From a virus: 43,398 nt of DNA. Position numbers and translations under genes: made by a program. Where the stretch lies: positions 1 through 43,398 of the IMG/VR virus record IMGVR_UViG_3300025128_000093; one strand, given 5' to 3'. Every line of letters begins with the position of its first letter. The stretch's first letter is position 1. Of this stretch, positions 1 to 43,398 are shown in pieces. The notes below the pieces were generated by a model, which made no database searches, was not told the DNA's origin, and was given only the letters and a program-made list of their open reading frames with translations.

Positions 1-522
1 GGTCAGGCATATAACAACGCTGCTATGTCAGAGTACAGTGTTGCTGCTTCTTCTGCTTTAATTTCGCACGCATGTTTAGTGCAATTAACTGCAGACGGAG
101 TTGTACTTGCTTCAGGAAACACAGATGAAAATAATCTGGGTACACTGAATGGAGTATTTTATACTGATGCAACATCAAACAAGCCTACGTTTAGCAACTT
201 TTCACCGGCAAGTAATACTGCTACTGATATCGTTGCTTTCGTTACAGACAATCCACAACAGATGTACGAAGTTATGTCTGCGGACACTGCATTCAACCAA
301 AATGAAGTTGGTGGATGTGCTGACCAAGTGGTAGCTGTAGGAACAACACCGTTGTTTATTTCGAAATCAAAAATTTCGGCTACAACGGCAGCTACTAAGG
401 CACAATTAAAAATCATCGGAGTTTCCAGAGATCCTGATCATTCTGATACTAGCGCTGAGGGCTTTGCTCTTAGAGTTATGATCAATGAACATATCTTAGG
501 AAATAACGTGGCAGGCATATAA
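1..522 (+). CDS. Structural protein just upstream of capsid gene (5' truncated)
   Basis: The reading frame is open to the first base of the window, so the true start lies upstream; the first internal ATG is at 25. At least 173 residues are present, Ala/Thr/Ser-rich with many short predicted beta strands and no recognised enzyme motif. It ends 12 bases before the major capsid gene, with GGAGG in the gap. By position it could be a head decoration or stabilisation protein, or a scaffold-like protein. That role is inferred from context only; the family is not recognised. Confidence 0.6.
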   Translation, partial: GQAYNNAAMSEYSVAASSALISHACLVQLTADGVVLASGNTDENNLGTLNGVFYTDATSNKPTFSNFSPASNTATDIVAFVTDNPQQMYEVMSADTAFNQNEVGGCADQVVAVGTTPLFISKSKISATTAATKAQLKIIGVSRDPDHSDTSAEGFALRVMINEHILGNNVAGI

Positions 523-534
523 GGAGGAATAACT

Positions 535-1443
535 ATGGCTATATCACGAAATCAACTAGTTAAAGAACTAGAGCCAGGTTTGAATGCTTTATTCGGCCTG
601 GAATATAAACAGTATGAAAATCAGTCAGCTGAAATTTATACTACTGAGTCATCTGACAGAGCTTTTGAAGAAGAAGTTATGTTATCAGGATTCGCTCAAG
701 CATCAGTTAAACCTGAAGGTTCTGGTGTAAGATACGATCAAGCTCAAGAAACTTTCACAGCTAGATACACTAACGAAACAATTGCGTTAGCGTTTGCTAT
801 CACTGAGGAAGCTATTGAAGACAACCTGTATGACAGACTTGCTTCTAGATACACAAAAGCACTAGCAAGATCTATGTCTCAAACTAAACAAGTAAAAGCA
901 GTTAATCCATTTAACAATGGTTTACCTGGTGGATCATTCACTTCTGGTGATGGTGTTACTTTGTTTAATACAGCTCACCCAACTATTGCTGGAACTTTCA
1001 GTAATACATTGGCAACAGCTGCGGACTTAAACGAAACTTCATTAGAGCAATCAATGATTGACATTGCTGCTATGACTGATGAAAGAGGTTTAAAGATTGC
1101 TGCTAAAGCTGTTAAAATGATCGTTCCATCTGCACTACAATTCACAGCTGAAAGACTTATGGCTTCTGCTGGTAGAGTTGGAACTGCTGATAATGATATC
1201 AACGCACTAAGATCTATGGGGATGATTCCTCAAGGATACAGTATCAATAACTTTTTAACTGATACAGATGCGTTCTACATTATCACAGACGTGCCAAATG
1301 GTATGAAACATTTCGAAAGATCTCCATTGACTACTAAAATGGAAGGTGACTTCGATACTGGTAATGTAAGATACAAAGCTAGAGAAAGATACGTATTTGG
1401 CGTATCAGACCCTAGAGGTGTATTTGCTTCACCAGGAGCATAA
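535..1443 (+). CDS. Major capsid protein
   Basis: This 302-residue protein has the look of an HK97-fold major head protein of the Mu gpT-like type. It has an N-terminal helix-rich segment, the capsid-typical 'FNTAHPT' around residues 145-152, a long middle helix region, and a C-terminal 'VRYKARERYVFGVSDPRG' strand region. A strong GGAGG lies 7 bases before the ATG. It would form the icosahedral shell. A stable hairpin follows the gene, consistent with high expression as a separate transcript end. Family membership is recognised by eye, not by search. Confidence 0.8.
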   Translation: MAISRNQLVKELEPGLNALFGLEYKQYENQSAEIYTTESSDRAFEEEVMLSGFAQASVKPEGSGVRYDQAQETFTARYTNETIALAFAITEEAIEDNLYDRLASRYTKALARSMSQTKQVKAVNPFNNGLPGGSFTSGDGVTLFNTAHPTIAGTFSNTLATAADLNETSLEQSMIDIAAMTDERGLKIAAKAVKMIVPSALQFTAERLMASAGRVGTADNDINALRSMGMIPQGYSINNFLTDTDAFYIITDVPNGMKHFERSPLTTKMEGDFDTGNVRYKARERYVFGVSDPRGVFASPGA

Positions 1444-1455
1444 TAAATAATTTTT

Positions 1456-1480
1456 TGTGGCGGGACACAGTCTCGCCACA
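1456..1480 (+). terminator. Hairpin after capsid gene
   Basis: An 11-bp stem (TGTGGCGGGAC with GTCTCGCCACA, one G-T pair) closes a 3-base loop, 12 bases after the capsid stop codon. There is no T-run on its 3' side, so it may be a leaky terminator or an mRNA 3'-end protector rather than a full intrinsic terminator. Confidence 0.55.
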
Positions 1481-1504
1481 ATTAATAAATAGAAAGATAA
1501 AACC

Positions 1505-1762
1505 ATGAAAAAATTCCTAGTAAATATTTGGGCATACGACCATCACGCAAGATTTGAGGTATTATCTGAAGATAATCCAGAATCTCTTGAAAATGCCATC
1601 CTTGACAAACTTGGAGAAAAGAGTATAAACTGGGAAGATCTTGGAATCAGTTATGATAACAAGACTAACCGAATAACCTATGAGGAGGTTATCCATGATA
1701 CAAGACCTTTACAAACAAAAAAGGTCCTTGGAGTTGAAGTGGGAACAGGAGCATCTATCTAA
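1505..1762 (+). CDS. Hypothetical protein, 85 aa
   Basis: Starts at ATG after AGAAAGATAAAACC, so the ribosome-binding site is weak. The protein begins MKKFLVNIWAYDHHARFEV and looks like a small alpha/beta domain with acidic middle. No family recognised. Its last 68 bases overlap the next gene in another frame, and the C-terminal 20 or so residues may be a by-product of that overlap. Position between capsid and tail genes suggests a minor morphogenesis role, which is inference only. Confidence 0.6.
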   Translation: MKKFLVNIWAYDHHARFEVLSEDNPESLENAILDKLGEKSINWEDLGISYDNKTNRITYEEVIHDTRPLQTKKVLGVEVGTGASI

Positions 1763-1904
1763 TGGTAGGTATACTCTTGAAATGGTCAGAATTGATGACA
1801 AAGTTAGACAAGTCATCACTGAGATCAAGCTGGAAGAAGCAGCTATTGCTCACAGACAGAATACTGTCGAAGGTGCAGCTCCACAAGTTTCTGTAGCTAC
1901 TTAA
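1695..1904 (+). CDS. Small coiled-coil-like hypothetical protein, 69 aa
   Basis: The ATG at 1695 is preceded by GAGGAGG at optimal spacing, which decides this start over the upstream in-frame start at 1680. The product is charged and helical (MIQDLYKQKRSLELKWEQEH...), probably a short coiled coil of about residues 1-55, ending in an Ala/Val-rich tail. It overlaps the preceding gene by 68 bases in the +1 frame. A 7-bp hairpin (TGTAGCT with AGCTACA) spans its stop codon. No known family. Confidence 0.65.
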   Translation: MIQDLYKQKRSLELKWEQEHLSNGRYTLEMVRIDDKVRQVITEIKLEEAAIAHRQNTVEGAAPQVSVAT

Positions 1905-1952
1905 TAAAAAAGCTACATCGTTGAATAAATCTCATTCACATTACAGGCTCTC

Positions 1953-1981
1953 TTGCACTCTACTAAAAACTAGTATATAAA
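1953..1981 (+). promoter_or_regulatory. Candidate sigma70 promoter
   Basis: TTGCAC, a 17-base spacer, then TATAAA lie in the 162-base gap before the gene at 2067. Four of six and five of six positions match the -35 and -10 consensus. A host-polymerase promoter for the neck and tail genes is plausible. Confidence 0.4.
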
Positions 1982-2004
1982 AATTACACTATACAATTTA
2001 ATTA

Positions 2005-2045
2005 GAATACTGACGAGTATAGTCGACGGCCTAGAGACAGTATTC
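2005..2045 (+). promoter_or_regulatory. 8-bp stem-loop containing a T7-promoter-like core
   Basis: GAATACTG (2005-2012) pairs with CAGTATTC (2038-2045). The 5' arm and loop contain AATAC, 7 bases, then TATAG (2006-2022), the same blocks at the same spacing as the class III T7 promoter. No phage RNA polymerase gene is visible in the window, so this may be only an RNA leader hairpin for the gene at 2067 or a chance match. AGGAGG for that gene follows at 2053-2058. Confidence 0.35.
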
Positions 2046-2066
2046 GTAAACTAGGAGGATATAATT

Positions 2067-2531
2067 ATGGCACAAACTACATTTTCAGGACCAATATTAG
2101 CTGGTACTATTAAAAATACGACAGGTACTACTGTTGGAACTGATGTTAAAAATACGGGTCAAGTTTTAATGGCTCAATCATTTTCTGTTGCTTTCGGACA
2201 AGAAGGTGCAGCAACTGACACTAATGTGATAATCCCAGCTAACTCTCAAATCGTAAGAATCGATGTTAACGTAGAAACTGCGTTCAACGATTCAGGAGCG
2301 GACATACTTGAAGTTGGATCATCTGCAGATACAGACTTATACGTTAATGACGTAAATGTTGCAGCAGTTGGTAAAATAGCTTTAGGAACAGCTGCATTAT
2401 GTGCAAACTGGAAAGATATTGGAACTTCTGATGTTAGAATCGGTTTCATCTATAACGGTGCAAACGACGACGCTTCAGCAGGTGCTGCTACAGTAACTAT
2501 TAGTTACTTACAGAACAATAACCTTTCATAA
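2067..2531 (+). CDS. Putative virion structural protein, 154 aa
   Basis: Preceded by a long leader with a candidate promoter and hairpin, and by AGGAGG. The protein is Ala/Thr/Val/Asn-rich, with alternating beta-strand patterns and no charged helices. This is typical of head decoration or tail-tip proteins. No enzymatic motif is visible. A very stable UUCG hairpin directly follows, suggesting a transcript strongly expressed on its own, as expected for a high-copy virion protein (inference). Confidence 0.6.
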   Translation: MAQTTFSGPILAGTIKNTTGTTVGTDVKNTGQVLMAQSFSVAFGQEGAATDTNVIIPANSQIVRIDVNVETAFNDSGADILEVGSSADTDLYVNDVNVAAVGKIALGTAALCANWKDIGTSDVRIGFIYNGANDDASAGAATVTISYLQNNNLS

Positions 2532-2542
2532 TAATTAATTTA

Positions 2543-2564
2543 GTGTGGGGCTTCGGCCCCACAT
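2543..2564 (+). terminator. UUCG-tetraloop hairpin
   Basis: TGTGGGGC, loop TTCG, GCCCCACA form an extremely stable 8-bp stem just after the gene ending at 2531. There is no following T-run, so partial termination or 3'-end stabilisation is likelier than complete termination. Confidence 0.65.
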
Positions 2565-2584
2565 AAAATATAAGGAGAAAAATT

Positions 2585-2914
2585 ATGTCAATAGGCGGCG
2601 GTGGATCATTTTCAAGTGATCAAACAACGTTACAAAAAGATACTGGTGCTATATCACTGTTAAGAGCAGGTAGAGCTAGAATTACTTCTATTCAAGGTAG
2701 AGGAGAAGCAGGTTCTGTTTTACTTTTACACGATAGTGCTACAACAGGTGGTGCAGGTGCAGGTAACTTAGTAGCAACTTTTAAATACGATACTGAAGGG
2801 TTAGCAGTTTATGTTCCAGGTTCTGGAATTCTTTGTAAAGATGGAATTTGTGCAACCTTAACACAAACAGGTGGATCTGACGGAAGCGTTACGTTAACTA
2901 TTACAGGAGCGTAG
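2585..2914 (+). CDS. Small putative structural protein, 109 aa
   Basis: AAGGAG precedes the ATG. The sequence starts MSIGGGGSFSSDQ and is rich in Gly/Thr/Ser with beta-strand periodicity. The middle (residues about 40-65) has 'GSVLLLHDSATTGGAGAGNL' like the jelly-roll proteins found in marine phage virions. One base separates its stop from the adaptor-like gene at 2916. Likely a head or tail decoration protein; function not proven. Confidence 0.6.
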   Translation: MSIGGGGSFSSDQTTLQKDTGAISLLRAGRARITSIQGRGEAGSVLLLHDSATTGGAGAGNLVATFKYDTEGLAVYVPGSGILCKDGICATLTQTGGSDGSVTLTITGA

Positions 2915-2915
2915 T

Positions 2916-3860
2916 ATGGCTAACACTACCTCTGGTTCTTATGTTTTTGATAAGAACCTTGGAATAGATGAGATTATTGAAGATGCATACGAACGTATTG
3001 GTATGCAGAGTGTTTCTGGTTATCAGTTAAAAACTGCTAAAAGATCTTTAAATATTTTATTTTCCGAATGGGGAAATAGAGGATTACATTTTTGGGAAGT
3101 TAAAAATCAAAATGTAACTTTAGTAGATGGTCAAGCAGTATATACATTTTTTAGATCACCATCCGACGGTACTTCGGATGGTATCAGCACAACTTTATCT
3201 GCAGGTATAAATGCAACTGTAACAACTATTGGTGTTGCTTCAGTTACCGGACTGCCTACAACCGGCGGTACTATAAAAATTAATAATGAACAAATTACTT
3301 ACAGTGGTGTATCTAGTTTAAATTTAACTGGATGTGTCAGAGGTGTTAACGGAAGCACAGCTGCTACACACAGCAGTGGTGATACTGTTCTACAGTTTCC
3401 AAACGGAATGACTGATATACAAGAATTAAATTACAGGGTTGCATCTACAAATGTAGACACACCTATGACAAAAATTAGTAGATCGCAATATCAAGGGTTT
3501 TCTAATAAAACAAGTAAAGGTCTACCCACACAATATTGGGTTCAAAGATTTATTGATAAAACAACTGTTACTTTATATTTAACACCAGGTACTTCACAAG
3601 CTGGTGATTTTATAAATTTTTATTACACAAAAAGAATTGATGATGTAGGTGCTTATACAAATGCAACAGACGTGCCATATAGATTTGTGCCGTGTATGAT
3701 TGCAGGTTTATCATATTACTTAGCTGTAAAATATGCACCACCAAGAGTTCAAGAATTAAAATTATTATATGAAGACGAATTGTTAAGAGCTGAAGATGAA
3801 GACGGTTCTTCTAATTCTACATATATTTCACCTAAAATTTATTATCCGGGTATTGGTTAA
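2916..3860 (+). CDS. Neck/adaptor-like protein with inserted beta domain
   Basis: The 314-residue product begins with a helical adaptor-like region (IDEIIEDAYERIGMQ), as in phage head-tail adaptor proteins (SU10/T7 gp11-type). It then carries an inserted Thr/Gly-rich domain at about residues 91-161 with 'NEQITYSG' and 'GCVRGVNGSTAATH', and resumes with a C-terminal helical part. Related inserts occur in the proteins from 3860 and 13398. The stop overlaps the next start (TAATG). Likely joins portal to tail; recognised by eye. Confidence 0.55.
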   Translation: MANTTSGSYVFDKNLGIDEIIEDAYERIGMQSVSGYQLKTAKRSLNILFSEWGNRGLHFWEVKNQNVTLVDGQAVYTFFRSPSDGTSDGISTTLSAGINATVTTIGVASVTGLPTTGGTIKINNEQITYSGVSSLNLTGCVRGVNGSTAATHSSGDTVLQFPNGMTDIQELNYRVASTNVDTPMTKISRSQYQGFSNKTSKGLPTQYWVQRFIDKTTVTLYLTPGTSQAGDFINFYYTKRIDDVGAYTNATDVPYRFVPCMIAGLSYYLAVKYAPPRVQELKLLYEDELLRAEDEDGSSNSTYISPKIYYPGIG

Positions 3861-4681
3861 TGACAACTTTTTCACAAGGTAAATATGCTTTAGCGATTTC
3901 AGATAGATCTGGTATGGCTTTTCCATATAACGAAATGGTTAGAGAATGGAATGGTGCCCTGGTTCATGTTTCAGAGTACGAGCCTAAACAACCACAGTTA
4001 GATCCTAAACCAACAAGTGCTGACCCACAAGCTTTACAACATGCGAGAACTGCTAGAACAGAATTTCCAACAGAAGATTTTTTACCTGAAAATCCTTTTG
4101 TAACTGCATCTAACACTACATTAAAAATTAATTTTCCAAATGGTGCTTTACAAGTAAATGATTTTGTTAGATTTAGAGATGTTAAATCTCCGGTAGGTGG
4201 TGTAGCAGTTTCAACATTACAAATGTCTACTACTTTAAATGGGGCGATAACAGATAGCGATACTACAATTAACTTAACAGATGGTTCTGAATTTCCAACT
4301 TCTGGATTTATAGTAATTGAAAAAGTATTAACTCCTAATGATACAAGTGATCCATTACTTGTAGGACAATATAGAAACGAAGTTATAAAATATACAGGAA
4401 GATCTACAAATCAATTAACAGGCTGTACTAGAGGAACAAGTGCACCTTACAGAGGAACAGCTCCTGTACCTACAGTTGCTGGATCTCATTCTAATTTAGC
4501 AAAAGTTTTTGGTGGTTATAAAGTTGTTTCTTTAAATGAAACATCGGTTCCAGGTACAGGTCAACCATCTACAACTACACAATTTGACGGTATAAATATT
4601 ACACTAACTAACGCTGCATCAAGCACGGAAACAGGGGGTGGTTTTCAATGTACAATTGGACCCATAAATGATAGACCATAA
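3860..4681 (+). CDS. Putative neck/tail structural protein, 273 aa
   Basis: Starts at the ATG of TAATG, coupled to the previous gene. It has a Pro-rich linker at about residues 45-60 and a C-terminal beta-rich region. Within it, about residues 122-217, is a variant of the insert domain seen in its neighbours ('NEVIKYTG', 'LTGCTRGT'). No enzyme motif. Context between two adaptor-like genes supports a neck or head-completion role (inference). Confidence 0.5.
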   Translation: MTTFSQGKYALAISDRSGMAFPYNEMVREWNGALVHVSEYEPKQPQLDPKPTSADPQALQHARTARTEFPTEDFLPENPFVTASNTTLKINFPNGALQVNDFVRFRDVKSPVGGVAVSTLQMSTTLNGAITDSDTTINLTDGSEFPTSGFIVIEKVLTPNDTSDPLLVGQYRNEVIKYTGRSTNQLTGCTRGTSAPYRGTAPVPTVAGSHSNLAKVFGGYKVVSLNETSVPGTGQPSTTTQFDGINITLTNAASSTETGGGFQCTIGPINDRP

Positions 4682-4683
4682 TT

Positions 4684-5433
4684 ATGTCAGGAATTTCAAA
4701 ATATACATATACTACGTTAACTAATGCGATTAGGGATTACACAGAAGTAAGTTCAGATGTTTTATCTACAACTATTATAGATGGAATTATCATGGCAGCT
4801 GAAATGAGAATCAATCAAGAACTTCCAATGGACGCTGATAGAAAAGTTCAAGAGGGGACTTTAGTTGCAGATGATAATACGATTAATGCGCCAGCAGGTG
4901 CTTTATTTATAAGAGGTATAGAAGTTTTTGATTCTACAGCTAACACACAAGGAAAAGGAACTTGGTTAGAGAAAAAAGATCAAACCTATTTATCAGAATA
5001 TGTAGATAGATTAACAGGACCAGAAGGAGATTTGACTGCACAAGATGTAACCGGTCTTCCTAAATATTATGCTATGTTTGGTGGGGCAACTGGCACATCT
5101 AGCACAACATCTGGGGGTATGTATTTAGCTCCTACACCTGACGCAAATTATATGTTTAGAGTATATTATAATAAATATCCTACAGGATTAGGTTCTGGGA
5201 GTGATGGAAATTCAGAGACTTATTTAAGCACATATTTCCCACAAGGTTTGTTGTATGCTTGTTTGGTGGAGGCATATGGATTTTTAAAAGGTCCAATAGA
5301 TATGTTGACACTGTATGAAAATAAGTATAAAAATGCAATACAACAGTTCGCAGGAATGCAACTGGGTAGACGAAGACGAGACGATTATACTGACGGAACA
5401 GTTAGAATACCAGTTAAGTCACCGTCTCCATAA
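4684..5433 (+). CDS. Head-tail adaptor protein, SU10/T7 gp11-like
   Basis: A 249-residue protein. The N-terminal helices ('LTNAIRDYTEVSSDVL', 'IDGIIMAAEMRINQEL') and the C-terminal helix ending with a basic patch match the general pattern of podovirus adaptor or tail tubular A proteins that connect the portal to the nozzle. The nozzle-like gene is at 13398, and the halogenase cassette lies between adaptor and nozzle. Moderate confidence from motif pattern and position. Confidence 0.55.
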   Translation: MSGISKYTYTTLTNAIRDYTEVSSDVLSTTIIDGIIMAAEMRINQELPMDADRKVQEGTLVADDNTINAPAGALFIRGIEVFDSTANTQGKGTWLEKKDQTYLSEYVDRLTGPEGDLTAQDVTGLPKYYAMFGGATGTSSTTSGGMYLAPTPDANYMFRVYYNKYPTGLGSGSDGNSETYLSTYFPQGLLYACLVEAYGFLKGPIDMLTLYENKYKNAIQQFAGMQLGRRRRDDYTDGTVRIPVKSPSP

Positions 5434-5449
5434 ATAAGGAGAAAAAATT

Positions 5450-5890
5450 ATGGCAATAACATCGGCAATATGTAACAGTTTTAAAAACGAACTTATGACT
5501 GCGACTCATAACTTTACAGCGTCTACAGGAAACACTTTTAAAATTGCATTATATACAAGTTCTGCAACTCTAAGTGCATCAACTACTGCTTACTCTACAT
5601 CAAATGAAATCACTAACTCTTCTGGATCTGCTTACACTGCAGGCGGAAAAGCTTTAACAAACATTACTCCATCTTTAGATGGATCAACAGCTTGTGCTGA
5701 TTTTGATGACGTTAGTTTTACGTCAGCATCATTCACAGCGAATGGATGTTTAATCTACAATGACACTGCAACAGGTGATCCTGCTGTTTGTGCAGTAGCT
5801 TTTGGTGGAGACAAAACAGTTTCAAGTGGAACTTTTACTATTCAATTCCCAGCTAAAGCAGCGACAACGGCTATAGTTAGAATAGCATAA
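5450..5890 (+). CDS. Putative virion protein, 146 aa
   Basis: TAAGGAG precedes the ATG. The product is Thr/Ser/Ala-rich and beta-strand-like, with 'FKIALYTSSATL' near residues 31-42, a pattern common in marine phage structural proteins of unknown role. It has few charged residues and no signal peptide. It belongs to the run of tail or fibre genes 4684-9678. The family name is not known to me. Confidence 0.55.
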   Translation: MAITSAICNSFKNELMTATHNFTASTGNTFKIALYTSSATLSASTTAYSTSNEITNSSGSAYTAGGKALTNITPSLDGSTACADFDDVSFTSASFTANGCLIYNDTATGDPAVCAVAFGGDKTVSSGTFTIQFPAKAATTAIVRIA

Positions 5891-5904
5891 GGAGGTAAAT
5901 CCTT

Positions 5905-6930
5905 ATGGCATCTATCTGGGGTGGTGATAGTCCTTCAGTAGCCTGGGGAGAAAACTCCTGGCAATCTAATACTGTTACAATTACTTTAACTGGTCAATCA
6001 GCAACTACTTCAGTTGGTTCTATAACAGCTTTCAACCAAAACGGTTGGGGTGGAGCTCAATGGGGTAATGATGGTTGGGGTGTAAACTTTGCTGTCGCTT
6101 TAACTGCACCTGCTGGTTTAAGCACATCATTAGGATCTTTAATTGCTGAACAATTTATAGAAGCTCCTATAACTGCACCTACTAATTTAACATCTTCATT
6201 AGGATCTTTAACAACAACTCAACTTTCAATTGCAGATTTAACGGCTCCAAGTCAAATGACTTCTCAAGTCGGAGACTTTGATAATGCCGGTACGTTAGTT
6301 GGTTGGGGTAGAAATGGTTGGGGTGAAGAACCTTACGGAGACTCATTTAATAAATTAGTTCAATTAACTGCATTACCAGTAGCAACAGCAAGTGTTGGAT
6401 CTTTGTTACCTGCGGACGTCGTAGGACTAACTGCACCTAGTGCAGCAACATCTAATGTTGGATCTATTAATTTAGAATTTTCATATGTACCAAGTGGACA
6501 ATCAGCAACAGCAAGTGTTGGAGCAATTGTATCTGGTATAGGTGTTCCATTAACAGGAGTATCAGCAACATCTAGTGTAGGCTCTATTAATTTAGAATTT
6601 GCATATGTACCAAGTGGACAATCAGCAACAGTAAGTGTTGGAGAAATAGAAGTAACAGAGGTATTAATAATTAGAATTGGTCTTGATGGTGTGGATACAC
6701 CAGCTGTTTTAAATTCTGCAGTTGGAGCTATTATTCCAGAAATAGGCGTTCCATTAACAGGAGTATCAGCAACGTCTGCAGTTGGATCAATTGCACCTGA
6801 AGATGTTATGGGATTAACAGGGGTTGAAGCAACCGCAGAAATAGGTACAACTGGCTTTGGAACAATAGGTTACAAAGATATTGACATAACTGGCAATACA
6901 TCTTATACAGATGTAAATCATGCTGCTTAA
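5905..6930 (+). CDS. Repetitive Trp-Gly-rich tail protein
   Basis: GGAGG precedes the ATG. The 341 residues contain about ten imperfect repeats of roughly 20-30 residues with the core 'LTG.SAT.SVGSI' or 'LTAP...TS.LGSL'. Two Trp-rich patches stand out: residues 1-60 and about 132-145, with eight Trp in all, seven of them in WG dipeptides (IWGG, AWGE, GWGG, QWGN, GWGV, GWGR, GWGE). A repetitive beta fibre or spike is likely. The Trp patches make it a speculative substrate for the halogenase encoded 5 kb downstream. Confidence 0.6.
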   Translation: MASIWGGDSPSVAWGENSWQSNTVTITLTGQSATTSVGSITAFNQNGWGGAQWGNDGWGVNFAVALTAPAGLSTSLGSLIAEQFIEAPITAPTNLTSSLGSLTTTQLSIADLTAPSQMTSQVGDFDNAGTLVGWGRNGWGEEPYGDSFNKLVQLTALPVATASVGSLLPADVVGLTAPSAATSNVGSINLEFSYVPSGQSATASVGAIVSGIGVPLTGVSATSSVGSINLEFAYVPSGQSATVSVGEIEVTEVLIIRIGLDGVDTPAVLNSAVGAIIPEIGVPLTGVSATSAVGSIAPEDVMGLTGVEATAEIGTTGFGTIGYKDIDITGNTSYTDVNHAA

Positions 6931-6950
6931 TTGATTAAGGAGAAAATAAT

Positions 6951-8336
6951 ATGGCATCAACATTTACAGCGCTTGGCGTAGAATTAATGGCAACCGGTGA
7001 AAATGCCGGTACTTGGGGAACAAAAACAAATACTAATTTAAATATCATCGAGCAAATTGCTGGTGGTTTTACTGCTCAATCGATAGCAGGTGGTGCACAA
7101 ACTACAGCTTTATCAGTTTCTGATGGATCAACTGGTGCTGTAATGTCTCACAGAATGATTGAGTTTACAGGTTCAATTACTGGAAACCAAATCGTAACAA
7201 TTCCTTTAGATGCACAAACTTTTTATTTTTTAAGAAATTCAACATCTGGTGCTTACACAGTACAATTTAAATATACTTCAGGATCTGGAGACAGTTTTAC
7301 TTTTTCAGCAACTGATAAAGGTGATCAACTTGTGTTTGCTACAGCAAACGATGGAACTAACCCAGACATTTACACTCTAGATTTTGGTGATGTAACTCTT
7401 ACTGGAACTCAAACTTTAACAAACAAAACTTTAACTAGTCCTAAAATTGGAACTTCAATTTTAGATACTAACGGAAATGAACTTTCAAAAGTTACAGCTA
7501 CAGGTTCTGCGGTAAACGAATTTACTATAGCAAATGCTGCTACAGGTAATGCACCAGCATTATCAGCTACTGGTGATGATTCAAATATAGACATTGCTTT
7601 AATACCAAAAGGAACTGGTGAAACTAAAGTTGGAACAGGAGCAGCAAATGCCACTATAACTTCAAGTGGTGCACACGATTTAATATTAGACACAAATTCA
7701 GGAACAAACTCTGGAACAATTACAATTACAGATGCAGCTAATGGTAATATTACTATTGCTCCAAACGGAACTGGTGTTGCTCAAGCAGTAGATGCTGGAG
7801 ATAACACGGCTGCAATTAAGATTGCAGGTAAAGAAACTATTTGGGTGCCTTCAAGTGCAATGTACCCTAACAGTACAAACGGTGCAGAAGCTGCACAAGT
7901 AGAATTATCAAATGGTCCAGAGCTTAAAGTTTTAGATTTTGATAAAGACTCTGATGAGTTTGCACAGTTTGCTGTTGCATTTCCTAAATCATGGAATGCA
8001 GGCACAGTAACTTTTCAAGCGTTTTTTACAGCTACTTCAACAGATACAGGTACAAGTGCATATGTTTTACAAGGTGTTGCATTAGCAGATAATGGCGATC
8101 TTAACACCGCTTTTGGAACAGCAGTTGGACCAACAGCAAAAGCTATGAGTGGAACATCAAACGATTTAGCAGTTACAGCAGAAAGTGGAGCAGTAACAAT
8201 CGCAGGATCACCTGGTGACGATGAGTATGTTTTTTTCCAAGTGTCAAGAGATGTATCAGCTGATGACCTAAATGCTGATTCAAGATTATTAGGAATTAAA
8301 TTATTCTTCACTACTGATTTAGCTAACGACGCATAA
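6951..8336 (+). CDS. Tail fibre-like protein, 461 aa
   Basis: TAAGGAG precedes the ATG. The N-terminal half carries 'TLTGTQTLTNKTLTSPKIGT' (around residues 150-170), a hallmark of marine phage fibre proteins, followed by Gly/Thr/Asn-rich repeats of the 'TSSGAHDLILDTN' type. The C-terminal third (from about residue 300) is a different, more globular domain that could be the tip or receptor-binding part. No catalytic residues are recognisable. Confidence 0.65.
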   Translation: MASTFTALGVELMATGENAGTWGTKTNTNLNIIEQIAGGFTAQSIAGGAQTTALSVSDGSTGAVMSHRMIEFTGSITGNQIVTIPLDAQTFYFLRNSTSGAYTVQFKYTSGSGDSFTFSATDKGDQLVFATANDGTNPDIYTLDFGDVTLTGTQTLTNKTLTSPKIGTSILDTNGNELSKVTATGSAVNEFTIANAATGNAPALSATGDDSNIDIALIPKGTGETKVGTGAANATITSSGAHDLILDTNSGTNSGTITITDAANGNITIAPNGTGVAQAVDAGDNTAAIKIAGKETIWVPSSAMYPNSTNGAEAAQVELSNGPELKVLDFDKDSDEFAQFAVAFPKSWNAGTVTFQAFFTATSTDTGTSAYVLQGVALADNGDLNTAFGTAVGPTAKAMSGTSNDLAVTAESGAVTIAGSPGDDEYVFFQVSRDVSADDLNADSRLLGIKLFFTTDLANDA

Positions 8337-8347
8337 TAGGAGTTAGA

Positions 8348-9208
8348 ATGTTTGGATACAGATTATTAGGTTTCGGATCTGGAGGAGCACCAAAAGATTA
8401 CACTATGGAATATGTTCTTGTCGCTGGCGGAGGCGGTGGTGGCACCGACGATGGCGGCGGAGGCGGTGGCGGAGGCTACAGGTCTTCTGTACAAGGAGAA
8501 AATTCAGGTCGAGGAGACTCAGCATTATCAGTAATAGAAGCAGTCGAAGGAACTACTTACACAGTAACTGTTGGTGGTGCTGGTGGAGCTGGACAGGGTG
8601 ATAACATTCGAGGTGGTAACGGTGGAACTACATCTCTTTCAGGATCAGGTATTTCAACTGTTTCATGCACTGGCGGAGGCGGCGGTGGCTCTTGGAACAG
8701 AGGAGCTAATAGCGGTGGCTGCGGTGGTGGATCAGGAAGTGGCGGAGGCCGTGGTTCAAGTAATGGTTCAGGTTCGAGTGGTCAAGGTTTTGATGGTTCA
8801 GGTGGTGGATCAGGTACTTCTGGAGGCGGCGGTGGCGGCGGTGCATCTACAGGACAATCTGCAACTGGTGGTCATGGAACAGACTCATCTATCACAGGAA
8901 GCTCAGTCGGAAGAGGCGGCGGAGGCGGCGGTGGAGCTGGTCAAGGCGGCGGTGGATCAGGTTCAGGTCGTGATGGCGGCGGTAGCGGTTCAACTGGAAC
9001 TGGTGGCGGCGGAAGTTCTAATACAGGCGGAGGCGGTGGAGGTGTAAAAACTGATAACCGTAGTGCAGGAGCTGGAGGATCAGGAGTTGGAATTTTAAGA
9101 GTATTTACAAATGTATATTCAGGAGTTACATCAGGCTCACCTACTGTTACAACAGATGGTGATTACACTATTATGACATTTAACGGATCAGGGAGTTACA
9201 CACCATAA
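8348..9208 (+). CDS. Polyglycine-rich adhesin
   Basis: The 286-residue protein is mostly Gly and Ser between residues 25 and 240, with runs of up to eight Gly interrupted by short variable segments (YRSSVQGENSGRGDS, SWNRGANSGGC). It ends with a beta-type cap ('VGILRVFTNVYSG'). T4-like gp38 adhesins use stacked polyglycine II helices with variable loops for receptor recognition; the composition suggests the same idea here. Codons in the Gly tracts use GGC/GGA/GGT, giving a local G+C-rich island. The stop overlaps the next gene by TAATG. Confidence 0.65.
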   Translation: MFGYRLLGFGSGGAPKDYTMEYVLVAGGGGGGTDDGGGGGGGGYRSSVQGENSGRGDSALSVIEAVEGTTYTVTVGGAGGAGQGDNIRGGNGGTTSLSGSGISTVSCTGGGGGGSWNRGANSGGCGGGSGSGGGRGSSNGSGSSGQGFDGSGGGSGTSGGGGGGGASTGQSATGGHGTDSSITGSSVGRGGGGGGGAGQGGGGSGSGRDGGGSGSTGTGGGGSSNTGGGGGGVKTDNRSAGAGGSGVGILRVFTNVYSGVTSGSPTVTTDGDYTIMTFNGSGSYTP

Positions 9209-9678
9209 TGGCACATTTTGCAAAATTAGACAATAATAATATTGTAACTCAAATTGAAGTTGTTAATGACGAAGTTATTACTGATAGCAACGGTAATGAG
9301 CAAGAATCATTAGGAGTTGATTTTTTAAGAAATCTTTATAACGAACCAGATGCTGTATGGAAACAAACTTCATACAACACTAGTGGTAATATATACTATA
9401 CACCTGGAGGAGATTTTGAATCCTCTAATGTAGACCCTGATCAAAGCAAAGCTTTCAGAGGAAACTATGCAAAAATAGAGGGGCACTACGATCCTGCTAA
9501 TGATGTATTTTATGATGGACAACCACATGCATCTTGGGTTTTAGATACTTCTTCTTGGATTTGGGAGGCACCAAATCCTCCTGGAAAAAAACCACAAGAT
9601 GGAAAATCATATCTTTGGGACGAAGATGCTTATCAAGCTGATAATTCAACTGGTTGGATTGAAAAGATTAACGACTAG
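9208..9678 (+). CDS. Tail-fibre-associated protein, 156 aa
   Basis: Coupled to the adhesin gene by TAATG. The N-terminus 'MAHFAKLDNNNIVTQIEVV' and the Trp/Pro-rich C-terminus ('WVLDTSSWIWEAPNPPG') resemble a small protein that accompanies fibre genes in many marine phages, including T4-like cyanophages, from memory. It is the last gene before the terminator at 9686 and hence closes this half of the structural operon. Function unknown; probably a virion component or fibre chaperone. Confidence 0.6.
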   Translation: MAHFAKLDNNNIVTQIEVVNDEVITDSNGNEQESLGVDFLRNLYNEPDAVWKQTSYNTSGNIYYTPGGDFESSNVDPDQSKAFRGNYAKIEGHYDPANDVFYDGQPHASWVLDTSSWIWEAPNPPGKKPQDGKSYLWDEDAYQADNSTGWIEKIND

Positions 9679-9685
9679 CACTTGT

Positions 9686-9711
9686 ATTATACTTAAAATA
9701 GTATAATTTTT
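9686..9711 (+). terminator. Intrinsic terminator before halogenase cassette
   Basis: ATTATACT, a 6-base loop, AGTATAAT, then a run of five T. The stem is A+T-rich but perfect (8 bp) and lies 8 bases after the stop of the fibre-associated gene. The 3' arm also contains a perfect TATAAT (9702-9707), so the site could double as a -10 element for the cassette; no good -35 is visible. Confidence 0.65.
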
Positions 9712-9732
9712 ACTTAAATTACAGAAATAAAA

Positions 9733-10281
9733 ATGATTATCAATATTTTTTCAATTCCTATATTTATTGGTAATATTAATGCTAGTAAAATTAAATTCAT
9801 AAAAAAGATAAAGACCGAAGATACTTGGTTATCTAAAACTCCAAGCTCTTATAATGTTGATAATCCTGACTCTATAATAGATAAAAAAACTATAAAATTT
9901 ATATTGCAAACATTTGCCGATGAATTAACTCAAGTTGTTTCTGGAACGTTTGAGTTAAGATTAAAAAATATTTGGGAAAATAATTATAGGACTGAAGACT
10001 ACCAAGAACCACACATTCATACAGGTTCGGATTTATCTTTTATAATTTATAAAGATGTTGAAGAATCAAAAACAGTTTTTTTAAACCCAGCTAAAAATAT
10101 AATAGAGTGTTTTAAAAATATGAGTTCTAGAGCAATTTCTGTTTTTTCTAAAGAAGTCTATAAACCTACATTAAGATCTAATCAATTTGTATTATTTCCT
10201 AGTTATTTAGAACATATGGTTGTAAAACCAAATAAGCGTCAGTCTACAATTGCTGGTAATATAAGAATGGTAATAAAATGA
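9733..10281 (+). CDS. 2OG-Fe(II) oxygenase-like protein (TIGR02466-type)
   Basis: The 182-residue protein fits the double-stranded beta-helix pattern of the TIGR02466/2OG-FeII_Oxy_5 group. It has H94-I-H96 in 'EPHIHTGSDLSF', then 'FVLFPSYLEHMVVKP' with H161, then R169 and the 'AGNIRMV' strand. Such proteins are expected to bind Fe(II) and 2-oxoglutarate and hydroxylate a substrate. The HxH in place of HxD is common in this group but leaves activity unproven. First gene of the cassette; weak ribosome-binding site; overlaps the next gene by ATGA. Confidence 0.6.
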   Translation: MIINIFSIPIFIGNINASKIKFIKKIKTEDTWLSKTPSSYNVDNPDSIIDKKTIKFILQTFADELTQVVSGTFELRLKNIWENNYRTEDYQEPHIHTGSDLSFIIYKDVEESKTVFLNPAKNIIECFKNMSSRAISVFSKEVYKPTLRSNQFVLFPSYLEHMVVKPNKRQSTIAGNIRMVIK

Positions 10282-10763
10282 AAACAGAACAAGATTTTTT
10301 AATGAAGGAAATTTTCAATAATATTAAAAATAATATTATCCATGATAATTTCTTTCCATGGTTCTTAAAAGAAAAGTTAAATGAAAATCAAGAAAATTCA
10401 GCTTTAGATAGTTACTTTACACATTCATTTTATTTAAATAATAATATAAATAGTGATAAGTTTAATTTAATTAAACCTTTGATAGAGAAACTAAAAGCAA
10501 AAGCTTTATTGAGAGTAGTAGCTAATTTTTATTATAGAACAGATAAAATTGTAGAACATCCTATGCATTGTGATTATCAGTTTCCACATAAAGGGGCTTT
10601 GCTTTCTTTAAACACTTGTGATGGGTTTACTATTTTAGAAGATGGCACTAGAGTTCCTTCTGTAGAAAACCAACTTCTACATTTAGCTACAGATAAACCC
10701 CATGCTAGTACAAGCACTACAAATGCAAAAGGTAGATTTAATATTATAGTTAATTATTTTTAA
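10278..10763 (+). CDS. 2OG-Fe(II) oxygenase (prolyl-4-hydroxylase-like fold)
   Basis: A 161-residue protein with the full facial-triad pattern: H97-C-D99 in 'HPMHCDYQFP', H142 in 'DKPHASTST', and R153 for the 2-oxoglutarate carboxylate in 'GRFNIIVNYF'. The product should hydroxylate or otherwise oxidise a peptide or small molecule using 2-oxoglutarate and O2. It starts within the previous gene's stop (ATGA) and ends directly against the next ATG, so the genes are almost certainly co-translated. Substrate unknown. Confidence 0.65.
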   Translation: MKTEQDFLMKEIFNNIKNNIIHDNFFPWFLKEKLNENQENSALDSYFTHSFYLNNNINSDKFNLIKPLIEKLKAKALLRVVANFYYRTDKIVEHPMHCDYQFPHKGALLSLNTCDGFTILEDGTRVPSVENQLLHLATDKPHASTSTTNAKGRFNIIVNYF

Positions 10764-11405
10764 ATGACTTTTAAGCACTGTACATTATTTGGTATGCCTG
10801 TATTTGAAGATGAAATAAATCCTGAACGTTATAATAAAAAACAGTTAATAAAAGATATTAAATATAACTATAAAATATCTAAACAACGTGGTTCAGGTTT
10901 TGGTAAATGGCATGATTCATATGAATGCACAGATGAAAGGTTTAAAAAAATACAAAGCGATGAATTAGTAAAGATATATATTGAAAAACTAAAAGCATTT
11001 TGTGTTAACCATCTTAATATCAAAAAAGATTGTGCGATTAACATACAAATTATTAATTACACTTGTAATAAAGAAGATGCTTTTATGACTCCTCATATGC
11101 ATCTTGGTGCAGATTTTGGTTTGGTACACTATCTTCAAGTCCCTAAAGAATCGTCTCCTATAAGATTTAGTAATCAAAATTCATTTGGTAAATTTTTTAA
11201 TTTTTTAAGACCAGACTTATACGATCTAGTGGATAGTGATAAATACATTAATTCATGGATGTTTGAATATTTTTCAATCAATCCCTTACCCGACAGTATA
11301 CTATTATTTCCTGCAGTGATGATGCATGAGGTTCCTTTTCAAAAACAAGTAATGAAAGATGAAAGAATCAGTATTGTTGCTAATGTAAAAATTGAAAAAG
11401 TATGA
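10764..11405 (+). CDS. 2OG-Fe(II) oxygenase-like protein (TIGR02466-type), 213 aa
   Basis: It shares the layout of the first cassette protein: N-terminal 'LFGMPVFEDEI', then H111-M-H113 in 'TPHMHLGADFGL', a long loop, and 'ILLFPAVMMHEVPF' with H188, followed by R201 in 'DERISIVANV'. The two genes could be ancient duplicates, though they have diverged strongly. It abuts its upstream neighbour with no gap and overlaps the next by ATGA. An Fe-dependent oxygenase role is family-based; the substrate is unknown. Confidence 0.6.
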   Translation: MTFKHCTLFGMPVFEDEINPERYNKKQLIKDIKYNYKISKQRGSGFGKWHDSYECTDERFKKIQSDELVKIYIEKLKAFCVNHLNIKKDCAINIQIINYTCNKEDAFMTPHMHLGADFGLVHYLQVPKESSPIRFSNQNSFGKFFNFLRPDLYDLVDSDKYINSWMFEYFSINPLPDSILLFPAVMMHEVPFQKQVMKDERISIVANVKIEKV

Positions 11406-11890
11406 TAAAAATATTTGACCATGGTATTGACCAAAATTCTCAATTAGAAATACATAAAGAATTATCTAATTTAAATTATGAACACGGAGAGTCTGATTAT
11501 GAAGGTGCTGAAATAATTGGGTTGAGTTGTGAGTTAAATAAAAACACTTTAAGTTTTAAAATATTAAATAATATTTTAAAAATGATTAAAGAGTTAGATG
11601 GATTAAATTTAGTAAGAACTTATGTAAATAAATTTGAACCTGAAGATAAACCTTTGTTTCATATAGATAGTCTTGATGGAGGAATTACTGCTTTATATTA
11701 TGCAAATGATAAAGAGGAAAATATAGATGAACTTGGCGGAACTCAATTTTATTTAAAAGACATTGAAGAAATAAAAGAAGTATTAAATATACCTGGTAGA
11801 ATAATAATTTTTGATGGTGGAATTAGACATAGAGCTACCAGTTTTAGAAATAAAACACGTTATACTATTGCATTTAAATATGAAAAATAA
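11402..11890 (+). CDS. 2OG-Fe(II) oxygenase, 162 aa
   Basis: Clear PKHD/P4H-type core: H87-I-D89 in 'LFHIDSLDGG', 'ALYYAND', 'GGTQFYLKD', 'PGRIIIFDGG', H143 in 'IRHRATSF', and R153 in 'KTRYTIAF'. All Fe(II) ligands and the 2-oxoglutarate-binding Arg are in place, so this is the most convincing oxygenase of the cassette. It overlaps the halogenase gene by 11 bases, implying translational coupling of the two enzymes. Confidence 0.75.
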   Translation: MIKIFDHGIDQNSQLEIHKELSNLNYEHGESDYEGAEIIGLSCELNKNTLSFKILNNILKMIKELDGLNLVRTYVNKFEPEDKPLFHIDSLDGGITALYYANDKEENIDELGGTQFYLKDIEEIKEVLNIPGRIIIFDGGIRHRATSFRNKTRYTIAFKYEK

Positions 11891-13058
11891 AGCAATAAAA
11901 CATTTAGTAATTGTTGGTGGTGGTTCTTCTGCCATGCTAGCTGCTGCATATATTAGAGCTCATACTAATTATGATATTACAATGGTTGATAGACCTGACG
12001 GTAAACCTATAGGAGTTGGTGAAGCTACTATTTTAAATTTTGAACCATACATGCAAGCATGTGGATTTCCTTATCAAGAATGGTTTGATTATTGCGATGC
12101 TACTATTAAAACAGGTATTTTATTTTCTGGTTGGGGTAATAAAAAACATAGTCCTGATTTATGGCATCCATTTATAGAGGGTAGAAGTATGGAAGATTTT
12201 TATGATAATGATGAAAGAGGTTATCATATAGATTGTTTAAAATTAGCCAAATACATTGAAGAAAAATTAAAAGATAAAGTTAATTGGGTAAAAGATAATG
12301 TAATTAAATTAGACGGAGATACTTTAATTTGTGAAAATAAAAAAATAAAAGCTGACTTATTTATTGATTGTACAGGTTTTAGGTCTATGCTGCAAAAAGA
12401 AAAAACAGTTAATCTAAGAGACAGATTAATTTGTGATACTGCAATAGCAGGTCCAGTCGAATATAAAGATGATTCAGAAAGATTACACTACACTACATGT
12501 CACGCTGTTTCATGTGGTTGGATTTGGAAAACTCCTGTAAGAAGTAGAATAGGAAGTGGTATTATATTTAATAGATCAATTACAAAACCTAAAGAAGCTA
12601 AAAAAATATTTTTAGAACATTGGGATAATAGACCTAAAATAGCCAAAGAAATTAACTGGACTCCATATTATAAAAATACTTTTTGGAAAAATAATGTAGT
12701 AAGAATTGGATTAGCTAGTGGATTTATAGAACCTTTAGAAAGCACAGGCTTAGCTTTAGCTATGGAAGGAGCTTATCAATTAGTGGCAACTACTAGAGAT
12801 AATAATTACAACCAGAATTCTATAGATTTATACAATAGTGTTATTAAACATTTTTATGAAGATGCGATTAATTTTATATCCCTTCATTATAATTTAAATA
12901 ATAGAAAAGAAAAATTTTGGAAAGATGCTAAAAAATTAGCTATATCAAATGCACAAAAGTATTATGCCAAAATGGATAATCCTAAACAGTACCCTCATTC
13001 TAATTATAGTTTTTTTAACCAACCTAATTGGTTGTGTTTATTAGACCAACTTAAATGA
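11880..13058 (+). CDS. Flavin-dependent tryptophan-halogenase-like protein
   Basis: A 392-residue protein with the flavin-dependent halogenase signature set: FAD-binding 'VIVGGG' (residues 10-15, GGGSSA in place of the usual GGGTAG), 'GVGEAT' (45-50), K77 in 'ATIKTGILFSGW' (equivalent to PrnA Lys79), 'DCTGFRSML' (163-171), 'GWIWKTP' (213-219, the WxWxIP block with Thr for Ile), and 'GFIEPLESTG' (281-290) with E287 matching PrnA Glu346. It would use FADH2, O2 and halide to make HOX and halogenate an aromatic substrate. It is shorter than PrnA/RebH (about 530), losing mostly substrate-pocket regions. No flavin reductase is nearby. The ATG at 11880 is chosen over an upstream in-frame start inside the oxygenase gene. 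Confidence 0.85.
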   Translation: MKNKAIKHLVIVGGGSSAMLAAAYIRAHTNYDITMVDRPDGKPIGVGEATILNFEPYMQACGFPYQEWFDYCDATIKTGILFSGWGNKKHSPDLWHPFIEGRSMEDFYDNDERGYHIDCLKLAKYIEEKLKDKVNWVKDNVIKLDGDTLICENKKIKADLFIDCTGFRSMLQKEKTVNLRDRLICDTAIAGPVEYKDDSERLHYTTCHAVSCGWIWKTPVRSRIGSGIIFNRSITKPKEAKKIFLEHWDNRPKIAKEINWTPYYKNTFWKNNVVRIGLASGFIEPLESTGLALAMEGAYQLVATTRDNNYNQNSIDLYNSVIKHFYEDAINFISLHYNLNNRKEKFWKDAKKLAISNAQKYYAKMDNPKQYPHSNYSFFNQPNWLCLLDQLK

Positions 13059-13375
13059 AATTTCTAAAACATCTTACAGATGTTTCCTTTGCAACAGATA
13101 TTCAAAAACAAAAAGAGCTGTGGGACGTAGAAGGAGTATTAAAAATACGTTCTAATCAAAGATTTAAGTTTGATTTACGGCCTTTAATTAATTTTATGAA
13201 AAAAGGTTCTACTAAAACTAGGGCCGATAAGATGGTTGTAGATATAAATAATCAATGGATTATAATAGATATTCCAGAATTACATCAATATTTAAAAGAA
13301 AATAAAATCAAAAAAGTTCATTTAGAAGATTTGATATCCAATTTAGATTGGAATATAATACTACCAAAAAATTAA
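13055..13375 (+). CDS. Unknown cassette protein, 106 aa
   Basis: Starts inside the halogenase stop (ATGA), so it belongs to the same operon. The protein is basic and mixed alpha/beta: 'VLKIRSNQRFKFDLRPLINFMKK' then 'KMVVDINNQWIIIDIPELHQYLKENKIKKVH'. No signal peptide, zinc ligands or flavin motif. It could be a substrate-recognition or partner protein for the halogenase; this rests only on operon position. It is followed by 22 bases and then the tail nozzle gene. Confidence 0.6.
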   Translation: MKFLKHLTDVSFATDIQKQKELWDVEGVLKIRSNQRFKFDLRPLINFMKKGSTKTRADKMVVDINNQWIIIDIPELHQYLKENKIKKVHLEDLISNLDWNIILPKN

Positions 13376-13397
13376 AAACCATATATAAGTAGAGATT

Positions 13398-15578
13398 ATG
13401 CTACAAAAACTAGGTTTTTTACCAGGATTCAATAAACAAGTTACTGAGACCGGGGCCGAGGGCCAATGGTTTGATGGTGACAATGTTCGTTTTAGATATG
13501 GCACACCAGAAAAGATAGGTGGCTGGGAGCAGTTAGGTGAAAATAAACTAACAGGAGCAGCAAGAGCCATTCATCAATTTGAAAATAATAACAGTCTTAA
13601 GTATTCTGCCATAGGCACAAACAAAATTTTATATGTTTATGTTGGTGGTCAGTATTATGATATTCATCCTATTCGAACAACTTTAACTGGAGCTAATTTT
13701 ACAAGCACTGCTTCATCTACGACTGTTACAGTAACATGCACCGGGACTCATGGATTATTAGAAGATGATATTGTTTTATTTGATAGTGTAACAGGATTAA
13801 GCGGATCTACATTTACCAACGCAACTTTTGAAGATGTAAAATTTATGGTTGCTTCAGTTCCAAGTGCAACTACATTTACAATTACTATGAACACTGCAGA
13901 GGCAGGAACTCCTGTAACAAATGGTGGGTCAGCTTCTGTTTTATGTTATTACAATGTCGGTCCCTCTCAACAACTAGGTGGTTTTGGATGGGGAGCAGGT
14001 AACTGGAGCGGTCAAACCAGTGGAGCAGCAACTACTACTCTTGCTACAGCGTTAACTGATACCACTACTACAAACATAGTTTTAACCAGCACTTCAGCTT
14101 TTCCATCATCGGGAGAAATTAGAATTGATAATGAAGATATAAGTTACACATCGAATGACACCGGCACCAACACTTTAAGTGGAGGGGCAAGAGGAGTTAA
14201 TGGAACGACCGCAGCTACACATACTTTAGGTACTACGGTTACAGATATTTCTGAATTCGTTGCATGGGGAGAATCTTCAACAGCTCAAGACTTTACTATT
14301 GACCCTGGATTATGGATTTTAGATAACTACGGTCAAAAACTAATAGCACTTATTTACAATGGTCCTTGTTTTGAATGGGATGGAGCTCCAACAAATGCTG
14401 TTAACGTCAGAGCAACTCTTTTACCTAACGCACCTACGGCGTCGCGACATGTCTTAGTATCTACACCAGATAGACACTTAGTATTTTTTGGCACAGAAAC
14501 AACAGTAGGTAATAGTGCTACTCAAGACGATATGTTTATTAGATTCTCTGACCAAGAAAGTATTGATGAAGCAGACTCTTATACTGTAACTGCAAACAAT
14601 ACCGCAGGTACACAGAGACTGGCCGATGGATCAAGAATTATGGGAGCTATTAAAGGTAGGGACGCTATTTATATTTGGACTGATACAGCATTATTTTTAA
14701 TGCAGTTTGTTGGTGCGCCTTTTACTTTTTCTTTTCAACAAGTAGGTACAAACTGTGGACTCATAGGTAAGAATGCTTGTGTAGAAGTAGATGGTAAAGC
14801 TTATTGGATGTCAGAAAATGGTTTCTTTACTTATGATGGACAATTAAAATCATTACCTTGTCTAGTAGAAGATTTTGTATATGACGATATTAATACTACA
14901 GCAAGAGATTTAATAAACTGTGGTTTAAATAATTTATTTGGAGAAATTAATTGGTTTTATTGTACTTCTGCATCTAACATAATTAATAAAGTAGTTACAT
15001 ATAACTATCTAGACTCGAATGCTAATAGACCTATTTGGACAACTGGCACATTAGCAAGAACAGCGTGGGAAGATTCTGCCTTGTTTGGTAAACCACATGC
15101 AACTTTTTATGATTCATCTAGCAATAGTTCTTATGATGTTGTTGGTAATACCGATGGCTGTACAACATACTATGAGCATGAAACAGGGACCGATCAAGTG
15201 GACGCCGGCGGAGCTGTTACAGCTATAATAGCAAACATAGCTTCTGGTGATTTTGATATTACACAACGTAGAAGCAGCACAGGACAGACAGTAGGTATGC
15301 CAGATTTAAGAGGAGACGGAGAATTCATAATGAGGATAAGCAGATTTATACCAGATTTTATAGATCAAACAGGGACAACAGCTATTAAATTTAAAACAAG
15401 ATTGTATCCAAATAGCACACAAGTTACCAATAGTTTTAATTGTACTTCCTCTACAACAAAAAAAGATGTAAGAGTAAGAGCACGACAAATTGCATTAGAA
15501 GTTGCAAATACAGGTGCAAATGAAGACTGGAAGTTAGGAACTTTTAGATTAGATATATCACCAGGAGGAAGAAGATAA
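13398..15578 (+). CDS. Tail nozzle-like protein (T7 gp12/tail tubular B-like)
   Basis: The 726-residue protein starts 'MLQKLGFLPGFNKQVTETGA', contains 'NVRFRYGTPEKIGGWEQL', and later beta-propeller-like segments ('HLVFFGTE', 'MFIRFSDQESI', 'GRDAIYIWTDTALFLMQF'). This is the layout of the large nozzle protein of marine podoviruses. An insert domain at about residues 211-284 ('NEDISYTS', 'GGARGVNGTTAATH') resembles those in the neck proteins encoded at 2916 and 3860. The gene resumes the structural operon after the halogenase cassette; its stop overlaps the next start (TAATG). Confidence 0.65.
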   Translation: MLQKLGFLPGFNKQVTETGAEGQWFDGDNVRFRYGTPEKIGGWEQLGENKLTGAARAIHQFENNNSLKYSAIGTNKILYVYVGGQYYDIHPIRTTLTGANFTSTASSTTVTVTCTGTHGLLEDDIVLFDSVTGLSGSTFTNATFEDVKFMVASVPSATTFTITMNTAEAGTPVTNGGSASVLCYYNVGPSQQLGGFGWGAGNWSGQTSGAATTTLATALTDTTTTNIVLTSTSAFPSSGEIRIDNEDISYTSNDTGTNTLSGGARGVNGTTAATHTLGTTVTDISEFVAWGESSTAQDFTIDPGLWILDNYGQKLIALIYNGPCFEWDGAPTNAVNVRATLLPNAPTASRHVLVSTPDRHLVFFGTETTVGNSATQDDMFIRFSDQESIDEADSYTVTANNTAGTQRLADGSRIMGAIKGRDAIYIWTDTALFLMQFVGAPFTFSFQQVGTNCGLIGKNACVEVDGKAYWMSENGFFTYDGQLKSLPCLVEDFVYDDINTTARDLINCGLNNLFGEINWFYCTSASNIINKVVTYNYLDSNANRPIWTTGTLARTAWEDSALFGKPHATFYDSSSNSSYDVVGNTDGCTTYYEHETGTDQVDAGGAVTAIIANIASGDFDITQRRSSTGQTVGMPDLRGDGEFIMRISRFIPDFIDQTGTTAIKFKTRLYPNSTQVTNSFNCTSSTTKKDVRVRARQIALEVANTGANEDWKLGTFRLDISPGGRR

Positions 15579-16672
15579 TGGCTACTGACCAAGAGATACG
15601 AGACGCAGGTTTTAAATATATTCCAGAACAACAGTATTTAAAATACCCTTTTCAATTACCTCAAAATCAAGAACCTGTAACTGATTCAGGTATTGTAAAT
15701 ACTAATGCTTTTATGAATAGTGGCGGTGGCGGCGGTGGCAGTTATTATCCAGGTTCTCCAAGTGATTTAGTTGGAAATTTTCAATCAATTGTAGAGGCTA
15801 GACAAGAAAGACTTAATAATCCTTCTGATACTTTTTTAGGTTTTAATACTATGAAAGATCAACAATTAACCGGAGCAGACGCAGGAGAATATATTGGATC
15901 TGGCATGAAGATTCCTCAAGAGATGACTATGATGGGTAAAGTACAAGATTTTGTAACACCACAATCAGCTAGAGATATTTTAGAATCAGGATACGATAAA
16001 CCATATGGTTCAGGAGGTCCTGGAATATTGGGAGCAATTTTAGGTAGGATGGATAACTATCATAACTTATCTAGACCTGATCAAGCATTCATTGCACAAA
16101 ATATGGGTTACACTGGTCCAACAGTATTTGGTGAAAATACAGGTAATCAAGATCCATTTGGTTTAAATGTTAGATCTGGTTTTGGTAATTATGCAGAAAG
16201 AGTTGGTGTAGAGGCAGAAAAACTTGGTGATATTTTAGGTAAAGATCTTGCAGAAAAATATGGTGCAACATTTAATCCTGAAACAGGGTTGTTCGAAAAT
16301 GATGATGATGAAGAGGCGGCGGCTAAAGCAAATCAAATGACTAAAATGTTGAGACAAAAATTTGGTTTCTACACAAATAAAAATTTAGAGTATGCTGACT
16401 TAATTAACAAGAATGCTGAACTCCAGGGTCAACAAGACAAAGACATTGTGAAGGATCTCGGTATTACTGCAGATGATGCGTTTAGTACAACTACACAAGG
16501 TGGTGGAGGCGGTATCGCTGATGCTGGATATGGTCCAGGTGGTGGATTAGATGCATCTAAAATGGGAGGTGGTTCACAACAAGCTAAATCAGGTGGTCAA
16601 AAAGCTGGAGGAACCGATAGAACTGACGGCGGCTGGGGACTTGCTAAGGGAGGACTAGTAAGTTTATTATAA
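15578..16672 (+). CDS. Putative internal/tail virion protein, 364 aa
   Basis: TAATG-coupled to the nozzle gene. It has Gly tracts at about residues 49-54 and in the C-terminal 60 residues, an acidic stretch 'ENDDDEEAAAKANQM' near residue 240, and otherwise helical segments. The C-terminus ends 'GWGLAKGGLVSLL', like the neighbouring Gly-rich internal proteins. No catalytic motif. Role in the tail or ejection machinery is inferred from position. Confidence 0.5.
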   Translation: MATDQEIRDAGFKYIPEQQYLKYPFQLPQNQEPVTDSGIVNTNAFMNSGGGGGGSYYPGSPSDLVGNFQSIVEARQERLNNPSDTFLGFNTMKDQQLTGADAGEYIGSGMKIPQEMTMMGKVQDFVTPQSARDILESGYDKPYGSGGPGILGAILGRMDNYHNLSRPDQAFIAQNMGYTGPTVFGENTGNQDPFGLNVRSGFGNYAERVGVEAEKLGDILGKDLAEKYGATFNPETGLFENDDDEEAAAKANQMTKMLRQKFGFYTNKNLEYADLINKNAELQGQQDKDIVKDLGITADDAFSTTTQGGGGGIADAGYGPGGGLDASKMGGGSQQAKSGGQKAGGTDRTDGGWGLAKGGLVSLL

Positions 16673-16836
16673 TGGCAAAAATTGTAAATTCATTAACCAA
16701 AGCTAATCGTGAATATAGTCAAGAAAATTTACAATCTTTAGTTAGAGATTTAGATTCAGTAATAACAAAATTAAATACTTCATTTCAAGAAGAAATTAAA
16801 CAGGAGATAGAAGCTAAAAGTTTCTTTTTAGAATAA
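16672..16836 (+). CDS. Small helical protein, 54 aa
   Basis: A short gene starting within the previous stop (TAATG) and ending in a TAATG that starts the next gene. The sequence MAKIVNSLTKANREYSQENL... is predicted to be two helices, possibly a coiled coil, with an acidic C-terminus. Tight coupling on both sides argues that it is real. Function unknown. Confidence 0.6.
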   Translation: MAKIVNSLTKANREYSQENLQSLVRDLDSVITKLNTSFQEEIKQEIEAKSFFLE

Positions 16837-17195
16837 TGACAGTATCTAACATATATAAATTTTTTGGAGTAGATAATATAACATCTACTGCAGCACAGAC
16901 TATATTTGGAACTTCTACTGTAGAAGGGGTTTCAAAACAAAACCCGTTGATAAATGAAACATATATTGTTAAATCTATTAAAGTCACTTCTGCAGGCACA
17001 CCGACCGTGACTGTTGCAAATAATGATATTACAACAATTAAAACAGCAGCTTTAACAGCCAACGTGACACAAGAATTATTAACTCAACCGTTAATAGTAG
17101 AGGGTGATACTACCCTAAAAATAACATCTAGCACTGCCGATTCGTTCGATATTGCTATTAGTTATCTAAATATCAAAAAGGAGAGATTAGATTAA
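16836..17195 (+). CDS. Putative small virion protein, 119 aa
   Basis: Coupled to the preceding gene. The protein is beta-strand-rich, Thr/Val-rich, with 'IVKSIKVTSAGTPTVTVAN' in the middle, as in head-fibre or jelly-roll-type small structural proteins. The following gene starts at its last base. No family recognised beyond general structural appearance. Confidence 0.55.
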   Translation: MTVSNIYKFFGVDNITSTAAQTIFGTSTVEGVSKQNPLINETYIVKSIKVTSAGTPTVTVANNDITTIKTAALTANVTQELLTQPLIVEGDTTLKITSSTADSFDIAISYLNIKKERLD

Positions 17196-17362
17196 TGGAA
17201 ATAAAAGAAGCTAAAGTAGAGACTACGTATAGACACAAGCAAACAGGCGAGCTTTTTAAGGAAAGAAAAGACTGGGAAGCCAAGGGATATAAGAATGAAG
17301 ACATGGCACAGGACGTAAATGTTATCATGCCGCCTCTTGATTTACTGAGCAAAACCAAGTAA
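17195..17362 (+). CDS. Small hypothetical protein, 55 aa
   Basis: ATG overlaps the previous stop by one base, with AAAAGGAGA 8 bases upstream. The protein MEIKEAKVETTYRHKQTGEL... is highly charged, contains 'TGELFKERKDWEAKGY' and ends with a hydrophobic-proline turn 'VIMPPLDLL'. It looks like a conserved small phage protein of unknown role embedded in the structural operon. Confidence 0.6.
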   Translation: MEIKEAKVETTYRHKQTGELFKERKDWEAKGYKNEDMAQDVNVIMPPLDLLSKTK

Positions 17363-17384
17363 ACATAGGAATTAAGGTAAAAAT

Positions 17385-18710
17385 ATGGCTATATCTAGAA
17401 TGCAACAACCACAACAAATGCAAGGTGGATTAGGTTCCCTACAAGACCCTAGACAAGGTTATTTCTTAGGTAAACTTGTAAAGAAAGCTGGTCGTGCTGT
17501 AAAGAAAGTTGTTAAAAGTCCTATAGGTAAACTAGCTTTATTAGGTGCTGGAGCATATGGTTTAGGTGCTTTAGGTGCTGCAGGAAAAGGTAAGTTTTTA
17601 TCACAGTTAGCAGGTGGTGGAATGAAAAACTTTGGATTAAAAAATATCATGGGTGGTGCCGGTAAATTGTTCTTAGGTTCTGACGGTGGTATTTTTGGTG
17701 GAGGCGGTGGTCTCTTTGGAAAAGCCGGAGAATTTTCTGGTAAGAGAGCGTTTCTTACTGGTGGTGCAGCTTTAACAGCTTTACCATTTTTAATGAGTGG
17801 TGGTGATGAAGAAGTAGAAGAAGATGTAGAAGTTATGGACCCAAGGTTTCAAGTTCAACGTGCTAAAAATTTTTATAGTGGTAAAGGTGATGCAGGTGCT
17901 GGTTTAGATTTTATGCCAAAAAAAGAATATGTAATGCAAAATTTTTATGCAGCTGACGGTGGTCGTGCAGGTTATGCTGATGGCTTGATGGTTGAAGAAG
18001 ACGACGAAGAAGAATTTATAAGAACTGGTGCTGGTCAAAGAATAAGACCACCAAAAACATTTTTAAATATGGGTGGCAACGCAGGTCAAGCTCAAGCAGA
18101 ACAAATGCTTATGATGGAATATGTTAAATACAAAAACAAAGGTGGAAATTTATCTTTTGAACAATTTGTAAAAGCAGTAATGCAAGCACCAGAAGGTGCA
18201 GGTATGGAACAACCAGAAGCAGTTCAAATGGCAGCTGATGGTGGTAGAATAGGTTTACTAGCCGGTGGACCGGTACCAGATTCTACAGTTCCAGGATACA
18301 CAACACCTGCAGGTTACAATAAATTTGATTATAGATCAGGTGGAGTACCGGTAAGAGTAGGAGCACAAGAAGGTGGGATTATGGAAACTGAAGTTGCAGA
18401 AGAAGTAATGCCTTTACTTGATATGGGTGGCAAAGAAAAAGATTATAGAAATACAGGTGGTTTTGTAGAGCTTGGTAGAAAAGAAAGAGCTGATGACGTA
18501 CCTGCTAGATTATCAAAAAATGAATTTGTATTTACAGCAGATGCTGTTAGAAATGCTGGAGGCGGAGATATCGATAAAGGCGCAGAAGTTATGGAAAATT
18601 TAATGAATAATTTAGAACAGGGCGGTGAGATTTCTCAAGAGTCACAAGGTTTGGAAGGAGCACAAGCAATGTATGAACAACAACAAATGTTACAATCAAG
18701 GATAGTATAA
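17385..18710 (+). CDS. Gly-rich internal virion/ejection protein, 441 aa
   Basis: Starts MAISRMQQPQQMQGGLGS. A hydrophobic Gly/Ala-rich region (about residues 44-66) follows a basic segment 'KAGRAVKKVVKSPIGK'. Repeated 'AADGGRAGY' and 'AADGGRIGL' motifs and a C-terminal 'RLSKNEFVFTADAVRNAGGG' are characteristic of marine podovirus internal proteins. Acidic patches (EEVEEDVEVMD; VEEDDEEEF) interrupt it. It likely travels inside the capsid and helps move DNA across the cell envelope (inference from composition and from the next genes). Confidence 0.55.
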   Translation: MAISRMQQPQQMQGGLGSLQDPRQGYFLGKLVKKAGRAVKKVVKSPIGKLALLGAGAYGLGALGAAGKGKFLSQLAGGGMKNFGLKNIMGGAGKLFLGSDGGIFGGGGGLFGKAGEFSGKRAFLTGGAALTALPFLMSGGDEEVEEDVEVMDPRFQVQRAKNFYSGKGDAGAGLDFMPKKEYVMQNFYAADGGRAGYADGLMVEEDDEEEFIRTGAGQRIRPPKTFLNMGGNAGQAQAEQMLMMEYVKYKNKGGNLSFEQFVKAVMQAPEGAGMEQPEAVQMAADGGRIGLLAGGPVPDSTVPGYTTPAGYNKFDYRSGGVPVRVGAQEGGIMETEVAEEVMPLLDMGGKEKDYRNTGGFVELGRKERADDVPARLSKNEFVFTADAVRNAGGGDIDKGAEVMENLMNNLEQGGEISQESQGLEGAQAMYEQQQMLQSRIV

Positions 18711-19612
18711 TGTCAGTACAAGAATATTTAGAACCGGCGGTAAAAGATTTTGCAGATCAGGCGAAAGCCACATACTCTGCACCAATAGACACATCAAAAT
18801 TTACAGGTAGAAGTTTTGTTGCAGGTGAAGACCCGTTACAAACACAAGCTATCAATCTTGCACAACAAGGTGTTGGGTCTTATCAACCGTTCTTGCAAGC
18901 AGCACAAACTGCACAAGCAGCAGGGGCCGGGGCTCTGGGACAATCAGCATCAACAATTGGTGGACTAGGTGCTTTAACAGGACCACAAGCTTACCAATCA
19001 TTTATGTCCCCTTATCAAACACAAGTAATTGATGCAACACTTGCAGAGTATGACAAACAAAGTCAAGCAGGTGCACAACAAATTAGAGATGCAGCTGTAG
19101 CTTCAGGTAATTTTGGTGGTGGTAGAGAAGGTGCACAACTGGGTCAATACCAATCAGACGTATTGGGCGACAGAGCAGCTCTTCAGGCACAATTATTGTC
19201 ACAAGGTTTTAATCAAGCAAATCAATTAGCACAACAAAATTTTATGAACCAGGGTTCTATTGCAGCCGCGCAACAAGGACTAGCTGGTGCATATGGAAAT
19301 CAAATGAATCAACAGTTTGGTTTATCTGATTTTGGTAGAACAGGTATGGGTCAAGACGTTTCTGCATTAGGATCTCTTGGTGCATTAAGACAAGGTCAAG
19401 CTCAAGCTTTCTTATCTGCTGATCGACAGGCAGCACAAACTGGAGCTTATGAACCTTACGGAAGATTATCACAATACGGAAATACATTAACAGGTTTATT
19501 GGGTGGTGTATCAGGACAACAATATCAAGATCAAGCAGCTCCAAGTCCTTTTCAATCAGCACTTAGTACAGCGTTAGGTATTGGTGGATTGTACGGAAAA
19601 ATATTTAAGTAG
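18710..19612 (+). CDS. Gln/Ala-rich internal virion protein (T7 gp14-like position)
   Basis: TAATG-coupled. The 300 residues are dominated by Gln, Ala and Gly, with helical segments such as 'LQAQLLSQGFNQANQLAQQN' and 'DAAVASGNFGGGREGAQLGQ'. This is the composition of podovirus internal core or ejection proteins. No membrane anchor except a short C-terminal 'ALGIGGLYGKIF'. Function inferred from composition and order relative to the 1303-aa protein. Confidence 0.6.
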   Translation: MSVQEYLEPAVKDFADQAKATYSAPIDTSKFTGRSFVAGEDPLQTQAINLAQQGVGSYQPFLQAAQTAQAAGAGALGQSASTIGGLGALTGPQAYQSFMSPYQTQVIDATLAEYDKQSQAGAQQIRDAAVASGNFGGGREGAQLGQYQSDVLGDRAALQAQLLSQGFNQANQLAQQNFMNQGSIAAAQQGLAGAYGNQMNQQFGLSDFGRTGMGQDVSALGSLGALRQGQAQAFLSADRQAAQTGAYEPYGRLSQYGNTLTGLLGGVSGQQYQDQAAPSPFQSALSTALGIGGLYGKIFK

Positions 19613-19618
19613 GTAATT

Positions 19619-20929
19619 ATGAAACCATTGAACAGACCAATGTTTAGATACGGCGGCCCTATCAAAGAGGGTGTTATGTCAGGCATCAGGGAACCAAAAA
19701 AAGATGGTGGGTCTATGGCTAATAACGAAGGACCAAGTAGAGTAGCGCTTGTAGGTAACCCAATTTATCCTAAAGGACCAGATGGTAGAACAAACCACGT
19801 TGTACCTGCTGTTATTGGTGCAGGTATGGGACTGGCAAGATTAGCTCCTCTTGCAATCAGAGGTGCTAGAGCTCTTCAAGGTTTATTTGGAAGTAGAAAA
19901 TTTGTAAAAGATGTTGGTACAAAACTAGCCGCTTCAAAAAATACAGCTCCTTTTACTCCTGTTAAACAAGTTTTTGAACCTAACAAAGTTGCAAAATATT
20001 TTATAGATTCACCAGAAGGTAGATTAATTGCAGGCAGCACAGGAATTGCCGGTAAAATTGGAAGAGGTACTTACAAAGGCGCTAAATATTTAGCTTCATC
20101 TCCATTAACAGTTGGAGGAGGTTTAATATATGTCGGCGGTAAATTTTTTAAAGATGGTAAAGAAGTTCCACCACCACCTAATGCAGCTGAATTATTAGAA
20201 GGTCAAGGCAGGCAGTTTACTGGTGACGAAGCAATGATAGGAGATCCAAGAAAACCATTACCTGATTCAAAACCAACATTGTCTAAAGAAGAATTACGTA
20301 AGAAAAATGTTCAAAGATACAGAGACATCATGGACATTAAAGGTATGAACAAAACCGCTGCGTATGATTCTTTGATTGCAGCCAGCCAAGCTATTAATGA
20401 GTCTGGTGATTTCAAAAAAGATCTTAAGTCTGGTAGTTTAATTAATAAAATAATACAATCAACTAGCAAAGCATTTGATAAACCATCTAGAACTAAAGAA
20501 GCAATTGATACACTTATACTTAAAGGTGAGATTGAAAAAGATATTAAAGCGTCTGATCCAAATACTAAGTTAGATGCAGACTATAAAAGAGCTAAAATAG
20601 CAGAGAGCGAAGCAAAATTAAACCCTAGTTTCAATACTTTAAAAGCTGGTTATGGAAAAGATAATAAAGGACAAAGTGGTATAGACCTAGCAGCTGCAGA
20701 ATATTCAGAAAATACAGGAAATACTTTTAGAGGAAATATTATTACTAAATCTGATTTTAATGAAATTAAAGCAGACATAAAAGAGAAGAGTGGTGCAGTT
20801 GACGAAGTTACAATTGTTACAGAATGGACTAACGCAACAATTAAAGACAAAGATGTACCTGATGGAACCTATACAGTAGGTGATAAAATCGTAAAAATTA
20901 AAGATAACGTAGTCATAGCTGTGGAGTAA
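19619..20929 (+). CDS. Putative internal virion protein, 436 aa
   Basis: The ATG follows TAGGTAATT. The N-terminus 'MKPLNRPMFRYGGPIKEGVMSG' is a pattern shared by many marine phage virion proteins. A hydrophobic stretch lies near residues 156-175. The C-terminal half is Lys/Asp/Glu-rich and helical, ending in a small beta motif ('VPDGTYTVGDKIVKIKDN') that resembles a short binding domain. It lies between the Gln-rich core protein and the giant protein, so an ejection-complex role is likely. Confidence 0.5.
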   Translation: MKPLNRPMFRYGGPIKEGVMSGIREPKKDGGSMANNEGPSRVALVGNPIYPKGPDGRTNHVVPAVIGAGMGLARLAPLAIRGARALQGLFGSRKFVKDVGTKLAASKNTAPFTPVKQVFEPNKVAKYFIDSPEGRLIAGSTGIAGKIGRGTYKGAKYLASSPLTVGGGLIYVGGKFFKDGKEVPPPPNAAELLEGQGRQFTGDEAMIGDPRKPLPDSKPTLSKEELRKKNVQRYRDIMDIKGMNKTAAYDSLIAASQAINESGDFKKDLKSGSLINKIIQSTSKAFDKPSRTKEAIDTLILKGEIEKDIKASDPNTKLDADYKRAKIAESEAKLNPSFNTLKAGYGKDNKGQSGIDLAAAEYSENTGNTFRGNIITKSDFNEIKADIKEKSGAVDEVTIVTEWTNATIKDKDVPDGTYTVGDKIVKIKDNVVIAVE

Positions 20930-20935
20930 TAACTC

Positions 20936-23900
20936 ATGGCATCTAATTTTGATTATTCAGCATACGTAAACCAAACAGAATCTAACAACAAAGTAGGTAC
21001 ATTTGAATCTATGCTAGCTGGTGTAGCGTCAGGTTTAATTGCTATACCAAAAGGTTTCTTTTCTTTAGGTGCAAGTCTTATGGACCTTGGTGTTAACAGC
21101 GGTAAAGCAGCTAGAGTTGAAGCATTCTTTGATGACCTTACAGAGTTTGATGAAAAAGCAGAAGCAACAGCTGCCGGTAAAATTACAGAAGCATTAGTAA
21201 ACATAGGTATCCCTGGTGGTATTGCATTTAAAAGTGCATCAGGTTTATCTAAAGCTGCTATGCTTGCAGCTAAGAATAATAAATACGTTAGACTAGGAAA
21301 TAAAAATTTAATTAATGCAGCTGATGAAGCATTAGAACTTACAGCTAAAGGTAAAGGTAGACAATTTGTTGCTGGTGCATTGGGTGGTGGTTTAGCAGAA
21401 GGTGTATTTGTTGGTGATGCAGAAGCTATTGGTACGTTTGGTGATCTTATTGGTGGCCCAACTAAAATAGATAGAAGCGATACGGACCCAGATGCAACAA
21501 GAGAGATATTAAACAGAATTAAATTTGGTACAGAGGGTGCATTATTTACAGGTATCCTAGGTGGTACAGGTGCAGTTATTAAAAAAATAACAAACAGAAA
21601 CAAGGGATTAGACACAGCTAATTCTTCTTTGGATAGATGGATTGATAAAGTTGCAGAAAAATTTAGAGCACGTAGCGGTAAGACTCAAGAGTTTTTTGAT
21701 ATAGAAAGACAATCTATTGGAGCACAAGCAGCTGATGCAAACGTTGCAAGAAACTTATCAAGAGAACTTGATGTAGATATAGATAAATTATTTCCACCTA
21801 TGCGTACTGTATTTAACAAACAATCTGCAAAAGAAAGAACAAAATTTTTAGGTGATGTAAACGATGCGTTGTTATCAGGAGAAGCAAGACTTGGTGATGA
21901 TGGTGTTGCAGCTTTTGGAGAGATAGATGCAGCAGCTAAACAAAGAGTTAAAGATGGCATTAGAAAATTTGCACCTAACCCACAAGCCGCAGAAGAATTA
22001 GAAAAATCTATTCTTGGTGGTCTATCTGTTATGAGAAGTAAATGGTCTGCGTTATTTTCTAAACTTGGTGGGTCACTAGATGCACAAGACATACAATCTT
22101 TTAAACAATTATTTGGTGGTAAGTTTAAAAACTACCTTGGTTCTACATACGACATTTTTCAAGATAAAAGTATTTTACCATGGATGAGATATAAGCCTTC
22201 AGCAGAAGCAATAACTAATGCTAAAGATTTATTTAGGGCAAGTGCAAAAGAAGCAGGTAAAGATCTTACAGATCTAGAAGCAGAGCAAATTGTAAACAAC
22301 GTATTAAAAACTTCTGGATTACCAAAAGGTTTAAGAATGGACAAACCTTCTGACGCACTATTTAACATACCAGACTTTTTTGTAAACAGAACTGCATTAG
22401 ATGATGCAGTTAAAAGAGGTGGTGTACCTAGAATATCAATTAGAGATGTTGCATCGGAAGCAGATAGAAAAGTATTTGATGATCTGTTTGGTAAACAAAA
22501 AAATCCTATGCAAACAATGATAGGTGGTATGGCTAAGTTATCTTTAATTACAAGACGTAATTTATTTTATGATGATTTAATTAAAAAGAATGATGAAGTT
22601 GTTGCTAACTTTAGAAATGCTACAGATAAAACTACTGTTCCACAACCTATGTTTGCTAGATCAGAAGCAGAGGCAAGAGCTTTCTTTGGTGATGACTTTC
22701 AAAGAATAGAAGTAATTGATCCTGCACAAACTTTAAACGTAAACATTGCATCGGGTGCAAGTAATCCGTTTGGTGATATTGCAAAACCTTTCTTTGCAAG
22801 ACCAGGTGTTGCTGAAGCTATGAAAGCTACATCTTTAAACACACAAAGCTCAGGTATATTAGGTAGACTATATGAAAGTTTAGTGTTGTATCCTAAAGCC
22901 ACATCACAGATTGCTAAAACAATTTTATCACCAGTAACACACTTAAGAAACTTTGTAAGTGCAGGTGCGTTTGCAGCTGCAAATGGTATTATACCAGCGA
23001 TAGATGGACAAGCAATTAAACAAGCTTATCAAGCATTACAAACACCACTTAAAGGCACAAGGCAACAAAATGATTTATATCAAGAACTATTAGAATTAGG
23101 TGTTGTAAACTCAAACGTAAGACTTGGAGATCTATCAAGACTATTACAAGATGTAAACTTTGGTGAGACTATGACATCTGACAAAGGTATGAGATTATTA
23201 TTAAAACCTTTATCAAAATTAAAATCTGTATCACAAGATTTATATACAGCTGAAGATGACTTTTGGAAAATATATTCTTGGGCTGTAGAAAAATCTAGAT
23301 TAGAAAAAGCATACGAAAAGATTGGTGTAACAAGAGGACAGTTTTTTAAACGTAATGGTGTTGACGTAAGACTTGATGAAAAATTTTTAAAAGAAGAAGC
23401 AGCTGACATTGTAAGAAACAATATACCTAATTACGATTATGTATCTGATTTTGTAAAAGGTTTAAGAAAACTACCTATTGGTAACTTTGTATCATTTCCA
23501 GCAGAGATAGCTAGAACAGGTACAAATATTGTAAGACGAGCATTAAGAGAAATAAACGAAACTATAACTTTAGCTGATGGCACAGTGGTAAAACCTATGG
23601 AAGCAATAGGCTACACTAGATTAATGGGATTTACGACTACAGTTGCAGCCATACCAGTAGCTACAACAGCAGCATTTCAGGCCCTATACGACGTCACAGA
23701 CGAGGAAAGAGAGGCTATCCGTAGGTTTGCAGCCCAATGGTCTAAAAACTCTACTTTGCTACCTATAAAACAAGAAGACGGTAGTTTTAAATACATAGAC
23801 TTTAGTCATGCTAATGCATACGACACATTAATTAGACCACTACAATCAGTAGTTAACGCCGTTCAGGATGGTAGAACAGATCAAGATGGTATTATGGACG

Positions 23901-24847
23901 ATTTTGTAAAAGGTATGTTCACAGCTATGTCAGAGTTTGGTCAACCATTTATTTCAGAATCTATTTGGACAGAAGCAGTATTAGATATTATTGCAAGAGG
24001 TGGTAGAACTAGAGAAGGTTTTCAAATATTTAATCCTGAAGACACAGACGGTGACAAAGCTAGTAAAATATTTTCACACCTAGTAAAAGCACAAATGCCT
24101 TTTTCTGTTGATCAATTAAAAAGATTAGACAGATCTATAGAATCTGTTGATGTAATTACTAAAGGTAAGTTTGATGAGTATGGTCAAGAGTTTGAATTTG
24201 GTGATGAGTTTCAAGGACTGTTTGGTTTTAGAGCTGTTAATGTAAACCCTGGCAGAGCAATGAATTTTAAAGTTGCTAATTTTCAAAAAGGTATAAGAGA
24301 TTCAAGAAGTTTATTTACTAGAGTTGCATTAAAAGGTGGACCAATAGATCCGACAGAAATTGTTGATGCATATATAAATGCTAATCGTGCAATGTTTGAT
24401 GTAAAGAAAACTTTAAAAGGTGACATGGATGCAGCAAGATTATTAAACATTTCTGAAGAAAATTTTTATGGATCGTTAGATAGAATTTCTAGTGCAGAAG
24501 TTAGTGCAATCGATGAAAATATATTTAGACCATATAGTATTTCTGATGCAGTATATAATGCTTTTCAACAAAACGCAGAAAAGATGGGGGTTTCAAATCC
24601 TTATGACAGAGCTGCCGACGTTATTGCAGATTTAGAAAGTAAATTTTCAGACGTAAGTTTAACACTACCTGAGTTTCCTGTATTTGAAAACCCATTACGA
24701 CCTATTCTTGAAGACACGCCACTGGGTCCTACAACACTTAATTTACCTAGTATTAATGCAGAAGCTGTATCAGCACAAGTACAAGGTGGTAATTTTAATA
24801 ACTTGACAACACAACAGAAATTAGAAATACTGTTTGGGCGAGGATAA
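20936..24847 (+). CDS. Large putative DNA-ejection/internal core protein, 1303 aa
   Basis: The largest gene in the window. The protein has a hydrophobic amphipathic N-terminal region (residues about 26-50), long helical segments, and a hydrophobic segment at about 895-915 ('GFTTTVAAIPVATTAAF'). It ends with 'LTTQQKLEILFGRG'. Size and position as last structural gene before lysis genes match the giant internal virion protein of T7-like phages (gp16). I see no clear lytic transglycosylase or protease motif. GGAG precedes the ATG. Confidence 0.6.
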   Translation: MASNFDYSAYVNQTESNNKVGTFESMLAGVASGLIAIPKGFFSLGASLMDLGVNSGKAARVEAFFDDLTEFDEKAEATAAGKITEALVNIGIPGGIAFKSASGLSKAAMLAAKNNKYVRLGNKNLINAADEALELTAKGKGRQFVAGALGGGLAEGVFVGDAEAIGTFGDLIGGPTKIDRSDTDPDATREILNRIKFGTEGALFTGILGGTGAVIKKITNRNKGLDTANSSLDRWIDKVAEKFRARSGKTQEFFDIERQSIGAQAADANVARNLSRELDVDIDKLFPPMRTVFNKQSAKERTKFLGDVNDALLSGEARLGDDGVAAFGEIDAAAKQRVKDGIRKFAPNPQAAEELEKSILGGLSVMRSKWSALFSKLGGSLDAQDIQSFKQLFGGKFKNYLGSTYDIFQDKSILPWMRYKPSAEAITNAKDLFRASAKEAGKDLTDLEAEQIVNNVLKTSGLPKGLRMDKPSDALFNIPDFFVNRTALDDAVKRGGVPRISIRDVASEADRKVFDDLFGKQKNPMQTMIGGMAKLSLITRRNLFYDDLIKKNDEVVANFRNATDKTTVPQPMFARSEAEARAFFGDDFQRIEVIDPAQTLNVNIASGASNPFGDIAKPFFARPGVAEAMKATSLNTQSSGILGRLYESLVLYPKATSQIAKTILSPVTHLRNFVSAGAFAAANGIIPAIDGQAIKQAYQALQTPLKGTRQQNDLYQELLELGVVNSNVRLGDLSRLLQDVNFGETMTSDKGMRLLLKPLSKLKSVSQDLYTAEDDFWKIYSWAVEKSRLEKAYEKIGVTRGQFFKRNGVDVRLDEKFLKEEAADIVRNNIPNYDYVSDFVKGLRKLPIGNFVSFPAEIARTGTNIVRRALREINETITLADGTVVKPMEAIGYTRLMGFTTTVAAIPVATTAAFQALYDVTDEEREAIRRFAAQWSKNSTLLPIKQEDGSFKYIDFSHANAYDTLIRPLQSVVNAVQDGRTDQDGIMDDFVKGMFTAMSEFGQPFISESIWTEAVLDIIARGGRTREGFQIFNPEDTDGDKASKIFSHLVKAQMPFSVDQLKRLDRSIESVDVITKGKFDEYGQEFEFGDEFQGLFGFRAVNVNPGRAMNFKVANFQKGIRDSRSLFTRVALKGGPIDPTEIVDAYINANRAMFDVKKTLKGDMDAARLLNISEENFYGSLDRISSAEVSAIDENIFRPYSISDAVYNAFQQNAEKMGVSNPYDRAADVIADLESKFSDVSLTLPEFPVFENPLRPILEDTPLGPTTLNLPSINAEAVSAQVQGGNFNNLTTQQKLEILFGRG

Positions 24848-24848
24848 T

Positions 24849-25037
24849 ATGGCAAAAAACGCATTACAAAAAATAGAAGATCATGAAAAGCTTTGCAGAA
24901 TTATGCAGAAGCAAACTCATGACAAGATACATAAGCTTGAAAATCAAATAAATAGGGTGGAAAGTATATTATTGGTATCTACTGGTGCATTGATTTCAGG
25001 TATGGCCTATGTTATCTTTGCTTTGATCGCAAACTAA
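24849..25037 (+). CDS. Holin-like membrane peptide, 62 aa
   Basis: ATG at 24849 is preceded by GAGGA (24840-24844), which decides this start over an upstream TTG. Layout: a charged coiled coil ('IQ'-free heptads around residues 8-42, HDKIHKLENQINRVES) then one transmembrane helix near the C-terminus ('LLVSTGALISGMAYVIFALIA'), as in XhlA-type holin-associated proteins. It overlaps the endolysin gene by one base (TAATG), the usual holin-endolysin arrangement. Confidence 0.6.
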   Translation: MAKNALQKIEDHEKLCRIMQKQTHDKIHKLENQINRVESILLVSTGALISGMAYVIFALIAN

Positions 25038-25513
25038 TGAACTTATCTCGTAACTTTACACTTCAGGAATTAATTAAATCGGATACAGCAATCCGTAAAG
25101 GGATTAATAATAATCCTAATGCAGAACAAGTAGAAAAATTAAAAGGTTTATGTGAAAATATTTTACAGCCAGTACGTGACCATTTCGGCAGAGTCAAAGT
25201 AACATCGGGATACAGGTCCATAGAGTTATGTGAAGCCATCGGCAGCTCGGCCAGATCACAACATGCGAAAGCTGAGGCGGCGGATTTTGAATGTGTTGGC
25301 GTCGACAACGCTGAACTTTTTGATTGGATTAAAAATAATCTTGAACCAGATCAATTGATTCTCGAATACTACACGCCCGGCGAACCTAACTCGGGCTGGA
25401 TCCACTGCAGCTGGATACCGGAAGGTAGACGTGCATCTTTCTTACACGCTTATAGATCTGAAGGTAAAACTAAATACAAACCTGTAATGGGAAAAGCAAA
25501 AGATTTGGTTTAG
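25037..25513 (+). CDS. Endolysin: M15A-family peptidase
   Basis: A 158-residue zinc peptidase of the M15A/D-Ala-D-Ala carboxypeptidase-like group. 'VTSGYRSIELCEAIG' is followed by H76 and D83 in 'SQHAKAEAADF' (the SxHxxGxAxD-type motif) and H123 in 'WIHCSW', giving the zinc ligands. It would cut peptide cross-links of peptidoglycan at lysis. No signal peptide, so it needs the adjacent holin-like protein. Its stop codon overlaps that of the opposing helicase gene, leaving no room for a separate terminator. G+C content of the middle is higher than its neighbours. Confidence 0.8.
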   Translation: MNLSRNFTLQELIKSDTAIRKGINNNPNAEQVEKLKGLCENILQPVRDHFGRVKVTSGYRSIELCEAIGSSARSQHAKAEAADFECVGVDNAELFDWIKNNLEPDQLILEYYTPGEPNSGWIHCSWIPEGRRASFLHAYRSEGKTKYKPVMGKAKDLV

Positions 25514-26943
25514 ATCCAAGCTTTTAATTCTTCGCCCATAATTTGACTAGCAATGTTTACTTTTTTCTTAAGAGCTTTTACAATTCTAGCATCAACGGTA
25601 TCTTCACAATAAATATCTATATAAGTCATCGGAAAGTTTTGACCAATACGATCTATTCTAGCTTCTGATTGTTGTCTTTTTTCAAGATCATAGCCATTAG
25701 AATAATATACCATAGTAGATGCAGCAGTTAATGTAATTCCATAACCACCTGTCTGAGTAGTTCCTACAAAAAATCTGACCGGTGAGTTTGGATCTTGAAA
25801 CTTATTGATATTGGTTTGACGCTCACTCATTGGAGTTAATCCATAGTAATCTACAAAACTATTTTCGCCATATTTTTTATGTATCTCCTGGATAATCCTA
25901 TGTACATCACGTTGCCAATGAGCCCATATAACAACTTTACCTTCTACTTCTTCTAATACATTCATAAGCTCTGACAATCTGTTTGAGTCTAGATCTTTTA
26001 TAGTCCCATCATCAGCTGTAAAGTGACCACAAGTTATTTGTTGTAGTCGCATTAATTGCGTCATTACTGTAGAGGTTGTCATCATCTTACCATCCATTTG
26101 AGCAAGTGCTAAATTTTTCATTTGTAGATAAAGTTTCTTTTGATCAGGTGTTAAAGTAACTAAACGTTTTACAAATGTTTTAGCAGGTAAATCTAAACAA
26201 TCTTCTTTCAAGACACGGTATGAAAAAGATTTTAATTTTTCTGATAGTTCTGGTAAATGTTGATAGCCAGTTACAATTTGTACTGACCTACCACCAAAGT
26301 TTGCTGTTTTCATAACAGCATATCTTGTTCTAAATGTATAATAAGAAGAGTGACCTAATAATTCTTTTTTAAGAAACTCACATTGTTTATATAAATCTAA
26401 TGGTGATTTAGTTACAGGAGATCCTGTTAATATTCTTTTATATCCTGCATACTCACCTAGTGTACAAATATGTTTAGTACGTTTTGCGTCTGGGTTTTTA
26501 ATTGTAGTAGACTCATCAATGGCCATCATAGTTCTATGGCATCTTAAAAACTTAGCTGCAAACTCTACACCTTTTTTAGTAGAGAAGGCTTCTACATTCA
26601 TAATTAAAATATGAAGATCTTCTCCAGGTGCAAATAGTTTATCTAATTCTGTCTGTTGTTTTTTATTAATCATAGATTGCCATAATACAGAAGTATGGTC
26701 TATGTGATCAGGTAGGTGGTCAGGTATTTCACCATCATACCAGTTTTTATATACACCTTTTGGTGCCACAATTAGAACACCATTTATTTTTCCAGTGTCA
26801 TACAACATAGCAATGTTATCAATTAACACTTTTGATTTACCGGTACCCATTTCCATAAAATAAGCAAAGTAAGATTTATCCCATGATAACTCTAATGCTT
26901 TTAACTGGTGAGCGTAAGGCTCTGTCTTAAATTTATATCTCAT
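25510..26943 (-). CDS. SNF2-type (SF2) DNA helicase/ATPase
   Basis: A 477-residue SF2 ATPase: motif I 'MGTGKS' (32-37), motif Ia 'LIVAPKGVYKNW', motif II D143-E144-S145-T146 in 'AIDESTTIKN', motif III 'LTGSPV', motif V region 'GYGITLTAAS', and motif VI 'QSEARIDRIGQ'. These motifs are typical of phage SNF2-like helicases that remodel forks or strip proteins from DNA. It is on the opposite strand from the structural and replication genes, and is driven by a divergent promoter shared with the gene at 26998. Confidence 0.85.
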   Translation of the reverse strand: MRYKFKTEPYAHQLKALELSWDKSYFAYFMEMGTGKSKVLIDNIAMLYDTGKINGVLIVAPKGVYKNWYDGEIPDHLPDHIDHTSVLWQSMINKKQQTELDKLFAPGEDLHILIMNVEAFSTKKGVEFAAKFLRCHRTMMAIDESTTIKNPDAKRTKHICTLGEYAGYKRILTGSPVTKSPLDLYKQCEFLKKELLGHSSYYTFRTRYAVMKTANFGGRSVQIVTGYQHLPELSEKLKSFSYRVLKEDCLDLPAKTFVKRLVTLTPDQKKLYLQMKNLALAQMDGKMMTTSTVMTQLMRLQQITCGHFTADDGTIKDLDSNRLSELMNVLEEVEGKVVIWAHWQRDVHRIIQEIHKKYGENSFVDYYGLTPMSERQTNINKFQDPNSPVRFFVGTTQTGGYGITLTAASTMVYYSNGYDLEKRQQSEARIDRIGQNFPMTYIDIYCEDTVDARIVKALKKKVNIASQIMGEELKAWI

Positions 26944-26961
26944 ATTTTTTATTCTTTCTAG

Positions 26962-26989
26962 TTGACATCTATATAGAACATCCTATATT
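26962..26989 (+). promoter_or_regulatory. Sigma70 promoter, replication operon
   Basis: TTGACA (26962-26967), 16-base spacer, TATATT (26984-26989). The expected transcription start falls at about 26996-26998, on or next to the ATG at 26998. It overlaps the minus-strand promoter listed separately. Confidence 0.7.
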
Positions 26990-26998
26990 GTTTGTCAA
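26970..26998 (-). promoter_or_regulatory. Sigma70 promoter, SNF2 helicase gene
   Basis: Read on the minus strand: TTGACA (26998 to 26993), a 17-base spacer, TATATA (26975 to 26970). The expected start is near 26963, about 20 bases before the helicase ATG. It lies on top of the plus-strand promoter so the two cannot be occupied at once. Confidence 0.65.
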
Positions 26999-27360
26999 TG
27001 TTAGAAAGAAGAAAAGTTTACGTAATACAAGAATTGCCTGGAACCAAAGCCGGCACTCCTAAAATAAATATTATGAGTGCAAGAGAGTATGGTGACTTTC
27101 ATTTTTTATTACCAGAATTTTCTCAAATAATATTTTCTCCTGGACCATTAGTTTTTAAATTAAAAAAACTTTTAAAGGACTATACTCCAGAGGACTATTT
27201 ATTATTAACAGGTGATCCTGCTATAATTGGAATTGCATGTTCTATTGTTTCTGATATTACTAACGGCAAATTTAATTTGTTGAAATGGGATAGACAAGAA
27301 AGAGTTTACTACCCTTTAAAAATTAACTTATACGAGAAAGGAGAAATCAATGTCGATTGA
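26998..27360 (+). CDS. Hypothetical protein, 120 aa, first gene of replication operon
   Basis: The ATG at 26998 has no Shine-Dalgarno and sits at the predicted transcription start, suggesting a leaderless mRNA; a TTG two codons upstream (26992) is the alternative. The protein is alpha/beta, basic at the N-terminus (MLERRKVYVIQELPG) with 'YLLLTGDPAIIGIACSIVSD' and 'KLLKWDRQERVYYPLKINL'. Similar small proteins sit at this place in other marine phages (memory only); function unknown. It overlaps the next gene by 11 bases. Confidence 0.65.
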   Translation: MLERRKVYVIQELPGTKAGTPKINIMSAREYGDFHFLLPEFSQIIFSPGPLVFKLKKLLKDYTPEDYLLLTGDPAIIGIACSIVSDITNGKFNLLKWDRQERVYYPLKINLYEKGEINVD

Positions 27361-27901
27361 CTTTGAACAAGAAAAAAGAGAAGAGTTGGATGGTGCTAAT
27401 GATGCCAAAAAACTTTCTCAGCAAGTAGTGAGACTACAAGAACTAGAAGCAGAGCTTTTAGTTAAAGAACAAGAATACAAAGAGATGAAAAGAAAAGTAG
27501 AATTAGTATCATCAGAGGTAATACCTACTATGATGCAAGAAATGAATATCTCTACATTAAAATTATCAGACGGGACTTCAGTAGAAGTTAAACCTGTCTA
27601 CGGTGCTTCTATACCTGCAGATAAAAAGGAAGAAGCATACGAATGGCTTCGTGAGAACGGACTGGGTGACCTTATCAAAAATGAGGTAACCGTTGCTTTT
27701 GGACGTTCCGAAGATAACAAGGCACAGCAATATGCTGTCCTTGCGCAAGGTCAAGGGTATGAACCTATCCAGAAACTAAAGGTTGAACCAATGACACTTA
27801 AAGCACTAGTCAGAGAGCGTGTTGAGGCTGGACTCGATATGCCTTCTGACTTATTTAACCTGTTCACGAGCAACAGAACAAAAATAACAAGGAATAAATA
27901 A
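27350..27901 (+). CDS. Coiled-coil protein, Gp157-like layout, 183 aa
   Basis: GAAAGGAG precedes the ATG. The N-terminal half (about residues 15-60) is a long charged coiled coil. It is followed by a beta hairpin 'ISTLKLSDGTSVEVKP' and a C-terminal helical domain with 'EEAYEWLRENGLGDLIKN'. This coiled coil-hairpin order resembles the Siphovirus Gp157 family, but I cannot assign it firmly. Its place directly before the putative DNA-binding protein suggests a replication or recombination accessory. Bases 27640-27860 are richer in G+C than the surroundings. Confidence 0.55.
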   Translation: MSIDFEQEKREELDGANDAKKLSQQVVRLQELEAELLVKEQEYKEMKRKVELVSSEVIPTMMQEMNISTLKLSDGTSVEVKPVYGASIPADKKEEAYEWLRENGLGDLIKNEVTVAFGRSEDNKAQQYAVLAQGQGYEPIQKLKVEPMTLKALVRERVEAGLDMPSDLFNLFTSNRTKITRNK

Positions 27902-27903
27902 CC

Positions 27904-28665
27904 ATGAATGAAGTAACAGAAAAAAAGTCTGCTCCTCTTCCAGCTAATATGTTTGAAGAAGATGCAGCAAAAGGTTTAGGTTCAATAGGTCAAGATGATC
28001 TTGCCTTACCTTTTCTTAAAATCCTAGGACAGCTTTCACCAGAAGTTAATAAACGTGATGGTAAGTATGTTGAAGGTGCAGAACCCGGAATGATTTTTAA
28101 TTCCGTGACTGGAGAGTTGTATGATGGAGTGAAAGGCTTAGATGTCATTCCTGCATTTTATAAACTCGAGTACATCGAATGGAAAGATAGAGGAGACGGA
28201 CCAGGTGCACCAGTTGCAATCTATGATTCATCTTCTGATATCATGTCCAAAACAAAAGCAGATGCAAACTATAAAGATAGGTTACCAAACGGTAACTATA
28301 TCGAAAAGACTGCATCGCATTTTGTGATTATAAATGGAGACAGTCCATCGACTGCGTTGATCTCTATGAAATCTACTCAATTAAAAATTAGTAGAAAATG
28401 GAATTCAATGATGTCGGGCATAAAACTAAAAGGTAAAAACGGTTTATATACACCGGCATCTTTTAGCCACATTTACAAACTAAAGACTACCCAAATGTCA
28501 AACGACAAAGGCACTTGGTTTGGTTGGGAAGTAAGTAAAGTTGGTCCTATTACTGACGCAAGTCTTTATCAACAAGCTAAATCGTTTTCTGAAAACATCT
28601 CTAAAGGTGCAGTGAAAGCGAAGCATGGTGAAGAAAAACCAGCGGAAAGTAAAAGCATTATATAA
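27904..28665 (+). CDS. Putative ssDNA-binding or replication accessory protein, 253 aa
   Basis: The protein has 'DDLALPFLKILGQLSPEVNK' near residue 30, a beta-rich middle ('VIPAFYKLEYIEWKDRG', 'HFVIING'), and a disordered charged tail (KAKHGEEKPAESKSII). The pattern recalls phage proteins annotated as single-strand binding or as recombination partners, placed just upstream of the primase. The assignment is inference from context; no OB-fold signature can be confirmed by eye. Confidence 0.45.
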   Translation: MNEVTEKKSAPLPANMFEEDAAKGLGSIGQDDLALPFLKILGQLSPEVNKRDGKYVEGAEPGMIFNSVTGELYDGVKGLDVIPAFYKLEYIEWKDRGDGPGAPVAIYDSSSDIMSKTKADANYKDRLPNGNYIEKTASHFVIINGDSPSTALISMKSTQLKISRKWNSMMSGIKLKGKNGLYTPASFSHIYKLKTTQMSNDKGTWFGWEVSKVGPITDASLYQQAKSFSENISKGAVKAKHGEEKPAESKSII

Positions 28666-28689
28666 TTCTCTAAGAGAATAAGTGCACAG

Positions 28690-28721
28690 CATGGGCCAAT
28701 TGGGAGACTGAGTGGCCCATG
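28690..28721 (+). promoter_or_regulatory. Hairpin in primase leader
   Basis: CATGGGCCA pairs with TGGCCCATG (9 bp, 14-base loop) and ends 14 bases before the primase ATG, right next to its AGGA. No T-run follows. It may pause transcription or limit translation of the primase. Confidence 0.5.
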
Positions 28722-28735
28722 TAGACAGGATAATT

Positions 28736-30361
28736 ATGCAAGAATATATAAAGATATTTAATGGCTATAGACATGCGTATGGTATCGCAGATTGGACTAA
28801 CGCCATTATTGATCCAGAAAGTGGTAAGAAGAAACCTGTATACAGATGGAACTATGAAGAATTTACTGACGCAATTTATCAAGAACATTTAAACGGAAAC
28901 ATATCTGTTGGCATACAGCCTACCAATGAAAAAGGGACTGCTGTATTTGGAGTCATAGATGTAGATCCTAAACAATATGAAGACTTTGACAAAAAATTTT
29001 ATTTAGAAACTATTCAAGAATATAAACTACCATTGGTGCCGGTTGAGTCTAAGAGCGGTGGACTACATTTATATTTGTTTATGAATGAATTTGTACAATC
29101 AACAGTTATTGTATCATTCTTAAGTAACCTACTACCTATATTTAATCTTAAACCAGACTGTGAAATATTTCCTAAACAAACACAACTAACAAAGGATCCG
29201 GAAACAGGGGTTTTAAAACCAGGACAATTTATAAATCTACCATACTATGGCGGAGAAAGACGTGCTGTTAATATTGATGGTACATTTTTTACATTAGAAC
29301 AATTTATAAAAGTTGTAGATGCAAATACAACCAGTGCAGATGAATTAAAAACTATTACAGAAGATATGGAAAAACAATCTATGGAAGGTGTAGATGAAGA
29401 TTTTGTTGAAGGACCTCCTTGTCTTGGATTGATATCTAAAATATCTAATCAATCTAATTTTGATGGTAAGGACAGATTTATGTATAACTACCATGTGTTT
29501 GTTAAAATGAAATACCCAGACAATTGGGAACAGAAAGTAAAAAATGCACCAGTAAAATACTTTGCAAGAGAACACGCTAACGCATGGGATGATAATAAAT
29601 TAAAACAAAAAACAAGATCGTGGAACAGATCAGAAAAAGGTTACACCTGTAATCAAAGTCCTATTAGTGATTTTTGTAAAAAGGGTATCTGTGTTAAAAA
29701 GAAATTTGGTATACTGGCAGGATCAAAAGGACAGTATCCTGTATTAACAAACTTAAGAAAGATAGATATAGAACCAGATCCAGAATATGAATTTGATGTT
29801 ACTAAACCAGATGGTATTGGTAAGGCAACAGTGCATTGTAAAACAATTGAACATGTAACAGACCAACGTAAACGTAGAAACTCAATAGCAAAAGCTGCAG
29901 GGTTTCCACCACCAATTATAAAAGCACCAGAAGATCAAACAGTTTTAGAAGCTTTGTTTCAAACACAAAAAATAATTAATCCACCAGTAGGTACATCACC
30001 GAGAGAAAAATTACATGATGTATTGCATGCAAAAATAAATGGACCTAAAGCTATGAACGATGCATCATTTAAATCTGGCACAGTATTAGTAGAAGATGGT
30101 TACGCATACTTTAAGTTTGATAAATTTTATGACAAACTAAAATCTAAGAACTGGAAACATGGTGAAGACAAAACAGGTGTTATGATGAAAACTAATTACA
30201 AACATTGTGACATACAATTTTTAGAACAAAAAAGATATCCAAGCACAGTAAAAAATAAATACAATACCCCTACGAAGAACATAGTTTGCATAAGTATAGA
30301 ACAATTCAAAGATATAAAAATTAATCACACAAAAATAAAACACAACACGGAGATAATGTAG
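28736..30361 (+). CDS. Archaeo-eukaryotic-type DNA primase (TOTE/AEP-like)
   Basis: A 541-residue protein with the AEP catalytic pattern: D75-V-D77 in 'FGVIDVDPKQ', 'SKSGGLHLYLF' with H111, and 'DCEIFPKQ' (141-148), then 'FINLPYYGGERRAVN'. These are the residues by which TOTE-type AEP primases coordinate metal and nucleotide. A three-Cys segment ('YTCNQSPISDFCKKGICVKK') near residue 302 could bind zinc. It would make primers for the family A polymerase encoded downstream. The ATG at 28736 with AGGA is preferred over an in-frame GTG at 28712 that lies in the leader hairpin. Confidence 0.7.
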   Translation: MQEYIKIFNGYRHAYGIADWTNAIIDPESGKKKPVYRWNYEEFTDAIYQEHLNGNISVGIQPTNEKGTAVFGVIDVDPKQYEDFDKKFYLETIQEYKLPLVPVESKSGGLHLYLFMNEFVQSTVIVSFLSNLLPIFNLKPDCEIFPKQTQLTKDPETGVLKPGQFINLPYYGGERRAVNIDGTFFTLEQFIKVVDANTTSADELKTITEDMEKQSMEGVDEDFVEGPPCLGLISKISNQSNFDGKDRFMYNYHVFVKMKYPDNWEQKVKNAPVKYFAREHANAWDDNKLKQKTRSWNRSEKGYTCNQSPISDFCKKGICVKKKFGILAGSKGQYPVLTNLRKIDIEPDPEYEFDVTKPDGIGKATVHCKTIEHVTDQRKRRNSIAKAAGFPPPIIKAPEDQTVLEALFQTQKIINPPVGTSPREKLHDVLHAKINGPKAMNDASFKSGTVLVEDGYAYFKFDKFYDKLKSKNWKHGEDKTGVMMKTNYKHCDIQFLEQKRYPSTVKNKYNTPTKNIVCISIEQFKDIKINHTKIKHNTEIM

Positions 30362-30474
30362 TGGCGAAGTATTTAATAATTTTAACACTCCTAACAGGTT
30401 GTTCATACATTGATGATAAATTTAATCCTACAACTACTTTAATAAAACATATAATAAAAGGACAAAAGAAATGA
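30361..30474 (+). CDS. Tiny putative lipoprotein, 37 aa
   Basis: GTG start overlapping the primase stop, GGAG upstream, and stop overlapping the helicase ATG (ATGA). The product has Met-Ala-Lys, a hydrophobic core 'YLIILTLLTGC' and a lipobox (L-T-G-C14), so the mature peptide is about 24 residues (SYIDDKFNPT...). Phage lipoproteins of this size include outer spanins (Rz1-like), but no inner spanin is adjacent and the tail is not Pro-rich. A superinfection or envelope role is possible. Confidence 0.55.
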   Translation: MAKYLIILTLLTGCSYIDDKFNPTTTLIKHIIKGQKK

Positions 30475-31970
30475 AAGCTGTTAGAAAAATCTTAGGTCCA
30501 CCAGGTACAGGTAAGACAACTAAACTTATTAAGTATGTAAAAACATTTGTTAAATTAGGTACACCTATTGATAAGATAGGATATTTTGCATTCACAACTA
30601 AAGCAGCAAACGAAGCTATTGATAGAATGTTAGACTACCACACAGCTTTTAGTAGAAAAGATTTAAAATATTTTAGAACCCTACACTCACTGGCCTTTAC
30701 ACAACTAGGTATGAAGAAAAGTAATGTAATGCAAGACGAGCACTACCAGGACATAGGCCGTAAATTAGGAATAGAAGTTACTGTTTATTCTAACGGTGAA
30801 GAGAAGACAGGTTTTGTAGATTCCGATAGTGAATACTTTAATATAATTAATGCAGCAAGAATAAAGAATGTAACTGTAGAAGAAGAATACAACACCGACA
30901 TGTATTCAGAAGACATAGACAAACATCTATTACAAATTTTAAAAGAAGAAGTAGAAAATTATAAACAAGCTTATGGTCTAGTAGACTTTACCGACATGAT
31001 CGAAAAATTTAATGTGGCCGAATTGTGTCCGAAATATGATGTAATATTTATAGATGAAGCGCAAGATTTATCGCCAATACAGTGGAAAATGTACGATATA
31101 CTTAAGAAAAACTCTAAACATGTTATACTAGCCGGTGATGATGATCAAGCCATTTATGGTTGGGCAGGTGCAGATGTACAACGATTTCAAGATGAGCCTG
31201 CAAAAAACATAGTTTTGCCACAATCTTACAGGGTGCCACAACAAGTGCAATTTGTTGCCGATCAAATACTAAGTCGCATACCAGATGATAGGCGTATTAA
31301 AAAAACATGGGCACCGCGTCCGGAATCAGGGACCGTGGAACATATAACGGCAATAGAAGATGCACCTTTGTATGAAGGTGATTGGTTAATTTTATCTAGA
31401 ACTAATGACAAATTAAATAAATTAAAATCTGTTTTAAAAGATATGGCTATTTACTTTGAATTAAAAGGTAGAAAGAGTTATAAGACAAGATTGTATACAG
31501 CAGTAAAACATTACACAAGATGGCAACAAGGAGATTTATTATCTCTATCTGAAGTAAAAGATGTTTTAGAACAGACAGGACAAAGTCCAGATCCTTTTCC
31601 TACAGAAGAAAGAATGTATGATCTATCAGAGTTTGATCATTTAAAATCACATGATTGGTATGAAGTGTTTACACAAGACTACGAAGAATGTTTGTACATT
31701 AGAGAAATGCTACGTGGTGAAGAACAACTATCTAAACCTGCAAGAGTAAAGCTGTCTACAATACATGCAGCAAAAGGTGGGGAAGCAACAAATGTTTTAA
31801 TTATTTTAGATAACACAAAAAAAATAAGAGAAGCAGTGGACAAGAGCGAAGACAAACACGATGAAGAGCACAGAGTTTGGTACGTTGGAGTTACACGTAC
31901 AAAACAAAATTTATATATAATGACAGCTAAACAGGAGGACAAAGGTTATGACATCGAAAGCATTACATAA
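30471..31970 (+). CDS. UvrD/PcrA-like SF1 DNA helicase
   Basis: A 499-residue SF1A helicase: Walker A 'GPPGTGKTTK' (9-18), motif II D195-E-A-Q-D199, motif III 'AGDDDQAIYGWAGAD', motif IV 'LPQSYRVPQQ', motif V 'STIHAAKGGEA', motif VI 'VWYVGVTRTKQNLYI'. It is shorter than cellular UvrD (about 720) because the 1B/2B accessory domains are reduced. Probable role in fork unwinding or recombination with the phage polymerase. Co-translated with the upstream lipoprotein gene and overlapping the DUF3310 gene by 23 bases. Confidence 0.9.
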   Translation: MKAVRKILGPPGTGKTTKLIKYVKTFVKLGTPIDKIGYFAFTTKAANEAIDRMLDYHTAFSRKDLKYFRTLHSLAFTQLGMKKSNVMQDEHYQDIGRKLGIEVTVYSNGEEKTGFVDSDSEYFNIINAARIKNVTVEEEYNTDMYSEDIDKHLLQILKEEVENYKQAYGLVDFTDMIEKFNVAELCPKYDVIFIDEAQDLSPIQWKMYDILKKNSKHVILAGDDDQAIYGWAGADVQRFQDEPAKNIVLPQSYRVPQQVQFVADQILSRIPDDRRIKKTWAPRPESGTVEHITAIEDAPLYEGDWLILSRTNDKLNKLKSVLKDMAIYFELKGRKSYKTRLYTAVKHYTRWQQGDLLSLSEVKDVLEQTGQSPDPFPTEERMYDLSEFDHLKSHDWYEVFTQDYEECLYIREMLRGEEQLSKPARVKLSTIHAAKGGEATNVLIILDNTKKIREAVDKSEDKHDEEHRVWYVGVTRTKQNLYIMTAKQEDKGYDIESIT

Positions 31971-32166
31971 ACAAGTTTCGGGAACTCATTACATGTATAT
32001 GGAAATACAGCCGGCAGAGTTTATAAACAAGAACAAATTGCTTTTTGCAGAAGGGAATGCTATAAAATACATATGCAGACATTCTCGCAAAGGGGGAATA
32101 GAAGATATAGATAAAGCAATACATTATTTAGAAATGATAAAAGAAAGGGACTATGGAACCAAATAA
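31948..32166 (+). CDS. DUF3310 family protein, 72 aa
   Basis: Motifs typical of DUF3310: 'KQVSGTHYMYMEIQPAEFI', then 'EGNAIKYICRHSRKGGIEDIDKAIHYLE'. These small helical proteins are widespread in phages, often called nucleotide kinase-like or MazG-like by position, with no proven activity. AGGAGG lies upstream inside the helicase gene. It overlaps the next small gene by 14 bases. Confidence 0.85.
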   Translation: MTSKALHKQVSGTHYMYMEIQPAEFINKNKLLFAEGNAIKYICRHSRKGGIEDIDKAIHYLEMIKERDYGTK

Positions 32167-32227
32167 CCACATACCACATTACATGGGTTTGTTTACGTGT
32201 CTATTAGTTTTGTGTTACTTGATATGA
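32153..32227 (+). CDS. Micro membrane peptide, 24 aa
   Basis: AAGGG precedes the ATG at a suitable distance. The product is a polar N-terminus (MEPNNHIPHY) followed by one hydrophobic helix (MGLFTCLLVLCYLI), and its stop overlaps the next ATG (ATGA). Coupling on both sides supports translation. Could insert in the host membrane; function unknown. Confidence 0.45.
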   Translation: MEPNNHIPHYMGLFTCLLVLCYLI

Positions 32228-32415
32228 AAAGAAGTGTAATTAGAAAAACTATTAAAATAGATAAACATAAATTTAATTTAGAAATATATCCACGACTAGT
32301 TGACTGGGAAATATTTCCACACAACTACAACGCTGCTTTGTATGCATTTAGCAACAAAGATAAACTAACAAAACAAATACAAATTAACCACGTATATCAA
32401 AAGGAAACAAAATGA
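32224..32415 (+). CDS. Hypothetical protein, 63 aa
   Basis: ATG at 32224 is inside the micro-peptide stop (ATGA) and chosen over an upstream in-frame start at 32197. The protein is basic and beta-rich: MKRSVIRKTIKIDKHKFNL, then 'RLVDWEIFPHNYNAALYAF'. It ends with an ATGA overlap into the DNA polymerase gene. No family recognised. Confidence 0.55.
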   Translation: MKRSVIRKTIKIDKHKFNLEIYPRLVDWEIFPHNYNAALYAFSNKDKLTKQIQINHVYQKETK

Positions 32416-34268
32416 AGATACCTACCTTTAGCGCACAAACAGAATGGGTTATACCTAAAGAATTTCCTGACCTAAGACAGGTTGACGAAATTGCAATTGA
32501 CTTAGAGACAAAAGACCCAGACTTAATTAAAAAGGGATCTGGATCTATAATAGGTAATGGAGAAGTTATAGGAATAGCTGTAGCAACTGCACATTACAAA
32601 GGATACTTTCCTATTGCACATGAAGGTGGTGGTAACATGGATCGTAATAAAGTTTTAGAATGGTTTCAAGATATTCTTAAAACAGATTCTACAAAAATAT
32701 TTCACAATGCAATGTATGATGTGTGTTGGATAAGAGCTATGGGTCTAACAATTAATGGTATGATTGTTGACACAATGATAGCGGCAGCTGTGACTGATGA
32801 AAATAGATTTAGATATGATCTCAATAGTTTGTCATGGAAGTATTTAGGTTTTGGTAAAAACGAAGCAGCACTTGCGGAGGCAGCAGCTGAGTGGGGTATA
32901 GATCCAAAATCTGAAATGTATAAACTGCCATCACTAAATGTTGGTAGCTATGCTGAAAGAGATGCAGAAGCAACGTATGGTTTGTGGCAAGAGATGAAAA
33001 AAGAAATTATAGCACAAGACCTACAATCTATTATGGAGTTAGAAACAGATTTATTTCCATGTCTGGTTGACATGAGATTCAAAGGTGTACGTGTAGATGT
33101 AGAGAGAGCACACTCACTAAAAAAAGAATTAATCAATGAAGAGAATGGTTTATTAAATGCAATTGAAAAAGAAACTAATGTACGTCCACAGATATGGGCG
33201 GCAAGTAGTATAGCAGATGTATTTGAAAATTTAAAAATACCATTTGAAAGAACAGAAAAAACACAAGCACCATCATTTACAAAAAACTTTTTACAAGAAC
33301 ACAAGCACCCTGTTGTAAATATGATTGCAAAGGCAAGAGAAGTAAACAAAGCGCATACAACTTTTATAGATTCTATTCTTAGATACGAACACAAAGGTAG
33401 AATTCACGCAGAGATAAATCAATTAAGAAACGCTGGGGGTGGCACGGTTACTGGTAGGTTCTCCTACCAGAATCCAAATCTACAACAGATACCTGCACGT
33501 AACAAAGACTTAGGTCCTAAAATAAGATCTTTATTTATACCAGAAGAAGGTTGTAAGTGGGGAGTCTTTGACTATTCACAACAAGAGCCTCGTCTTGTTG
33601 TACACTACGCAGCATTATATAAACTACCATCAGTGTATGATGTAGTTGATTCTTATGAATCAGATCCTAACGCAGACTTTCACCAAACTGTAGCAGACAT
33701 GGCAGAGATACCAAGAACACAAGCTAAAACAATTAACCTAGGATTATTTTATGGTATGGGTAAAGCTAAACTACAAGCAGAGTTAGGTGTTAGTAAAGAC
33801 AAAGCTGCAGATTTATTTAATACGTATCACGCAAAAGTACCGTTTGTAAAACAACTAATGGACAAAGCATCTAACAGAGCGCAAGACAGAGGCCAGATAA
33901 GAACTTTACTTGGCAGACTATGTAGGTTTCACTTGTGGGAACCAAACAGTTTCGGTATGCATAAAGCTATGACACATGAAGATGCGTTGGCGGAACACGG
34001 ACCAGGGATAAAAAGAGCATATACTTATAAAGCATTGAACAAATTAATTCAAGGTAGTGCAGCAGACATGACAAAAAAATCTATGTTAGAATTATATAAA
34101 GAAGGAATTATACCGCATATTCAAATACACGATGAATTAGATCTATCAATAGAGAATGACGCACAGGCAAAAAAGATAATTGAAATTATGGAACATGCTG
34201 TTAGTCTGGAAGTACCAAACAAAGTTGATTATGAATGGGGAGAAAATTGGGGGGAAATAAATAGTTAA
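32412..34268 (+). CDS. DNA polymerase I family A with 3'-5' exonuclease
   Basis: A 618-residue replicative polymerase. The exonuclease domain keeps D30-x-E32 ('IAIDLET'), D103 ('FHNAMYDVCW') and Y180/D184 ('SYAERDAEATYGL'), so proofreading should be active. Polymerase motif A 'FDYSQQEPRLVVH' (D387), motif B 'RTQAKTINLGLFYGMG', motif C 'IHDELDLS' (H573-D574-E575). The residue equivalent to E. coli Phe762 is Leu443. No 5'-3' exonuclease domain. ATGA overlap upstream, TAATG overlap downstream. Confidence 0.95.
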   Translation: MKIPTFSAQTEWVIPKEFPDLRQVDEIAIDLETKDPDLIKKGSGSIIGNGEVIGIAVATAHYKGYFPIAHEGGGNMDRNKVLEWFQDILKTDSTKIFHNAMYDVCWIRAMGLTINGMIVDTMIAAAVTDENRFRYDLNSLSWKYLGFGKNEAALAEAAAEWGIDPKSEMYKLPSLNVGSYAERDAEATYGLWQEMKKEIIAQDLQSIMELETDLFPCLVDMRFKGVRVDVERAHSLKKELINEENGLLNAIEKETNVRPQIWAASSIADVFENLKIPFERTEKTQAPSFTKNFLQEHKHPVVNMIAKAREVNKAHTTFIDSILRYEHKGRIHAEINQLRNAGGGTVTGRFSYQNPNLQQIPARNKDLGPKIRSLFIPEEGCKWGVFDYSQQEPRLVVHYAALYKLPSVYDVVDSYESDPNADFHQTVADMAEIPRTQAKTINLGLFYGMGKAKLQAELGVSKDKAADLFNTYHAKVPFVKQLMDKASNRAQDRGQIRTLLGRLCRFHLWEPNSFGMHKAMTHEDALAEHGPGIKRAYTYKALNKLIQGSAADMTKKSMLELYKEGIIPHIQIHDELDLSIENDAQAKKIIEIMEHAVSLEVPNKVDYEWGENWGEINS

Positions 34269-34927
34269 TGGCTTATTTAAATGCAAACATACCTGTCATA
34301 GAATGTTATGTCAGAGGTAATTACTTAAGAGATCAAAAAGATTCACACGATAAATATTTTGAAGTAGGTGTATTTGGTTTTAGTTCTATACCAAACAGAG
34401 TACCTTTGTTTCATTTCCTAATGGAAGATGGGGGTCTATGGTGGCGAGCACCTATCTCAGCTTTCTGTACTAAACCAGGTGTAAAAGAATTACCACTGGA
34501 TGAATTAGTTATGTGGGACAGCTTTAGCTATAACGTAAGCGTCACAACTTTTTATGAGTTAGCTGGTGCAACAATGCAATACACATCAAGACGTAAAGTA
34601 AAACGTAAAGGCAAATATTTATTTACTATTGACTGGTGCGCAGGTGACTTCAATGAGTTAAATTTTGGTTATGCAGAGAAACCGGACCAGCATAAATGCG
34701 GTCATGTACTGCAATTAGAGGATGGAAACTTTGCAATACAGCCTAATAATAGGCTTAAAATGTTTGATGCATCAATGGGTGTAGACCCATCAAAAAACTT
34801 GATTAACAGACTTGTTACAAGTAAGATATACTCCGTAGAAAACTCAGCTAAATGGATAACTGATGAACATGAAGAAGGCAGTTATGACTATCAGTTGAGA
34901 AACTTGGAGGAAGACAATGATAAATAA
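34268..34927 (+). CDS. Hypothetical protein downstream of polymerase, 219 aa
   Basis: TAATG-coupled to the polymerase gene. The protein starts 'MAYLNANIPVIECYVRGNYL' and has a Trp/Phe-rich N-terminal half ('HFLMEDGGLWWRAPISAF', 'LDELVMWDSFSYN'), a Cys/His-containing middle and an acidic C-terminus (DEHEEGSYDYQLRNLEEDN). Proteins like it commonly follow polA in related marine phages (from memory), suggesting a replication-linked role. No motif allows a function to be named. Confidence 0.65.
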   Translation: MAYLNANIPVIECYVRGNYLRDQKDSHDKYFEVGVFGFSSIPNRVPLFHFLMEDGGLWWRAPISAFCTKPGVKELPLDELVMWDSFSYNVSVTTFYELAGATMQYTSRRKVKRKGKYLFTIDWCAGDFNELNFGYAEKPDQHKCGHVLQLEDGNFAIQPNNRLKMFDASMGVDPSKNLINRLVTSKIYSVENSAKWITDEHEEGSYDYQLRNLEEDNDK

Positions 34928-35021
34928 ATACAAAGAAAAATTTATGGTCTGGCAATTACACTACAGAACAGAGATAATCTGTGCTGCAGTTGGTTTTGTG
35001 TTAGGGGCCGTTATATTCTAG
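34917..35021 (+). CDS. Small single-span membrane protein, 34 aa
   Basis: GGAGG 7 bases before the ATG; the start overlaps the previous stop by 11 bases. Basic N-terminus (MINKYKEKFMVWQLHYR) then one transmembrane helix (IICAAVGFVLGAVIF). First of a string of very small genes. Confidence 0.55.
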   Translation: MINKYKEKFMVWQLHYRTEIICAAVGFVLGAVIF

Positions 35022-35045
35022 TTATGACAATAGAGGTGGCCAGGA

Positions 35046-35129
35046 ATGAATTATTATTTCACCGGAATATTAATTATATTACTTGTCATAATGGCTCTTT
35101 TTGTGGAACCAGGGTACGTGCCTAAATGA
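35046..35129 (+). CDS. Small membrane peptide, 27 aa
   Basis: GAGGTGGCC precedes the ATG. Product MNYYFTGILIILLVIMALFV then a short polar tail (EPGYVPK): almost entirely one transmembrane helix. ATGA overlap with the next small gene. Another reading frame over 35024-35125 (33 aa) has no such features and is judged spurious. Confidence 0.5.
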   Translation: MNYYFTGILIILLVIMALFVEPGYVPK

Positions 35130-35254
35130 TTGATAGATTTATATATAGATGTTTTTCAGCGCTAGATAATTTATTTGCGTGGATGGGAAAATTATTTACA
35201 CCTAAGAGACAAAATTTTAGGGATAAGATGAAAAAAAGAAGAAATGGCAAATAA
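35126..35254 (+). CDS. Small basic amphipathic protein, 42 aa
   Basis: Starts in the preceding stop (ATGA) and overlaps the next gene by 11 bases. N-terminal amphipathic helix (MIDRFIYRCFSALDNLFAWM) and a strongly basic C-terminus (KRQNFRDKMKKRRNGK). It could bind nucleic acid or membranes. Coupling is the main evidence. Confidence 0.5.
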   Translation: MIDRFIYRCFSALDNLFAWMGKLFTPKRQNFRDKMKKRRNGK

Positions 35255-35624
35255 ACCATTAAACATCGGAGAAGAGGCACGCGTGCAGATGCCGATGAAG
35301 ACGGTAGCTAGCCTGATCGTGCTCGTCGCAATGGGCGTCTTCGCTTATACGGAGCTGACGGCGAGGTTGGTATCGTTAGAGACATCACGTGAATTGTTTG
35401 AAAATGATTTATTAAAAAAATCTGAACAAGTGCCCACGGACCAGGAGCAACATTTTTTAATTGAGGATCTTTATAAAAGTGTCGAGAAAATGGAAGAAAC
35501 TCAAGAGATGAATATGACTAACAAAGTCAACATAGAATTTTTAAGAGAACAATTAGATAAAGCTTTGGCTGACATTGAAACACTTAAGGATAAGGTAAGA
35601 CAAAATGGCAACGGGACGCATTAA
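35244..35624 (+). CDS. Membrane-anchored coiled-coil protein, 126 aa
   Basis: A transmembrane helix near residues 18-36 ('KTVASLIVLVAMGVFAYTEL') follows a short polar N-terminus; the remainder is coiled coil ('FLREQLDKALADIETLKDK'). This layout is shared with inner spanins (Rz-like) and other periplasm-spanning phage proteins, but location outside the lysis genes makes that uncertain. The first 100 bases of the gene are strikingly G+C-rich for this genome. Confidence 0.55.
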   Translation: MANKPLNIGEEARVQMPMKTVASLIVLVAMGVFAYTELTARLVSLETSRELFENDLLKKSEQVPTDQEQHFLIEDLYKSVEKMEETQEMNMTNKVNIEFLREQLDKALADIETLKDKVRQNGNGTH

Positions 35625-35775
35625 TAGAAAAGTTTTAGATCATATCGCGCAGATAAATAAAGAAAATAAAGCTGCAAAATTAGCAAAAGAATTGAAAAAA
35701 GAAGTAGAAATTGGCAAGCATGGTACACAAAAATATGTTATCAAAGAAGGGGAAAACAAAGGTAAAATTTTATGA
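35605..35775 (+). CDS. Small basic hypothetical protein, 56 aa
   Basis: ATG lies inside the end of the previous gene, with GGTAAGA upstream. Product MATGRINRKVLDHIAQINKE... is Lys-rich and helical and ends in a short strand ('TQKYVIKEGENKGKIL'). ATGA overlap with the next gene. Function unknown. Confidence 0.5.
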   Translation: MATGRINRKVLDHIAQINKENKAAKLAKELKKEVEIGKHGTQKYVIKEGENKGKIL

Positions 35776-35984
35776 CAGAAATGATAGTGGCTCTTCTTAT
35801 GATTGTCAACGGAGAGATCAAGGAACACAGAATACAAGAGTCGATGTCTCAATGCTTAAAAGGCAAACGTGTCGCAATGCGTGATACGAAAAAACAAGTT
35901 CAGTACCAGTGCATAAAGTCGATGGCTGAGCTCGAAAAAAATATCGATGGATCTTTATCTATAAAGAAGTTAATATTAGATTAA
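35772..35984 (+). CDS. Small hypothetical protein with two Cys, 70 aa
   Basis: ATGA-coupled to the gene before. Hydrophobic N-terminus (MTEMIVALLMIVNGEI) followed by a charged region with Cys28 and Cys47 ('SMSQCLKGKRVAM', 'VQYQCIKSM'), the style of small secreted phage proteins with one disulfide. Its end overlaps the zinc-ribbon gene's ATG. Confidence 0.55.
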   Translation: MTEMIVALLMIVNGEIKEHRIQESMSQCLKGKRVAMRDTKKQVQYQCIKSMAELEKNIDGSLSIKKLILD

Positions 35985-36190
35985 TGAAAGTATCTGCAGA
36001 GATTGTAAATGGTGAATGCCCTACATGCACCGAGTTAACTATGTTAGTTGGATTAACACCTGAATTATATAGATGCATGAATTGTGGTGCAGATCTACAG
36101 CAACATGTAAATGGAAAGATAACTTACTTACCTGTGATAACAACACGTGATGATGGTGGTGTGCCTTTTGTAAAAGAGTGGATTGAATAA
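35984..36190 (+). CDS. Zinc-ribbon protein, 68 aa
   Basis: Two CxxC knuckles: C12-P-T-C15 and C31-M-N-C34, separated by 15 residues, make a compact zinc ribbon. The C-terminal half is beta-rich ('GKITYLPVITTRDDGG'). Such ribbons in phages often bind host transcription factors or nucleic acid; no partner is evident here. TAATG overlaps on both ends. Confidence 0.65.
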   Translation: MKVSAEIVNGECPTCTELTMLVGLTPELYRCMNCGADLQQHVNGKITYLPVITTRDDGGVPFVKEWIE

Positions 36191-36339
36191 TGGCTCGTAT
36201 AAAGTTTGATACTAATAAATTACCTCACGAAAGAATACCTAAAAAAACTAGTATAACTCAGAGAAAAAAACCTAAGTTTTCTAGTATGAATAAACATAAG
36301 AAAAGAAGCTATAAAAAATATAATCGACAAGGGCGTTGA
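36190..36339 (+). CDS. Highly basic small protein, 49 aa
   Basis: TAATG-coupled. Product MARIKFDTNKLPHERIPKKT... is packed with Lys and Arg, ending 'HKKRSYKKYNRQGR', likely disordered and nucleic-acid binding. The stop codon overlaps the first bases of the promoter at 36336, so this is the last gene of its operon. Similar tiny basic proteins are known to me from pelagiphages, without function. Confidence 0.6.
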   Translation: MARIKFDTNKLPHERIPKKTSITQRKKPKFSSMNKHKKRSYKKYNRQGR

Positions 36340-36364
36340 CAAACATCCCATAACATACTATATA
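36336..36364 (+). promoter_or_regulatory. Sigma70 promoter
   Basis: TTGACA (36336-36341), 17-base spacer, TATATA (36359-36364): full -35 consensus, optimal spacing and near-consensus -10. The start should fall near 36371, just before the ribosome-binding site of the gene at 36384. Spacer and -10 (ends TATATAGAA) resemble the promoter pair near 26970. Confidence 0.75.
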
Positions 36365-36383
36365 GAAAGATAGAAAGGTGATT

Positions 36384-36563
36384 ATGAAAAAAATAACTAT
36401 AGTAGGTAAAGATATAACACAGAAGCAGTGGTCTAACCTTGTATTAGAATTAAATTTGATTAAGAAAGCATGGAGACCTTATGCAAGTATCGAGTTACAG
36501 GGACCAGGGATCAAGAAAATTATTTCTTATGGTACAAGAGTTGGAATGGACATGAAAGAATAA
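36384..36563 (+). CDS. Small hypothetical protein, 59 aa
   Basis: ATG at 36384 with GAAAGG upstream; a GTG at 36378 lies on that site and is rejected. Product MKKITIVGKDITQKQWSNLV... is basic, alpha/beta, with 'IKKAWRPYASIELQGPGIKKIISYG'. It is the first gene of a new transcript and is followed without a gap by the next ATG. No function known. Confidence 0.65.
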   Translation: MKKITIVGKDITQKQWSNLVLELNLIKKAWRPYASIELQGPGIKKIISYGTRVGMDMKE

Positions 36564-36770
36564 ATGGAATTAATTATTCTAAATGATGGCCTATACCAAT
36601 TAATACCAGTAACAAAAAAATTGTTAGAGGGTATTGTAATAACGGGTGAAGTAGATTGTTTTGAGCTTTGTGATATACTTAGATTAAAACTAACCGGTTA
36701 TGTAGATGAATTAAATCTACATATTATGAACGATGGAAGTGGAAACTTTTTCGGTTGTATGTGTAGATAA
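36564..36770 (+). CDS. Small hypothetical protein, 68 aa
   Basis: Begins directly after the previous stop. Product MELIILNDGLYQLIPVTKKL... with a central 'GEVDCFELCDILRL' and a Gly/Cys-rich C-terminus ('GSGNFFGCMCR'). Mixed alpha/beta, three or four Cys but no clear zinc motif. Not recognised. Confidence 0.55.
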   Translation: MELIILNDGLYQLIPVTKKLLEGIVITGEVDCFELCDILRLKLTGYVDELNLHIMNDGSGNFFGCMCR

Positions 36771-36913
36771 CGATGATGAAAAGGACCTCCGTCCATATAA
36801 CGCCTCGCGCTATTCCCTGTACGGTAACCTAAGAAGCAGTAAGTAACTGTGGAGGTGTGGAGCCTTTGCTCTCCTGGGAGTACGTGCACGGAAACCAGGG
36901 GGGTTGATATGAA
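36771..36913 (+). ncRNA. Structured G+C-rich non-coding stretch (candidate RNA)
   Basis: No convincing gene on either strand. The segment is much richer in G+C than its neighbours. It contains CTCCTGG/CCAGGGG (36870-36900), ACCTCC/GGAGGT (36785-36790 with 36850-36855) and a GGAC-CTCC-GTCC mini-hairpin. It follows a strong promoter by 400 bases and lies between convergent genes. It may be a small regulatory RNA or a bidirectional terminator; no tRNA features. Confidence 0.3.
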
Positions 36914-37150
36914 TTATGTTTCTATTTTACCTTCATCTTCATGAGGTATACAAGTAAACTTAGGGTATAACTGATTGTTATTTATATCTTCTTTAGTAAA
37001 ATTACCTTCTGCATATATTATCTCATAAGACTCAGTCAGTCCTGCACGAATGCAGTCGTGATGATCATCAAATAGTTTTGGATAAGCTGGATTAGTATAA
37101 CATTCTCCACTCATTGCAGAACAAATGTAAACAGTTAGTAAAAATTTCAT
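36914..37150 (-). CDS. Small secreted Cys-rich protein, 78 aa
   Basis: Minus-strand gene starting at the ATG 37150-37148 (a GTG two codons upstream is possible). Product MKFLLTVYICSAMSGECYTN...: a short hydrophobic N-terminus, then four Cys (10, 17, 33, 67), 'FDDHHDCIRAGLTESYEII' and an acidic end. This is the form of small secreted or periplasmic phage proteins. It is divergent from the ribbon-helix-helix gene, so the two probably share a control region. Confidence 0.6.
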   Translation of the reverse strand: MKFLLTVYICSAMSGECYTNPAYPKLFDDHHDCIRAGLTESYEIIYAEGNFTKEDINNNQLYPKFTCIPHEDEGKIET

Positions 37151-37159
37151 TGACACCTA

Positions 37160-37189
37160 TTGTAATGTATGAGATAAATCCCATATTAT
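37160..37189 (+). promoter_or_regulatory. Candidate promoter for RHH gene
   Basis: TTGTAA, 18-base spacer, TATTAT precede GAAAGGAG and the gene at 37216. A stronger -35 (TTGACA, 37150-37155) lies just upstream; its matching -10 would be GATAAA at 37173. Divergent with the minus-strand gene start at 37150. Confidence 0.35.
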
Positions 37190-37215
37190 GTTAAAACAAG
37201 AAAGGAGTATATCAC

Positions 37216-37389
37216 ATGACCGATATAACTAAATATAAAAATGTATCACTGAGTCACAAAACATATGATCTCATTGATAAGATAAGAAAAGTAATACAAC
37301 CAGATACAGTTTTAAGTAGATCACAAACTATTAGTATTTTAGTAAATGAGAAAGCGAGGAAACTAAATGGAAAAGTCAAAGAAAAATAA
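37216..37389 (+). CDS. Ribbon-helix-helix-like DNA-binding protein, 57 aa
   Basis: GGAG 8 bases before the ATG. The product has the Arc/MetJ pattern: a short strand 'KYKNVSLSHKTYDLI', helix 'YDLIDKIRKVI', turn, 'SRSQTISILVNEKARKLNG' as the second helix. RHH dimers bind short palindromes and usually autoregulate. The gene sits just after a divergent promoter region, as expected for a repressor. Overlaps the next gene by 23 bases in another frame. Confidence 0.6.
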   Translation: MTDITKYKNVSLSHKTYDLIDKIRKVIQPDTVLSRSQTISILVNEKARKLNGKVKEK

Positions 37390-37558
37390 AATAATTTGTC
37401 CAACATGCAAAGGAAATGGATTCATTAGAGTACCTTATAGGTTGGCGAAAGAAGAGGTCACCGCTCAGTGTGGTGTATGCGATTCGGAAGGAGAAGTATA
37501 CCCAGAAGATGTCGATGGAATTGTTATCGATAAAGACGGGATACATAGAATACAATGA
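37367..37558 (+). CDS. Small zinc-binding protein, 63 aa
   Basis: GCGAGGAAACTAA precedes the ATG. Two knuckles, C11-P-T-C14-KGNG and C35-G-V-C38-DSEG, make a DnaJ-like zinc finger with CxxCxGxG character. The C-terminus is acidic ('VYPEDVDGIVIDKDG'). Possibly a chaperone-like or RNA-binding adaptor; unknown. Overlaps the next gene by ATGA. Confidence 0.65.
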   Translation: MEKSKKNKIICPTCKGNGFIRVPYRLAKEEVTAQCGVCDSEGEVYPEDVDGIVIDKDGIHRIQ

Positions 37559-37815
37559 CAGAAAACACAAAAGACTCAGGGTATCAGATAGAGACTCTGA
37601 AAGCTGAGAAAGTTGCTTTGTATGAAGAAGTGAGAAAGTACAGAGACGAAAACGAAGCGTTGAAGAAACAAAAAGAATACTTGCAACGACAATGTCGTAA
37701 AGCAGGTAAGGCCATATTAACTCTTGAAACAGACAAAATAAGTTTAAACAAAGATGTTGAACGTATTCAAGAAGAGTATGACAACTATAAAATAATAAAA
37801 GGAAACCATGACTGA
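37555..37815 (+). CDS. Coiled-coil protein, 86 aa
   Basis: ATGA-coupled. From about residue 12 to 80 the sequence is a continuous charged coiled coil ('IETLKAEKVALYEEVRKYRD', 'LNKDVERIQEEYDNYKII') with Cys at position 46. No hydrophobic N-terminus. Likely a dimerising accessory factor. Overlaps the downstream oxygenase gene by 8 bases. Confidence 0.6.
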   Translation: MTENTKDSGYQIETLKAEKVALYEEVRKYRDENEALKKQKEYLQRQCRKAGKAILTLETDKISLNKDVERIQEEYDNYKIIKGNHD

Positions 37816-38503
37816 AACAAAGATACCAACTCAGACTGAAGAAAAAGTAACGTATGGTGTTCTTAATTGGGGACCTTGTGTCTGCCAATTAAAGATATCT
37901 GATAATTTTAGAAATAAATTATTAACGGGTGCAGAAGAAGCTAGAAAAGAAAACCTAGACTACACAGATAAACTTGCAGGAATAATTAAAGGTGAATATG
38001 AATATAAAAAGAAAGAAGATTATTTACCTGAAATTGCACAATGTCTGGGTATCTATGATGTTGCTTTTCAGAAATGGAAATCAGATCCGTACGAACGTAA
38101 ACCAGAGTATATGCTAACTGCATTATGGGTTAATTATATGAAACAACATGAGTTCAATCCACCTCACGATCATTCGGATCAATTATCTTTTGTAATCTTT
38201 TTAAAGATACCAGGGGAGATAAGAAAAGAACAAGAAGAATATAAAGGTAAATCTGGTGGACCTGGAAGTTTATCTTTTCTTTATGGAGATGGAAACAGAC
38301 AGGCTATTACCTATCAATCTATACTTCCTAAAGAAGGAGATATGTTTATATTTCCTGCGTGGATGAAGCATTACGTTGCACCGTTTTATTCTGATGTAAC
38401 TAGAATATCTGTGTCTGGTAATGTTGCTGACTCTGTACAGTTGAATCAACTTAAGAGACATGCAGAAGCTACGATTGTAAACTCAGAACAAATAAAAAAA
38501 TAA
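37808..38503 (+). CDS. 2OG-Fe(II) oxygenase-like protein (TIGR02466-type), 231 aa
   Basis: Fifth oxygenase of the window, and outside the cassette. H120-D-H122 in 'NPPHDHSDQLSFVIFL', then 'LPKEGDMFIFPAWMKHYVAPF' with H188 and R199 in 'DVTRISVSGNVA' match the TIGR02466 layout better than the cassette copies. This type is frequent in marine phages, and its targets are not known. It lies beside a Holliday-junction-resolvase-like nuclease, so a DNA-modification link is conceivable but unproven. Confidence 0.75.
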   Translation: MTETKIPTQTEEKVTYGVLNWGPCVCQLKISDNFRNKLLTGAEEARKENLDYTDKLAGIIKGEYEYKKKEDYLPEIAQCLGIYDVAFQKWKSDPYERKPEYMLTALWVNYMKQHEFNPPHDHSDQLSFVIFLKIPGEIRKEQEEYKGKSGGPGSLSFLYGDGNRQAITYQSILPKEGDMFIFPAWMKHYVAPFYSDVTRISVSGNVADSVQLNQLKRHAEATIVNSEQIKK

Positions 38504-38863
38504 ATGCGTTGTGGTAAACACATCAAGGGTGATCGAGCTGAATTGATTGCCCAGGAGTTCTTTATTGAAAAAGGATTCTATGTTTTTAATAATATATCTC
38601 AGCACGGTCCAGTTGACATGGCGGTGATGGATAAGGACGGAAATATTATGCTAGTTGACGTTAAAGCATTGAGTTTACGAACAAAAAACGGTTGGAAGGT
38701 TAACAGGGTTCCAACAGCAGAACAGTCTAAGTTAGGTGTTGAACTTGTGTTTGTTAATTTAGATACGAAAGAAGTGTTAGATGAAGTACCTAACGCAAGA
38801 TACAAAGACAACGTAGTTAATTTAAAATGGTATAAGAAATGGATGAAAAATGAAGACAATTAG
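38504..38863 (+). CDS. PD-(D/E)XK nuclease, Holliday-junction-resolvase-like
   Basis: The product is 119 residues: 'HIKGDRAELIAQEFFIEKGF' with E13, then D38 in 'GPVDMAVMD', then D52-V-K54 in 'MLVDVKALS'. This E-D-DxK arrangement is the archaeal-type resolvase/PD-(D/E)XK core. It could resolve branched intermediates before packaging. ATG directly follows the oxygenase stop. Confidence 0.7.
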   Translation: MRCGKHIKGDRAELIAQEFFIEKGFYVFNNISQHGPVDMAVMDKDGNIMLVDVKALSLRTKNGWKVNRVPTAEQSKLGVELVFVNLDTKEVLDEVPNARYKDNVVNLKWYKKWMKNEDN

Positions 38864-38918
38864 TAACAAAAAGTATAATAAAAAATATGGTTTTAGATCG
38901 AAGAGGAGGTGTAAATGA
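38850..38918 (+). CDS. Possible micro-gene, 22 aa, very basic
   Basis: ATG inside the end of the nuclease gene, stop overlapping the next ATG (ATGA). Product MKTISNKKYNKKYGFRSKRRCK is almost half Lys/Arg. The ribosome-binding site is weak, so support rests on the overlaps. Confidence 0.3.
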   Translation: MKTISNKKYNKKYGFRSKRRCK

Positions 38919-39031
38919 TTAAGTATTTACTGGAATTATTGTATCATTGGTCAACAATGCTGACCAGTTGGTCATGGACTAAACTATATGGTAACAGGGA
39001 GAAAGGTTATGGCTACAGAAAAAAAAGATAG
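38915..39031 (+). CDS. Small hydrophobic/aromatic peptide, 38 aa
   Basis: A perfect AAGAGGAGGTG site stands 5 bases before the ATG. Product MIKYLLELLYHWSTMLTSWS... is aromatic and membrane-like for 20 residues, then basic (KLYGNREKGYGYRKKR). It overlaps the next gene by 23 bases in another frame. The strong ribosome-binding site argues for real expression. Confidence 0.55.
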   Translation: MIKYLLELLYHWSTMLTSWSWTKLYGNREKGYGYRKKR

Positions 39032-39209
39032 ACCATGGGACGGTAGATCGAGACCGGCAGATGATAATTATCGTAAGAACTTTGAGAGAATCTTTGGTAA
39101 GAAAAAACCAGAGGATCCTTTTGATACGAAGAGCACTGCAGAATTATTAGATGAAGTAGAACTTAGCGACGAAGAATTGAAGGAGATAGAAGACAGAAAT
39201 GGTTTTTAA
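39009..39209 (+). CDS. Small acidic hypothetical protein, 66 aa
   Basis: ATG at 39009 is chosen because GGGAGAAAGG lies directly upstream; an in-frame ATG at 38988 lacks a site. Product MATEKKDRPWDGRSRPADDN... has a basic N-terminal half and a strongly acidic C-terminus ('LLDEVELSDEELKEIEDRNGF'). Unknown function. Overlaps the exonuclease gene by 11 bases, suggesting a partner. Confidence 0.6.
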   Translation: MATEKKDRPWDGRSRPADDNYRKNFERIFGKKKPEDPFDTKSTAELLDEVELSDEELKEIEDRNGF

Positions 39210-39924
39210 ATTTAATAAATTATACGACTATCCTAGATCAATGCGTACATTGGTTGGTGGTAAACGACACTATGATATTCGCGAGGAGAAGCTTCCGTCG
39301 GTGACGACGATCCTTTCCGCGTGCCAGTCGGACGAGAAGAAAGCATCTCTAGAAGCATGGAGACAGCGCCTTGGTCCGAAGACCGCAGACATAGCGCGAG
39401 ACTTGGCAGCCGAGCGTGGCACGGCAATGCACCGTTTTTTAGAGGCATACATTGACGGCTCGGGGCACAAGGACCTGACACCGCTGGGCGTGCAGGCAGA
39501 GACTATGGCAACCAAGATTATAGAATCAGGGCTCAAGGACCTGGAAGAGGTATGGGGACAGGAGGTGACGTTATACTATCCAGGACTATATGCAGGAGCA
39601 ACAGACGTTGTAGGAATCTATAACGGCCAACCGGCTATCATAGACTTCAAGCAATCAAATAAACCAAAGCGACGGGAGTGGATTGAGGACTACTTTGAGC
39701 AGCTGGGGGCATATTGTATGGCCCATAATTATGTTTATGGTACCAAGATACAGTCTGGAATCATTCTAATGTGCACCAAAGATTTTATGTTTCAGAAGTT
39801 TGAGGTGTCTGGACGTGAATTCGTACGCTATCAACATGCATTCTTGCGCAAATGCGATCAATATCACCAAAATTGTACCCGAGATCCAAAGGGTCAAGAT
39901 ACAAAAAATGATCAAAAAGTATAG
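39199..39924 (+). CDS. PD-(D/E)XK exonuclease (Cas4/MGME1-like)
   Basis: The 241-residue product has 'AAERGTAMHRFLEAY' (GTxxH), E122, D136 in 'AGATDVVGIY', D149-F-K151 in 'AIIDFKQSN', and Q168 with Y172 in 'FEQLGAYC'. This is the full RecB-like nuclease core, as in marine phage exonucleases that digest host DNA or process recombination ends. Bases 39,281-39,560 are notably G+C-rich. The C-terminus ends in a polar tail. Confidence 0.8.
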   Translation: MVFKFNKLYDYPRSMRTLVGGKRHYDIREEKLPSVTTILSACQSDEKKASLEAWRQRLGPKTADIARDLAAERGTAMHRFLEAYIDGSGHKDLTPLGVQAETMATKIIESGLKDLEEVWGQEVTLYYPGLYAGATDVVGIYNGQPAIIDFKQSNKPKRREWIEDYFEQLGAYCMAHNYVYGTKIQSGIILMCTKDFMFQKFEVSGREFVRYQHAFLRKCDQYHQNCTRDPKGQDTKNDQKV

Positions 39925-40206
39925 TAAATCATTGGCTAATTTCATTTGTACCCTTTGTATACCCTTTTCAAAACAAAAACAAAAAATAAAAAAAATATTT
40001 TTTAAAAGTGGTTACAATTGGTACAAATTCCAGAAGTGTTATATACCAACACTTATTCGCTCAAATTTGTATCTTAGAGCAGGATACAATTGGTTACAAA
40101 AGATACAAAAGTTCAAAAAGCTAGCAATACCAACAAAATAAGGGACGCGCACATATGATTCACATTTTTAAATTCAAAAATCATTGTGAAAGGGGTATAC
40201 CGGAGT
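39925..40206. other. A+T-rich non-coding region with short repeats; possible origin
   Basis: No convincing gene. It holds two copies of TACAATTGGT (40013-40022, 40085-40094), six copies of TACAAA or its complement TTTGTA, a palindrome AAAAAATATTTTTT (39990-40003), and a 7-bp hairpin AAGTGTT/AACACTT (40034-40054). An A-run of nearly 30 bases adjoins the palindrome. Iterons plus an easily melted stretch are origin-like, but it also separates two transcription units and could be only a terminator region. Confidence 0.35.
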
Positions 40207-40494
40207 ATGCCTAAAAAGAAGAAATCAAAATACAGACACGTTAAGATTGGTCCGAAGACTTATTATTTTTATCGGATAGAGTGGATTGATATAACTGGTG
40301 ATGCGGGGCATGCATCAGCCGAAGAATTTGATAAATTCGAATGCAGCAAAATGATAACACATGCATACATATACAAAAAGACTTCCAAATGTATTTGGAC
40401 GTTCGCTTCATATGAAGATAAAGATGTTTCATTTTCTGATAGGAATGTTTTCCCGAAAGGGTGTGTAGTTAAGTTGACTAAATTATTAGTCTGA
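40207..40494 (+). CDS. Small basic protein, 95 aa
   Basis: ATG at 40207 (GGAG very close) or the in-frame GTG at 40186. Product MPKKKKSKYRHVKIGPKTYY...: basic N-terminus, then 'YRIEWIDITGDAGHASAEEFD' and 'CIWTFASYEDKDVSFSDRNV', an OB- or SH3-like beta protein by appearance. Convergent with the small terminase gene (9-base overlap of 3' ends). Function unknown. Confidence 0.6.
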   Translation: MPKKKKSKYRHVKIGPKTYYFYRIEWIDITGDAGHASAEEFDKFECSKMITHAYIYKKTSKCIWTFASYEDKDVSFSDRNVFPKGCVVKLTKLLV

Positions 40495-40971
40495 CGATAT
40501 CTTAAGACGTTCTTGTTGTAAAGTCTTCAACCTTTTTATTTCGTCAAGTTTTTCTTGTTTAGCCATGTCATTTAAGTTGCCATGTAGGTGTGTTTCTACG
40601 AATTGACCAGTAGCTTTACCTATTAATTGTTCAAATGGTGCTGCATCTTTTATCTTACCAGAGTCTACCAATGCCTGAGATAATACTTGTTGACGTCTAA
40701 CATAATTGTTTTTAGTCACAGTAAATGCTCTGTTAACTTCATTTGATCTATGCTGTAAATACTTTTGAATCTTAGGATTCTGCATCAGTCCTGCTGCTTC
40801 TTGTGTTGCAGACTTGGGGCTGTATCCAGCGTGGATAGCTGCTTCAGTTCTGGTAGTTCTACCCTCATTCATGATTAAATACTCACAGAATCTTCTCTGC
40901 ATTTCTGTAAGCTCTGTAGGGTAAGCTGCCTTCTTTTTGACAATTTCTTGACTCATGCTTGCTTTATACAT
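40486..40971 (-). CDS. terS: Terminase small subunit
   Basis: The product (161 aa, or 156 if ATG at 40956 is used) has 'LTEMQRRFCEYLIMNEGRTT' followed by 'EAAIHAGYSPKSATQEAAGLMQNPKIQKYL', the helix-turn-helix signature of Terminase_2-type small subunits. It recognises packaging sites and regulates the large subunit. The large subunit was not found in the window. The gene is on the opposite strand to its neighbours. The C-terminal half is a Lys/Gln-rich helical oligomerisation region. Confidence 0.8.
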   Translation of the reverse strand: MYKASMSQEIVKKKAAYPTELTEMQRRFCEYLIMNEGRTTRTEAAIHAGYSPKSATQEAAGLMQNPKIQKYLQHRSNEVNRAFTVTKNNYVRRQQVLSQALVDSGKIKDAAPFEQLIGKATGQFVETHLHGNLNDMAKQEKLDEIKRLKTLQQERLKISSD

Positions 40972-40976
40972 AATAT
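40948..40976 (+). promoter_or_regulatory. Candidate promoter inside terS 5' end
   Basis: TTGACT, 17-base spacer, TAATAT, reading toward the gene at 40995; an alternative -10 TATAAA is at 40981-40986. Only 23 bases separate the two divergent genes, so the promoter must overlap the terminase coding region. Confidence 0.35.
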
Positions 40977-40994
40977 CTTATATAAACACAATAT

Positions 40995-41222
40995 ATGAAA
41001 GCAAAAGAATTAAGACAGTATTTAGACAAGTTTTTAATATCACCTGCAGCTCAACAAGCTAGAGTCCAGATAGAATTACCTAATGGAGAAAAACATGACC
41101 TCTATGAAATTCAGTTGTTGGAAACTAGAATGATTGGTGATAGAGACACTCACATTTTAAATCTAAAAGGAATTAAAAGAGGTGGTACTTGGAAGATGCC
41201 AAAGATCATAGGCAAGCTCTAA
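40995..41222 (+). CDS. Small hypothetical protein, 75 aa
   Basis: Product MKAKELRQYLDKFLISPAAQ... has a helix followed by a beta meander ('ARVQIELPNGEKHDLYEIQLLETRM'). This type of small protein is common in phages as an unnamed conserved family. It is divergent from terS and is followed after 18 bases by the nuclease gene. No strong ribosome-binding site. Confidence 0.6.
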   Translation: MKAKELRQYLDKFLISPAAQQARVQIELPNGEKHDLYEIQLLETRMIGDRDTHILNLKGIKRGGTWKMPKIIGKL

Positions 41223-41240
41223 TTAACTACTGAGGTTAAC

Positions 41241-41609
41241 TTGATAAAATTAGAGAAGGATTTGTGGCGTGAGCTTAAAGCAATTAAAAGTAAAATTATA
41301 TGGACTAGGCTGGAAAACCGGGCTTTATTTGGTACTCCTGATCTATTGGGCTATGCTCCTTCTGGCAACTTTTTTACAGTAGAATTGAAGTTAACATCGG
41401 TTAACAAAATACGCTTTTCACCCCACCAAATTAGCTTTCACATGAAACATAATTTGAATACATTTATTCTTGTGGCTTGTTCCCCGGATCCCCAGCTTGT
41501 ACGCTTGTACCCTGGTGCTCGGATCCTGGAGCTTGTGACTTCAGGCTTGAAGCTTGAGCCTTTGAGGGAAGGCTTGGACGCTTGCTGCCTGGAGCTTGAG
41601 CGCTTGTGA
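41241..41609 (+). CDS. VRR-NUC-like PD-(D/E)XK nuclease, 122 aa
   Basis: Starts at TTG (41241) with TGAGG 5 bases upstream. Core: E25, 'GTPDLLGY' with D34, E48-L-K50 in 'FTVELKLTS', 'FSPHQISFH' with Q63. This is the compact VRR-NUC type of nuclease. The C-terminal 35 or so residues are encoded by the GCTTG repeat zone and probably have lost or altered sequence ('GLKLEPLREGLDACCLELERL'). It may nick branched DNA or act with packaging. Overlapped on the minus strand by the gene at 41464. Confidence 0.6.
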   Translation: MIKLEKDLWRELKAIKSKIIWTRLENRALFGTPDLLGYAPSGNFFTVELKLTSVNKIRFSPHQISFHMKHNLNTFILVACSPDPQLVRLYPGARILELVTSGLKLEPLREGLDACCLELERL

Positions 41610-41670
41610 GCTTGCGCTCTTCCTTCCTGAGCGCTTCATAAAATTTTGGATGTTTGAAAACGTGTGTCAT
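41464..41670 (-). CDS. Possible small protein after gp88, 68 aa
   Basis: ATG at 41670 lies 3 bases after the stop of the gp88-like gene on the same strand. Product MTHVFKHPKFYEALRKEERK... then a Ser/Ala/Gln/Lys-rich low-complexity tail (SKAQASSLKSQAPGSEHQ) encoded by the repeats. N-terminal 20 residues look like a genuine conserved helix (seen next to gp88-type genes in related phages, from memory). It overlaps the nuclease gene antisense. Confidence 0.4.
   Translation of the reverse strand: MTHVFKHPKFYEALRKEERKLTSAQAPGSKRPSLPSKAQASSLKSQAPGSEHQGTSVQAGDPGNKPQE
41475..41614. repeat. GCTTG repeat cluster (11 copies in 140 bases)
   Basis: GCTTG starts at 41475, 41495, 41503, 41531, 41545, 41552, 41572, 41580, 41594, 41602 and 41610; intervals are mostly 7-8, 14 or 20 bases. 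CCTGGAGCTTG occurs twice (41525, 41588). Random expectation is far below one copy in this length. It covers the overlapping ends of two convergent genes. Confidence 0.85.
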
Positions 41671-41672
41671 GT

Positions 41673-42278
41673 TTAGTGTTTACCGTAACACACGTTAGGT
41701 GTGGACCTGTCCCAGCACTGTCTGCAGCTGCCGCACTCGTTCGACTGATCCGGGGCCGGGCAGGTTCGAGCTTCAGGGGCTGTTGATACTGTGGACGTCC
41801 AGGGCCATTGCTTAACTGGTCCCTGTCCTATCATGTGTGAAGACATTCTAATGATTAAATTAGGCGGAACTGTGGCCGGATCTATTTCTTTTAAAAATTG
41901 CGCTTCACGTGTTGGCATCCAATGCTGGGTGCCGGGTGTGAGCTTGCACACTTCAAAAATTTTATTTAAATGCTCCAGGCTCTGGATATCTCCGGAGTCA
42001 TGCCACCTGAACCAGTCCTGGCCCTTGATCAGTGTTACCATCGCAGCAACCCAGCGCGGGTCCTCCAATGCTGCCAGCCGGCGTTGCAATGCGTCCTGAA
42101 CATTCTTGAATCTATATCGACCCTTCAATGCATAACAGCCCGCGCACACTGAGCCCGGGACCTTCACCAGCTTAGCGCCAGTCTTACACGCCACGGCCGG
42201 CAGGTTGTGCGCTGGTCCTGGCATCTTCGACGGCTTCGACAGCCCGCCGGTTATTTTTCTTGCTTCTTTTTTTAGCAT
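41673..42278 (-). CDS. Gene product 88-like (GP88 family) protein
   Basis: AGGAGG precedes the ATG. The 201-residue protein has 'GPAHNLPAVACKTGAKLVKV', 'CAGCYALKGRYRF' (C45, C48), 'DWFRWHDSGDIQSLEHL' and a C-terminal Cys cluster ('CGSCRQCWDRSTPNVCYG'), the features of the GP88 family from mycobacteriophages and marine phages. Function unknown; the Cys clusters suggest metal or Fe-S binding. Much more G+C-rich than the left side of the genome. Confidence 0.75.
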   Translation of the reverse strand: MLKKEARKITGGLSKPSKMPGPAHNLPAVACKTGAKLVKVPGSVCAGCYALKGRYRFKNVQDALQRRLAALEDPRWVAAMVTLIKGQDWFRWHDSGDIQSLEHLNKIFEVCKLTPGTQHWMPTREAQFLKEIDPATVPPNLIIRMSSHMIGQGPVKQWPWTSTVSTAPEARTCPAPDQSNECGSCRQCWDRSTPNVCYGKH

Positions 42279-42307
42279 ATATCCTCCTATAAAATCTTAT
42301 ACTCTAA

Positions 42308-42390
42308 GCTTGTGAGCTTGTCAACTGGTCCTGAATCTTGACAGCTTGCAGCTTGATGCTTTACGGGCGGGCCCACCCCGGGCCCGCTTG
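42308..42390. repeat. Second GCTTG cluster plus GC hairpin
   Basis: GCTTG occurs at 42308, 42316, 42344, 42351 and 42386. GCGGGCCC and GGGCCCGC (42367-42387) form an 8-bp all-GC stem with a 5-base loop, just downstream of the minus-strand gene at 42396. GCTTGCGCTCTT at 42386 is identical to that at 41610. The hairpin could end the 42396 transcript. Confidence 0.7.
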
Positions 42391-42395
42391 CGCTC

Positions 42396-42632
42396 TTACT
42401 GTTCAACTGGTAACCAGTTATCATCCCGGAATACTTTCAGGATCTCGCTGGTATAGATGCTGCCGGTCTCGTCAAATAATCCTACCTCGGACCCTTTAAC
42501 GTCAACCAGGATCGTGCTGCGCACGCCCCGGCCCTGAACCGGACTCTCCATCACAACACCAGACACTGGCGGCTGTGTTCCTAAGTGACTGTGTAAAATC
42601 TTATCACCTTTTTTAATTTCTTTTACTTTCAT
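42396..42632 (-). CDS. Hypothetical protein, 78 aa
   Basis: GAGAGGAAAG precedes the ATG, which overlaps the upstream stop (ATGA). Product MKVKEIKKGDKILHSHLGTQ... is a small beta-barrel-like protein ('SGVVMESPVQGRGVRSTILVD', 'GSIYTSEILKVF'), a style like SH3/KOW or PilZ domains. Not recognised beyond that. G+C-rich codon use shared with gp88. Confidence 0.6.
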   Translation of the reverse strand: MKVKEIKKGDKILHSHLGTQPPVSGVVMESPVQGRGVRSTILVDVKGSEVGLFDETGSIYTSEILKVFRDDNWLPVEQ

Positions 42633-42895
42633 ACTTTCCTCTCATTGTTATGCTGGCGGTGCACGCGTTCAGGATCCGTCGACCCTGGTTGAGCTAATGA
42701 CTCGCCAGCTGTTATAACTTTCACTTTTCCGTTTTTTGGTCCGGCTAAGTGTAACTGGGACCAGCTACAGGTATATCCTACATAATCCCAGACGTCAAAT
42801 AAAAAATAAAAGTTATCCACAGCTTGTGGCTTAGGGGCGGGGGCCCACCCATAGCTTGAGACTTTAGGGCGGGGGCCCACCCAAAAAAAAACCAA
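42629..42895 (-). CDS. Hypothetical protein with uncertain start, up to 88 aa
   Basis: Stop overlaps the next ATG (ATGA), supporting translation. The C-terminal two thirds ('VDNFYFLFDVWDYVGYTCSW' to 'DPERVHRQHNNERKV') look real. The N-terminal 25 residues come from the 32-base GC repeats ('WVGPRPKVSSYGWAPAPKPQ'), so the true start may be a downstream non-ATG codon. No function. Confidence 0.45.
   Translation of the reverse strand: MVFFWVGPRPKVSSYGWAPAPKPQAVDNFYFLFDVWDYVGYTCSWSQLHLAGPKNGKVKVITAGESLAQPGSTDPERVHRQHNNERKV
42821..42882. repeat. Two 32-base direct repeats with GGGCGGGGGCCCACCC
   Basis: Each copy is AGCTTG, 8 variable bases, then GGGCGGGGGCCCACCC (42835-42850, 42867-42882). A third shorter version, GGGCGGGCCCACCC, is at 42365-42378. 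Read on the minus strand they form the leader or N-terminus of the 42629 gene. Confidence 0.8.
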
Positions 42896-42935
42896 AAAAA
42901 TTTTTCCTAGTTTAGAATAATTCTAAACTAGGAAA
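42891..42935 (-). terminator. Strong intrinsic terminator (minus strand)
   Basis: A perfect 15-bp stem (arms 42903-42917 and 42921-42935, core CCTAGTTTAGAA) with loop TAA. Read on the minus strand it is followed by AA and a run of T, the classical Rho-independent form. It ends the transcript of the zinc-binding gene at 42956. Confidence 0.85.
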
Positions 42936-42955
42936 TCATCAAGGACAGATGAAAC

Positions 42956-43327
42956 TTATGTTGGCATAATTTCATTTTCAAATTGCTCTTGGGTTATCTG
43001 TCTATCTTCCCCAGTACAAGCATTATGCCAGAAATAATCAAAAGTATATTCGCCAGAATTCCAACGATATCTTCTTGATTTTCGCCACGCATTTTCTTCA
43101 CTCATTGTTAGTGGTTCGTGTAATCTTCCAGAAACATTATCAATAGCCCTATTCATAAAATCGTCTGCCCAATCATTATAACAATTCAATGAGCAAAAAT
43201 TTCCACCACCATAGTAGAAATCTGATCTTCTTCTGGTCTGATTTTTTCGGTTTCCTTTGGAACCTCGTTTCCTGTCCTTTGTGTCGTAAGTATGGCACTT
43301 ATGACTTTGGCAATATTTTAATGCCAT
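42956..43327 (-). CDS. Putative zinc-binding protein, 123 aa
   Basis: ATG at 43327 with GAGAGGACAG upstream; longer in-frame extension to 43381 would run through a hairpin and is rejected. Product MALKYCQSHKCHTYDTKDRK...: C6/C11 and C45/C49 ('NFCSLNCYNDW') with many Arg/Lys between ('RGSKGNRKNQTRRR') suggest a zinc-stabilised nucleic-acid-binding fold; the C-terminus is Trp/acidic. Resembles a small conserved pelagiphage protein (memory). Followed by a strong terminator. Confidence 0.65.
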   Translation of the reverse strand: MALKYCQSHKCHTYDTKDRKRGSKGNRKNQTRRRSDFYYGGGNFCSLNCYNDWADDFMNRAIDNVSGRLHEPLTMSEENAWRKSRRYRWNSGEYTFDYFWHNACTGEDRQITQEQFENEIMPT

Positions 43328-43345
43328 TCTGTCCTCTCTTTCTGC

Positions 43346-43386
43346 TTGGGTTGAGTATTCCACTCTGGAACTACCTCTCAACCCAA
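43346..43386 (-). promoter_or_regulatory. Compound hairpin in leader of zinc-binding gene
   Basis: Outer 10-bp stem TTGGGTTGAG/CTCAACCCAA (43346-43355, 43377-43386) encloses an inner 5-bp stem TTCCA/TGGAA (43358-43370). It lies directly upstream of the Shine-Dalgarno of the gene at 43327. Candidate translational operator, or terminator of a gene beyond the window end. Confidence 0.5.
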
Positions 43387-43398
43387 TGCTTCTAATTG

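Follow-up and report, generated by a model that had tools for sequence, protein, structure and literature searches.

2-Oxoglutarate (2OG)-Fe(II) oxygenases count among the 'auxiliary metabolic genes' (AMGs) often reported from marine phages and have been read as tools for host metabolism. In the HTVC023P-type pelagiphages (HTVC023P, HTVC027P and the 023Pt genomes), where 2OG genes lie beside fibre genes, they were treated as AMGs partnered with a 'ferrochelatase' gene that is often nearby, not adjacent, in a study whose main text mentions neither a halogenase nor the tail fibre (PMC9599517). Hypervariable fibre regions that differ between near-identical phages, as in the window studied here, are known as metaviromic islands or host-recognition clusters; the passages available from the two papers describing them list Fe(II) oxygenases with the inferred role 'host recognition' and do not mention coupled oxygenase arrays, joint exchange of enzymes and fibre, a halogenase or the c6 protein described below (PMC3909814, PMC7029224). 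The precedent named in the original prediction, single halogenases and scattered 2OG oxygenases in marine phages, is understated, as cyanophage S-SSM7, Sf-CH11 and pelagiphage HTVC008M already pair both beside structural genes. In particular, cyanophage Sf-CH11 resembles the present layout, with the order structural gene, GspG-like, 2OG, 2OG, halogenase, 2OG, 2OG-like and LamG.

The window comprises 43,398 nucleotides (IMG/VR record IMGVR_UViG_3300025128_000093, positions 1 to 43,398), and the kin of its source phage are marine viruses allied to the most common SAR11 viruses. Its tail gene order is that of the HTVC023P-type phages, to whose nozzle proteins its own is 42–45% identical, and HTVC023P and 023Pt_psg01 also encode the fibre-linked protein C (Table 1). 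A DNA search of the whole region against the phage collection gave no match. The six cassette ORFs were recovered in the predicted order, with overlaps of 4, 0, 4, 11 and 4 bases, so that an overlap or abutment at every junction bears out one tightly packed unit, and profile matches confirmed four oxygenase-like genes and one flavin halogenase-like gene. The start of the latter was taken as the ATG at 11880, the mechanical ORF beginning with TTG at 11811.

Table 1 Features of the fibre-to-nozzle region of the window
Feature	Position	Strand	Supporting match or remark
Fibre/adaptor-like gene (6951-8336), variable 3' half	7622..8336	+	Left limit of region replaced between close relatives
B, Gly-rich fibre/adhesin-like (Gly_rich_2-like)	8348..9208	+	PF21722 1.5e-4, below cut-off; phrog_2295 8e-23
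C, Trp-rich fibre-linked protein, constant slot partner	9208..9678	+	phrog_7759 4.6e-35
c1, 2OG-Fe(II) oxygenase-like	9733..10281	+	PF13759; HxH...H...R motif
c2, 2OG-Fe(II) oxygenase-like	10278..10763	+	phrog_274; HCD...H...R
c3, 2OG-Fe(II) oxygenase-like	10764..11405	+	PF13759; HxH
c4, 2OG-Fe(II) oxygenase-like	11402..11890	+	PF13640; FlmC-type (NCBIfam); HID...H...R
Flavin-dependent halogenase-like, short form, 392 aa	11880..13058	+	PF04820; PDB PrnA, VirX1, others
c6, 106 aa, new virus-restricted family	13055..13375	+	234 viral hits
Recurrent exchange boundary just upstream of nozzle start	13359..13398	+	Breakpoints 13359 (vs L005), 13381 (vs L013)
Nozzle/packaged-DNA stabilisation tail protein, conserved right flank	13398..15578	+	phrog_3287 3e-92; relatives annotated 'stabilization protein'

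The slot between the Gly-rich fibre gene with C (8348–9678) and the nozzle gene (13398) is hypervariable. Among nozzle-matched contigs, counted only with at least 1.5 kb of upstream sequence (n = 60), 59 carry 2OG genes within 3 kb upstream of the nozzle gene. Arrays contain up to eight recognised 2OG genes and sometimes halogenases, carbamoyltransferases, sulfotransferases and DUF6445 proteins, and coupling is general, with 133 overlaps and 42 gaps of 0–10 bp at 178 array junctions. By position the cassette does interrupt the run from fibre to nozzle genes, but no empty slot was seen among the nozzle-matched relatives. The pairing of halogenase and 2OG oxygenases recurs (out of 80 viral halogenase loci, 48 lie within 6 kb of a 2OG gene and 29 are directly adjacent to one), and halogenases arrived in the slot in several separate lineages. 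Judged by the refutation test of the original prediction, the six genes are neither fixed in all relatives nor generally scattered, but the gene-for-gene combination is rare. The cassette is a single variant of the contents of this hypervariable slot; the fixed multi-step tailoring pathway proposed earlier was rejected because relatives hold different gene sets at this position.

Pairwise comparisons define the unit that is exchanged. The closest relative (L013, nozzle 96% identical) shares DNA with the window at 2917–7621 and from 13381 onwards and nothing in 7622–13380. A distant phage (L005, nozzle about 35% identical) shares only 8383–13359, which spans the fibre gene B, C and the cassette, at 84.7% DNA identity and with the exact six-gene set intact. 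The same pattern was found for L005/L242, L053/L077, L163/L254, L100/L101 and L096/L100, and the right-hand boundary near the nozzle start recurs in other pairs. The exchanged unit therefore consists of the Gly-rich fibre B, C, the enzyme array and c6, with its right breakpoint just upstream of the nozzle gene; the cassette is packed as a unit, but the travelling unit also holds the Gly-rich fibre and C, which had been left outside it. The six genes are under purifying selection (dN/dS 0.08–0.55; halogenase 0.076).

Across 45 dereplicated loci, array sharing followed the identity of C (Mantel r 0.61, p 0.0002) and not that of the nozzle (r 0.03, p 0.26). The association with C (r 0.52, p 0.0005) rather than with the nozzle (r 0.07, p 0.10) holds even for the pair of array genes closest to the nozzle gene, and 19 of 50 pairs with nozzles at least 85% identical share no array gene. 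Thus, the array is inherited with its fibre partner C and not with the tail backbone. The content of the region varies between near-identical phages and is linked to fibre and receptor-binding genes, as in a hypervariable host-recognition island, and the enzymes move together with a protein that is a candidate substrate, as in a post-translational tailoring system. Block exchange between conserved flanks can also carry neighbours that do not work together, and C adjoins fibre genes that have no annotated oxygenase nearby in HTVC025P and Bellamy. In the alignment of C, R84 and W150 are invariant and S109, W110 and W137 nearly so.

These inheritance data bear on the standing reading of phage 2OG genes as auxiliary metabolism (PMC3037559), by which the enzymes would produce or alter some diffusible metabolite, or would deplete 2-oxoglutarate and so shift nitrogen signalling in the host, a role proposed in cyanophages. 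The 2OG genes of HTVC023P-type phages have been read as 'partner AMGs' (PMC9599517), and VirX1 accepts diverse substrates, according to the title of a paper cited in PMC10452541. This reading leaves unexplained the linkage to fibre type, the presence of as many as eight divergent oxygenases in a single slot and their rapid replacement between near-identical phages, and we consider it improbable.

The cassette oxygenase-like genes match curated models of the 2OG-Fe(II) superfamily. Both c1 and c3 match PF13759 above cut-off (7.2e-9 and 7.9e-8), c4 matches PF13640 (9.3e-5, below cut-off) and the NCBIfam FlmC-type 2OG model (1e-14, below that model's own cut-off), and c2 is assigned through phrog_274 only (1e-38). 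The latter is named 'DNA endonuclease V' in PHROGs; the remaining members in this data set match Pfam models of 2OG oxygenases, and on these matches the name is a misnomer. Of 111 diverse array ORFs, which are 11–24% identical to c4, 45 match PF13640 and 37 match PF13759, and two His residues are at least 90% conserved. The iron triad HxD/E...H and the distal Arg are present in c2 and c4, while c1 and c3 carry HxH instead of HxD/E; two uncharacterised structures, 3bvc and 2rg4, also show HxH in the alignments obtained. The motif including the distal Arg, the expected 2-oxoglutarate ligand, is kept in 202 of 219 ORFs compared to 53 of 219 after shuffling, and a control for HMM drift gave no match in 409 downstream ORFs or 466 shuffled ORFs. 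The best characterised PDB relatives of the array profile are prolyl-4-hydroxylases, EGLN1 and PKHD enzymes, which are largely protein hydroxylases; they are the nearest characterised solved structures, albeit at very low identity and with HxD where c1 and c3 have HxH. We regard c1–c4 as 2OG-Fe(II)-oxygenase-like proteins and predicted enzymes.

The conserved motif also speaks to whether these double-stranded beta-helix proteins could instead be iron-binding virion parts of the Ferrojan-horse type. Their genes belong to the tail module, 'minor coat protein' is the name of a PHROG matched by some array ORFs, and iron in tails has been discussed for HTVC027P (PMC12753301); retention of the distal Arg and the genuine halogenase, sulfotransferase and carbamoyltransferase genes of the arrays make a non-enzymatic role very improbable. 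Hypermodification of DNA or nucleotides by a 2OG oxygenase/carbamoyltransferase route, to which TET-like enzymes, ranked low among the PDB matches of the array profile, and the carbamoyltransferases of some arrays could point, is similarly remote, given that the profile is closer to prolyl hydroxylases and that many oxygenases per slot lie beside, and are co-inherited with, fibre genes.

The halogenase-like protein matches PF04820 with an E-value of 7.7e-74 (249.6 bits against a cut-off of 21) and phrog_2928 with 6e-91. With PrnA, RebH and the viral VirX1 (PDB 6qgm) it has in common the family match, the catalytic Lys and Glu and the GWxWxxP motif. Its K77 and E287, invariant in nine aligned sequences, are the counterparts of the catalytic PrnA residues K79 and E346, and the short-form clade has the same Lys/Glu motifs. 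The motif GxGxxG reads GGGSSA (last Gly to Ala), and WxWxIP reads GWIWKTP (Ile to Thr). At 392 aa it shows gaps against all longer homologues and is ~130 aa shorter than PrnA and VirX1 (~530 aa), with a shortened middle and without the C-terminal substrate module; unlike the genes of this comparison set, it is located within an oxygenase array. Its matches to QhpG, LodB and GoxB, a related flavoprotein family, are far weaker than those to the halogenase family (NCBIfam, 3e-9 at best). By sequence it is a short-form relative rather than a canonical Trp halogenase, with predicted halogenase activity. QhpG, LodB and GoxB are flavoprotein maturases that act on peptidyl Trp (PMC7876137).

Collectively, these data suggest a fibre-linked battery that completes the chemistry of the fibre or of the cell surface recognised by it. 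Our preferred explanation, held at a little under an even chance, is that the cassette supplies the enzymes of an exchangeable host-recognition module and tailors fibre proteins. The array, as one coupled operon, and the fibre genes would be translated after infection; the oxygenases would use Fe(II), 2-oxoglutarate and O2 to hydroxylate side chains of the fibre or C proteins, and the halogenase, supplied with FADH2 by a flavin reductase of the host and with seawater chloride, bromide or iodide, would halogenate an exposed aromatic residue. Such modification could alter the receptor chemistry or stability of the fibre tip, so that each fibre type would need its own enzyme set. The Trp content of C and of the Gly-rich protein does not rise in halogenase-bearing slots, no residue of C or fibre, including Trp and Tyr, was convincingly enriched with the halogenase after correction for 16 tests, and a literature search for phage fibre hydroxylation found nothing relevant.

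The most likely targets, we infer, are fibre proteins, or else host surface glycans. Tailoring of host-surface glycans or lipids during infection, for receptor masking, superinfection exclusion or release from debris, would fit the co-inheritance with C equally well, enzymes and fibre travelling together since each is matched to the same receptor. The carbamoyltransferases and sulfotransferases of the arrays also belong to glycan-tailoring families, and the halogenase and 2OG genes of cyanophage S-SSM7 lie with genes for a sugar kinase, nucleotidyltransferase, phosphoheptose isomerase and epimerase, a neighbourhood that points to glycans and against a fibre-protein target. Pelagimyophage host-recognition clusters carry glycosyltransferases that have been proposed to change the O-chain (PMC7029224). 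We nevertheless judge this alternative rather unlikely, as no glycosyltransferase was found among the classified array genes and most relatives of the array profile hydroxylate peptidyl residues. A further point against it is that the electron-rich aromatic groups on which flavin halogenases act are rare in surface glycans.

A broader form of the fibre-tailoring reading, possible but doubtful, is a self-contained fibre-chemistry system, by which abundant marine podoviruses would vary receptor binding through swappable enzymes that decorate the fibre tip and not through sequence alone. The battery would comprise oxygenases, halogenases, carbamoyl- and sulfotransferases inherited with the fibre, and c6 would be an accessory or mobility factor. 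If fibre hydroxylation or halogenation is true, enzymatic chemistry joins recombination and mutation as a source of receptor-binding variation, and the PHROG labels 'DNA endonuclease V' and 'ferrochelatase' used in ecological studies need correction.

Two further features of the original prediction concerned base composition and transcription. The cassette is A+T-rich (25–29% GC compared to 35–52% in neighbouring genes), but the difference is absent from GC3 (0.10–0.18 compared to 0.13–0.23 in the flanks), so the low GC stems from the composition of the proteins rather than from foreign codon usage. A foreign origin was rejected because GC3 is alike and because each of the 45 comparable arrays exceeds its own nozzle gene in A+T content. 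The intrinsic terminator placed before the cassette did not hold up, as none was called in 9679–9732, where the only candidate is an A/T-only 8-bp hairpin (z = -0.45 relative to shuffles).

The last cassette gene, c6, had no convincing sequence relative in Pfam, PHROG, NCBIfam or the PDB, was not found among isolated phage records and represents a new virus-restricted family, whose members usually form the last gene upstream of the nozzle. Its AF2 model (pLDDT 85) gave a weak Foldseek match to RecU-like/PD-(D/E)XK-like proteins; the canonical D...ExK was not recognised in the c6 alignment. Possible roles are assistance in assembly or, as a nuclease-fold protein, promotion of the exchange. Outside viruses the family gave four hits, all in one Maricaulis MAG.

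All six ORFs at 9733–13375 of the window, their order and their junctions (4, 0, 4, 11 and 4 bases) are exactly as in the original prediction. Its four oxygenase-like genes, c1–c4, were also borne out: c1 and c3 belong to PF13759, c4 is PF13640-like with an NCBIfam match to FlmC-type 2OG oxygenases (1e-14), and c2 falls in phrog_274, of which the members examined here behave as 2OG oxygenases despite the PHROGs label "DNA endonuclease V". The fifth gene is halogenase-like, as proposed (PF04820, 7.7e-74); its relatives include PrnA, RebH and VirX1, and it encodes a short form of 392 aa in which the catalytic Lys and Glu are conserved. The A+T richness ascribed to the block holds for its overall composition (25–29% GC), but GC3 equals that of the flanks, and the supposed intrinsic terminator before it is a hairpin built solely of A and T that does not outperform shuffled sequence. 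Both phrog_274 and phrog_2297 (window c2 and c4) carry a "DNA endonuclease V/DNA endonuclease" label on proteins that look like 2OG oxygenases. Outside the slot, the variable stretch before the nozzle gene, a fifth 2OG-Fe(II) oxygenase gene (37808–38503) is directly followed by a weak PD-(D/E)XK-like ORF (38504–38863), and the PHROG "ferredoxin" label (phrog_3704) at 34268–34927 is doubtful, the protein matching no Pfam family at E ≤ 0.01.

The nozzle protein, used as query against viral contigs, identified 80 loci, nearly all with a packed array of small genes directly 5′ of the nozzle gene. These genes mostly have no or weak BLAST similarity to those of the window, even where the nozzle is 96% identical. 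Iterated profiles seeded with c1–c4 and the fifth 2OG gene matched 317 of 466 upstream ORFs, compared with 0 of 409 downstream and 0 of 466 shuffled ORFs, and showed most array genes to encode predicted, divergent 2OG-oxygenase-like proteins. In an independent check against Pfam, 45 of 111 array ORFs matched PF13640 and 37 matched PF13759; the array ORFs are only 11–24% identical to c4, yet two His are at least 90% conserved. Of the 60 contigs that extend 1.5 kb or more upstream, 59 have a 2OG gene within 3 kb of the nozzle gene, a figure restricted to nozzle-scan loci because those found via c6 or halogenases are biased towards these genes. Every one of 66 distinct complete slot configurations has 2OG genes; the one count of zero arises where the array sits between the Gly-rich gene and C, the Trp-rich fibre-linked protein. 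Most often the Gly-rich gene comes first, followed by C, the array, c6 and the nozzle gene. Arrays also contain halogenases, carbamoyltransferases, sulfotransferases, cupin/JmjC-like and DUF6445 proteins; one (L101) combines two halogenases, one sulfotransferase and several 2OG genes. In another (L063, 3654–5117), consecutive sulfotransferase, APS-kinase-like and cytidylyltransferase-like genes are possibly a phage-borne sulfation kit. The array is wholly or partly inverted relative to the tail genes in L096, L098, L100, L025, L199, L202, L226 and HTVC027P (gp72–gp74, L088). Upstream of the nozzle gene, the near-identical contig L002 (also L012 and L176) has ~122 extra bases near the c3 start, and its c3 ORF is longer (254 versus 213 aa), reflecting a natural indel or an assembly error.

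Pairwise alignments delimit what is exchanged. Against L013 (nozzle 96%), DNA aligns at 2917–7621 and from 13381 onward with nothing between; against L005 (nozzle ~35%), only 8383–13359 aligns (84.7%), and the flank of L005 itself matches L242 at 88%. The pairs L053/L077, L163/L254 and L100/L101 have this right-hand boundary too. These limits indicate that one block moves, made up of the fibre 3′ part, Gly-rich gene, C, array and c6. In 45 dereplicated loci, the more similar C is, the more of the array is shared (r 0.61, p 0.0002), whereas nozzle identity shows no such correlation (r 0.03, p 0.26), and even the two nozzle-abutting array genes track C (r 0.52) rather than the nozzle (r 0.07, p 0.10). 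We are confident that fibre, C and enzyme array form one exchanged module. Proximity alone could explain block exchange, but does not by itself predict a 2OG array in essentially every slot. Between the window and L005, dN/dS is 0.08–0.55 for the eight genes of the module, indicating purifying selection on each of them. Their dS is uneven (~0.2 for c4 and the halogenase, 0.7–1.0 for c1–c3 and c6), thus exchange occurs inside the module as well.

The sixth ORF, c6, represents a new virus-restricted family, with 234 matches among viral contigs, none in isolated phages and four in one Maricaulis MAG. Its AF2 model (pLDDT 85) weakly resembles RecU-type PD-(D/E)XK folds, but no catalytic motif was recognised in c6. 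We speculate that c6 may have a role in exchange at the adjoining breakpoint.

A 2OG gene lies within 6 kb of the halogenase in 48 of 80 viral halogenase loci and directly adjoins it in 29. In a quick tree with SH-aLRT support only, the window protein clusters with short forms of other fibre slots (L005, L101, L096/L098/L100); slot halogenases, counting any contig with a nozzle match, spread over several clades with at least six label changes, which argues for repeated recruitment into slots. Halogenase and 2OG genes likewise lie beside structural genes in cyanophage Sf-CH11 and pelagimyophage HTVC008M.

Module structure, co-inheritance, enzyme families and motif conservation are established here; as to the substrate, we infer, tentatively, that the enzymes tailor fibre proteins. 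This reading ranks first because of the linkage to fibre type, because most of the characterised structures closest to the array profile are of peptidyl hydroxylases, and because the wider flavoprotein family of the halogenase includes peptidyl Trp maturases (PMC7876137). Against it, neither C nor the Gly-rich protein carries a residue signature of halogenase presence, and in S-SSM7 the halogenase and 2OG genes are grouped with carbamoyltransferase and sugar-nucleotide genes, a context that favours tailoring of the host surface, which we place second and consider rather unlikely. A role in general metabolism, ranked third, is improbable.

We found no prior description of the coupled array, the array–fibre exchange or c6 in the open-access literature searched. 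The 2010 cyanomyovirus comparison (PMC3037559) proposed 2OG/nitrogen effects, the metaviromic-islands paper (PMC3909814) enters Fe(II) oxygenases of fibre islands under host recognition, and Wittmers et al. (PMC9599517) treat 2OG genes as AMGs that are partnered with "ferrochelatase" in HTVC023P-type phages. Phage genes so annotated (phrog_2954/3531) have an HxD...H motif and 2OG profile matches of 1e-31 to 1e-6; four that were scanned gave no Pfam match of any kind, to a ferrochelatase domain or otherwise. The published partnership may be one between neighbouring 2OG genes.

"Ferrochelatase"-annotated, 2OG-like genes in other phages
Locus	Position	Strand
L089	8289-8906	
L090	10054-10707	
L093	2031-2672	(-)
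L094	11123-11701	
L257	9781-10422
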